DNA from: an uncultured delta proteobacterium | Lineage (GTDB): Bacteria; Bdellovibrionota_C; UBA2361; CAIXSY01 | Direction: 5' to 3' | Length of the DNA: 32,896 bases | NCBI GenBank assembly: GCA_903922175.1 | Contig: CAIXSY010000098.1 | Location: forward strand, 1-32,896 | Shown here: positions 1 to 32,896 of the stretch, piece by piece | How the letters are laid out: every line of letters starts with the position of its first letter | Position numbering within the stretch: position 1 is the stretch's first letter | The notes under the pieces: generated by a model | Told to the model about the DNA's origin: nothing | Seen by the model: only the letters and a program-made list of their open reading frames with translations | Databases searched by the model: none | Made by a program: the position numbers and the translations under genes

Positions 1-540
1 AATATTAGACAAGAATCCTAGATGATCCGCTGGAACGAAATACTTGGTTCCTAAAACATCCAATAGTGCATACGCCTGGTCGCCGTAAAGAAACCGCCCA
101 GCATGTGTTCCGTTGATGCCCAATGCTGCACCTGACTGCGTAACGGGCCCGATCAACTTCCCGGTCGAGTCATAGAGCGCGATACCAGGACCTTGTGGGC
201 CGGTGGGGCCAGTATTTCCCGTAGCACCTTGGGCCCCTGCATCACCTTTCTGGCCTGGAAGGCCCGGTATGCCCTGTTGTCCCGTGGCTCCAGTTGGGCC
301 TCGCACGCCGATGGGGCCAACTAATCCTTGTACTCCCTGTGGGCCGGGGTCTCCTTTTGGCCCCTTTAAGCTAGTTATATTCTTAATCTCTAGCTCGCTA
401 GGGAAACATAGAGGGCGAATATTGAGATCTCCGCTCGACTTATTCGCGCAAAGTTTGAGTATGTCAGCCTGCGCTTCTGGAGCAAAAACTTCCAATAACA
501 ACAATAGAGTCACGCACAAGAACAAAACGAGACCTTTCAT
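1..540 (-). CDS. Collagen-like Gly-X-Y repeat protein, secreted (C-terminus beyond window edge)
   Basis: Read from an ATG at 540-538 with an AAGGGG ribosome site upstream, this leftward frame stays open to base 1, so the C-terminus lies outside the window. Residues 1-25 form a Sec-type signal (MKGLVLFLCVTLLLLLEVFA, then an Ala-rich cleavage region). A short Cys-containing stretch follows (LKLCANKSSG...RPLCFPSE). From about residue 59 to 118 there is a run of Gly-X-Y triplets (GPKGDPGPQGVQG and similar), as in bacterial collagen-like proteins. A non-collagenous region follows (GIALYDSTGKLIGPV...). Such proteins are usually surface or exosporium fibres or adhesins, but this one's role is not known. 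It diverges from ardC. A Pro-rich frame on the opposite strand is only its complement. Confidence 0.85.
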   Translation of the reverse strand, partial: MKGLVLFLCVTLLLLLEVFAPEAQADILKLCANKSSGDLNIRPLCFPSELEIKNITSLKGPKGDPGPQGVQGLVGPIGVRGPTGATGQQGIPGLPGQKGDAGAQGATGNTGPTGPQGPGIALYDSTGKLIGPVTQSGAALGINGTHAGRFLYGDQAYALLDVLGTKYFVPADHLGFLSNI

Positions 541-766
541 GGATATACCCCTTAATTTTCAAGACAACAGGTAGGCAGATGGAATGTTCCATAGGTAAGG
601 GGAGGGAAGCAAGAATAATCTGGATTTGGTGCATTTTGGGGTGGCGCCGTAGGGGTCAAAAGCCGCGCCAGGGTACGCTTCGCTTTTCTCCACTGTCACG
701 TCTTTTGCCACAAGGGGCTGCCTACGCTTTTCATCAGAAGATAAAAACCAAGACAAACGGCACGGC

Positions 767-786
767 CTTGCGCCCTGGGGCGCAAG
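767..786. other. Perfect 8-bp stem-loop in the ardC leader
   Basis: CTTGCGCC (767-774) and GGCGCAAG (779-786) are perfect complements around the loop CTGG. It lies about 135 bases upstream of ardC in the 541-919 interval, which holds no credible gene. No T-run follows on either strand, so it does not look like an intrinsic terminator. It may be part of a folded leader together with the longer inverted repeat at 808-866. Confidence 0.5.
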
Positions 787-807
787 AAGTATTTGGCACT
801 CCCGTAC

Positions 808-866
808 GAGGGAGGAGTCATTTTTTGTTGCACGAAGAGGTGAAAACAAAAAATGCCTCCTCCCTC
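808..866. promoter_or_regulatory. Long inverted repeat upstream of ardC; candidate single-strand promoter or attenuator
   Basis: Arms 808-829 and 845-866 match at 21 of 22 positions when one is reverse-complemented (core GAGGGAGGAG...TTTTTTGTT), with a 15-base loop. The arm ends 53 bases before the ardC start. No poly-T tract follows the stem, so it is not a typical terminator. In conjugative plasmids, leading-region genes such as antirestriction genes can be transcribed from promoters formed by folded single-stranded DNA (F plasmid Frpo type). A stem this long directly before ardC would suit that role. This is inference from position and shape; no -35/-10 pair was assigned. Confidence 0.45.
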
Positions 867-919
867 TACCGGGTGCGCTGGTTTTAGGGAAGGGGGGGCG
901 AAACTTTGGAGGCTCAATT

Positions 920-1798
920 ATGGATAACGTTGGTAGCATCATCACGGGAAAGATTATCGAAGCACTTGAGAGCGGCACGATTCCGTGGCGCCGGACATGG
1001 CGCAGCGGCACGGCAAAAAGTTTAACCTCTAACCGCGAGTATAGGGGGATAAACACCGTGATTCTAGGCTACTCGCCCTATAAGTCACGCTACTGGGTAA
1101 CTTTTAAGCAGGCTAAGCGACTTGGCGGATTTATCAAGAAAGGGGAGAAGAGCACCACCGTGGTTTACTGGCACTGGAGAACTAACGAGGAGATGGAGGC
1201 GCTGGTAGACTCCGGGAGAAGCAAGAACCCGGCCCCGTGTACCCCGTTTCTCTCTGGAGTGTTCAACCTCGACCAGACCGAGGGGATTGCCCGCCCGGCG
1301 GACGATGTACCGCTTAATGATTGTCAGAAGGTAGAAGCGGCTGAAAAATTAGTGGCCGGCATACCTAACCGCCCCGAAGTTATGCACGGCACCGAGCTTA
1401 AGCCCTGCTATCGACCTTCGCTTGACCGAATTGAGCTCCCGCACCTATCTCAATTCGAGAGCGCCGAGCATTATTATGGGTGCTACCTGCATGAGGCCAT
1501 GCATAGCACTGCTCATCCTAAGCGGCTTAATAGGCTACCTGAAGTTGGCTGTGACGTGCTTAGCCGTTACTCGTATGAGGAACTGATAGCCGAGCTTGGC
1601 GCCTCGATGCTAAGAGGCCATTGTGGCCTTGATAGTGTAGACGCTATTGAGAATTCGGCTTCTTACATCGAAGGGTGGCTTAAGGTACTAAGCTCAGATC
1701 GTGGCATGATTCTCAAAGCGGCAAGCGCCGCCCAGCGTGGGGTGGACTACTTAAGAGGCGTATCTTTCGAGGAGGTGGCCATAAAGGAAGCGGCCTAA
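920..1798 (+). CDS. ardC: ArdC-like antirestriction protein with zincin-type metallopeptidase domain
   Basis: This 292-residue protein has the two-part ArdC layout. The N-terminal ssDNA-binding domain (about 1-120; IPWRRTW, YRGINTVIL, SRYWVTFKQAKRLGG, GEKSTTVVYW) is followed by a zincin-like C-terminal domain. That domain carries HEAMH at residues 191-195 (HExxH) and YEELIAELGA near 219-228, supplying the likely third ligand. Family members protect single-stranded DNA entering a recipient from restriction. The start is set by TTTGGAGG eight bases before the ATG. It sits alone between a structured leader and a convergent small gene, as expected for a leading-region gene read early after transfer. 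The residue 90-110 insertion is somewhat variable, but no key motif is missing. It could also be annotated as a TraC-type primase N-terminal homologue. Confidence 0.9.
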   Translation: MDNVGSIITGKIIEALESGTIPWRRTWRSGTAKSLTSNREYRGINTVILGYSPYKSRYWVTFKQAKRLGGFIKKGEKSTTVVYWHWRTNEEMEALVDSGRSKNPAPCTPFLSGVFNLDQTEGIARPADDVPLNDCQKVEAAEKLVAGIPNRPEVMHGTELKPCYRPSLDRIELPHLSQFESAEHYYGCYLHEAMHSTAHPKRLNRLPEVGCDVLSRYSYEELIAELGASMLRGHCGLDSVDAIENSASYIEGWLKVLSSDRGMILKAASAAQRGVDYLRGVSFEEVAIKEAA

Positions 1799-1845
1799 AA
1801 AGGCCCCCCGCATGGAGAGCCTAGCGGCTCCCCATGCGGGGCCCC
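1797..1845 (-). terminator. Intrinsic terminator for the leftward small gene (overlaps the ardC stop)
   Basis: Arms 1802-1821 and 1826-1845 pair at about 17 of 20 positions around the loop TAGC. The GC-rich core includes CCCCGCATGG. Read leftward, the stem runs into TTTTT (complement of 1797-1801), the usual intrinsic terminator form. Read rightward there is no T-run, so it mainly ends transcripts of the 1865-2059 gene and at most slows ardC transcripts. Confidence 0.7.
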
Positions 1846-1864
1846 AAAAGCGCTCAAGGCAGAC

Positions 1865-2059
1865 CTAATGAGCGCAGAGGCCTCGTACCTTGCGTATGAG
1901 CGCTAATGTGAGCCGTAGCGCTTTTTTTAGTCGCCTACGAAGGGAATTTATCTCGGCTGTCTGTCTGCATAAAATATCCTCATAGAATGAAATTATCTTT
2001 TCTGAGTCATCAAACATCTCCATGAGAATAGTTTCGTTTGGTGGTCGCTTCTCGTGCAT
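1865..2059 (-). CDS. Small basic protein with predicted coiled coil, function unknown
   Basis: This is a 64-residue leftward ORF. The ATG at 2059 has AGAGGA about eight bases upstream, and an intrinsic terminator lies just after the stop; both argue that it is real. The first half is acidic or neutral (EMFDDSEKIISFYEDIL). The second half is a basic helix (INSLRRRLKKALRLTLALIRKVRG) with heptad-like leucines, suggesting a coiled coil or nucleic-acid contact. No family is recognised. It diverges from the relaxase operon, with repeat array 1 lying in the shared upstream region, so the array could control it as well. It might be a small regulator or transfer accessory, but nothing in the sequence decides this. 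Confidence 0.55.
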   Translation of the reverse strand: MHEKRPPNETILMEMFDDSEKIISFYEDILCRQTAEINSLRRRLKKALRLTLALIRKVRGLCAH

Positions 2060-2147
2060 GGGCTAAATCCTCTTAAAATGTGTTTTTGTGGCCTCTACTT
2101 CTAAGTATCGAGTAAAAGGCCGCCAAGTTTCCTATTTTTTAACAAAT

Positions 2148-2206
2148 CCCAGGATAGCTCCCCAGGATAACCACCCAGGATAGCTCCCCAGGATGTGATC
2201 CCACCT
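2148..2206 (+). repeat. Tandem 13-bp repeat array 1 (four units plus CCCACCT), before the relaxase operon
   Basis: The units are 2148-2160, 2161-2173, 2174-2186 and 2187-2199, in order CCCAGGATAGCTC, CCCAGGATAACCA, CCCAGGATAGCTC, CCCAGGATGTGAT, followed by CCCACCT (2200-2206). Units abut with no spacer. Near-copies occur at 7260-7305 and, inverted, at 21903-21961; the last is identical over about 65 bases. On the complementary strand each unit reads YATCCTG(G), resembling the nick core of MOBP/VirD2 relaxases. It lies 52 bases upstream of the 2259 gene. The position before every transfer operon suggests an operator or activator site. Confidence 0.9.
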
Positions 2207-2217
2207 TAGTAGCTCTC

Positions 2218-2232
2218 ATCTCTGGTAGAGAT
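2218..2232. promoter_or_regulatory. Perfect short inverted repeat between array 1 and the operon start
   Basis: ATCTCT-GGT-AGAGAT is a perfect 6-bp dyad 26 bases before the ATG of the 2259 gene. It is not repeated after arrays 2 or 3. A binding site for a dimeric regulator, possibly the small protein encoded next, is plausible but unproven. Confidence 0.35.
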
Positions 2233-2258
2233 AACAGGTACCAACGAGGGGGGTCGCT

Positions 2259-2552
2259 ATGCCAGAAAAAACAGAACCTACATTTTCAACGCCTGCCGGA
2301 TTAAACCTTTCGGTTACCGAGATTCGTACTAGGAAGAAGACAGAGAGGACGTTGAGTGTGCGCATAAGCGCTTCTCTTGGAGCCCTTCGAGTTGCGGATC
2401 TTCTTTCAGAGTTTGGGCACTACCCGAGCTTTCGAGACTTTGTGGCGCGTGAGCTTGCTGTGTCGTGTGAGAGGTATTTTGAGGAGGCGTCCGAGCTCAT
2501 AAAAAACGTGGGTCAGGTGGTGCCGAAGTCCAAACCAAGCCAAGCCAGATAG
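2259..2552 (+). CDS. Small relaxosome-accessory-like protein (MobC/RHH-type position)
   Basis: This is a 97-residue protein with ATG at 2259 preceded by GAGGGGGG seven bases upstream. The N-terminus is polar. Residues 28-70 (ERTLSVRISASLGALRVADLLSEFGHYPSFRDFVARELAV) have the beta-strand/helix/helix feel of small DNA-binding relaxosome proteins, and the tail is Lys/Ser/Gln-rich. It is the first gene after array 1 and is separated from the relaxase by about 200 bases that hold oriT-like repeats. That is the usual place of MobC/TraJ-type accessory proteins that bind oriT and assist the relaxase. No exact family is recognised, so the role rests on size, charge and position. Confidence 0.6.
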   Translation: MPEKTEPTFSTPAGLNLSVTEIRTRKKTERTLSVRISASLGALRVADLLSEFGHYPSFRDFVARELAVSCERYFEEASELIKNVGQVVPKSKPSQAR

Positions 2553-2630
2553 AGAGTGGAAAAGAAAGCATAAAGATAAGTGTAAGAGAAAAAGAGTAAT
2601 GCAAGATAAACACAACGCACCTTGGCCTAA

Positions 2631-2733
2631 TTAACTACCCGAAATGGCAAGCGAAAGTGATGTGCGCGGGCAATGTGGGAGGTGCGCGAGTGGGGGTAAT
2701 TAAACGATTTCGTTAAGGAAAGTGAGGTGCGCA
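2631..2733 (+). other. Candidate origin of transfer: repeats between accessory gene and relaxase
   Basis: The 2553-2751 gap contains three related direct repeats: GAAAGTGATGTGCGCG (2653-2668), GTGGGAGGTGCGCG (2675-2688) and GAAAGTGAGGTGCGCA (2718-2733). The first two are enclosed by an imperfect inverted repeat, TTAACTACCC (2631-2640) with GGGTAATTAA (2694-2703), matching at 9 of 10 positions. Repeats of this kind beside a relaxase gene are typical of oriT. However, no YATCCTG nick core lies in this gap; the nearest are in array 1, about 430 bases upstream. The true nick site could be in either place. Confidence 0.4.
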
Positions 2734-2751
2734 GATGAACGGAGAGACAAA

Positions 2752-4809
2752 ATGACAAAATTACCACGCGGCGGTGCTGAGAAAAGCTCTAGCGGTGCGC
2801 ATCCAGTAGTGGGGAATGGGCGCTCGGCAGACCGCCAATTTCGCCAAGACTTGTACGATCTTCGGCGTTTTCTGAGAGCGGGGAGAAGGAAGCGTGACGC
2901 GTCTGACGATGCTCCTACTCGCCGAAACGGGGGGCGCGGACGGGTGCGAATAGGCGAAGCTTTGGCGCAAAGAGTGCTCGTCAAAGGGCGTGTTGTAAAG
3001 ACGAAACAGAGCCGGGGCGGTCGCGCACTGCGTGCTCACCTTAAGTATCTTACGCGCTCTGGGGTAAGCTTTGATGGCAAACAGCCAACCTTTTTCTGCG
3101 ATGGACGCGTAGTTACCGAGGATGAACTTGCCAAGTCCGTCGCTACTTGGGCGCATGACGCGCATCACTTTCGCTTCATTGTCTCACCCGAGAAGGGCGC
3201 TGAACTAGACCTTCCGGCCTACACAAGAGACGTGATGGCATCAGTTCAGAGAGACCTAAAGACAAGGCTTGAGTGGTACGGAGTGTGCCACTACAACACC
3301 GATAACCCCCATGTGCACGTGCTGGTGCGGGGCGTAACTGAACTTGGAGCGGCGCTCATAATCGAGAAAGACTACATGAAGCACGGCTTTAGGCTTGCTG
3401 CTGAAGCTGAGGCAACACGGGTTTTGGGTCGCCGTTCGGCGCTAGAAAAGCGCATTGGGATGACACGAAGTATAACCGAAAAGCGTTTTACGGCGCTTGA
3501 TCGCGCCTTTGTTAAGGAACAAAGAGCGCACCGAGCGGGCCTCATCTTTATCCCAGCAGGTAACCTGTGTCGGCGTGAATGGGAGGTGAAACTGCGGCTA
3601 GACAAGCTCTCAAGGCTTCAGTTTCTTGGCACGCTTGGTCTTGCAGTAGACCATGGAAATGGTCGGTTCGAGGTTGCCAAAGACCTCGAAGAGACACTCC
3701 GGACGCTCGGGCGGCATGAGGCAATTCGCAAACAAGTCCACGATCTAACGCAGGGGAGAAGCGCCGCACAAGAGCTAGTGATTCATGATGCGCGAGACAA
3801 TCTCGATACTAAATTGACTGGCGAAGTCATTGCTAAGGAGCTTACTGATGAACTTACAGACCGGAAGTTTGTACTTTTATCTTCCGACGACGGGCGACTT
3901 CACTATGTTCCGCTCTCTACGTACTCTGAGCCGGAGGGGTTTGGAATACGCCCCGGAGCTCTGGTAACCATACGAGAGGCGAGTCGAGTTAGTAGGGCTG
4001 ATGAGGCGATAGCACGTTACGTTGGGAATGGTGGAGGGGTGTTTTCACTCTCAGGATTTGAAGGACAGCTCAATGTAGCAATAGCTAAGGAGCGCTGGAG
4101 TCTTCCAGAAGACCTTAGCATGGATGAGTATTTGGAGCGTTTTAGAACCCGCTGTAAAAGTCTGGTTGAGCACGGGATCTGCACACCAAACGGCATTGAT
4201 AGCTGGCGTGTTCCCAAGGATTTTAGGGCCAAGGTCACTGAGCTAGACAAGAAACTCTCAGTCCAAACGCATCTTGAAGTGCAGGCTGAGTCGTTTCTAT
4301 CCCTAGCTGAGCAGACAAGGTGGAAGGGGGCGACGTGGCTTGATGTTGTATTAGGTCAGCCTGAAAGCGCTCCAGACCCGAGGACAGCACTGGGTGCCTC
4401 TGTGGCAAAGAGTCTGGAACTAAGGCAACAGACGCTTAAAGAGCAGGGTATTGTCATTAGTTCTGGCCTAGTGGCAGAGCTCTATAAAGCAGAGAGGCAA
4501 GCGTTAGCTGGGGAGTTTTCGGGCAAACTTGGCACAGAGCGCACTCTTAGAGTAGGCGAATCAGTCACTGGAGCGGTGTACGAATACAAGATGCTTGGAC
4601 TTGGGCACCACATGGTGGTGCGCCTCAAGGATAGCTTTGTCGTGGTTCCTGTTAGCGGAAGACAGAGACGTTTTGAGTCCGGCACTAAGGTAAAGATAGA
4701 AGGGGGAGGGCGTGTGTTATCCCGCACTGGGCTAAATCAGCGCTTTAGGGTAACCCCTGTAAAAAGTCCTTCCCCAGATCTCAGGCAGGGTATCCGAAGA
4801 ACTAAATAG
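2752..4809 (+). CDS. Conjugative relaxase, VirD2/MOBP-like with DUF3363-type C-terminus
   Basis: The protein of 685 residues nicks oriT and stays bound to the transferred strand. Motif I is probably HLKYLTR, with Y99 as candidate nucleophile. Motif II is HHFRFIVSPE (138-147). Motif III is HYNTDNPHVHV (180-190), with the His cluster that holds the metal. The long remainder (about 230-685) resembles the DUF3363 part of VirD2-like relaxases. The ATG at 2752 has GGAGAG in good register; an in-frame GTG at 2722 has a poorly spaced site. A 90-residue, Arg-rich extension precedes motif I, whereas in RP4 TraI and VirD2 the nucleophile lies near the N-terminus. VirD4 follows 11 bases later, so the two are probably co-transcribed from array 1. 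Confidence 0.88.
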   Translation: MTKLPRGGAEKSSSGAHPVVGNGRSADRQFRQDLYDLRRFLRAGRRKRDASDDAPTRRNGGRGRVRIGEALAQRVLVKGRVVKTKQSRGGRALRAHLKYLTRSGVSFDGKQPTFFCDGRVVTEDELAKSVATWAHDAHHFRFIVSPEKGAELDLPAYTRDVMASVQRDLKTRLEWYGVCHYNTDNPHVHVLVRGVTELGAALIIEKDYMKHGFRLAAEAEATRVLGRRSALEKRIGMTRSITEKRFTALDRAFVKEQRAHRAGLIFIPAGNLCRREWEVKLRLDKLSRLQFLGTLGLAVDHGNGRFEVAKDLEETLRTLGRHEAIRKQVHDLTQGRSAAQELVIHDARDNLDTKLTGEVIAKELTDELTDRKFVLLSSDDGRLHYVPLSTYSEPEGFGIRPGALVTIREASRVSRADEAIARYVGNGGGVFSLSGFEGQLNVAIAKERWSLPEDLSMDEYLERFRTRCKSLVEHGICTPNGIDSWRVPKDFRAKVTELDKKLSVQTHLEVQAESFLSLAEQTRWKGATWLDVVLGQPESAPDPRTALGASVAKSLELRQQTLKEQGIVISSGLVAELYKAERQALAGEFSGKLGTERTLRVGESVTGAVYEYKMLGLGHHMVVRLKDSFVVVPVSGRQRRFESGTKVKIEGGGRVLSRTGLNQRFRVTPVKSPSPDLRQGIRRTK

Positions 4810-4820
4810 GGGAGAGCACG

Positions 4821-6758
4821 ATGGGAGCAATAAAGCGTAGGGTATGTAGCGCATGTATTTTCGCACTGCTTGTACTATCTGGTCTTTCTGCTGCCACACA
4901 GTGGTACGCGGCGCAGTACAACTATGCGCCGGAGCTTGGCACACCGCTTTCCTCGGCATTTGGGGTAAGCATATATAGACCATGGGACTTTCTGGCCTGG
5001 TCTCGGCAGTTTGCAGACCAAACCACGAGTACTAGAGCTTACTCTTTTGTGCTTCTTAGTGGACTTCTAGGTCTTATCTCTATTGCCGGGATATCGGCGC
5101 TAGGAGCTGAGAAAGGACACGGCGATAACGTGTTTGGTGACGCTTCGTGGGCCTTGCCAGTGGACATCAAAAAGCTTGGTCTTTTGAAGGGCGAGGGTGT
5201 CTTTCTAGGTCAGATGTCAGATGGTCGATATCTGCGCCATAACGGCCCGGAGCACTGCGCAGTGATTGCCCCTACGCGCTCTGGTAAGGGTGCAGGAATA
5301 GTAATCCCTACACTCTTGAGCTGGAAAGAGAGTGCAATCATTTACGACTTGAAGGAAGAAAACTACGCCAAAACTTCTGCCAGACGCGCCCAGTTCTCGG
5401 ATGTAATCTATTTTAACCCCAAAAGTGTAAAAAGTGCGCATTTTAATCCGCTTCTGGAGGTTAGAGAGGGGATAAACGAGGTTCGTGACGTCCAAAATAT
5501 CGCCAATATGATAATTGAGCCGGAAATTGCCGGTGCCTCTGATCATTGGGTAAGGACCGGTAACTCCCTTCTCGTTGCGGCAATTCTTCATGTGCTTTAT
5601 ACCGCGTCCAACGGGGAGAAGAACTTAGCTGGAGTGACAAGTTTCTTGTCGCGGGCTACTGAGACTCTTGATAATACGTTGCAGCAGATGCTTGATACGA
5701 ATCATATTCGCGGGCCTTCTGGGCGTCCGCATCATCCGCACCCGCATATTCAAGAAGCAGTACGAGATGTACTCAATAAATCCCCCGATGACCGCTCTAG
5801 TGTGCATTCGACGGTTATGGGGTATTTAAGCCTCTACCGTGACCCGCTCTTAGCAGACTGCACACGAGACAGTGATTTTTGTATCACTGACCTTGTAAGC
5901 GCGGAGCGGCCAAAGTCACTCTACTTAGTGATCCCGCCTGCTGACATATTGCGCCTACGGCCAATCATTAGACTTATCATTAATCAGATCTGTAGAAGAC
6001 TCACAGAGGAGTTGCCGAGTGAAAGAGCGATCCAACGGCGTCATCGGCTTTTACTGATGCTAGACGAGTTTCCTGCCCTCGGGCGTCTCGAGTTTTTCGA
6101 GTCTGCCCTTGGTTTCATTGCAGGCTATGGACTAAAAGCTATGCTTATATGTCAGTCGATTAATCAGCTAAAACAGGCCTATGGTGATCGAAACTCATTA
6201 TTTGATAACACGCATATAAAAGTGTTTTTTACTCCTAGCACGCCAGAAACTGCGGAGTACATCTCAAGAAGTTTGGGCACCAGCACGGTAAAATATCGAA
6301 CCGAAGGAGAGAGTGGTCAAAAGGGGTCTCCCTTTTTCTCCGGGAAAAGCGCCTCGATGCAAATCGGGCAACGCCCCCTTATGACCGTACGCGAGGTGCT
6401 TGATATGCCACCCTCCAAAGAACTATTGCTAATTGGGGGCGCTAGGCCGATTAAGTGCGATAGAGTCACTTACTATGATGACGCAAGTTTGAGCCAATTC
6501 ATCGAAGCGCCGATTTCACCTAACCGCGATAAGATTCAGGCCCCACCCGCTGCATCCGAAAACAGCTCTTGGCTTGTAAAATACGGGGATGCGGTACTTG
6601 CAGATGATGCGCCTCAAGTTGCTGAGGATAGAAAGTCACTAGCGGAGGAGAATGTGCTGGAGATTGAAGTTATAAAGCCTCCAGAAGGCCCGAGGTGGAA
6701 AAAGCCGGGGGCGCAAGCAAGTAGCGTGAGCCCCGAAGACGACGGAAATTTGGTGTAA
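4821..6758 (+). CDS. virD4: VirD4/TraG-type coupling ATPase (T4CP)
   Basis: This inner-membrane ATPase of 645 residues delivers the relaxase-DNA complex to the type IV channel. Two N-terminal membrane segments (about 8-30 and 73-96) flank a periplasmic loop. Walker A is PTRSGKGAG (151-159), Walker B is LLLMLDEFPALG (410-421), and CQSINQL (444-450) is the conserved Gln-bearing motif after it. VFGDASWA (104-111) is the usual TraG-family entry motif. GGGGAG lies six bases before the ATG. The C-terminal 90 residues are acidic and variable, as in T4CPs that recognise substrates there. It sits directly downstream of the relaxase, and the next gene starts one base after its stop, so coupling is likely. 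Confidence 0.95.
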   Translation: MGAIKRRVCSACIFALLVLSGLSAATQWYAAQYNYAPELGTPLSSAFGVSIYRPWDFLAWSRQFADQTTSTRAYSFVLLSGLLGLISIAGISALGAEKGHGDNVFGDASWALPVDIKKLGLLKGEGVFLGQMSDGRYLRHNGPEHCAVIAPTRSGKGAGIVIPTLLSWKESAIIYDLKEENYAKTSARRAQFSDVIYFNPKSVKSAHFNPLLEVREGINEVRDVQNIANMIIEPEIAGASDHWVRTGNSLLVAAILHVLYTASNGEKNLAGVTSFLSRATETLDNTLQQMLDTNHIRGPSGRPHHPHPHIQEAVRDVLNKSPDDRSSVHSTVMGYLSLYRDPLLADCTRDSDFCITDLVSAERPKSLYLVIPPADILRLRPIIRLIINQICRRLTEELPSERAIQRRHRLLLMLDEFPALGRLEFFESALGFIAGYGLKAMLICQSINQLKQAYGDRNSLFDNTHIKVFFTPSTPETAEYISRSLGTSTVKYRTEGESGQKGSPFFSGKSASMQIGQRPLMTVREVLDMPPSKELLLIGGARPIKCDRVTYYDDASLSQFIEAPISPNRDKIQAPPAASENSSWLVKYGDAVLADDAPQVAEDRKSLAEENVLEIEVIKPPEGPRWKKPGAQASSVSPEDDGNLV

Positions 6759-6759
6759 T

Positions 6760-7233
6760 ATGAGTAGCCTTGATAGACGAACTTTCTGCTTTCCTAAAGA
6801 GCTTTCTTCCAATCTAAAACAGATGGCCGCCGCTCGCGGCGTAACTGTATCGGCGCTAGTTGAGGGAATTTTGGAGGAAGCGCTCTCTGGCTCATCCGAG
6901 AAAGACCGCTTGCGCGGGATAGAGGAGCGCCTAGCCTCGCTTGACCGTCGTCTAAAAGCGCTCCGCTACGATGGGGAGCTTTTGGGGGAGATCTTTTCTT
7001 TCTATATCTTTCAGTGGCTCTGCTATGCGCCGCCACTTCCGGAAAATGGAAGATCGGCAATCGTCGCTGAGGGAAAAGAGCGGCACAAGCGCTTTTTCGA
7101 TGTGCTCGCCGGTAAACTTGCTCGTGGTGAATTTAGCTTGGGGGAGCTTTACGGTCGAGATGTTTTGACAAAAGAGCCAGAAGAAGCTGAGTTACCAAAA
7201 ACAGGGTCAGATGATGTAGTGAGCGAAGACTAG
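6760..7233 (+). CDS. Ribbon-helix-helix-like protein co-encoded with the coupling protein
   Basis: This 157-residue protein starts one base after the VirD4 stop (TAATATG). Residues 1-45 (RRTFCFPKELSSNLKQMAAARGVTVSALVEGILEEAL) fit a CopG/Arc-type ribbon-helix-helix: a short strand, then two helices. Residues 48-70 are charged and coiled-coil-like (DRLRGIEERLASLDRRLKAL), and the rest is helical with an acidic end. Proteins of this kind next to VirD4 often link the coupling protein to the relaxosome or regulate transfer operons. It is therefore a candidate binder of the CCCAGGATA arrays. Family membership is inferred from pattern, not from a search. Confidence 0.6.
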   Translation: MSSLDRRTFCFPKELSSNLKQMAAARGVTVSALVEGILEEALSGSSEKDRLRGIEERLASLDRRLKALRYDGELLGEIFSFYIFQWLCYAPPLPENGRSAIVAEGKERHKRFFDVLAGKLARGEFSLGELYGRDVLTKEPEEAELPKTGSDDVVSED

Positions 7234-7259
7234 GGCCCTGTTTTATTCATACGGGTCAC

Positions 7260-7305
7260 CCCAGGATAACCACCCAGGATAGCTCCCCAGGATGTGATAC
7301 CACCT
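7260..7305 (+). repeat. Tandem 13-bp repeat array 2 (three units), before the trbB operon
   Basis: The units are 7260-7272 (CCCAGGATAACCA), 7273-7285 (CCCAGGATAGCTC) and 7286-7298 (CCCAGGATGTGAT), followed by ACCACCT (7299-7305). They equal units 2-4 of array 1 in the same order and orientation; unit 1 is missing. The array starts 27 bases after the preceding stop and ends 56 bases before the next gene. It marks a second start of control inside the transfer region. Confidence 0.9.
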
Positions 7306-7361
7306 CTGAAAATTGAAAGTGGCGTAATGTCTATCAAATACTCATGAAGGTGAAACATAAC

Positions 7362-7577
7362 ATGAATAATTATCAACTACGCTTACTTCTTAATGCTTTG
7401 TGTCAGGTGTATTCGCTTGAGGAACTTGAGGATGGACGGACAATTACAAGCTCTCTCATTCGCTACCTTTATCTAACTCCGGAGGCAGTTGGGGCCCTTC
7501 TTTATGGCGCATGTCAGCTAAAACGCCTGCGAAGTGGTGGTCATACAGAAAGCTTTTCAGCTCTTATAGAGCATTAA
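7362..7577 (+). CDS. Small protein upstream of trbB, function unknown
   Basis: This is a 71-residue protein. The ATG at 7362 is preferred because AAGGTG lies nine bases upstream. An earlier in-frame ATG at 7344 would place that ribosome site inside the gene. The sequence (MNNYQLRLLLNALCQVYSLEELEDGRTITSSLIRYLYLTPEAVGALLYGACQLKRLRSGG...) looks helical, with no membrane segment or signal. It is the first gene after array 2. Its stop overlaps the region of the trbB ribosome site (TAAGGA), suggesting translational coupling. No family is recognised; it may regulate or assist the TrbB unit. Confidence 0.55.
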   Translation: MNNYQLRLLLNALCQVYSLEELEDGRTITSSLIRYLYLTPEAVGALLYGACQLKRLRSGGHTESFSALIEH

Positions 7578-7586
7578 GGACTAACT

Positions 7587-8525
7587 GTGACAGACAGCGG
7601 CAGCCGTGTTGTAGAACTTGTAGAAAGTGCGTTGGGGCCCGTGGTAAAAGGGCTCCTGTTGGACCCTCATATTAGTGAGATTCGTCTCAATTCGGACGGA
7701 GCGCTGTGGGCCAATAAGCTTGGCGTCGGCAAGTTCGATACATCGCATAAAATTGCACCGGAAAGTGCCAAACGGGCCATAGAGGCTGTGGCCTATAGCG
7801 TTGGCGAGTGTTGCAACGAGCAAAAGCCAGCAATTTCAGCGGAGCTTCCAGGTACCGGGGAGCGATTCCAAGGCGTTTTGCCGCCACTTAGCAAAGGCCC
7901 GGTGATTGCTATCCGAAAGAAGGCGACACGTATTTTCTCGCTCACAGATTTTGAAGCGCAAGGGGTGTTGGCTTTGGGGCAAAAAGAGCAGCTTTGCGAA
8001 GCGCTGCACAAAAAGCGAAACATTTTGATTGTTGGGGGTACCGATAGCGGCAAGACTACGTTTGCAAACGCTCTTTTGCAGGTTATTGCCGACACTAAAG
8101 ATCGTGTAGTGATTATTGAAGACACTCAGGAGCTTCAATGTAATGCAACCGATGTTGAGTACCTTAGAACACGAGACGGCGTTGCCTCGCTAAGGGATTT
8201 GGTGCGAGTCACCATGCGACTTAGTCCAGACCGAATAGTGATTGGTGAGGTGCGTGGCGCAGAGGCGTTAGACCTCATAAAAGCCTGGAACACGGGACAT
8301 GGGGGAGGGGTGAGCACTGTACACGCAAGCTCGGCACGCCAAGGGCTTTCGCGTATAGAACAGCTGGTGCAAGAAGCTGGCGTAGCGCCCTCTCGGCCAA
8401 TGCTAGCCGAAGCGATAAATATTGTAATTTATATGGAAAAAGTAGGCACCAAGCGCCTTGTAAAAGACGTGCTTGAAGTAAAAGGCTTTGAGCATGAGGC
8501 GTATGTGCTTACAAAATTGATGTAG
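7587..8525 (+). CDS. trbB: TrbB/VirB11-family secretion ATPase
   Basis: This 312-residue hexameric ATPase works at the cytoplasmic face of the type IV channel, alternating with TrbE and VirD4. Walker A is GGTDSGKTT (150-158), the Asp box is VVIIEDTQEL (174-183), Walker B is RIVIGEVRG (216-224) and the His box is GHGGGVSTVHA (237-247). The length matches RP4 TrbB-type proteins. Translation begins at GTG 7587 with AAGGA six bases upstream. In the usual trb order trbB heads the trbCDEJLFGI cluster. Here it is separated from trbC by more than 13 kb, lies on the opposite strand and has its own repeat array. Confidence 0.95.
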   Translation: MTDSGSRVVELVESALGPVVKGLLLDPHISEIRLNSDGALWANKLGVGKFDTSHKIAPESAKRAIEAVAYSVGECCNEQKPAISAELPGTGERFQGVLPPLSKGPVIAIRKKATRIFSLTDFEAQGVLALGQKEQLCEALHKKRNILIVGGTDSGKTTFANALLQVIADTKDRVVIIEDTQELQCNATDVEYLRTRDGVASLRDLVRVTMRLSPDRIVIGEVRGAEALDLIKAWNTGHGGGVSTVHASSARQGLSRIEQLVQEAGVAPSRPMLAEAINIVIYMEKVGTKRLVKDVLEVKGFEHEAYVLTKLM

Positions 8526-8533
8526 GAGCGACT

Positions 8534-9121
8534 ATGCCAGGCGGCATTCATAGCGGGTACGTTAATATTTTAGAAGAGATGCTTGGTGAGCGTCGTCTAG
8601 AACGCCCCCTTTTAAGGGCAGATGAGCGCATAAGTGACGCTCCACAAAAGGGCAGTAGAGCATTTTTGGCCACAGTTGTGGTTGGTGTGTTGGGTTTGGT
8701 TCTTGGTATTAGCAGCGCTTGTGCCACGTTCTTCTTTCTTCTACATGATAACCACCCGGTGGCCGTGGTCGAGACATCGCCGCCACATGACGGATTGGTG
8801 CAGGAAATAGCGCTGATGAAGCAGATTTTATCCGGCCTTGTAGGTGCTGTGCAAAATCTGGAGGAGAGAAGTGCCCAGGCTGCGGACGCCGTAAAATCAG
8901 TGCCACAGGATGCCCCCTCGGGGCACGCAATCCGAGTATTTACCGAGCATGCCAATTTGCGACTGAGCCCGGATAAAAGAGCCACAATTCTGGCCGTTGT
9001 TCCACAAAATACGTTTCTCCTAAGTGACCGCGCTCTGGATGGTTGGTACCGGGTTACAACGCCATTAGGAGAGCAAGCTTGGATATCTGGCGAAGTCGTT
9101 TCGGTTGAGAAAGGACCATAA
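8534..9121 (+). CDS. Single-pass membrane protein with periplasmic bacterial SH3 domain
   Basis: The protein has 195 residues. Residues 1-42 are a charged cytoplasmic tail. Residues 43-70 are a hydrophobic membrane segment (FLATVVVGVLGLVLGISSA...). Residues 86-122 look like a short coiled coil. Residues 131-192 form an SH3b domain (IRVFTEHANLRLSPDKRATIL...GWYRVTTPLGEQAWISGEVV), a fold that often binds peptidoglycan or peptides. The ATG follows GGAG by six bases, and trbB ends eight bases before it. The next gene is an M23 peptidase starting two bases after the stop. The pair probably acts together at the cell wall during channel assembly, with this protein anchoring or guiding the enzyme. It is not a standard trb component. 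Confidence 0.75.
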   Translation: MPGGIHSGYVNILEEMLGERRLERPLLRADERISDAPQKGSRAFLATVVVGVLGLVLGISSACATFFFLLHDNHPVAVVETSPPHDGLVQEIALMKQILSGLVGAVQNLEERSAQAADAVKSVPQDAPSGHAIRVFTEHANLRLSPDKRATILAVVPQNTFLLSDRALDGWYRVTTPLGEQAWISGEVVSVEKGP

Positions 9122-9123
9122 AG

Positions 9124-9597
9124 ATGCTGGGAGCTTTGTTGTGCAGCGCGCTGATTGTGGCCAAAGGAACGCCTATGTTTGATGAACCTAAACGCATCTT
9201 TCTCCCTGTAGGACAGTCTGTAGTGACAAGCCCATTTGGATACCGCTCAAATCCGGTAAGCGGAGGTAAGGAGTTTCATCCGGGTGTAGATCTTCTGGCT
9301 CCTGAAGATACGGCTATTGTAGCGGTCGGTACCGGGCACGTTGTGTATGCAGGAAAAGCAAGGGGTTATGGAAACCTTGTCATAATTAGACATGCCAGAG
9401 GGATTACGTCCCATTATGCGCACTGTAAAAGCGTGATAGTGAAATACGGCTACTACGTGAAGGGTGGGCAACTATTGGGCGCGGTTGGACGAACAGGCAA
9501 AGCTACTGGGTATCACCTTCATTTTGAGATTCGCCGAAACGGGAGACCCGTCGATCCACTTAGCACAATCCCAGAGCTTCAGAAGGAAAATACGTGA
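9124..9597 (+). CDS. M23 (LytM-type) peptidoglycan endopeptidase
   Basis: This 157-residue protein is essentially one M23 domain behind a short hydrophobic N-terminus (MLGALLCSALIVAKG) that may be a signal or anchor. The zinc site is complete: HPGVD (H52, D56) and HLHFE (H131, H133), with SHYAH (97-101) carrying the other catalytic His. Family enzymes cut peptide cross-links in peptidoglycan. Conjugation systems usually use a VirB1-type lytic transglycosylase for this; an M23 enzyme next to trbB suggests a replacement. AAAGGA lies eight bases before the ATG. Its TGA overlaps the GTG start of the next gene, so the two are translationally coupled. Confidence 0.88.
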   Translation: MLGALLCSALIVAKGTPMFDEPKRIFLPVGQSVVTSPFGYRSNPVSGGKEFHPGVDLLAPEDTAIVAVGTGHVVYAGKARGYGNLVIIRHARGITSHYAHCKSVIVKYGYYVKGGQLLGAVGRTGKATGYHLHFEIRRNGRPVDPLSTIPELQKENT

Positions 9598-10226
9598 GCT
9601 TTGGCAAAGAGGAGCCGCAGGATAATAAAGAGCGCCTCGTGATGCGTGTGCAAGACGACGCATCGATTGCTCCCATTATCAAAAAGGCCTGCGCCAATGG
9701 CTGGAAAATAATCTCAGCTAGGGGCTCTCTTGAGTTGTGTAGGGCCGTATGGATAGAAGGCACGATGAACGGCATCGAGGTCAAAGGGTACGAACCAAGT
9801 GGAGCTGATCTTGAGCTTATTTCAGGACTCAAAAAACAACATAGGGGAGACGGAAAGCTAGTTATGCGGGCCGACGAAGTGGTGCAAGATTACTGCCGAA
9901 GGGTTATTCCGCAACTTGAGCGAGAGTATGAGCTGCTTCGCCACCAGCGTATGCGGCTTGGGATTACCACGACCGATATTGATCGCACCTATGGTATAAA
10001 CCTACCTACTGGAGACAACCGAGGTGTTGATGACAAATTCACCAGGGCTCGCGGAGCTCTCATTAGGGCTGTGGAGGAAAGAGAGTATTTTGGGAAGCTT
10101 GGAAGGCAGCCAGTTGAAGTTTATCAGACATTTGAAGATGGGGTGGCTCGTTTTGAGAGTGTCGAGAAAAAATATGGGCATAAGAGAGACCAGGCGATAT
10201 CGCGTGATCTAAAGAGAGCTTATTAA
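9594..10226 (+). CDS. LPD7-domain protein, relaxase-associated type
   Basis: This 210-residue protein starts at GTG 9594, overlapping the M23 stop by three bases. Residues 10-75 (RLVMRVQDDASIAPIIKKACANGWKIISARG...CRAVWIEGTMNGIEVKGYEPSGADLELI) fit the large polyvalent-protein-associated domain 7, normally found inside relaxases or large conjugative polyproteins. The rest (about 90-210) is highly charged and helical. Here it is a free-standing protein at the end of the trbB unit, so it may assist the relaxase in trans or be processed with transferred DNA. The domain assignment is from memory of the motif; its function is unknown even in the family. Confidence 0.7.
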   Translation: MSFGKEEPQDNKERLVMRVQDDASIAPIIKKACANGWKIISARGSLELCRAVWIEGTMNGIEVKGYEPSGADLELISGLKKQHRGDGKLVMRADEVVQDYCRRVIPQLEREYELLRHQRMRLGITTTDIDRTYGINLPTGDNRGVDDKFTRARGALIRAVEEREYFGKLGRQPVEVYQTFEDGVARFESVEKKYGHKRDQAISRDLKRAY

Positions 10227-10346
10227 CGCGAAAAAGCCATTGGTTTTAGCTTCCGAAGCTTCCGCCTTGTGTGTGCGTGTGGTTAGGTTGGAAAATCGGG
10301 GGCGAGAGACATATGGTGTGAACTTGCACATTGGGTGGGTTTTTCT

Positions 10347-10994
10347 CTAACTGCTTCGAGCAACCTTTATCACTCCTGGTCTCGTAGAATATTCTCTAGG
10401 AGCAGCAGTATCTTTTGAAAACTTGCGCATAATGGTGGGTATCTTCCCGTCTCGGCCTGACTTGCCGGGCTGCCAAGCGGATGCAAGCTCAGCGGCAAGA
10501 GCCGTAAGTTTTTCTCGGTTCCCTGTTACCTCGTCCTCATCTACCCATACTCGTATTCCAGTAGGTGAGAGAGGAGGGGTTCTTAAATACAGCTGGACCG
10601 GGCGTAGGTCTCTTAATTGATGATTACAAATTGAAAGCATACGTGAGATATTAGACCTACCGGACTTATCAACCCCAAAGAGATCAAAACAGCATCGAGG
10701 CTCTTGTCTGCCCATTAGCCGCGCGATATTAAGCGCTGGGGAGGGGGACTTGCCTTGTAGGCAGGGTCTATATAGCTCGTTATCGTCGGCGATAGCCGCC
10801 GCTTTTACAAAAAAGAGTGTCAAGGCGTGAACAGTCGGCCCCCATTTGAACGGTATGGCGCCTGGAGGTGCCTGGATACCTCGAATTCCGACTGTTGGAA
10901 TGTCGTTGCGGTGCAGTTTGAAGACTGTTCTGGTAAGCTCTAAAAAATTGTGTTTACTGAGATGTAATTCAAGTGACGCTTCTGCATCCCGCAT
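10347..10994 (-). CDS. Protein of unknown function in the cargo interval
   Basis: This is a 215-residue leftward ORF with ATG at 10994 and GAGG five bases before it. No domain is recognised. It has no signal peptide or membrane segment. Notable stretches are FLELTRTVFKLHRND, PFKWGPTVHALTLFFVKAAAI, MGRQEPRCCFDLFGVDKSGRSNISRMLSICNHQL and an Arg-rich C-terminus. It is convergent with the LPD7 gene and divergent from the secreted FG-GAP protein, so it belongs to neither transfer unit. With its right neighbour it probably forms an inserted cargo segment. The 120-base gap to the left holds only a small palindrome (10248-10260, AGCTTCCGAAGCT). Confidence 0.55.
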   Translation of the reverse strand: MRDAEASLELHLSKHNFLELTRTVFKLHRNDIPTVGIRGIQAPPGAIPFKWGPTVHALTLFFVKAAAIADDNELYRPCLQGKSPSPALNIARLMGRQEPRCCFDLFGVDKSGRSNISRMLSICNHQLRDLRPVQLYLRTPPLSPTGIRVWVDEDEVTGNREKLTALAAELASAWQPGKSGRDGKIPTIMRKFSKDTAAPREYSTRPGVIKVARSS

Positions 10995-11531
10995 AATAAC
11001 CTCAATGAGATAGCCAAAGACATTATCTAAGCAAGTAGCGTGCCGAAGTGTGAGTCGTGTAACTAGTTGCGACTTAACCTACTTTACCCGACGAGGGTGA
11101 GACAAAATGCCTCACTAGCTGAGGCGTTTTGCCTCATCCTTTGCCTTCTCGGTGAAAGTAAGTAATCAACTAGGCATGACTGACACTCGCCAAGGATAGA
11201 TCATTAGTATCGGTACACAGTGTCTTCTATTGTTCGGGGAATTCGCAAAAAAGTTTCCTCTCTTTTGTAAAATCCTTCATTTTTGTGCTGCCGCAGTGAT
11301 GAAGGTTGGAGATGTGATGATAGCTATTGGGACGGATGGGGGGCTGAGGAGAAGAAGATCGTCGAGATGATGTGGTAGCCGCACACACCGATTCTTACGA
11401 GGGTTTTGGTACCTTTGAGGCGGTGGAACGGCTTCTCACCCGTCGCCACCCTTAAAATTGATTACCGCCGGATGTGGTGTATAGTTAACCTGCGGTCCTT
11501 AAGTAGTCGCTTTACCAAAACCAGAGGTACT
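10995..11531. other. Gene-free divergent region with a 17-bp stem-loop
   Basis: No convincing gene is present in this 537-base gap between divergent genes. Its clearest structure is at 11098-11136: arms 11098-11114 and 11120-11136 match at 15 of 17 positions (TGAG-CAAAA-GCCTCA) around the loop CTAGC. The sequence after the stem is TCCTTTGCC, without a real T-run, so it is not a clear terminator. Short open stretches (for example one ending at 11459) lack start signals. The promoters for both neighbours should lie here. Confidence 0.5.
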
Positions 11532-13688
11532 ATGGCCAAGAATCTAACCACTCCATTATTCTTCTGGTGTGTTCTGCTCTTAGTACTTAATTTTACCGCT
11601 GCTAAACTTGCCTGTGCTCAGATCAGCTTTCCTAATAGTTATGGAGGATTCCTACCAGGAAGCCTTGATATTGCTGACTATGACAAGGACGGGAATTTAG
11701 ACATCGTAGTTGCCAACGCCAATAACACGGGCGCTATAATCAGGCCAAAAGTATATCATAATGATGGGAACGGTTCGTTTCTTATTATCGACGACGAATA
11801 CACCCAGCTTCCAAGCGTACAAACTGGCAGCACCGTTGGCTGGGTTGACTACGATAATGATGGTTGGCCTGATATTATTCTTTTTGGACGAGAGAGTAGT
11901 GGTTCTTTTAAGTCATCCCTCTTTCACAACAACAAGAATGGAACATTTACTAAATTTCTAGCTTCTTTTCCGGGTATTGAACGGTTGGATCAAGGTTCTG
12001 CCACTTGGGCAGACTTTGATAAAGACAATTTGCCAGATCTTCTGATTTGCGGCCAAACCGGAGCGATTGGCGGAAGCTCCTCTCGTATCTATCGTAACGT
12101 GGGCAATGGGCAATTTACAGACATCGGCGCTGGTATAAATAGTGTGATAGCTTGCGCGGCCGCTTGGGTTGATTATGACAATGATGGTTTCCTTGATGCC
12201 TTTGTCACCGGCACTGCATACGATGGCACATCTGTTTCACAGTTATATCGCAACAACCAGGATAGTTCATTCACCGCTGTTCCCACTTCTATCCCTGGTG
12301 TTTCCAACGGAGCGATTTCTTGGGCGGATTATAATCGGGACGGGTTCCCTGACTTGCTTATCGCGGGTACCATTTCTCCTAGCAACGAGCCATTCACACG
12401 TGTATTTAGAAACAATGGCAACGGTACCTTTACTGATATCGATGCACGCTTAACACCGCTAGGTAATTATAGTGGTGCGGCTTGGGGAGATTTTGATGGA
12501 GATGGGTATGCTGACTTAGTCATAAAGGGCTCCTCAGACGGCGGTTATGTCATAAAAGTTTATCGTAATACGCACGACGGCTCCTTTGTTAATATTTATG
12601 TAAGCTTACCCGCCCCCTTGGGCACACTCCGCGTTATCGACTTTAACCAGGATGGTGCATTGGATCTTGTAAATATTGGGCGGTGGGATCCTTCGACAAT
12701 ACTTTTAAATGGCAGTAGATATAGTATTAGCGGTGCCATTACCAATGCTTCTTTCCCATTTTCTAATGTCGTTGTTGAAATCTTAGGAGACGCAGGTGGC
12801 TCCACAGTTGCCGGATCTGACGGCACATACAGGTTTATAGGTCTCACTAGCGGACATTACGTAATAAAACCGGTTAATGCCCCTCCTTTTGTTTTTTCAC
12901 CTCAGATGAGAGTACTAGACATTATAGCAAGCTCCAAGCAAAACATAGATTTTGTTGCCCTTAATCCGAATGCTTGCCCGAGTGGTTCACTTAAAACATC
13001 ACCTGGTGTTTGCGGCTGCAGTGTTCCGGATATTGATAGCGATGGCGATGGAGTATTAGATTGCCTTGATTCGTGCCCGAATGATCCGCATAAGATCGCT
13101 TCCGGCGTGTGTGGCTGCGGTGTCGCTGACACCGATAGCGACCTTGATGGAGCTCGCGATTGCCAGGATGTTTGCCTCAACGATTCACATAAGGTCACAC
13201 CGGGCATATGTGGCTGTGGTGTTCCGGATACTGATAGCGATGGCGATGGAGTTCTAGATTGCCTTGATTCGTGCCCGAATGATCCACATAAGATCGCTTC
13301 CGGCGTGTGTGGCTGCGGTGTCGCTGACACCGATAGCAACGGGAACGGCGTTCTCGACTGTCTTCCTAATGCTGACTTTGTTGCCTCCATTAATCTATTA
13401 TACAAGGCTACTAAAGCTCTTAACATTAAAGCAGCTGCTCAGCAAAAAACACTCAGGAATCAAATCGTCAATCAAATAAAAGCATTGCAGGAGGTAGTCT
13501 CAAAGGCCACAATTAGTAGCATTCAACTCACAAGCACCAAATATAAGAGCCTAAAGGCGGATACCAACTCAGCGGTTAAGTACCTACGAAAGGTTATTAA
13601 GGACACTAGCGCTGCGGCACTTAAGGTCGACCAGAAATCAGCTATCGGATACCTTAATAAGATTAGTAGGAATCTAAAAAAGGCCTAG
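11532..13688 (+). CDS. Secreted FG-GAP/VCBS-repeat protein with thrombospondin-3-like calcium repeats
   Basis: This 718-residue exported protein is probably Ca2+-binding and adhesive. The ATG at 11532 has AGAGG upstream and opens a classic signal peptide (MAKNLTTPLFFWCVLLLVLN...ACAQ). An upstream in-frame extension lacks a ribosome site. Seven FG-GAP/VCBS repeats with Dx[DN]xDGxxD loops follow (YDKDGNLD, YDNDGWPD, YDNDGFLD, YNRDGFPD, FDGDGYAD and others). Then comes an Ig/CarboxypepD-like domain (SISGAITNASFPFSNVVVEI...). Four Cys/Asp-rich type-3 repeats follow (DSDGDGVLDCLDSCPNDPHK, GVCGCGVADTDSD). A Lys-rich helical tail of about 110 residues ends the protein. It lies between the two transfer units and has no transfer-related role, so it is likely cargo that changes surface properties of the host. 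Confidence 0.88.
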   Translation: MAKNLTTPLFFWCVLLLVLNFTAAKLACAQISFPNSYGGFLPGSLDIADYDKDGNLDIVVANANNTGAIIRPKVYHNDGNGSFLIIDDEYTQLPSVQTGSTVGWVDYDNDGWPDIILFGRESSGSFKSSLFHNNKNGTFTKFLASFPGIERLDQGSATWADFDKDNLPDLLICGQTGAIGGSSSRIYRNVGNGQFTDIGAGINSVIACAAAWVDYDNDGFLDAFVTGTAYDGTSVSQLYRNNQDSSFTAVPTSIPGVSNGAISWADYNRDGFPDLLIAGTISPSNEPFTRVFRNNGNGTFTDIDARLTPLGNYSGAAWGDFDGDGYADLVIKGSSDGGYVIKVYRNTHDGSFVNIYVSLPAPLGTLRVIDFNQDGALDLVNIGRWDPSTILLNGSRYSISGAITNASFPFSNVVVEILGDAGGSTVAGSDGTYRFIGLTSGHYVIKPVNAPPFVFSPQMRVLDIIASSKQNIDFVALNPNACPSGSLKTSPGVCGCSVPDIDSDGDGVLDCLDSCPNDPHKIASGVCGCGVADTDSDLDGARDCQDVCLNDSHKVTPGICGCGVPDTDSDGDGVLDCLDSCPNDPHKIASGVCGCGVADTDSNGNGVLDCLPNADFVASINLLYKATKALNIKAAAQQKTLRNQIVNQIKALQEVVSKATISSIQLTSTKYKSLKADTNSAVKYLRKVIKDTSAAALKVDQKSAIGYLNKISRNLKKA
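13034..13337 (+). repeat. Near-identical internal DNA repeat in the type-3 repeat region
   Basis: 13034-13139 and 13232-13337 (about 105 bases) differ at only a few positions, such as GTATTA versus GTTCTA and CCGCAT versus CCACAT. The intervening repeat (13140-13231) is much more diverged. The DNA identity exceeds what protein constraint needs, so recent duplication or gene conversion is likely. Confidence 0.85.
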
Positions 13689-13896
13689 GTGCCTTTGTGC
13701 AATTTACTGCGTCTGCTGGCCCAAATACGGTGATGTTGTGCCACTCTGAGCTCTTAATTGCCGCACCGGTATCATCCCGCCTAACCTCCTCCGTAGCTAA
13801 GGGCAAAAAACAGTATGGATGCTTATCAGACGTGACCTTAAGTACCGGATCTGCTCCAAGTGTTCCTAATGCGGCTTGAGTTAAGTATCGTAGGGC
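13689..13896 (-). pseudogene. ssb: Remnant of a single-stranded-DNA-binding protein (SSB) gene
   Basis: On the minus strand directly after trbI, the frame opened by a TGA at 13899-13897 encodes a clear SSB OB-fold segment: ALGTLGADPVLKV, then YCFLPLATEEVRR, then SSEWHNITVFGPADAV. These match the SSB landmarks LGNLGxDPE, FxxATxE and WHxIVVFG. There is no start codon in frame between the TGA and the homology. The frame loses similarity at about 13690 and runs on to TAA at 13665-13663 inside the end of the FG-GAP gene. About 65 residues remain of a protein usually over 110 long, with the acidic C-terminal tip lost. SSB is a common partner of conjugative leading regions. The break coincides with the cargo edge, suggesting that acquisition of the 10.3-13.7 kb segment destroyed it. 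Confidence 0.75.
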
Positions 13897-14999
13897 TCAA
13901 GAATTACGTCTTTATGCACAAAGACGTTGAAGCGAAAGCCGGGGCGGATTTCGAGTGTTGGTTGCACAGCAAGGTTTCTCCTCGTTATCTGCTGACCTAC
14001 GTCATTAATGTTTCTGGCAGCACCTTGAGCTGCTAGCTGGCCATAGCTTGGATCTACTGTGTTAAATGTCTGTCCCTCTGCAAGCTGAGCACTAGCACTA
14101 AGGAGAGAGGATAAAACTACACCGGTAATGAGACGCAGATAATGGTTATTAACTTGGTCCGAAAGCCCAGCCGCCCCACTCAAATCAACTCCAGGCATGC
14201 CTTCAAGCGAAATTGAGCGTCCATTGGGGAAAATAATCCTTGTCCAGACAATGAGAAGGCGCTCTTGGCCGAAAACAATGCGACTATCATATTCTCCAAG
14301 CACCTTGGCCCCCTGAGGTACTAGTAGGTAATTTCCGCTCACAGTGTCGTATACGTTCTGAGATACTTGTCCCAATATCTGTCCAGGTAAGTCTGAGTTC
14401 AATCCGGTAAGAAGAACTCCTGGAATAATAGTACCGGACATAAGTTCATATTTAGATCGCGGTGAATGAAGCCTGTCGCCTAGGTATGTGTCGTTAGAGC
14501 GCTTGCCTGAGAGAAAAGTATTTTTGTCATCTTGTCTATTCTCATTATCCCTGGGGTTTGGCGCCCCAGCGACTCGCTGTGGGTCTCCAGCCGACATCGG
14601 TGAGTCAAACCTACTAGAACTTGCTGGCGCGGAGATACTTAGTCCCTGAAAGGTAACGGGGGAAGCTCTAGCGGCATCTGCTCTTTTTTGTCTCTCGGCA
14701 AGTGCTTGCGCCAAAAGCTTGTCTGTGTCTGATAGGCTAGGCGTGTTGATGGGAGCTGGTGTTGGAATCGGACGCTCCTTAGGGATATCGCTATAGGAAG
14801 TTGGGAGAAATGAGACCACGTGACTGGGCATAACTTTAGAGCCGTCCTGTGCAGCTTGCCGTATCTCATTAGGAGCCTTTCTTGTTATCACAGCGACAAC
14901 AACAGCAATGGCAAGTAGTGCTCCCACAAAAAGCACCCCTTGGCGACTAATCATCAGGGCTGGCCTAGGATAGGTCTTTCGTACAAGTCCGTCGCTCAT
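13881..14999 (-). CDS. trbI: TrbI/VirB10-family channel protein
   Basis: This 372-residue protein links the inner and outer membrane parts of the channel. Residues 1-19 are cytoplasmic, 20-40 form the membrane segment (GVLFVGALLAIAVVVAVI), and 60-180 are Pro-, Ser- and Asp-rich linker. The C-terminal VirB10 domain starts near 183 (YELMSGTIIPGVLLTGLNSDLPGQILGQVSQNVYDTVSGNYLLVPQGAKVLGEYDS) and keeps the family motifs through RPGFRFNVFVHKDVIL. AGGAGAG lies before the ATG. It is the last gene of the trbC-to-trbI unit and is followed immediately by the ssb remnant. The length is somewhat shorter than RP4 TrbI, with the difference in the linker. Confidence 0.95.
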   Translation of the reverse strand: MSDGLVRKTYPRPALMISRQGVLFVGALLAIAVVVAVITRKAPNEIRQAAQDGSKVMPSHVVSFLPTSYSDIPKERPIPTPAPINTPSLSDTDKLLAQALAERQKRADAARASPVTFQGLSISAPASSSRFDSPMSAGDPQRVAGAPNPRDNENRQDDKNTFLSGKRSNDTYLGDRLHSPRSKYELMSGTIIPGVLLTGLNSDLPGQILGQVSQNVYDTVSGNYLLVPQGAKVLGEYDSRIVFGQERLLIVWTRIIFPNGRSISLEGMPGVDLSGAAGLSDQVNNHYLRLITGVVLSSLLSASAQLAEGQTFNTVDPSYGQLAAQGAARNINDVGQQITRRNLAVQPTLEIRPGFRFNVFVHKDVILEPYDT

Positions 15000-15008
15000 C
15001 GCTCTCTC

Positions 15009-16061
15009 CTACTCGAAAAGTCTTTGGAAGAAGTTTCTATGTGTTCCCGCCTTAATCCCGATCTTTTGACGTGTTCCCACACGTAGCTCAGCTTCAGTAA
15101 AGAGGCGATCGACAATGTAAAAGTCACCTTTTACCCGGTAGTTTACGAGCATCGGCTGAGAAGAGTCCTCGATGATGAAAAGCGCGGGAGCATCAGCTAC
15201 GCTTAAAGTAGAGGGCATTTGGATAAATGTCTTTTTGCCATCATCAAAGACGCGTACTGGTCGCCAGGGATAGTCCTGGTCTTCTATTTGATAAGCGAAA
15301 CGCAGTGAATCAGGGGTTACCACGGTCTGTTCTGTGATATTCTTGCGCTTAACTATCTCGTCTGCCTGTGCCGCGAAGTCTTCTGGGTAATTCCATGAGA
15401 CTGCCGGCATATGATAGTCGCCACTTTTTAGCCTGAGGTGATACGTGTGCAGATCTGTTGTAATGATAAGATTGGTTTCTACTAACTCATCTAGTGGCTT
15501 TAGGATCACGTGGACTACCTCCTGAGGCCCTGTCCCACTTTTCATCGTGGCTACATTCCAGCGCACCGTGTCTCCTGCTGTGGGTGCGTTATTAAGTGAT
15601 TCACCGGGTTTTAACTGCACATCTGTTATGTGGTCTACGGAGGAGGTGACTTCGTAGAGCGCTTCAGGTGAGTAGTTGAATACGGTTCTTGCGCCCCGAA
15701 CTTTGACTTTGCGCGGAGATTGGGTGGCAAGTAAGGTAGTACGCTCAATAATTAGCTTATTGTTAAGTATATCTACTTGCGAGGCTAGCTCTTTAAGAAG
15801 GCCCCCCTCGGGCGTTTTGGGGCTCTTTACAGCTTTAAGTGAAGCTGTGTTGCTATGTACCGGTGGCGTCCTAGTAGCCGCCTCCATTTTTAAAACCGCT
15901 TCGTATTCTTGGTCAGCATCTCGCATCGCTGCTTCTAGATCGGCACGCCCAATCTGGGTCGGGACTGTGTCGGGTGGCTCAGCGAAGGTCTGTCTGGCTA
16001 GAGACATTGCTAAGAGTGCCAAAAGTATCACATACACAGTTATGGTAGTTCTCTGTTCCAT
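15009..16061 (-). CDS. trbG: TrbG/VirB9-family outer-membrane channel protein
   Basis: This 350-residue periplasmic/outer-membrane component assembles with TrbI in the core complex. A Sec signal covers residues 1-27 (MEQRTTITVYVILLALLAMS...TFA). An extra Glu/Ala-rich stretch of about 100 residues precedes the VirB9 domain. That domain shows YEVTSSVDHITDVQLKPGES, WNVATMKSG, TNLIITTDLHTYHLRLKSG and a C-terminal half ending FLRVGTRQK-like (AELRVGTRQKIGIK). AAGGAG lies six to seven bases before the ATG. The start overlaps the end of trbF by 22 bases, indicating coupled translation. Confidence 0.93.
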   Translation of the reverse strand: MEQRTTITVYVILLALLAMSLARQTFAEPPDTVPTQIGRADLEAAMRDADQEYEAVLKMEAATRTPPVHSNTASLKAVKSPKTPEGGLLKELASQVDILNNKLIIERTTLLATQSPRKVKVRGARTVFNYSPEALYEVTSSVDHITDVQLKPGESLNNAPTAGDTVRWNVATMKSGTGPQEVVHVILKPLDELVETNLIITTDLHTYHLRLKSGDYHMPAVSWNYPEDFAAQADEIVKRKNITEQTVVTPDSLRFAYQIEDQDYPWRPVRVFDDGKKTFIQMPSTLSVADAPALFIIEDSSQPMLVNYRVKGDFYIVDRLFTEAELRVGTRQKIGIKAGTHRNFFQRLFE

Positions 16062-16744
16062 TGAAAGCTCCTTATAAAAATGCCAAGCGGGTTTTCTTGC
16101 AGCGTTTTATCATCCCTTGGAGGATCAATTTCGATTAAAAATGTGCCTAGCATTGTGTAGTCGTCTATCTTCTGGCCGCCACTTGAGTAAGCCGTCTCTC
16201 TCCAGCGCATTTGGTAGGAGTTGGTTTCGGGGACTTGAACGATCGAGATCGGTTGTATAGAAACTACTAGCTTCCCAATTTTCCTAAGGGGGTTGTTCTG
16301 CTCACTGTTGGCCATCTCATTTAAAAGCCCCGCCGCGTCATGGCGTAGGTACGAGTAGGCGCGAAGCCAATTTTGCTTAATCACTACTGGGTCAAGGGGA
16401 AGGGAGCGAACAAATCGGATAAACTGAGTAAGGAAATATTTAATCTCAAGCTGGCCAAGTTGATACTGCTTGTCCGTAGCGGGGCCAAGGACGACAGGTT
16501 CGCCAGTACCACGGTCGATACCTACTAGGACGGGCACCACTTTGGCTTGTCGCGCTTGGGTAGCTAGTGTCAGTGTAAGCAGAAGGCTAAAAACGACCAT
16601 ACAAAAGAAGGCTAGGCGCCAGTTTTTTGCTTGGACTACGTTAGATCCGATTCTGAGGTCCCATTCCTGCTTGGCGCGAGCAAAAGGAGTTTCGGGAGCA
16701 CTTTGCGGCTTCATGCAGACGGGGTTTTTTAGGAGTGCGTGCAT
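16040..16744 (-). CDS. trbF: TrbF/VirB8-family inner-membrane assembly protein
   Basis: The protein has 234 residues. The short cytoplasmic N-terminus includes the TrbF signature TPFARAKQEWDLRIGSNVVQ (about 19-38). A single membrane segment lies at about 43-63 (WRLAFFCMVVFSLLLTLTLA). The rest is a periplasmic VirB8-like NTF2-fold domain (VPVLVGIDRGTGEPV, FIRFVRSLPLDPVVIKQNWLRAY, MRWRETAYSSGG). TrbF nucleates assembly of the channel through contacts with TrbG and TrbI. AAGGA lies close before the ATG at 16744. It lies 11 bases downstream of trbL and overlaps trbG. Confidence 0.93.
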   Translation of the reverse strand: MHALLKNPVCMKPQSAPETPFARAKQEWDLRIGSNVVQAKNWRLAFFCMVVFSLLLTLTLATQARQAKVVPVLVGIDRGTGEPVVLGPATDKQYQLGQLEIKYFLTQFIRFVRSLPLDPVVIKQNWLRAYSYLRHDAAGLLNEMANSEQNNPLRKIGKLVVSIQPISIVQVPETNSYQMRWRETAYSSGGQKIDDYTMLGTFLIEIDPPRDDKTLQENPLGIFIRSFQWNRELP

Positions 16745-16755
16745 GGTTGTCCTTG

Positions 16756-18024
16756 CTAATCTTTAACGCCAGGTTGCTTATCTTCCTTTCTCTTTTCGGT
16801 ATCCTTTTTCTTCGCGTGATCTCGGTACTGGGGCACCGAGAAGAGCCCACGTTGAACAGCGCCCTTTATGCCGCCTTGGGCAGGATTGAGACCCAAATCA
16901 GCGCGTGTAGCTTTAGAGCCGGTAGGGGAGCCATTTTTACCGTGCATGAGGTGCTCACCCATCGCGCTTGCTGCTCCAGAAAGTACGCCAGAGGCGGCCC
17001 CAAGTGCACCTAGAGCACCTTTGGATGCTATGGTAGCGGCCTTACTTAGTGGGCCCCCGGAAATTCCTTTGGGCGAAAGAGCTTGAGCCGCAGGTATGGC
17101 ACCTCCCATGGCTGCTCCAGCCGTACTCATTGCGACACTCCCCATGGAGGTTAATCCGGTAGACTGAGCCTCGGCTAACCTTCCCCCAAGAACAGCAGCA
17201 CCGGCAGCGGTAGCAGCTACCGATCCTGCTGAGATATGCGGAGAGCCGGTAAGAAGAGTAAGCGCTAATCCTGGGGCATGAAAGCCTAGGAAACAGAGCG
17301 CAAGCGCGACTACCACGAAGTCTAACGATTGCTGCCACGTAACAGCAGCAGGTAAAATAAGCTGGCCGACATACTGTTCTGCTGCACCGATAATCAAGCC
17401 AAGGCACATAAACTTAATGCCAAAACCTATTATGGCTCCAAAAACTCGGTCTGCCAAAAAACGCAGAGGCTCGAATATGCCAAATGGAATGAGGATAAAG
17501 CCTAGTGCCGACACCACCAGATATTCGAGATACGTGACAAACATCTGAATAGCTAACAGCCCAAAACAAAGGCAACTTACGATGCCGCCGAAAAGCACCA
17601 CAAGCGGATCGAGCGATATCAGATCCAACATCCCCATCTCTAAAAGTTTATCAAAGGCAGGCTTTATTTTTTGACATCCAAGAGTGAAAATATGGCCTGG
17701 GTCTTTAAACAGGCTAAGATCAGCGCCAGTCTCTCCCGAAGCTTTCTGGCCCGCATAAATGAATCCGGCAAGTACTGTGTCAAGAAGTGACGAGTAATTA
17801 GAGATGACAAAGCTAAAAAAACCTATAATAAGAAGCTTTTTGGCCACACTGCGAAGCTCTGCCCCTTGGCCAATTGCAAAGTAGATCCCCGCAAAAATCA
17901 CCTCTACGATGATCAGAAGATGAAAAATCGACTGTGCATCTTCAAGCAGTGCCACTCTGCCCTTGTCAAAGGACTGAGCGAAAAAGGAGAGTGTGCTTGT
18001 TATTCCTTGTACTTTGTCAGCCAT
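16756..18024 (-). CDS. trbL: TrbL/VirB6-family polytopic channel protein
   Basis: This inner-membrane protein of 422 residues forms part of the DNA passage. It has about seven to eight hydrophobic segments in the first 270 residues (for example IFHLLIIVEVIFAGIYFAIG and LVVVLFGGIVSCLCFGLLAI-like stretches). A Gly/Ala/Ser-rich low-complexity region follows (about 270-370), then a basic, Lys-rich cytoplasmic tail, as in TrbL. The ATG at 18024 lies one base after the trbJ stop (TAAGATG), fitting termination-reinitiation. A TTG at 18039, overlapping trbJ, is an alternative start. Neither has a strong ribosome site. It is shorter than RP4 TrbL, mainly in the tail. Confidence 0.92.
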   Translation of the reverse strand: MADKVQGITSTLSFFAQSFDKGRVALLEDAQSIFHLLIIVEVIFAGIYFAIGQGAELRSVAKKLLIIGFFSFVISNYSSLLDTVLAGFIYAGQKASGETGADLSLFKDPGHIFTLGCQKIKPAFDKLLEMGMLDLISLDPLVVLFGGIVSCLCFGLLAIQMFVTYLEYLVVSALGFILIPFGIFEPLRFLADRVFGAIIGFGIKFMCLGLIIGAAEQYVGQLILPAAVTWQQSLDFVVVALALCFLGFHAPGLALTLLTGSPHISAGSVAATAAGAAVLGGRLAEAQSTGLTSMGSVAMSTAGAAMGGAIPAAQALSPKGISGGPLSKAATIASKGALGALGAASGVLSGAASAMGEHLMHGKNGSPTGSKATRADLGLNPAQGGIKGAVQRGLFSVPQYRDHAKKKDTEKRKEDKQPGVKD

Positions 18025-18025
18025 C

Positions 18026-18832
18026 TTAGAATTGTCCAATTGGATTCAAAGGGAGACCAGTAGCTTTTGGCACTACTTGCCCAAAGTCTGAGAGCGCCTC
18101 ACGAGCCCGGTTTGCTAGGTTTCCCTTGCGATGATTTTCCTCTAGTTCGCGCGCTGCATAGGCCTGCACATACTCACCCATCGTTATATTGAGGGATTGC
18201 AGTGATTTTGCGACCATCCCCGTTAGCTCACTCCCAATTTTGATAGACTGCATGACGCCTACTGCTTGATGGGTGTCATCGAGCAGTTTTAATGTCTGCG
18301 CCTCTGCCACTGGCAGAGAGTCCCTAATCTTTGCGCCAACTTTGATCGCATGCTTCATCTGGATTTTTGTCAAAAGAAGCTGCTTTTTCATGGCGTGGAC
18401 TTTTTCGGCCACTTCTGGAGCAACGCCATTATAAAAAGTGTCTTCCGGTTTATCTTGTACCTCCCAGTTGTCGTGGTAGCCTGGGTAGCGAGACTCCAGA
18501 GCGTCGATGGCACCCATGAGACCACCTCCCTGGTAGTCATCTATCTCGTGGAGTACGTCGTCAAAGAGTTTTTTGTACTGGTTTGCAAAAAGGGTGAATT
18601 TATGGCTTGCGAGATTTACGTGGTCTATTTCAGCCCATTTATTGAGGTTTTGCAGCTTGTTTCTCATGTTGTCTAACTGATCGATCATGGCGAGTGTGTG
18701 CTTTACCTGCTCATACAGTTGAGTTACAGCGGCAGGGTCATACACGATATCCCCCACACCAAGTATTGCGTAGCTAAGCACGGGAGCAAGTAGCAACAGG
18801 ACCGCAAGTAGCGCGTTAATACATTTTTTCAT
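18026..18832 (-). CDS. trbJ: TrbJ/VirB5-family conjugal transfer protein
   Basis: This 268-residue exported protein has a signal peptide at 1-22 (MKKCINALLAVLLLLAPVLS). The mature part is all helical: VYDPAAVTQLYEQVKHTLAMIDQLDNMRNKLQNLNKW matches the TrbJ N-terminal pattern, and the rest has repeated amphipathic helices. TrbJ acts in pilus assembly and mating-pair contact, like VirB5. Its ATG overlaps the trbE TGA (ATGA at 18829-18832), a classic coupled junction. In the RP4 order an entry-exclusion lipoprotein gene, trbK, follows trbJ; none is present here. Confidence 0.92.
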   Translation of the reverse strand: MKKCINALLAVLLLLAPVLSYAILGVGDIVYDPAAVTQLYEQVKHTLAMIDQLDNMRNKLQNLNKWAEIDHVNLASHKFTLFANQYKKLFDDVLHEIDDYQGGGLMGAIDALESRYPGYHDNWEVQDKPEDTFYNGVAPEVAEKVHAMKKQLLLTKIQMKHAIKVGAKIRDSLPVAEAQTLKLLDDTHQAVGVMQSIKIGSELTGMVAKSLQSLNITMGEYVQAYAARELEENHRKGNLANRAREALSDFGQVVPKATGLPLNPIGQF

Positions 18833-21261
18833 GCGACGTCTTTTACCTCCATCAAGCCTGATAGTGTTTGTGCATATTCGGTGAGGCCCTTTCGCTCCAG
18901 ATAGCGAACATTAAAATCAAGTGTATCAGTCGAGGTTTTTAGAAGTTCTCGCACTAAAGAGCTTTGCTCCTTTGAAACTCCGGCACAGTACGTGAGGGCA
19001 ACTTTGCCCAGTGCGAGATCAAAGAGACGGTTCCCGAGGGGTGAGGTGTAATAGTAGTCACGCTTAGGGGTGGCACAGGCGAGGATTTCAATTTGACGGT
19101 CGTTTAGTCCAAAACGTTTGTAGAAGGCGGCCGCATCGGGCTGGAGTGCTACAGCATTTGGAAGATAGATTTTAGTAAAACAAGCTTCTTTTAGAGTGGG
19201 TGCTATCTGACTAGTGTCCACGTCCGCTAGGCTTTGAGTTGCAAAAATTACGGAAACATTTTGCTTCCGAAGTGTTTTTAGCCACTCTCTTATCTTTGTG
19301 GCAAATATGGGGTGATCAAGATAAAGCCATGCTTCATCCAGCACGAGGAGAGTAGGGGAGCCGTCGAAGCGCGATTCTAGCCTATGAAAGAGATACGAGA
19401 GCACAGGAGCCACCACCGCCGGTGTATCCATGAGCCGCTCCATCTCAAAACACTGAAACCGCCCGTAGGAGAGAGAATCTTTGCCATTATCGATAAGGCG
19501 TCCATAGGCACCGCTTTGTGTAAATGGTTCAAAGGCAGCACGAAGCTCCATATTTTGGAGATAGACGGTGAATGAGTGTAGCGTGCGCTGCTCTTTGGGC
19601 GTGGCGGCAAGCGAGTTTAGAGCCTCCCAAATTGCACTCTTAACCTCAGGTGTTGTTTTGACGTTCTCTTTCTCTGCTAGCGCAACTAACCAGTCATGCG
19701 CCCATTTCCGCTCGGCGGCGTTATCTACAAGCGAGAGCGGTTGTAGTAGTAGTGCGGCCTCTTCGGCCCCTAGGTCGTAGAAGTCTCCACCTACGGCTGA
19801 TGTTAGGGTAAGCGCGCTCTGGCCTTTGTCAAAAATATAAACTTGAGCATTTTGGTAGCGTAAAAACTGCGCCTCTATAAAATTGAGCAGTGTGGACTTG
19901 CCGGAGCCGGTTGGACCAAGAATAAGAGTATGTCCCACGTCTCCTATGTGGTTAACAAAGCGAAAGGGAGTGTTGCCTGACGTTTCGGCAACAAATAGAG
20001 GGGCTCCCTGAAGGTGCTTGTTTTCGCCCTGTCCTCCCCATAGTGCGCTAGCCCCTGGAAGTAGGTGGGAGAGATTTATGGTGTTTATAAGGGGGCGGCG
20101 CACGTTGCGCTGTGTATTACCTGGGACAGCACCGAGCCAAGCATCCACGGCATTTACAGTCTCCCTTCTACATGTAAACCCGGCGGAGTTTATGACACGC
20201 TCTACTTCACTGGTTAAACTAGCAAGCATCGTTGCATCAGTGTGAAGAAGCACTATGGAGGCGGTAAAATAGCCGTAGGCAATCTCATCACTACCAAGTT
20301 CCACTAAGGCATGTTCTGCGTCCAGAGCCTTCTGTATAGCGTCGGTATCACTTACAGAGGACTCTTGCTTTGTGATAAGCTCCTTAATGAGAGCTACTAA
20401 CCCTTTGCGCTTTGCAAACCATTTTCTCTGATAGCCTTCAAGCTCTTTTTTGGCGTCAACCTTGTCGAGGCATATAAAGCGAGCGACCCAGCGGTATGAG
20501 ATCGGCAGATGGTTTAGGGCATCAAGAATTCCAGGGCTAGAAGAGCCAGGAAACGACATAATGCCAACTACAGACATGTGATGATCCCCTAACTTAGGTG
20601 CGAAGCCTGATAGCAGGGGGGTATCTGGCAATATTGCGTCCAAATAGACCGGAATTTCAGGCATGCACACTCGGTGATGTTTGGGGGAAATAGTGGAGTG
20701 TAGGTAGGTAAGAAGCGAATCGCCCTGCAAGAGTTCAACCTCAGGGAAAATTCGCTCCATGAGATCAAAAACTCTAGCTACGTCAGTCCGGAAAGTTTCG
20801 AGGACGGCCTCGTAATTAATACTTTCCTTGGATGAGTCGGAGCGAAGAAAGAGGTTCGTAAGCTTTGTGGTGCGGTCTCCGGGGGGAAGGTAAAGAAGAG
20901 TTAGGTAATACGAGGACTCGAAGTGACTATTCTTGCCAAAGGCTATCCGTCTTTCTTCATCGATTAGGGCACTTACCGGATCGCTAAACTCTGAGTCGGG
21001 GTACGGCTGCGCTATGTCTCTACTTGCCTCTGCATAAATCGCCCAAGATGAGCCAAGGCGTCTTAGGACGTTGTTTATATGGGCGGCTTTGACCAACAGC
21101 TCTTCTTCTGTTGAAGAGTCGAGATCCGGGCCACGATAGCGCACAGTTGTCTGAAATGAGCCATCTTTGTTCAGCACTACGTCTGGCGCCGCTAGCGCTG
21201 CCCATGGAAGAACATCGCTTAGGCGATCGGGGTTTTTTCGATGTTCTCGAATATCAAGCAT
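18829..21261 (-). CDS. trbE: TrbE/VirB4-family conjugation ATPase
   Basis: This is the largest channel ATPase (810 residues); it powers pilus and substrate movement at the inner membrane. The N-terminal CagE/TrbE region (about 1-400) is followed by a RecA-like domain with Walker A GPTGSGKST (449-457), Walker B PTLLVLDEAW (636-645) and the following VIFATQSLADV motif (671-681). The length is close to RP4 TrbE. The ATG follows the trbD stop by three bases. No ribosome site is obvious, so coupling to trbD is likely. No frameshift or missing motif was seen. Confidence 0.96.
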   Translation of the reverse strand: MLDIREHRKNPDRLSDVLPWAALAAPDVVLNKDGSFQTTVRYRGPDLDSSTEEELLVKAAHINNVLRRLGSSWAIYAEASRDIAQPYPDSEFSDPVSALIDEERRIAFGKNSHFESSYYLTLLYLPPGDRTTKLTNLFLRSDSSKESINYEAVLETFRTDVARVFDLMERIFPEVELLQGDSLLTYLHSTISPKHHRVCMPEIPVYLDAILPDTPLLSGFAPKLGDHHMSVVGIMSFPGSSSPGILDALNHLPISYRWVARFICLDKVDAKKELEGYQRKWFAKRKGLVALIKELITKQESSVSDTDAIQKALDAEHALVELGSDEIAYGYFTASIVLLHTDATMLASLTSEVERVINSAGFTCRRETVNAVDAWLGAVPGNTQRNVRRPLINTINLSHLLPGASALWGGQGENKHLQGAPLFVAETSGNTPFRFVNHIGDVGHTLILGPTGSGKSTLLNFIEAQFLRYQNAQVYIFDKGQSALTLTSAVGGDFYDLGAEEAALLLQPLSLVDNAAERKWAHDWLVALAEKENVKTTPEVKSAIWEALNSLAATPKEQRTLHSFTVYLQNMELRAAFEPFTQSGAYGRLIDNGKDSLSYGRFQCFEMERLMDTPAVVAPVLSYLFHRLESRFDGSPTLLVLDEAWLYLDHPIFATKIREWLKTLRKQNVSVIFATQSLADVDTSQIAPTLKEACFTKIYLPNAVALQPDAAAFYKRFGLNDRQIEILACATPKRDYYYTSPLGNRLFDLALGKVALTYCAGVSKEQSSLVRELLKTSTDTLDFNVRYLERKGLTEYAQTLSGLMEVKDVA

Positions 21262-21264
21262 ATC

Positions 21265-21513
21265 TTACACGTCGTAGTATGGTTTTTGATTTATGTGGCG
21301 TTTGAAAGTGTCAAGAAAATATGGGTCGTGCTTGGCGAGCACTACAGCTGCGGCGTGCATCCCCATAATCACAGGGATGGCAAGAATAGACTGTAAGCCA
21401 AAAACAAGTGCCGCCCCAAAAGTCACGTTTAAGATCGCAAACTCCCTGGGTGCCCCGCCAAGCAGGATGGGCTGAGTAAGAGACCTATGGATAACCACAT
21501 CAAATCCTTCCAC
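21265..21513 (-). CDS. trbD: TrbD/VirB3-family inner-membrane protein
   Basis: This is an 82-residue protein starting at GTG 21513, with AGGAG eight bases upstream. The N-terminal VIHRSLTQPILLGGAPREFAILN is the TrbD/VirB3 signature. A hydrophobic hairpin follows (VTFGAALVFGLQSILAIPVIMGMHAAAVVLA), then a short polar tail (DPYFLDTFKRHINQKPYYDV). It works with TrbE and TrbC in pilus biogenesis and in some systems is fused to VirB4. The gene lies 18 bases downstream of trbC and three bases before trbE. Confidence 0.92.
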   Translation of the reverse strand: MEGFDVVIHRSLTQPILLGGAPREFAILNVTFGAALVFGLQSILAIPVIMGMHAAAVVLAKHDPYFLDTFKRHINQKPYYDV

Positions 21514-21531
21514 AATCAGATCTCCTAGTCT

Positions 21532-21837
21532 CTACCAGCCAAAAAACGTTGGTGCCCATGTGCTCGCTCCAATGGCAAGTGCTCCACCGAACACTGCACA
21601 TGAGCAGCGACGAAAGAAGGAGCCCGCTTCTCCTATTGCAAAGGCTAGGCCCGCAAGAATAATGGCTAGAATAATCACTATTTGAGCGGTTGTGCCTTGG
21701 AGGCTTGCAAGAAGCTTCCTCAGAGGGGTCTCCCATGGCATTGCTGCTACCTCCTGTGCATAGGCGGGAACTGAATAAATTACGGTTACTAGGGCTGTAC
21801 TGATTGAAGCTACTACTTTATCAGATATACGTTTCAT
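21532..21837 (-). CDS. trbC: TrbC/VirB2-family propilin
   Basis: This 101-residue propilin is the subunit of the conjugative pilus. It has a long signal-like N-terminus (MKRISDKVVASISTALVTVI...AYAQ, cleavage near 28) and a mature part with two hydrophobic segments (IVIILAIILAGLAFAIG and CAVFGGALAIGAS). The ATG at 21837 has GGAGG nine bases before it; a TTG at 21855 would swallow this site. It is the first gene of the leftward trb unit, 66 bases after the end of array 3. RP4 TrbC is cyclised by the TraF peptidase, but no traF is found in the window, so processing would rely on a distant enzyme or differ. Confidence 0.9.
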   Translation of the reverse strand: MKRISDKVVASISTALVTVIYSVPAYAQEVAAMPWETPLRKLLASLQGTTAQIVIILAIILAGLAFAIGEAGSFFRRCSCAVFGGALAIGASTWAPTFFGW

Positions 21838-21902
21838 CGTTTCGATCCTCCACAAAGGTTGTCGTTTTGTAGGGGTAGAAATAGCCTATAATTTGCTAAC
21901 AG

Positions 21903-21961
21903 AGGTGGGATCACATCCTGGGGAGCTATCCTGGGTGGTTATCCTGGGGAGCTATCCTGGG
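21903..21961 (-). repeat. Tandem 13-bp repeat array 3 (four units), before the trbC-I operon
   Basis: On the minus strand the units are 21961-21949, 21948-21936, 21935-21923 and 21922-21910, followed by CCCACCT (21909-21903). Units and order equal those of array 1, and the identity extends a few bases upstream (ACAAAT). The array points at trbC, as arrays 1 and 2 point at their genes. The match of about 65 bases, 19.8 kb away and inverted, shows either strong selection or recent copying. Confidence 0.92.
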
Positions 21962-22040
21962 ATTTGTCGATGTGACAGTGATGCGGTTTATTCTTAGGAA
22001 AGTAAACCAACCGGAAGCTGTGCAGGTGCGTACTTTATTT

Positions 22041-22535
22041 TTACGCTGCCTTCACCAACGCCTCGTATGCTCGCTGCAGAAGGAGAGTCCTGTCATGTGC
22101 AAGTTTGGAAAAAACGGGGTCAAGATGAGCAACTTTGTCGGGATGATTTTCTACCATCCTCAGGCGATAGGCACGTAGAATTTCCGAATTTGACGATCCT
22201 CTTGCTACACCAAGTATTGTGTAAGGATCAAAATCATCCACGTTGTGATCGGTTTCTGCGGTTGAGTGTTTGTGGGCACTACTGAAGTCATTACGCTCAT
22301 TGTTAGAGCAGGTATTTTTAACCTCGCCGACCCCAATCCGAACCAACACCCATTGCAAGGCTACTTGAATAAGCTGAACTGCTTTACTAAGCCCAAAAAG
22401 TAGAAGGGCAGGGGGGCCCACTATGGCAAGGCTTAACAAGCTAATGGCGAAGTACACTGCACTAAGAAGTAAAAGTACTATGACGAATATTTTCATCCCA
22501 AAGAAAAGAATTTTAAGTACAACCACGACGCTCAT
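22041..22535 (-). CDS. Membrane-anchored J-domain (DnaJ-type) co-chaperone
   Basis: The protein has 164 residues. The N-terminal 70 are hydrophobic, with two probable membrane segments (IFVIVLLLLSAVYFAISLLSLAIVGPPALLLFG...), then a polar linker. A C-terminal J domain occupies about 100-164: DPYTILGVARGSSNSEILRAYRLRMVENHPDKVAHL, with the essential HPD at 131-133, then LLLQRAYEAL. J domains stimulate the Hsp70 DnaK, so this protein would bring DnaK to the inner membrane, perhaps to handle pilus or channel proteins. The layout (N-terminal anchor, C-terminal J) resembles DjlA-like or TerB-less membrane J proteins, but the family is unclear. It follows the RHH-like gene by 12 bases and ends just before array 3. 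It is not a standard trb gene. Confidence 0.82.
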   Translation of the reverse strand: MSVVVVLKILFFGMKIFVIVLLLLSAVYFAISLLSLAIVGPPALLLFGLSKAVQLIQVALQWVLVRIGVGEVKNTCSNNERNDFSSAHKHSTAETDHNVDDFDPYTILGVARGSSNSEILRAYRLRMVENHPDKVAHLDPVFSKLAHDRTLLLQRAYEALVKAA

Positions 22536-22547
22536 ATGCTCAATTTT

Positions 22548-22829
22548 CTAGCCTGCCTCAATTACCTCATTTTCGCTTAAAACCTTCTCGCCTGGCCGCC
22601 CACGGCATAGGTAAGCGAGAATAAGCCCTTCAACAACTAAACCGCCTTTGGTAAGTCGCTTCGGGTAGGAAAGATGCTGGTACTCGTTTAACCACTCATT
22701 TAGCTCTATAGGTATGCGAAGAGTCACTGTTCTCTTGGGAGACTTTGCAAGCTTGTTAGCTGTCGTCCTGCGCGTTGCGATTAGCGCCCTATGACTAATA
22801 GATAGAGACTTTGGTTTTTTATCCGTCAT
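22548..22829 (-). CDS. Ribbon-helix-helix-like DNA-binding protein
   Basis: This is a 93-residue basic protein. The ATG at 22829 has GGGAG eight bases upstream; a TTG at 22844 would include that site. The centre (KRTVTLRIPIELNEWLNEYQHLSYPKRLTKGGLVVEGLILAYL, about 34-76) has the strand-helix-turn-helix pattern of CopG/ParG-type dimers, behind a Lys/Arg/Thr-rich flexible tail like that of ParG or Omega proteins. It may repress its own promoter, which carries dyad and direct repeats, or regulate transfer by binding the arrays. It is co-transcribed with the J-domain gene. The assignment is by pattern only. Confidence 0.65.
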   Translation of the reverse strand: MTDKKPKSLSISHRALIATRRTTANKLAKSPKRTVTLRIPIELNEWLNEYQHLSYPKRLTKGGLVVEGLILAYLCRGRPGEKVLSENEVIEAG

Positions 22830-22863
22830 TTTACATACTCCCAAATTAGACGCCTGTCCTTAC

Positions 22864-22910
22864 AGTATAGCATAATGTGTTACTACAATAATAAAATATT
22901 ATCATAATGT
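22864..22910 (-). promoter_or_regulatory. Predicted sigma70 promoter with operator-like repeats
   Basis: Read leftward, TTATTG (22891-22886) and TATACT (22869-22864) are 16 bases apart and lie 35 bases before the RHH start codon. An inverted repeat, ATAATA-AAA-TATTAT (22888-22902), covers the -35. The octamer CATAATGT occurs twice in direct orientation (22871-22878 and 22903-22910), 32 bases apart, about three helical turns. The AT-rich setting fits autoregulation by the encoded ribbon-helix-helix-like protein. Confidence 0.55.
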
Positions 22911-23247
22911 AATATGTATTTACCATTAGGTTTAACGTAGCATTAAATGAGCTAGGCAGGTCTATAATGGTGGTAACTTCGACGAACATCGGCTTAAGAA
23001 TAGCTACTTATGTGTCCGTCTCCAGGGACCTTCTGGTTCCTGGAGGTAGCAGGTGCTCGTTCCTGTTCAGGGCACTCCGATTTAGGTCAGAATCGCCACC
23101 CTTTGGCCACTTCTGCCGTTACAGAATGTCGTTCTAGGTTGTCATCTGACCATAATGTCACACGCCATCAATTGTCCTGTACCTCATTAAAGTTTACCCG
23201 CTCCATTACCGAAAAACCTGATGGGGAAGATCCATGTAGGACACGTC
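22911..23247. other. Gene-free junction between transfer region and signalling operon
   Basis: No credible gene is seen here. A stem-loop at 23020-23045 has arms CTCCAGGGACC and GGTTCCTGGAG (10 of 11 pairs, loop TTCT) with no T-run after it. The start region of the next operon must hold its promoter, but no pair of boxes was convincing. This is the most likely place for the right boundary of the conjugative element. Confidence 0.45.
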
Positions 23248-24960
23248 ATGATGGAGGATGATAAACAGCGGCCACGGATTACTAAGCAAAAGCGCATGGT
23301 GCACGCGCTTATTATGAGCGTCATCCTGGTGGCTTTACAGTGGTCTCTTTTCAGCGTCTACGCCCCTAGGGTTGAGTCTGGCCGTTTGGCAAGTTTTATC
23401 GGGATTGCCGGAGTCATCAATGACACATCGAGGATCGTGACACCTAGCGGGGTAACGATAATAGAGCTTTCCCCCTCGACCACTCCAAGAGACGATGCTA
23501 GGCAGAAACTAGTAAGGCAGAGAGAGCAAGAGGCAGAACTCCTTGAGCGAGTAGCCGAAGAGGGTGCCAAGGCTGTAGTGCTAAATCTCTATCTTTCAAA
23601 GGAGTCACAGCCAGATATAGACCAACGGCTTTCCGCAGCTATAGCCAAAGTTCCAACTATCCTTGCTGTAACATCCAAATACTTACCGACGAGCACGAAC
23701 AAATCCTACAATTGGCAGGCGGTAACTTCTCTTCCAATCTTTAGTACAAGCGCTAGATCTGTTGCGCACCTGCGCTTTGGGGCGCTAAACGGGCCAATTG
23801 CAGAGTTTCATGGAGAACGAGAACTTAATAGTAAAGTTTATCCATCACTATCTCAAGCGATCTCTGCTATCGCCAGACTTACGCAGCCCGACCCGCACTA
23901 CCGCTCCTATGTAAAGTACTACGGCGCACCCGGCACAATCGTGCCACTTAAATCAAGCGAAGTCCTAGCCAAACCAGCGGGCTCAACTTTCAAGGATAAA
24001 ATCGTAGTTATTGGAGTCGCACGTGCAAACGACAGTAGCGACGGTCTTTTTTCCTCATTTCGCTTCTCTGACTCCGGTATTGAAATGTCAATCCTTGAAC
24101 TGTGCGCTACAGCCATTGCTAACCTTATCGATGGCAGAGCTATTCGGCGGCTTCCTTTTGAGACGGAAAGCCTTCTAATTCTTGCCATCTTGGGTGTTAC
24201 CACATTCGCTATGTGGTTTCTAGAAGGCAAGTGGGCGATTGCTGCTTTTGGTCTAATCTGCAGCGCGTGGCTGGGTGTATCACTGATATTGTTTCGCTTC
24301 GACTTTTTCTTCCCGCTTGCTATATTCACGGGTCTTTTTCCTTGGGTCATAATCCTCCGCGTATTAAAGGCGGTCAAAGGAGAAATTAAGAGTGCGTTAA
24401 CTATGATAGGCTCCTGTCTCCCTAGGCGTTCGCCCAAACGACCAGGGAAATCCACTGGCGTGGGAAGCATTATTCAGGTCCGATGGGCGAACATTAAAGA
24501 TTCACCTGACGCCCTGACGCAGGTACAAAATGCTGCCGCCGAAATAGTCTCAGCACGTGGCGGTGTGGTGTATTCGAGCTCTATCGACACGCTTCTGGCC
24601 TCCTGGGGCATACCCGACAAGTGCGAGCTTTGCGCAGAAAAAGCAATAGAAACTGCTACCGAGATAGCGCTCATGCTGAAAAACAAACAAGACGCCACAA
24701 TGTCATTTTCTATCGGAGTAGCCTCGGGACAATTAAACTCTCTTCTCTTTGGTCCACCAGCGGCCCCCCGCCTTGTAGCCACGGGCGAAACAGCTGAACG
24801 GGTAGCAAGGCTTCAGGCTCTTGCCGCCGAGCAAACCTCCATAATTGTCTTCGATGATGAAACGTCAAAGCGTATCCCCAAAACAAAATATCCAGCTACG
24901 CCAACTAACCCACCGCAGAGCGGCGAAAAAGCCTTCCGCGTTATCCTTGGAGAGGTTTGA
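23248..24960 (+). CDS. CHASE2 membrane sensor with degenerate class III nucleotide cyclase domain
   Basis: The protein has 570 residues. An N-terminal membrane segment (19-38) is followed by an extracytoplasmic CHASE2 domain (about 45-300; GVTIIELSPST, GAKAVVLNLYLS, YYGAPGTIVPLKSSEVL, KDKIVVIGVA). Three membrane segments (306-324, 328-349, 351-373) lead to a cytoplasmic cyclase-like domain (405-570). The cyclase fold is recognisable (FSIGVASGQLNSLLFG, GETAERVARLQALA), but the first metal Asp is Asn (VRWANIKD, N415). The second site is SIDTLLASWG (only D447 kept), and the VNxAxRL Asn is Glu. It is therefore probably catalytically dead and acts as a nucleotide or partner-binding sensor. The ATG at 23248 follows AGGA; an ATG at 23221 lacks a site. 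Two bases separate it from the ABC ATPase. Confidence 0.85.
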   Translation: MMEDDKQRPRITKQKRMVHALIMSVILVALQWSLFSVYAPRVESGRLASFIGIAGVINDTSRIVTPSGVTIIELSPSTTPRDDARQKLVRQREQEAELLERVAEEGAKAVVLNLYLSKESQPDIDQRLSAAIAKVPTILAVTSKYLPTSTNKSYNWQAVTSLPIFSTSARSVAHLRFGALNGPIAEFHGERELNSKVYPSLSQAISAIARLTQPDPHYRSYVKYYGAPGTIVPLKSSEVLAKPAGSTFKDKIVVIGVARANDSSDGLFSSFRFSDSGIEMSILELCATAIANLIDGRAIRRLPFETESLLILAILGVTTFAMWFLEGKWAIAAFGLICSAWLGVSLILFRFDFFFPLAIFTGLFPWVIILRVLKAVKGEIKSALTMIGSCLPRRSPKRPGKSTGVGSIIQVRWANIKDSPDALTQVQNAAAEIVSARGGVVYSSSIDTLLASWGIPDKCELCAEKAIETATEIALMLKNKQDATMSFSIGVASGQLNSLLFGPPAAPRLVATGETAERVARLQALAAEQTSIIVFDDETSKRIPKTKYPATPTNPPQSGEKAFRVILGEV

Positions 24961-24962
24961 CA

Positions 24963-25700
24963 ATGATTATTCTTGATCACCTCACTCGGCGCTATGGAAC
25001 AATAACTGCGGTTAATGACCTTAGCCTTTCAGTTGAGGATGGTGAGGTTTTGGTCTTTCTCGGCGTTAATGGAGCCGGGAAAACCACGACGATTAAACTC
25101 ATGACAGGACTTTTGGCTCCGTGCTCGGGTGCAGTCTATATCGACGGAGAGGAGATCTGTCCGTCGAATCCCTCTGCAAGGAGGCTTTTTGGATACGCGC
25201 CTGACCAGCCCGAACTGTTTCCTCGTCTAACCGCACAGGAAACCGTAAAATTTAGCGCCCGGCTCTATGGAGTTTACCTTACGGATAGTGAGGCTACAGA
25301 ACTTTTGGAGGCTCAAGATCTAGCACGCGATAGAAACCGTCTCGTGCATGGTTTCTCTCGCGGCATGAAACAGCGGCTTTCGATCTGCCTTGCCCTAGCG
25401 CATAAGCCGCGGGTTCTTATTTTAGATGAACCTCTAGTAGGCCTTGATCCGCTAGGTGTCATAAGAATGAAAGCGCTTCTTGCCACACTGGCACAAACAG
25501 GGCACACCATATTTTTATCGACGCATAGTCTTTCGTTTGCAGAGGAATCTGCGACAAGAGTAGCCGTCATTCACCACGGCACGTTATGCGCAGTCGGTGA
25601 CCCACGCTTGATCCGTACCGAAGCAAACAAGTCAAGCTCGCTAGAAAAGGTATTTTTCGAACTTACAAGCACGCCGGATCCAACACAGGCAGATATATGA
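24963..25700 (+). CDS. ABC transporter ATP-binding protein
   Basis: The 245-residue ATPase subunit has all core motifs: Walker A GVNGAGKTT (34-42), Q-loop YAPDQPELF, signature FSRGMKQ (131-137, a common variant of LSGGQ in exporter-type ATPases), Walker B VLILDEP (151-157) and the H-loop STHSL. The layout resembles the CcmA/NatA/DrrA group. The ATG has GGAGAGG eight bases before it, inside the end of the preceding gene. Its stop overlaps the start of the permease (ATGA), so the three genes form one tightly coupled operon. The substrate cannot be inferred. Confidence 0.93.
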   Translation: MIILDHLTRRYGTITAVNDLSLSVEDGEVLVFLGVNGAGKTTTIKLMTGLLAPCSGAVYIDGEEICPSNPSARRLFGYAPDQPELFPRLTAQETVKFSARLYGVYLTDSEATELLEAQDLARDRNRLVHGFSRGMKQRLSICLALAHKPRVLILDEPLVGLDPLGVIRMKALLATLAQTGHTIFLSTHSLSFAEESATRVAVIHHGTLCAVGDPRLIRTEANKSSSLEKVFFELTSTPDPTQADI

Positions 25701-27412
25701 GTAAATCGCTGCGCGCTTTACAGATTATATCTCTTATGCCAAGCATGCTCTTTAGAGAGCACTACAACGCGCTCTTTTGTGATCGTGCGGGGCCCGTGGC
25801 GCGAGAAACACTAATTGTTAGGCTCGTTTTCATGTTAGTTTGCATCCCCATGCTCCTAGTCATAGGACTACGTTACCTCTCCGGTCTTTTCGGAACAGAC
25901 GCTTCATTGACTCTCCTATTTATCATAACTCTCGCCTGGGTTCCCATATACGTGGGAGCGTTTCGCTCAGCTCTTTTTAAATTTGAGTATGGGGCACGGC
26001 TTATGATTGCCCCCCTTAATGGTTTTTTATTCGGCTTGAGCCTCAATGCAGCGGCAGTTTTTTACTGTCTGGGGCTTTTTATCTCCATGACTATAGCCGC
26101 TATTTGCTGCACGGGCTTGGGGATTTTCAACCCGCTGGTGTGCCTTAGATTGATAGGCGTAATTGCCATCTTCGTAGTGGCTGTTTCCTCTCTCGTCATA
26201 TTTATGGCATTTTTAGCTGAAAGCTGGCTTAAACTGCATGCGCGCTATCCCGTTTTCTGTAACCTTTGCTTTGGCATAAGTGCCATCGCAGCCCTACTCG
26301 ACTCATTTCTGGGCGGAATGCCCGGGATTCAGACTTTCATAGTAACTGAAAGATCAACCAGTTATTTGCCGTGGTGCGTGGCAGCACGCGCCGCTTTAAC
26401 AGGCGACACTAGTGCATGGCTTATATTTGGCTGCTACTCCATCGCTTTATTGTCTTTGACTTCGGTTTTCAGTTACAGACTATTTAACATGCTCTACCGC
26501 CTTTCGAATGTCACCAGAGATCCGGACCGTGCTCTTACACGGCACCTCTTTTCGTACCTTCTCTCGCGATTTTCCCCCGTTGCATCAAAGTATATAGTGG
26601 ATCTCTGTCGATCGCCGATGGCCGTCAAATTTTGTATTATAGTGCTTGTTGCCGAGGTCGCAGCGATAGAGATTATGTCCGAGTTGGCAATGACTTCAAG
26701 AGAGGCGTTATATACTGCGGCCAACTTCGGGCTTCGTCAGGGTTTGTTCACGACTAAAATGTGGGTTCAGGCTACCTCGGCGATGATCAATCCGATTGCA
26801 GCGGGACTACAGGTTTCAACTTCAGCCGAGGTATTATGTTTTATTATGCTTTTCTGCTCTATTATCTCCGCCTCGGCTCTTCAACGAGGGGGAGCGACCC
26901 TATGGCTTATGCGAGTATGCCCACGCACGTTTCATTCTATTCTCACAGACTACGCGCGCTGCTGCTTTGCACACAGCTGTGTATTTATTATTCCCTTTAC
27001 ATATTTGGTAGCGCGGAGCAACGAGGCGTCGAATGCCGTATCTCTCATCGGGACACTTTTTGTGATCCCTTTTCTTTTTAGCGCCTCTGCAATTGGAGTT
27101 GTGGCGGGTACCTTTGTGCCACAGGACGACGGACATCGCACGGAAGATGACTTATCATGCATATCAATTCTAATTGCAATGCTATCAACGACAGTCATTT
27201 GGGTTGCCCATAGAGCACTGTTCAACTTCATCTTTGCGCTGGAATTCACTGTAGAGATATATAGCATTGGCGAAGGTTCTATTGTACTTCATATAGTAAT
27301 GACCCTTACGGCTCTTGCGATGCTTCATTGGGCTATAGCATCGGGAGTGATCGCTCTTGGCGCACGGAGAATCGACTCTTTAGCTAAGGAAGCGCAGGGT
27401 GTTCCCACATGA
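25697..27412 (+). CDS. Polytopic membrane protein, probable ABC permease partner
   Basis: The protein of 571 residues has about twelve hydrophobic segments separated by short loops. Examples are LIVRLVFMLVCIPMLLVIGL, ITLAWVPIYVGAFRSALF, a pair near 110-165, and VIFIPFTYLVARS- and FVIPFLFSASAIGVVAGTF-like stretches. It has no signal peptide and no nucleotide-binding motif. The four-base overlap with the ATPase gene and the membrane topology make it the likely permease of the exporter. It does not match a common ABC-2 signature that I recognise; the 12-segment layout suggests two half-permeases fused. Control by the CHASE2 protein encoded first in the operon is plausible but inferred from order only. 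Confidence 0.72.
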   Translation: MSKSLRALQIISLMPSMLFREHYNALFCDRAGPVARETLIVRLVFMLVCIPMLLVIGLRYLSGLFGTDASLTLLFIITLAWVPIYVGAFRSALFKFEYGARLMIAPLNGFLFGLSLNAAAVFYCLGLFISMTIAAICCTGLGIFNPLVCLRLIGVIAIFVVAVSSLVIFMAFLAESWLKLHARYPVFCNLCFGISAIAALLDSFLGGMPGIQTFIVTERSTSYLPWCVAARAALTGDTSAWLIFGCYSIALLSLTSVFSYRLFNMLYRLSNVTRDPDRALTRHLFSYLLSRFSPVASKYIVDLCRSPMAVKFCIIVLVAEVAAIEIMSELAMTSREALYTAANFGLRQGLFTTKMWVQATSAMINPIAAGLQVSTSAEVLCFIMLFCSIISASALQRGGATLWLMRVCPRTFHSILTDYARCCFAHSCVFIIPFTYLVARSNEASNAVSLIGTLFVIPFLFSASAIGVVAGTFVPQDDGHRTEDDLSCISILIAMLSTTVIWVAHRALFNFIFALEFTVEIYSIGEGSIVLHIVMTLTALAMLHWAIASGVIALGARRIDSLAKEAQGVPT

Positions 27413-27456
27413 TGTGAGAGCCACCTTGCCGGAATAGGCAAACATGGTAGAATTGT

Positions 27457-27499
27457 TATACTCTGCCCAGGGTCAAACCCTCCGGGAGGGGGTAGAGTA
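27457..27499 (+). promoter_or_regulatory. Extended -10 promoter and structured leader of the rightward HD gene
   Basis: TG-T-TATACT (27454-27462) is an extended -10 match with no clear -35. Overlapping it, TACTCTGCCC (27459-27468) pairs at 9 of 10 with GGGTAGAGTA (27490-27499), enclosing inner dyads (GGGTCAAACCC; CCCTCCGGGAGGG, 27478-27490). A transcript starting near 27468 would carry these inner hairpins about 40 bases before the AAGG ribosome site at about 27517. This could be a cruciform operator or an RNA control element. Confidence 0.5.
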
Positions 27500-27528
27500 G
27501 GGTGAAAGATATTTATAAGGCATAATTT

Positions 27529-28164
27529 ATGACAACAGCCGACAGCTCCTTGATAAATCATCCCTTGCCCAAATTTATTGAAGCCATACTGGTGAAGTTA
27601 GAAAAAGAGCTTGCATCGCTTCGCTACCACAATTTGCAGCATACCCGTAGCGTGATAAACGATGCTATCACTCTTGCTAAGGATGACTCCTGCTGTGCAC
27701 GCGACTTAGAGCTTATCTTGGTTGCTGCCGCTTTCCACGATGCAGGCTATCTTGTGTCCCCCACAGAGCATGAACAAGCAGGCGCACGCTTCGCCGAAGA
27801 GGCTATGCGCGCAGAGAATTGTTTTACTTCAGAGGAGATCGCGCTAGTCGTCCAAAGTATTAAAGATACCAAGCTTGTAGTGGTAGGCGGCGAGACCGTT
27901 CAGGTGGCCAACACTAGACTCTCTCCATACCTGCTTGACGCTGATATGGCGCACTTTGGCCGGGTCGATTTTCGTGAAAAATCAGAGCTTCTACGCCTAG
28001 AATTCGGCACAGTGCTGGCTTTGAAATGGTGGGATGAGACATTCAAGCTTGTTGATGATCACCTATGGAAGACCTGGCCAGCATACCAAAAGTGGGAGAA
28101 GCAGAAAAAGGTGAATCTTAGGGGACTGCGGGAAGCAGTCTGCCTTTGCATAGGTGGGGTCTAG
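27529..28164 (+). CDS. HD-domain phosphohydrolase paralogue A
   Basis: This 211-residue protein is close to a single HD domain. The metal ligands are present: YHNLQHT (H34, H38), FHDAG (H70, D71) and LLDADMAHFG (D137, D139 region). HD enzymes hydrolyse nucleotide phosphates or cyclic nucleotides. The same family is fused to a CHASE2-cyclase at 29153-31780, which suggests a cyclic-nucleotide role. AAGG lies eight bases before the ATG, after a structured leader. The gene starts 116 bases after the ABC permease, and its stop directly abuts the stop of the convergent paralogue B. No signal or membrane segment is present, so it is cytoplasmic. Substrate unknown. Confidence 0.85.
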   Translation: MTTADSSLINHPLPKFIEAILVKLEKELASLRYHNLQHTRSVINDAITLAKDDSCCARDLELILVAAAFHDAGYLVSPTEHEQAGARFAEEAMRAENCFTSEEIALVVQSIKDTKLVVVGGETVQVANTRLSPYLLDADMAHFGRVDFREKSELLRLEFGTVLALKWWDETFKLVDDHLWKTWPAYQKWEKQKKVNLRGLREAVCLCIGGV

Positions 28165-28806
28165 TCACTTCCAGATAGCAAGCTCTGCGTGCAGGGCAGC
28201 TAAATTGTTCTCTTGCTCTTTGGCCCACTGCTCGCGCGCTGGGCGCGATTGCCATTGGTGGGCGGCGACTAATCGGGTAACACCTTCGTAGAACGCTTTA
28301 GTAACAGGCAAGCTAAGCTCACGTCTTACAAGTTCTGTCTTCTCGCGAAAGTCGCTCCTGCCGAAGTTAGCTAAATCAGCATCAAGGATGTACGCGGAAA
28401 GAGGACTTCGGCACACTTGTATCATAGTCTGCCCTCTCGGGACCAGGCAGGTGTCACGTATCATCTGGGCCACAAGCAGAATTTCTTCTGCGCTAAAACA
28501 ACCTTCGGCCTCCAAGCACTGGATTACATAGAGAGCGCCTTCTTCTTCGTGGCCCTTTCTCGTAGTTAGAAAACCTACATCGTGGAAAGCGGCAGCAATG
28601 AGCACTAGGTGCTGATCGCGCACGCTGCACTTGTCTTCACGTGCTAGGCGTGTAGCCTCTTTAATGACATCTCTCGTATGCAAAATATTGTGATAATAGA
28701 GCGCCGGATCTAGCTCGTTTTCAAGTCGAACAAGAACGTTTTGCAGAAACATTGGATAACGCTCTTCATCGTCTTTTACCAATGCATGCGACAGCCCCTC
28801 ATTCAT
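28165..28806 (-). CDS. HD-domain phosphohydrolase paralogue B
   Basis: This 213-residue protein aligns with paralogue A over nearly its full length. Shared landmarks are FLQNVLVRLENEL / FIEAILVKLEKEL, YYHNILHTRDVI / RYHNLQHTRSVI, AAAFHDVGF / AAAFHDAGY, LDADLANFGRSDFREKTELVRRE / LDADMAHFGRVDFREKSELLRLE. The metal-ligand set is intact (H39, H43, H75-D76, LDAD). It is transcribed towards paralogue A, with the stop codons of the two genes adjacent (28162-28164 and 28165-28167) and no space for a terminator. Such a tail-to-tail pair arises by inverted duplication and lets the transcripts overlap. Cytoplasmic; substrate unknown. Confidence 0.85.
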   Translation of the reverse strand: MNEGLSHALVKDDEERYPMFLQNVLVRLENELDPALYYHNILHTRDVIKEATRLAREDKCSVRDQHLVLIAAAFHDVGFLTTRKGHEEEGALYVIQCLEAEGCFSAEEILLVAQMIRDTCLVPRGQTMIQVCRSPLSAYILDADLANFGRSDFREKTELVRRELSLPVTKAFYEGVTRLVAAHQWQSRPAREQWAKEQENNLAALHAELAIWK

Positions 28807-29152
28807 ATAGCTTGAACCGTTTAGTAAGCTCTTTAGTAGTATATCGTTACTTAAGGCGGTCTACTTTAAGGGAGTTAGCGAGGCCAATTGAGACCGAATA
28901 GCACATGTTTTTATACCGTAATACACACTAATGGCACTTAATTCAGGCGCCTCTCGTGCCCATTAAACACTGCGTATGGGGACAAACTCAATGAGTAGGG
29001 GGCGCAATGCCCAGAACCCTTTTAAAAGGTTCGAACGAGCAGCGATGTTTTTCCTTCCTACTATTTTTCGCATGTCGAAAATAGGACATTAGGGTACTTC
29101 TCGTCTATTCTGTGCCGCTTAAGGGGGAGACCTAGGTACGGCTTCGCTGCCT
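28807..29152. other. Gene-free gap with two stem-loops between HD gene B and the fusion gene
   Basis: No gene is seen. A near-palindrome GAACCCTTTTAAAAGGTTC lies at 29014-29032. A stem-loop, CTATTTTTCG-CATGT-CGAAAATAG, lies at 29061-29084, some 70-90 bases past the stop of the leftward fusion gene. It could end that transcript, but it lacks a T-run. The gap must also contain the promoter of HD gene B. Confidence 0.45.
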
Positions 29153-31780
29153 CTATTTTGAGAACAGCAACACTCCACGCCAATCATCATCCGGGGGTGA
29201 CTTAGTGAGCCTCTCTATTTCGTGAACGTAGTAGGCTGCAATACTTGAGAGAAAATAATCTCCCTCAGAGAGTGCACTAAAGAGCTTATGCGCTTTGTCC
29301 CAGTGTCGACGCCGAAAGGCGCGTAGCGCACGATACCACTCCTGCCACTCTTTCCCATTAGTGGCCGCGAAATCTCGATTACAGAGTGCGTATACATTCA
29401 TCGGACCCATTCTGTCTTCGTCTTTGGGAATGAGAATTTCTCCGACATAGATTAGCTTAAACGGAAGCTTTGGTCGCTTAAGCCTTTCACCACGTCGACT
29501 GCCAAGTAGCCGTGTGCGCCCAAACGCTTTAATAATGCCATCTAGTCTTGCAAGATTACTAGGGAACGAACCGTGTAAACCGTACTCCTCATCGCACGAC
29601 GAGGCGATGAGTCCCTCGACAGCCTTGTCAATAATAGCTCCAATTCGAACGTTGTTAGATGGGAAAAGGCTACTGCGGCGCAGCCTCTCAATGCATTGCT
29701 CAATCTCTTCTGCAGCCTTTAACGCTGCAGCGTGGGGATTGTTGCCTTTAAAGAGCCTACCAAATACCGCTCCGGCGCCGTCGCCAGTGTCGGCATATCG
29801 AACTCCGCCATGAGCGCGCGCAATGTTCATCGCTGTTCTATTAAGGAGTGACTTAAGCACTAACATGTATTTATCGTCGGCGGCATGAGCATGCACGGAG
29901 GATTTTTCCATATCCCAGAGTATAGCCACCACGGGCCCCGGCATTGGAAGAAGTGTTTCGCCTTGACTTAGGCGGCGCACCACCTCGGGATCTAATCCTC
30001 CTTCAATCCTTCGCTCGCGTGACGACCATTCATCAAGTACGATGAGGAAAGCTAGGATGCTAATCACCACCAAAATAAAAACTACGGTGACAGGCGGAAT
30101 AAAGTAATAGTGGAGAAACATCGCGTAGCTGCCTACGAGTACTGCAAATACTGAACCCAAACCGATGACAACCGTCGCCCAGCTTCGAGCTCTCTTGGTA
30201 TTAAACGCCTGACTAGGAATGAACAGGATGAGCACCCCTAAAATCATAATTGCCAAACTTAAAATAACTTGCTCTAAGGGCTTATCGAGGCGGTGTATCC
30301 AGCGTTGCTCGATGGCGTTGGCAGCGGCAGTGGCGTGAATGTGCACTCCGCAGTAAAGATTGCCGTATGAGGCGAGATAATAGTCGGGTGCGTTTCTGAA
30401 CCCTCCGTTAGAAAGACAATAGCCGACAAAAACGACATTGCCCCTGATCATTGGTTCGAGCTTCTCTCGTTGTCCCTCTAGGATTTCTTCATAGGAAGTG
30501 TAGGCAATCGCATCTCTTTCTCCGTAGTAGTTAATCAGATCGCGTTGGGCTGGGAACTTCTTTACTCCCATTCTTTCGGCCGCTATGCGATACAGAGGTG
30601 GTGGCGCTTCCACCAGCGTATCAAATTGCGGAAATCTTCGAACAACCGAGTCATCTTTTCCGAGGACATCATTGCCGACCTCTGCTACTGAGCTGAAACG
30701 CGAATCGGGCTTACTAATCTGCTCGCGTATTCCATGTTTCTCGTCTGCTGGAGTTCTTTGGGTGGCTATGATTACATTTCTTTTAGCTAGACTTTCCGCA
30801 AGTTGGTCGTTAATTTCATCGGTCGCGGCCGCTGGAGTGAAGTTTATATCAAGTACAATCAATCTCGCGCCGTAGTCTTGAAGGCGGTCGATAACCTCAC
30901 TTTGAATAGTTCGAGGGAAGGCTTGGTTGGCATCAAGCTTAAGTGCATCGGCAGCAGTATCGTCTAGCACAGCGACAAGAACATTATTGTTTGGTGGTGT
31001 AGCCCCGCGGAATCGAAACCAAAAGGTACTAGCAGCAAGTTCAAAGCCGCGAAAATAGGGAGCCTTAATGAGATACGGAAGAACGAGGATCGCAGCAAGG
31101 CAAAGGATGGTCCGAGATGCTAACCATTTCGCATTGCTAACCTTTTTCTTCTGTACGCTTTTAATCCGCTCTCTGAGCCAAAGAATGTTTTCTTGCTTTT
31201 TGGCTTCCCAACGCTCATTTGCCTGGCGAGTTTGAAAGCGATGAGCCTCCAAAGAAACCTCAAGAGGTGCGTATACTACTTCGGTTTTCAAACCGAGTTC
31301 ATTACTTAACTTGTCAACGAGCTGTGAGAATTCCCCGTCAGCGCGCCAGGCCTCGTGCGCGTCAAGAAGGTAGGGAGACAATCTAGTAGATGCTCTCTGC
31401 GTCGGCGGCACACCTTGAATGGTTATGTACCTCGTGTCGTTGATGGCTTGTCGAACAAGAGAGATCTCATCGTCTGTGTACTGGCCGCTCTCGCTCATCG
31501 TGCGTGCGGCGTCACTTGCGCCCAAGACGGCAGTTGGGGTGAGAGAAAGCTTTTTCTCTAGGTATCCAAAGTCGGTAAATGTCGCAGCTATTAAAAGAAG
31601 TTCCAGGTCACGAGCCGAGATTTCATCCTCTTTCGCCAGCGCCAAACAGTCGCTGATAACTTTTAATTTGCGTGCCGTAGTGTGAAAGGTTATGCCCGAG
31701 GGAAGAGTGCGGTCGTAGTGCCGCAGTGCTTCCTTGACAAAGAGCGGCCAGGTATCGGGTAAACTGTCGAAAAGAGACAT
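29153..31780 (-). CDS. HD-CHASE2-nucleotide cyclase fusion, membrane sensor
   Basis: The protein has 875 residues. Residues 1-205 are a third HD paralogue that has lost its metal site: HNxxHT reads FHTTARK, HD reads TD (69-70) and LDAD reads LDAH. A membrane segment (221-239) is followed by extracytoplasmic CHASE2 (about 245-495), then three membrane segments (504-523, 533-551, 561-583). A class III cyclase domain (615-800) follows, keeping both metal Asps (WDMEKS, D623; TGDGAGAVFG, D667) and the Asn of SNLARL (742). A helical tail (about 805-875) ends DDDWRGV, as in other CHASE2 cyclases. It probably makes a cyclic nucleotide in response to an envelope signal, with the dead HD as a ligand sensor. 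The Arg after Asn is one residue nearer than usual, so activity is uncertain. Confidence 0.88.
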   Translation of the reverse strand: MSLFDSLPDTWPLFVKEALRHYDRTLPSGITFHTTARKLKVISDCLALAKEDEISARDLELLLIAATFTDFGYLEKKLSLTPTAVLGASDAARTMSESGQYTDDEISLVRQAINDTRYITIQGVPPTQRASTRLSPYLLDAHEAWRADGEFSQLVDKLSNELGLKTEVVYAPLEVSLEAHRFQTRQANERWEAKKQENILWLRERIKSVQKKKVSNAKWLASRTILCLAAILVLPYLIKAPYFRGFELAASTFWFRFRGATPPNNNVLVAVLDDTAADALKLDANQAFPRTIQSEVIDRLQDYGARLIVLDINFTPAAATDEINDQLAESLAKRNVIIATQRTPADEKHGIREQISKPDSRFSSVAEVGNDVLGKDDSVVRRFPQFDTLVEAPPPLYRIAAERMGVKKFPAQRDLINYYGERDAIAYTSYEEILEGQREKLEPMIRGNVVFVGYCLSNGGFRNAPDYYLASYGNLYCGVHIHATAAANAIEQRWIHRLDKPLEQVILSLAIMILGVLILFIPSQAFNTKRARSWATVVIGLGSVFAVLVGSYAMFLHYYFIPPVTVVFILVVISILAFLIVLDEWSSRERRIEGGLDPEVVRRLSQGETLLPMPGPVVAILWDMEKSSVHAHAADDKYMLVLKSLLNRTAMNIARAHGGVRYADTGDGAGAVFGRLFKGNNPHAAALKAAEEIEQCIERLRRSSLFPSNNVRIGAIIDKAVEGLIASSCDEEYGLHGSFPSNLARLDGIIKAFGRTRLLGSRRGERLKRPKLPFKLIYVGEILIPKDEDRMGPMNVYALCNRDFAATNGKEWQEWYRALRAFRRRHWDKAHKLFSALSEGDYFLSSIAAYYVHEIERLTKSPPDDDWRGVLLFSK

Positions 31781-31793
31781 AAGTGCAATGTTG

Positions 31794-32537
31794 TTAATTA
31801 TCTTTTTCGAGCTTCCAACTTAATGTCACATCAAGCGCTTCATCAGAGGCCAGGCCATTAGCAAGGAAAAACACTATTTCGATGCGCCCGTCGTCACCGG
31901 TGCGCCGATCCATTTGGACTCGGGAGGAAGAGGGGGCACTCTTACCGAATGAGTTGATAATCTTTGCTTCCACCCCCACCGATTCAGCCGCGGCTGCATT
32001 CAACGGAAGGTGGATGATGGCGGTTGCCTCTCCAGTGCCAGCCCGCGATTGGAAGCGATAGGAAAATGCCTTATCGGCGGCAGTCTTATCTTCAATTCCA
32101 CTGCTGAGTGAAAATGATGCTGAAAGCTGCTGTGCTCCATCGGGAAGCGGGCTGACGCAGATCTGGCTCTGATCTTCTGGTGGACTAGGCATCAAGTCGT
32201 AATCAAACACTACGTAATGCTCGCGCCAAATTTTTCGAGGTGTTCCTTGTTCCTTTAAACACACATTTATAACACCTGGCACTGTTTTTAGATGCTCCAA
32301 CATGCGTACATCGCCGGGTCCCACAAGGTCGAGATCCCATTGGACATAGCTAGCCGATCGGGGGCCCTGATTAGCAATATATCCGTGAGGATAGGCAACC
32401 AAGCACACGATCAGCGAGAGGCTCACGACGATTGCCAGCGTAGGAATTACGCATGCGGCCACACGTGGGTCACGCAAGACCTCACGCACCAGAGCTAACC
32501 GGCTCGGTTTGATATTTTTGTGCTGCGCGCGAAACAT
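31794..32537 (-). CDS. Single-pass envelope protein of unknown function, upstream of the CHASE2 fusion
   Basis: This is a 247-residue protein: a short basic cytoplasmic tail (1-28), a membrane segment (about 29-50, ACVIPTLAIVVSLSLIVCLV) and about 190 extracytoplasmic residues. These include a Cys pair (VCLKEQG..., QICVSP) and a beta-rich C-terminal half (SYRFQSRAGTGEATAIIHLPL, GRIEIVFFLANG, VTLSWKLEKD), possibly an Ig-like or sandwich fold. No family is recognised. Its stop is 13 bases before the fusion gene start, so it is first in that operon. It may be the periplasmic partner that presents a signal to CHASE2. It diverges from the Flp-type pilin gene. Confidence 0.72.
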   Translation of the reverse strand: MFRAQHKNIKPSRLALVREVLRDPRVAACVIPTLAIVVSLSLIVCLVAYPHGYIANQGPRSASYVQWDLDLVGPGDVRMLEHLKTVPGVINVCLKEQGTPRKIWREHYVVFDYDLMPSPPEDQSQICVSPLPDGAQQLSASFSLSSGIEDKTAADKAFSYRFQSRAGTGEATAIIHLPLNAAAAESVGVEAKIINSFGKSAPSSSRVQMDRRTGDDGRIEIVFFLANGLASDEALDVTLSWKLEKDN

Positions 32538-32805
32538 GGACTAACCAAAAAGTAGGCAACATTTTAGCTCTTAGACCTTATTTTGCATGTCGGCCTAAGT
32601 GCTGTTTTTCATTAGCAAAGATTGGTAAGTAGAACATTCTTGATTCGGCAATAGGCAAGTAATATTAGCTACTTAACCGCCAATTATGAATTTATAAAAA
32701 ACGCTAAAGTTCTCGAAATACGTGCCGATAATATAGAAGGCACAGAAGTTATAAATCTTTTGTCGCCGGTTTTTCACTCAGGTCTTTGAAAAAGAGGGTT
32801 TTTGT
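32538..32805. other. Divergent promoter region, no gene seen
   Basis: This AT-rich gap lies between the leftward envelope gene and the rightward pilin start. TTGATT (about 32640) with TATTAG 17 bases on is a weak sigma70 candidate for the pilin. No strong repeat or hairpin was noticed. Confidence 0.3.
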
Positions 32806-32896
32806 ATGGCGATACGTCCTTATCCCCTAAACCTCCGCTCCGAGCGTGGCGCGGCCCTCGTTGAGTACAACTCGACCATCTCCATGATCGCCGTAA
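32806..32896 (+). CDS. Flp-type pilin, start only (cut by window edge)
   Basis: The ATG at 32806 follows GAGGG by about eight bases and opens MAIRPYPLNLRSERGAALVEY, then NSTISMIAV at the window end. The RSERGAALVEY motif, with processing after Gly and the conserved Glu at +5, is typical of Flp/Fap (Tad) pilins, which are cleaved by a TadV-type prepilin peptidase. Only 30 codons are visible, so the hydrophobic helix is cut off. A TadE-like pseudopilin or a short-lived ORF cannot be fully excluded. Confidence 0.6.
   Translation, partial: MAIRPYPLNLRSERGAALVEYNSTISMIAV

What the first reader, a model, noticed from the sequence alone, without database searches (positions are those of the whole stretch)
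2148..2206. Shared tandem 13-bp array in front of each transfer operon
Three arrays of abutting 13-bp units (2148-2206, 7260-7305, 21903-21961 minus) stand before the relaxase, trbB and trbC units, all pointing towards their genes. Arrays 1 and 3 are identical over about 65 bases although 19.8 kb apart and inverted. No protein coding constrains them. I see no shared -35/-10 at a fixed distance, so this is more likely a binding platform than a copied promoter. It would let one regulator switch on the whole transfer system; the ribbon-helix-helix-like proteins at 6760 and 22829 and the relaxase are the local candidates.
Basis: partly seen in the sequence, partly recalled or inferred. Interest (0 to 1): 0.75.

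Follow-up and report, generated by a model that had tools for sequence, protein, structure and literature searches.

The report
Shared switch before conjugation operons
A DNA-transfer element in an uncultured bacterium carries the same short repeated DNA tag in front of each of its three groups of transfer genes, and related elements do the same with tags of a different sequence, so the tags are very probably the docking site of one regulator that controls the whole transfer machinery together.

Summary
Confirmed: three arrays of abutting 13-bp units lie 52-66 bp upstream of the first genes of the relaxase, trbB and trbC units, and nowhere else in the 4.8-Mb assembly. Arrays 1 and 3 match 65/65 bases.

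Elements with the same genes elsewhere in the phylum also carry one private operator in front of their transfer operons: two copies in G005, two in G024, four in G041. Copies are 80-100% identical within an element while flanks sit near chance, and no similarity between element types was significant. So the arrangement is conserved while the sequence turns over, as expected for an operator evolving with its own regulator.

In the best-sampled type (G024-like), a -10-like TANNNT lies at exactly +25 in 6/6 transfer-linked sites and 0/6 chance matches, and no -35 box is present. One copy precedes an integrase gene. This is the SetCD-type class II activation layout. In the window itself the -10 is only suggestive (p=0.29).

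The regulator is unidentified. The RHH protein at 6760 belongs to a family common where no such array was seen. The small 2259 protein occurs only with the operators and is the better local candidate, unproven. Activation is inferred; repression remains possible. New variant of a known kind.

The parts
2148..2206 (+). Operator array 1 (four 13-bp units plus CCCACCT), in front of the 2259-relaxase-traG unit; the identity with array 3 starts at 2142
7260..7305 (+). Operator array 2 (three units plus ACCACCT), in front of the small-ORF-trbB unit
21903..21961 (-). Operator array 3 (four units plus CCCACCT), in front of the trbC-D-E-J-L-F-G-I unit; identity with array 1 extends to 21967
2226..2231 (+). 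Candidate -10 TAGAGA, +31 from GTGA of the last unit (not significant alone)
7325..7330 (+). Candidate -10 TAATGT at the same offset
21878..21883 (-). Candidate -10 TATTTC at the same offset
2259..2552 (+). Small protein of 97 aa, first gene of the relaxase unit; family seen only with these operators; beta-beta-alpha-alpha predicted; candidate regulator or relaxosome accessory protein
2601..2610 (+). GCAAGATAAA, conserved between the 2259-type gene and the relaxase in all relatives: likely nic/oriT core
2722..4809 (+). Relaxase (DUF3363)
4821..6758 (+). TraG-type coupling protein
6760..7233 (+). RHH_5-like protein, conserved after traG also in other phyla
7344..7577 (+). Small first gene of the trbB unit (start probably 7362)
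7587..8525 (+). trbB ATPase
13881..21855 (-). trbI-G-F-L-J-E-D-C, read from trbC (ATG near 21838)
22041..22844 (-). J-domain protein (22041-22535) and RHH-like small protein (22548-22844) upstream of array 3

Best explanation
The arrays are the operators of one element-encoded transcription regulator that sets all transfer operons at once: relaxase/coupling protein, trbB unit and trbC-I unit. Shown: the tandem arrays, their exclusivity, their position 52-66 bp before the first genes, and the same layout with other sequences in three related elements. Shown for the G024-type relatives: the operator occupies the -35 position of promoters whose -10 lies at a fixed distance, without a -35 box. Inferred: several head-to-tail protomers of the regulator bind the 13-bp units, the promoter-proximal one sits where sigma would contact -35 and recruits RNA polymerase (class II activation, as SetCD does in SXT/R391), so relaxosome, coupling protein and secretion channel are switched on together. 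The regulator co-evolves with its operator, so each element type has a private sequence.
For: Operators shared within an element: window 45-46/46 and 65/65; G005 28/31; G024 20/25; G041 25-28/28, each p<1/500; flanks near chance (17-50%, mostly 20-40%). Exclusive to transfer operons: window type; G005: both exact sites of the 3.2-Mb genome; G041: all four sites on the one element contig; G024. Tandem ~13-bp period again in G005 (p=0.004) and G024 (p=0.0005), 12 bp in G013 (p=0.001). Fixed -10: G024 type 5/5 at +25, p<1/5000; with the own-genome C405 site 6/6, against 0/6 of chance pattern matches; G041 p=0.022. -35 slot matches TTGACA less well than random, 2.1 against 2.9 of 6. The same operator before a tyrosine-integrase gene. 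Precedent for class II control of int, xis and tra: PMC4344509.
Against: The -10 in the window's own three promoters is not significant (p=0.29) and array 1 has no TANNNT. No binding or expression data exist. The regulator is not identified; characterised plasmid networks such as R388 (PMC3937220) use only repressors, and a repressor overlapping -35 would also fit the position. The operator types are not demonstrably homologous to each other. G041's operator has no significant tandem period.
Confidence: 0.58

Rival explanations
1. The arrays are operators of a repressor, such as an oriT-proximal accessory protein that autoregulates its operon and represses the other transfer operons, as StbA, KorA and ArdK do in R388.
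For: The 2259 gene sits beside the likely oriT and directly behind array 1, the layout of stbDRs-stbA and of MobC-type autoregulators. R388 regulators that act on several operons are repressors, and StbA and ArdK bind direct repeats, those of ArdK next to -35 (PMC9723621, PMC3098194, PMC3937220).
Against: Repressed plasmid promoters normally keep a -35 box (ArdK operators contain TTGACA); here the -35 slot is poorer than random in the two relatives where a -10 can be placed.
Confidence: 0.28
2. A dedicated alternative sigma factor reads the conserved block as its -35 element (GGAAC in the G024, G041 and G003 types).
For: GGAA(A/C)C lies 24-26 bp upstream of the putative -10 in three types.
Against: Window and G005 types have no GGAAC; the upstream repeat is equally conserved; the conserved block stops before the -10; no sigma gene among the element ORFs scanned.
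Confidence: 0.06
3. The arrays were recently duplicated as mobile or gene-converted repeats and are not operators.
For: Arrays 1 and 3 are identical and sharply bounded.
Against: The position is the same in three operons and four element types; copies in G005, G024 and G041 have diverged and are still held while flanks are random.
Confidence: 0.04
4. The arrays act in the transcribed leader, as RNA structure or RNA-binding sites.
For: They are close to the start codons.
Against: No folding signal: z = -1.3, +0.7, -0.4. The fixed -10 in relatives places the operator upstream of the start of transcription.
Confidence: 0.04

Closest known systems
SetCD boxes of SXT/R391 ICEs (and AcaCD of IncA/C plasmids)
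   Same: One operator before several transfer operons and the integrase; located at -35; no recognisable -35 box; element-specific (PMC4344509).
   Different: SetCD box is a 19-bp motif bound by an FlhDC-like pair; here 13-bp tandem units, other sequence, and no SetC/SetD or FlhDC-type match was found in the proteins scanned.
stbDRs / StbA of plasmid R388
   Same: Direct-repeat arrays (9 bp spaced by 2) upstream of a small oriT-proximal gene, with further copies at other promoters (PMC3098194).
   Different: Repressor and segregation protein; further copies lie in the maintenance region; 11-bp period; different sequence.
ArdK / KorA operators of R388
   Same: Direct repeats next to -35 shared by several promoters; operators diverge strongly between family members (PMC9723621).
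   Different: Contain the -35 box itself and repress; two repeats; no KorA/ArdK match among the window proteins.
Tn4371-like (DUF3363 relaxase) ICEs of Proteobacteria
   Same: Relaxase, TraG, RHH protein and trb genes.
   Different: No 2259-type gene and no array like this one shared between operons in the loci examined.

Membership tests
Transfer-regulon operator set (general kind) | Same sequence before several transfer operons, in the same orientation | tested here: met
Transfer-regulon operator set (general kind) | Absent from the rest of the genome | tested here: met
Transfer-regulon operator set (general kind) | Bound by an identified regulator that changes expression | not testable with these tools
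   needs binding and expression assays
SetCD/AcaCD system | Operator at -35, -10 at a fixed distance, no -35 box | tested here: inconclusive
   met in the G024 type; not significant in the window (p=0.29)
SetCD/AcaCD system | FlhDC-like SetC/SetD genes in the element | tested here: not met
   no such Pfam match among the scanned ORFs of the window and of G041; contigs may be incomplete
StbA/stbDR | StbA/TraK-family protein next to oriT | tested here: not met
   2259 family has no convincing Pfam, NCBIfam or solved-structure match
KorA/ArdK operators | KorA-family HTH protein; TTGACA within the repeats | tested here: not met
   no HTH of that kind in the window; no TTGACA in the arrays
RHH-bound operator | 2259 protein is a ribbon-helix-helix protein | tested here: inconclusive
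   beta-beta-alpha-alpha model, pLDDT 78, no Foldseek hit at E<=0.001

The most novel reading that the evidence does not exclude
The 2259-type proteins are a new family of DNA-binding transfer regulators that also serve the relaxosome; each has re-evolved its own tandem operator, so whole transfer regulons in this phylum switch operator sequence while keeping promoter geometry, and in integrating types the integrase is in the same regulon.
Probability: 0.28. Interest if true: 0.68.

Novelty: new variant of a known kind. Interest (0 to 1): 0.48.

Why it matters
It gives a sequence-level definition of transfer regulons for mobile elements of a thinly sampled phylum, marks promoter and oriT positions that can be tested with reporters in a laboratory host, and shows that operator sequence can turn over completely between related elements while architecture stays, which makes regulator-operator co-evolution in conjugation directly testable.

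Tried and rejected
Close relatives by relaxase sequence in genome contigs and by trbE in viral contigs: none found. Array DNA in plasmids: none. Exact array pattern in viral contigs: seven single matches, not followed up. Tn4371-type loci of other phyla for an array like this one or for repeats shared between operons: nothing comparable. Homology between the operator types: not significant; alignments of window, G005 and G024 units made by eye (CCCAGGAT / CCTAGGTG / CAAGGATG) are therefore not claimed. RNA structure: none. Structure matches of the 2259 protein: none. A fixed -10 in the window's three promoters: a TA at +31, but p=0.29, so used only as a pointer.

Full report
Observation. Their units are CCCAGGATAGCTC, CCCAGGATAACCA, CCCAGGATAGCTC and CCCAGGATGTGAT, closed by CCCACCT (array 2 lacks the first unit and ends in ACCACCT). 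Arrays 1 and 3 match over 65 bases, array 2 over 46 of 47. The 60 bases on either side are no more alike than chance, 22-38%. The tandem structure itself has p<0.0005. In the 4.8-Mb assembly that holds the window the arrays occur nowhere else, so whatever reads them is specific to this element. Array end to start codon is 52 (2259 gene), 56 (if the small ORF before trbB starts at 7362) and 66 bases (trbC).

Setting. The window holds a conjugation system: ArdC, a small gene (2259), a DUF3363 relaxase, a TraG coupling protein, an RHH_5-like protein, a small ORF, trbB and others on the + strand, and trbC-D-E-J-L-F-G-I on the - strand, preceded by a J-domain protein and a small RHH-like protein. 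GCAAGATAAA at 2601-2610, between the 2259 gene and the relaxase, recurs at the same place in the four relatives read there (G005, G013, G024, G041) and is the likely oriT core; the arrays are not part of it.

Relatives. The host phylum is thinly sampled (46 genomes held). Searches with relaxase, TrbE, TrbB and the 2259 family found related elements in G005, G013, G024, G041 and G045 and further trb clusters in the own genome. None carries the window's array sequence. Instead each carries its own. G005 (relaxase 36%, TrbE 66% identical): GTACCNCCTAGGTGTACCANTTNGGTGACCC before the relaxase unit and before trbC; these are the only exact matches of its first 18 bases in its 3.2-Mb genome. G024: GTTGGAATNCANGGNNGGAACCANC before both units, and a related copy before a second 2259-type gene (C20). 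G041: GGAAACTTTCGGAAAAAATNNGCGATTA before the relaxase unit, a small gene, trbC and, with two mismatches, the operon that leads into trbB; four sites, all on the one element contig. G045 has the G024 type before its 2259 homologue. G013 has a 12-bp-spaced repeat at the same place (p=0.001). Within elements the shared blocks are far beyond chance (each p<1/500), 80-100% identical between the copies of one element (68-88% across the wider G024 type), with flanks of 17-50%. Between the window, G005, G024 and G041 types no similarity was significant. Arrangement conserved, sequence replaced: this is what an operator that co-evolves with its own regulator looks like, and it argues against a neutral repeat.

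Promoter geometry. In the G024 type, TANNNT lies at exactly +25 from the promoter-proximal GGAA in all five sites tested first (p<1/5000 by shuffling) and in a sixth, own-genome site (C405), but in none of six matches of the same pattern taken to be chance (their gene contexts were not all inspected). A seventh linked site precedes a tyrosine-integrase gene on own-genome contig C73 and has TA but not the final T there. By eye, similar blocks also precede integrase genes in G024 C256 and own-genome C318, the latter next to a tRNA-Cys-like gene (not tested statistically). A further C405 site at 6708 was found by a search that required TANNNT and is not counted. G041 has a weaker fixed -10 at +26 (p=0.022). 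In both types the place of the -35 box holds the operator and matches TTGACA less well than random sequence, 2.1 against 2.9 of 6. In the window a TA stands at +31 from GTGA in all three promoters (TAGAGA, TAATGT, TATTTC), but this is not significant alone (p=0.29); applying the geometry to the window is an inference from the relatives.

Mechanism. An operator in place of -35, a -10 at a fixed distance, several operons and an integrase gene under the same sequence: this is the layout of SetCD-dependent promoters of SXT/R391, where the activator compensates for the missing -35 (PMC4344509). I therefore favour class II activation by an element-encoded regulator binding head to tail on the 13-bp units. 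Repression of the R388 kind (StbA, KorA, ArdK; PMC3937220, PMC3098194, PMC9723621) is the main rival and cannot be excluded without expression data.

Which regulator. The RHH_5-like protein at 6760 belongs to a family present at 36 of the 80 DUF3363 relaxase loci kept from a whole-collection scan; six such loci of other phyla were examined and showed no shared operator, so it is a poor candidate. The RHH-like protein at 22548-22844 had no detectable homologue in the related elements. The 2259 family was found at none of those 80 loci apart from two that are the G013 and G041 contigs already in hand, and in the phylum only in genomes where an operator of this kind stands before it. It is predicted with moderate confidence as beta-beta-alpha-alpha (pLDDT 78) without a match in the PDB. 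Co-occurrence is all there is: it may be the regulator, an oriT accessory protein, or both; the true regulator may also lie outside this contig. The J-domain protein is a conserved neighbour but is not a DNA-binding protein by its domain.

Verdict. A real, conserved, element-wide transfer operator; known in kind, new in sequence, host group and turnover pattern; regulator unknown.

Noticed in passing
window 2601-2610: GCAAGATAAA between the 2259-type gene and the relaxase is conserved in G005, G013, G024 and G041, and GCAAGATAAAG also turned up before a Sphingobium DUF3363 relaxase (L085): likely nic/oriT core.
   Followed up: partly
G000 contigs C70, C405, C390, C318, C73 (L167, L168, L169, L209, L219, L220): The same assembly holds further trb clusters and integrase genes of at least one other conjugative element; C405 trbE matches in two pieces.
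   Followed up: partly
L220 about 1-1500: Integrase gene directly beside a tRNA-Cys-like gene, suggesting an ICE attachment site at tRNA-Cys.
   Followed up: no
window 22041-22535: Membrane-anchored J-domain (DjlA-like) protein conserved in the related elements, next to an operator in the window, G024, G045 and G024 C20.
   Followed up: partly
L027 2924-3976 and 5253-6722: The G041 element carries ParA and RPA-type replication initiator genes, with homologues on the G005 contig: these elements are probably plasmids.
   Followed up: partly
G041 C78 about 16720-16760: A partial inverted copy of the G041 operator faces the gene divergent from the relaxase operon.
   Followed up: no
window 1-540 (-): Collagen-like Gly-X-Y repeat protein at the contig edge.
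   Followed up: no
window 23221-24960 and 29153-31780: Two CHASE2-domain proteins flanking an ABC transporter and HD-domain genes, outside the transfer region.
   Followed up: no
window 11406-13688: FG-GAP protein with 99-bp repeats (DSDGDG..., thrombospondin-type-3-like) between the two trb units: possible surface cargo.
   Followed up: no

Follow-up and report, generated by a model that had tools for sequence, protein, structure and literature searches.

What function could be served by a locus in which two CHASE2 proteins, three HD domains and an ABC ATPase are gathered beside a set of conjugation genes? The window, i.e. the whole stretch of 32,896 nucleotides analysed here, is contig C98 in full and belongs to a metagenome-assembled genome of 432 contigs (completeness 94%, contamination 6.8%). 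The reading that we favor, with a probability of about 0.45, is that the locus constitutes a membrane-sensing cyclic-nucleotide signalling cassette, in which the HD-A and HD-B proteins would act as phosphodiesterases and the CHASE2 proteins CH1 and FUS as regulators or scaffolds, the messenger being supplied mainly by the host. A further reading, which we hold tentatively and regard as somewhat unlikely, is that the HD family represents an undescribed and widespread class of bacterial cNMP phosphodiesterases, resembling class I enzymes and travelling with class III cyclases, and that the locus forms a mobile cassette whose two pseudoenzymes, the CHASE2 proteins, would serve as receptors or inhibitors, gating the exporter and the HD enzymes on an envelope signal.

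Organization of the locus

According to gene and domain annotation, the left two thirds of the window are filled by a conjugation module, which encodes an ArdC-like protein, a DUF3363/MobL relaxase, TraG, a TrbB-like ATPase, TrbI, TrbL and TrbE. The trb-type genes adjoin the CHASE2/HD locus (Table 1), and none of the other trb clusters of the phylum that were examined carries CHASE2/HD genes. No terminal overlap of the contig was found, and a circular contig is thus not supported; known RNA elements are absent from the window. The locus itself consists of two convergent modules, CH1-ABC-PERM-(HD-A) on the forward strand and SEC-FUS-HD-B on the reverse strand. In the former, the CH1/ABC and the ABC/PERM genes overlap by 4 nt each and HD-A follows 116 nt downstream of PERM; in the latter, SEC and FUS are separated by 13 nt and FUS and HD-B by 346 nt, and the HD-A and HD-B genes meet tail to tail with a gap of zero. 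A check of the ORF coordinates bore out the genes, strands and lengths given by an earlier, sequence-only reading of the locus, and its count of two CHASE2 proteins and three HD paralogues, two of them intact and one fused and damaged, was confirmed by Pfam, by profiles and by residue alignment. The gene set is longer than in that reading, as SEC is also included. The GC3 is alike throughout the locus and matches that of the contig. A recent foreign origin of the CHASE2/HD genes was considered and is unlikely, due to this agreement in GC3 and to the relatives of FUS, which are found in the same order.

Table 1. Position and predicted nature of the genes in and next to the CHASE2/HD locus.
Feature	Position	Strand	Description	Evidence or remark
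trb-type conjugation genes	13881..22535	-	TrbI, TrbL, TrbE etc.	Adjoin CHASE2/HD locus
CH1	23221..24960	+	579 aa; TM, CHASE2, 3 TM, degenerate class III cyclase domain	Pfam, profile, TM prediction
ABC	24957..25700	+	ABC ATPase, 247 aa	ABC_tran 5.2e-31; overlaps CH1
PERM	25697..27412	+	571-aa membrane protein, about 11 predicted TM; probable ABC permease partner	TM prediction; overlaps ABC
HD-A	27529..28164	+	Intact HD; putative cyclic-nucleotide phosphodiesterase	Pfam HD 6.9e-6
HD-B	28165..28806	-	Intact HD; sister of HD-A	ORF, alignment, tree
FUS	29153..31780	-	875 aa; degenerate HD, TM, CHASE2, 3 TM, divergent class III cyclase, C-terminal tail	Pfam, profiles, model
SEC	31794..32537	-	247 aa; one N-terminal TM, rest probably periplasmic	First gene of FUS module

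The locus had been said to encode an ABC exporter. The ATPase half of this claim is secure, its nearest NCBIfam models being DrrA/GldA/RbbA-like and all below cut-off, but the membrane partner, despite its predicted TM segments, matches no Pfam or NCBIfam family, and no homologues of PERM were detected in 43 phylum relatives, 15 named genomes, 399 Pseudomonadota, plasmids or viral contigs. Likewise, SEC displayed neither a Pfam or NCBIfam match nor a homologue in the 43 phylum relatives. The single tie between CH1 and the putative exporter is the operon structure, namely the 4-nt gene overlaps.

The CHASE2 proteins CH1 and FUS

CHASE2 was detected by Pfam in both CH1 (E 7.4e-14, 52.4 bits) and FUS (E 2.8e-24, 86.5 bits), well above the cut-off of 26.3 bits. 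Based on hydropathy and domain positions, both proteins have the layout TM, extracellular domain, three TM and cytoplasmic cyclase, with TM segments of CH1 predicted at residues 26-44 and 318-382. Pfam detects the cyclase domain in neither protein; profiles built from relatives recover it in CH1 (8.2e-7, residues 438-553) and in FUS (2.1e-9), together with the HD domain of FUS (9.5e-42). In addition, AlphaFold modelling of FUS (mean pLDDT 79, pTM 0.50) yields a structure that matches class III cyclases, e.g. Rv1900c and CyaB, at 3e-7 to 1e-5.

The six catalytic positions read D-K-D-D/A/S/N-N-R, nearly without variation, in about 60 compared cyclases. In FUS they are D-A-D-S-S-R, both metal aspartates and the arginine being kept while the lysine is replaced by alanine and the asparagine by serine. 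In CH1 they are (not D)-S-D-E-E-R, where one aspartate and the arginine are kept, lysine is replaced by serine and asparagine by glutamate; the first metal position was taken from the cyclase alignment, since the local profile match starts downstream of the first aspartate. Neither protein possesses the complete catalytic set of two metal aspartates, Lys/Glu, Asn and Arg, and because residues kept by nearly all relatives are lost, both cyclases must be considered non-canonical. Consequently, on these residues, a nucleotide source encoded within the locus is doubtful. It was right to describe one cyclase as damaged and the other as retaining its metal aspartates, but to call the latter live-looking was generous, and atypical is a better word. 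Nevertheless, activity is known for some class III cyclases that have unusual residues, and FUS should not be called dead.

These observations bear on the circuit first proposed for the locus, in which a cyclic nucleotide would be produced by the fusion, cleared by HD-A and HD-B, and detected by CH1, which in turn would control the exporter. The metal aspartates and the transition-state arginine of FUS, as well as the cyclase fold kept in its model, speak for such a circuit and, since class III cyclases function as dimers, FUS could lend its metal site to a partner. Synthesis by the fusion is weakened by the loss of lysine and asparagine, the ligand pocket of CH1 is putative, and the genomes searched yielded no second CHASE2-ABC operon; we therefore consider this circuit unlikely.

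The host genome encodes intact CHASE2-cyclases on two other contigs, C146 (DKDDNR) and C28 (DEDDNR). It also encodes three cNMP-binding proteins, among them an MscS-like channel whose gene is convergent with that of the C146 cyclase; hence a messenger, if any, could come from the host. Most same-order genomes encode CHASE2-cyclases of about 656 aa that resemble residues 222-873 of FUS (24-29% identity, E down to 6.5e-55), and many of them adjoin a protein of about 1150 aa which, where tested, is a FecR-TPR protein with a weak TonB-barrel match. The best match of FUS in 399 Pseudomonadota reached 2e-20, and that search returned distant CHASE2-cyclases and one HD protein only. Given the difference between these values, an origin of FUS within the host lineage is probable. 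The genomes searched, those of the same order and the 399 Pseudomonadota included, yielded no further HD-CHASE2-cyclase fusion, and a search of genome contigs by peptide patterns revealed no close relative of FUS. CH1 is a more distant relative of the CHASE2-cyclases (best 9.4e-24).

The HD proteins and their linkage to class III cyclases

HD-A and HD-B are 46% identical and group as sisters with a support of 98/87, which on the tree identifies them as a local duplication. Both contain all seven residues (H34, H38, H70, D71, E82, D137 and D139) that are invariant in 58/58 aligned relatives, and among these the metal ligands H38, H70, D71 and D137/D139 occur in the order of PDEase_I. The fused HD of FUS retains H34, D71 and D137, whereas H38 is replaced by R, H70 by T and D139 by H, and E82 is lost; with four of the invariants gone, it is very unlikely to build a metal site.

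In a Foldseek search with the HD-A model (pLDDT 94), two uncharacterised bacterial HD proteins and PDE4D were retrieved at about 6e-4 (PDE4D 6.1e-4), followed by many PDE4, PDE10 and PDE5 chains; YpgQ, crystallised with ADP, matched at 5e-3 to 9e-3. At the sequence level, the family profile reaches PDE4 (1.3e-3), PDE8A, PDE7A, PDE1B and PDE9A over the YH-x3-H...HD segment, and matches to PDEase_I occur in 10/58 family members (best 4.7e-4). None of the latter concerns HD-A, and HD-B scores 12.0 bits against a cut-off of 24.8.

In order to place these proteins in a wider context, the HD alignment was searched against 84,980 species genomes, giving 207 relatives of which the best 80 were kept. 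Cyclases near the HD genes were called by purpose-built profiles, and eight neighbours or fusions were checked with Pfam. In this best-80 sample, 28 of 81 HD genes are fused or adjacent to a class III cyclase, as compared with 6 of 401 background genes located further away, although these proportions are not frequencies, given the sampling and the fact that many Bacteroidota fusions are a single lineage. The 28 comprise 18 fusions and 10 further genes directly beside a cyclase, on the same strand each time. The arrangements include Reg_prop-Y_Y_Y-cyclase-HD proteins of Bacteroidota, FHA-cyclase-HD proteins and FHA-cyclases beside an HD gene, small cyclases neighbouring HD genes in Halieaceae, an AAA-TPR cyclase next to an HD gene in Chloroflexota, and a CHASE2-cyclase that adjoins an HD-GAF-histidine kinase (L097/L064). 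The Bacteroidota fusion, the FHA fusion and FUS occupy separate places on the HD tree, indicating that HD-cyclase fusion arose at least three times. The family was not found in viral contigs, and plasmids yielded two distant matches to HD-A only.

Because its members are repeatedly fused or adjacent to enzymes that make cyclic nucleotides, across bacteria, the family probably represents bacterial enzymes for cyclic-nucleotide degradation that have so far gone unrecognised; no link between HD proteins and class III cyclases or CHASE2 was found in the literature searched. The proposal that HD-A and HD-B remove a cyclic nucleotide thus gains support, and our best guess for both, from the phosphodiesterase resemblance combined with the cyclase linkage, is hydrolysis of a 3',5'-cyclic nucleotide. 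The fold does not set the substrate, since the uncharacterised HD proteins match as closely as PDE4D and YpgQ is also matched. Therefore, we have to weigh whether the substrate of HD-A and HD-B is a different nucleotide or phosphoester, as in YpgQ-like and YfbR-like HD enzymes, in which case the association with cyclases would reflect nucleotide homeostasis instead of messenger turnover. In agreement with this, Pfam and NCBIfam assign the family generic HD names only. That the family was fused to class III cyclases several times independently would nevertheless be hard to explain otherwise, and another substrate appears improbable to us.

Proposed function

In the signalling cassette that we favor, HD-A and HD-B would be metal-dependent 3',5'-cyclic nucleotide phosphodiesterases, members of a family that may have evolved alongside class III cyclases. 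CH1 and FUS would descend from CHASE2-adenylate cyclases, FUS, it seems clear, from those of the host lineage. As both active sites have degenerated, we hypothesize that CH1 and FUS are more likely signal-responsive regulators or scaffolds, with a cyclase, the HD enzymes or a nucleotide as binding partner, and less likely sources of messenger. The latter would come mainly from ordinary cyclases of the host, for instance the intact CHASE2-adenylate cyclase encoded on C146. Judging from gene order only, CH1, whose translation is coupled to that of the ABC genes, would relay a signal from the envelope to the transporter.

Another view holds that the genes are unrelated cargo collected beside a conjugation cluster and that the damaged domains are simply decaying. 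In its favor, two domains have lost catalytic residues and the complete gene set was not found elsewhere among the genomes searched, being restricted to this one contig. The check for co-occurrence beyond this genome did recover part of the set, as an HD gene accompanies a CHASE2-cyclase in two related genomes, adjacent in one (L064/L097) and two genes apart in the other (L050/L100). This recurrence, the open and long state of every frame, the coherent convergent modules with their 4-nt overlaps and the uniform GC3 make a chance collection quite unlikely. Finally, a Pycsar-like anti-phage system is highly implausible and phage defence was rejected since, despite mobile-element surroundings and weak PADLOC PycC matches (4.7e-5 and 0.0076), ordinary chromosomal CHASE2-cyclases used as controls match the same models far more strongly (1e-15 to 1e-39), so that these matches merely restate cyclase homology, and Pfam reveals no adjacent TIR or PycTM effector.

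To our knowledge, a phosphodiesterase has yet to be assigned in many genomes that encode class III cyclases. Short HD proteins that are repeatedly linked to such cyclases, in Bacteroidota, Pseudomonadota, Chloroflexota and the deltaproteobacteria-like lineage to which the window belongs, offer a directly testable candidate, and the locus provides a natural case in which intact and degenerate copies of HD enzyme and cyclase are paired.

Comparison with known systems

The known bacterial cAMP phosphodiesterases mostly belong to class III (CpdA-like), classes I and II being described as restricted (PMC13087886). HD-A and HD-B share with the class I enzymes (PDEase_I, PDE4) the motif order YH-x3-H ... 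HD ... D and an all-helical HD fold, and the modelled fold of HD-A is as close to PDE4 as to any solved bacterial HD structure. Unlike class I enzymes, which exceed 300 aa, the HD family has about 210 aa and remains below the PDEase_I cut-off, and its activity is putative.

Among the CHASE2 proteins, the adenylate/guanylate cyclases CyaD1, CyaD2 and CyaK of Sinorhizobium meliloti act with the outer-membrane barrel NsrA (PMC13001267). The locus likewise encodes CHASE2 class III cyclases, and the FecR-TPR-beta-barrel protein that adjoins the intact CHASE2-cyclases of the phylum is reminiscent of the NsrA system at the level of arrangement. In contrast to CyaD1, CyaD2 and CyaK, both cyclases of the locus are degenerate, FUS carries an N-terminal HD, CH1 opens an ABC operon and the immediate neighbourhood lacks a beta-barrel protein. 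With Pycsar PycC (PMC11224242) the locus shares class III cyclase homology, but it lacks a Pycsar effector and its PycC matches are weaker than those of ordinary cyclases. The closest parallels to FUS are the FHA-cyclase-HD and propeller-Y_Y_Y-cyclase-HD proteins of Bacteroidota and others, which also join this HD family and a class III cyclase on one chain. In those fusions the HD is C-terminal and intact and the cyclase canonical, whereas FUS has a degenerate HD at its N-terminus and CHASE2 as its sensor.

Repeats and neighbouring genes

The conjugation module is flanked on both sides by a perfect 65-nt inverted pair, which lies within tracts of 13-bp iteron-like repeats (CCCAGGATAGCTC...). 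Between its TrbB-like and TrbI genes, the module carries a gene for an FG-GAP repeat protein, within which 99-nt direct repeats are found. At the right end of the contig a Flp/TadE-like open frame begins (MAIRPYPLNLRSERGAALVEY...) and is interrupted by the contig end.

Coordinates of the features
Feature	Sequence	Position
Iteron-like repeats	window	2142-2206, 7259-7308, 21900-21967
65-nt inverted pair	window	2142-2206, 21903-21967
FG-GAP repeat protein gene	window	11406-13688
Flp/TadE-like frame	window	32806-32896
MscS-like channel and cyclase genes	L039 (C146)	2128-5909
HD-YitT/DUF2179 fusion	L138	6554-8056

On C146, another contig of the host genome, the gene of an MscS-like channel bearing a cyclic-nucleotide-binding domain is convergent with that of an intact CHASE2-adenylate cyclase.

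Other partners of the HD family

In related genomes (L057-L066) the HD family is fused to a GAF-histidine kinase (HD-GAF-HATPase), and the neighbouring gene often encodes an ABC exporter half (ABC_membrane and ABC_tran). In a Chitinophagaceae MAG (L138) the fusion partner of the HD family is a membrane protein of the YitT type that bears DUF2179, and a cyclase partner for this fusion is not obvious; similar HD proteins of about 483 aa are present in other Bacteroidota loci.
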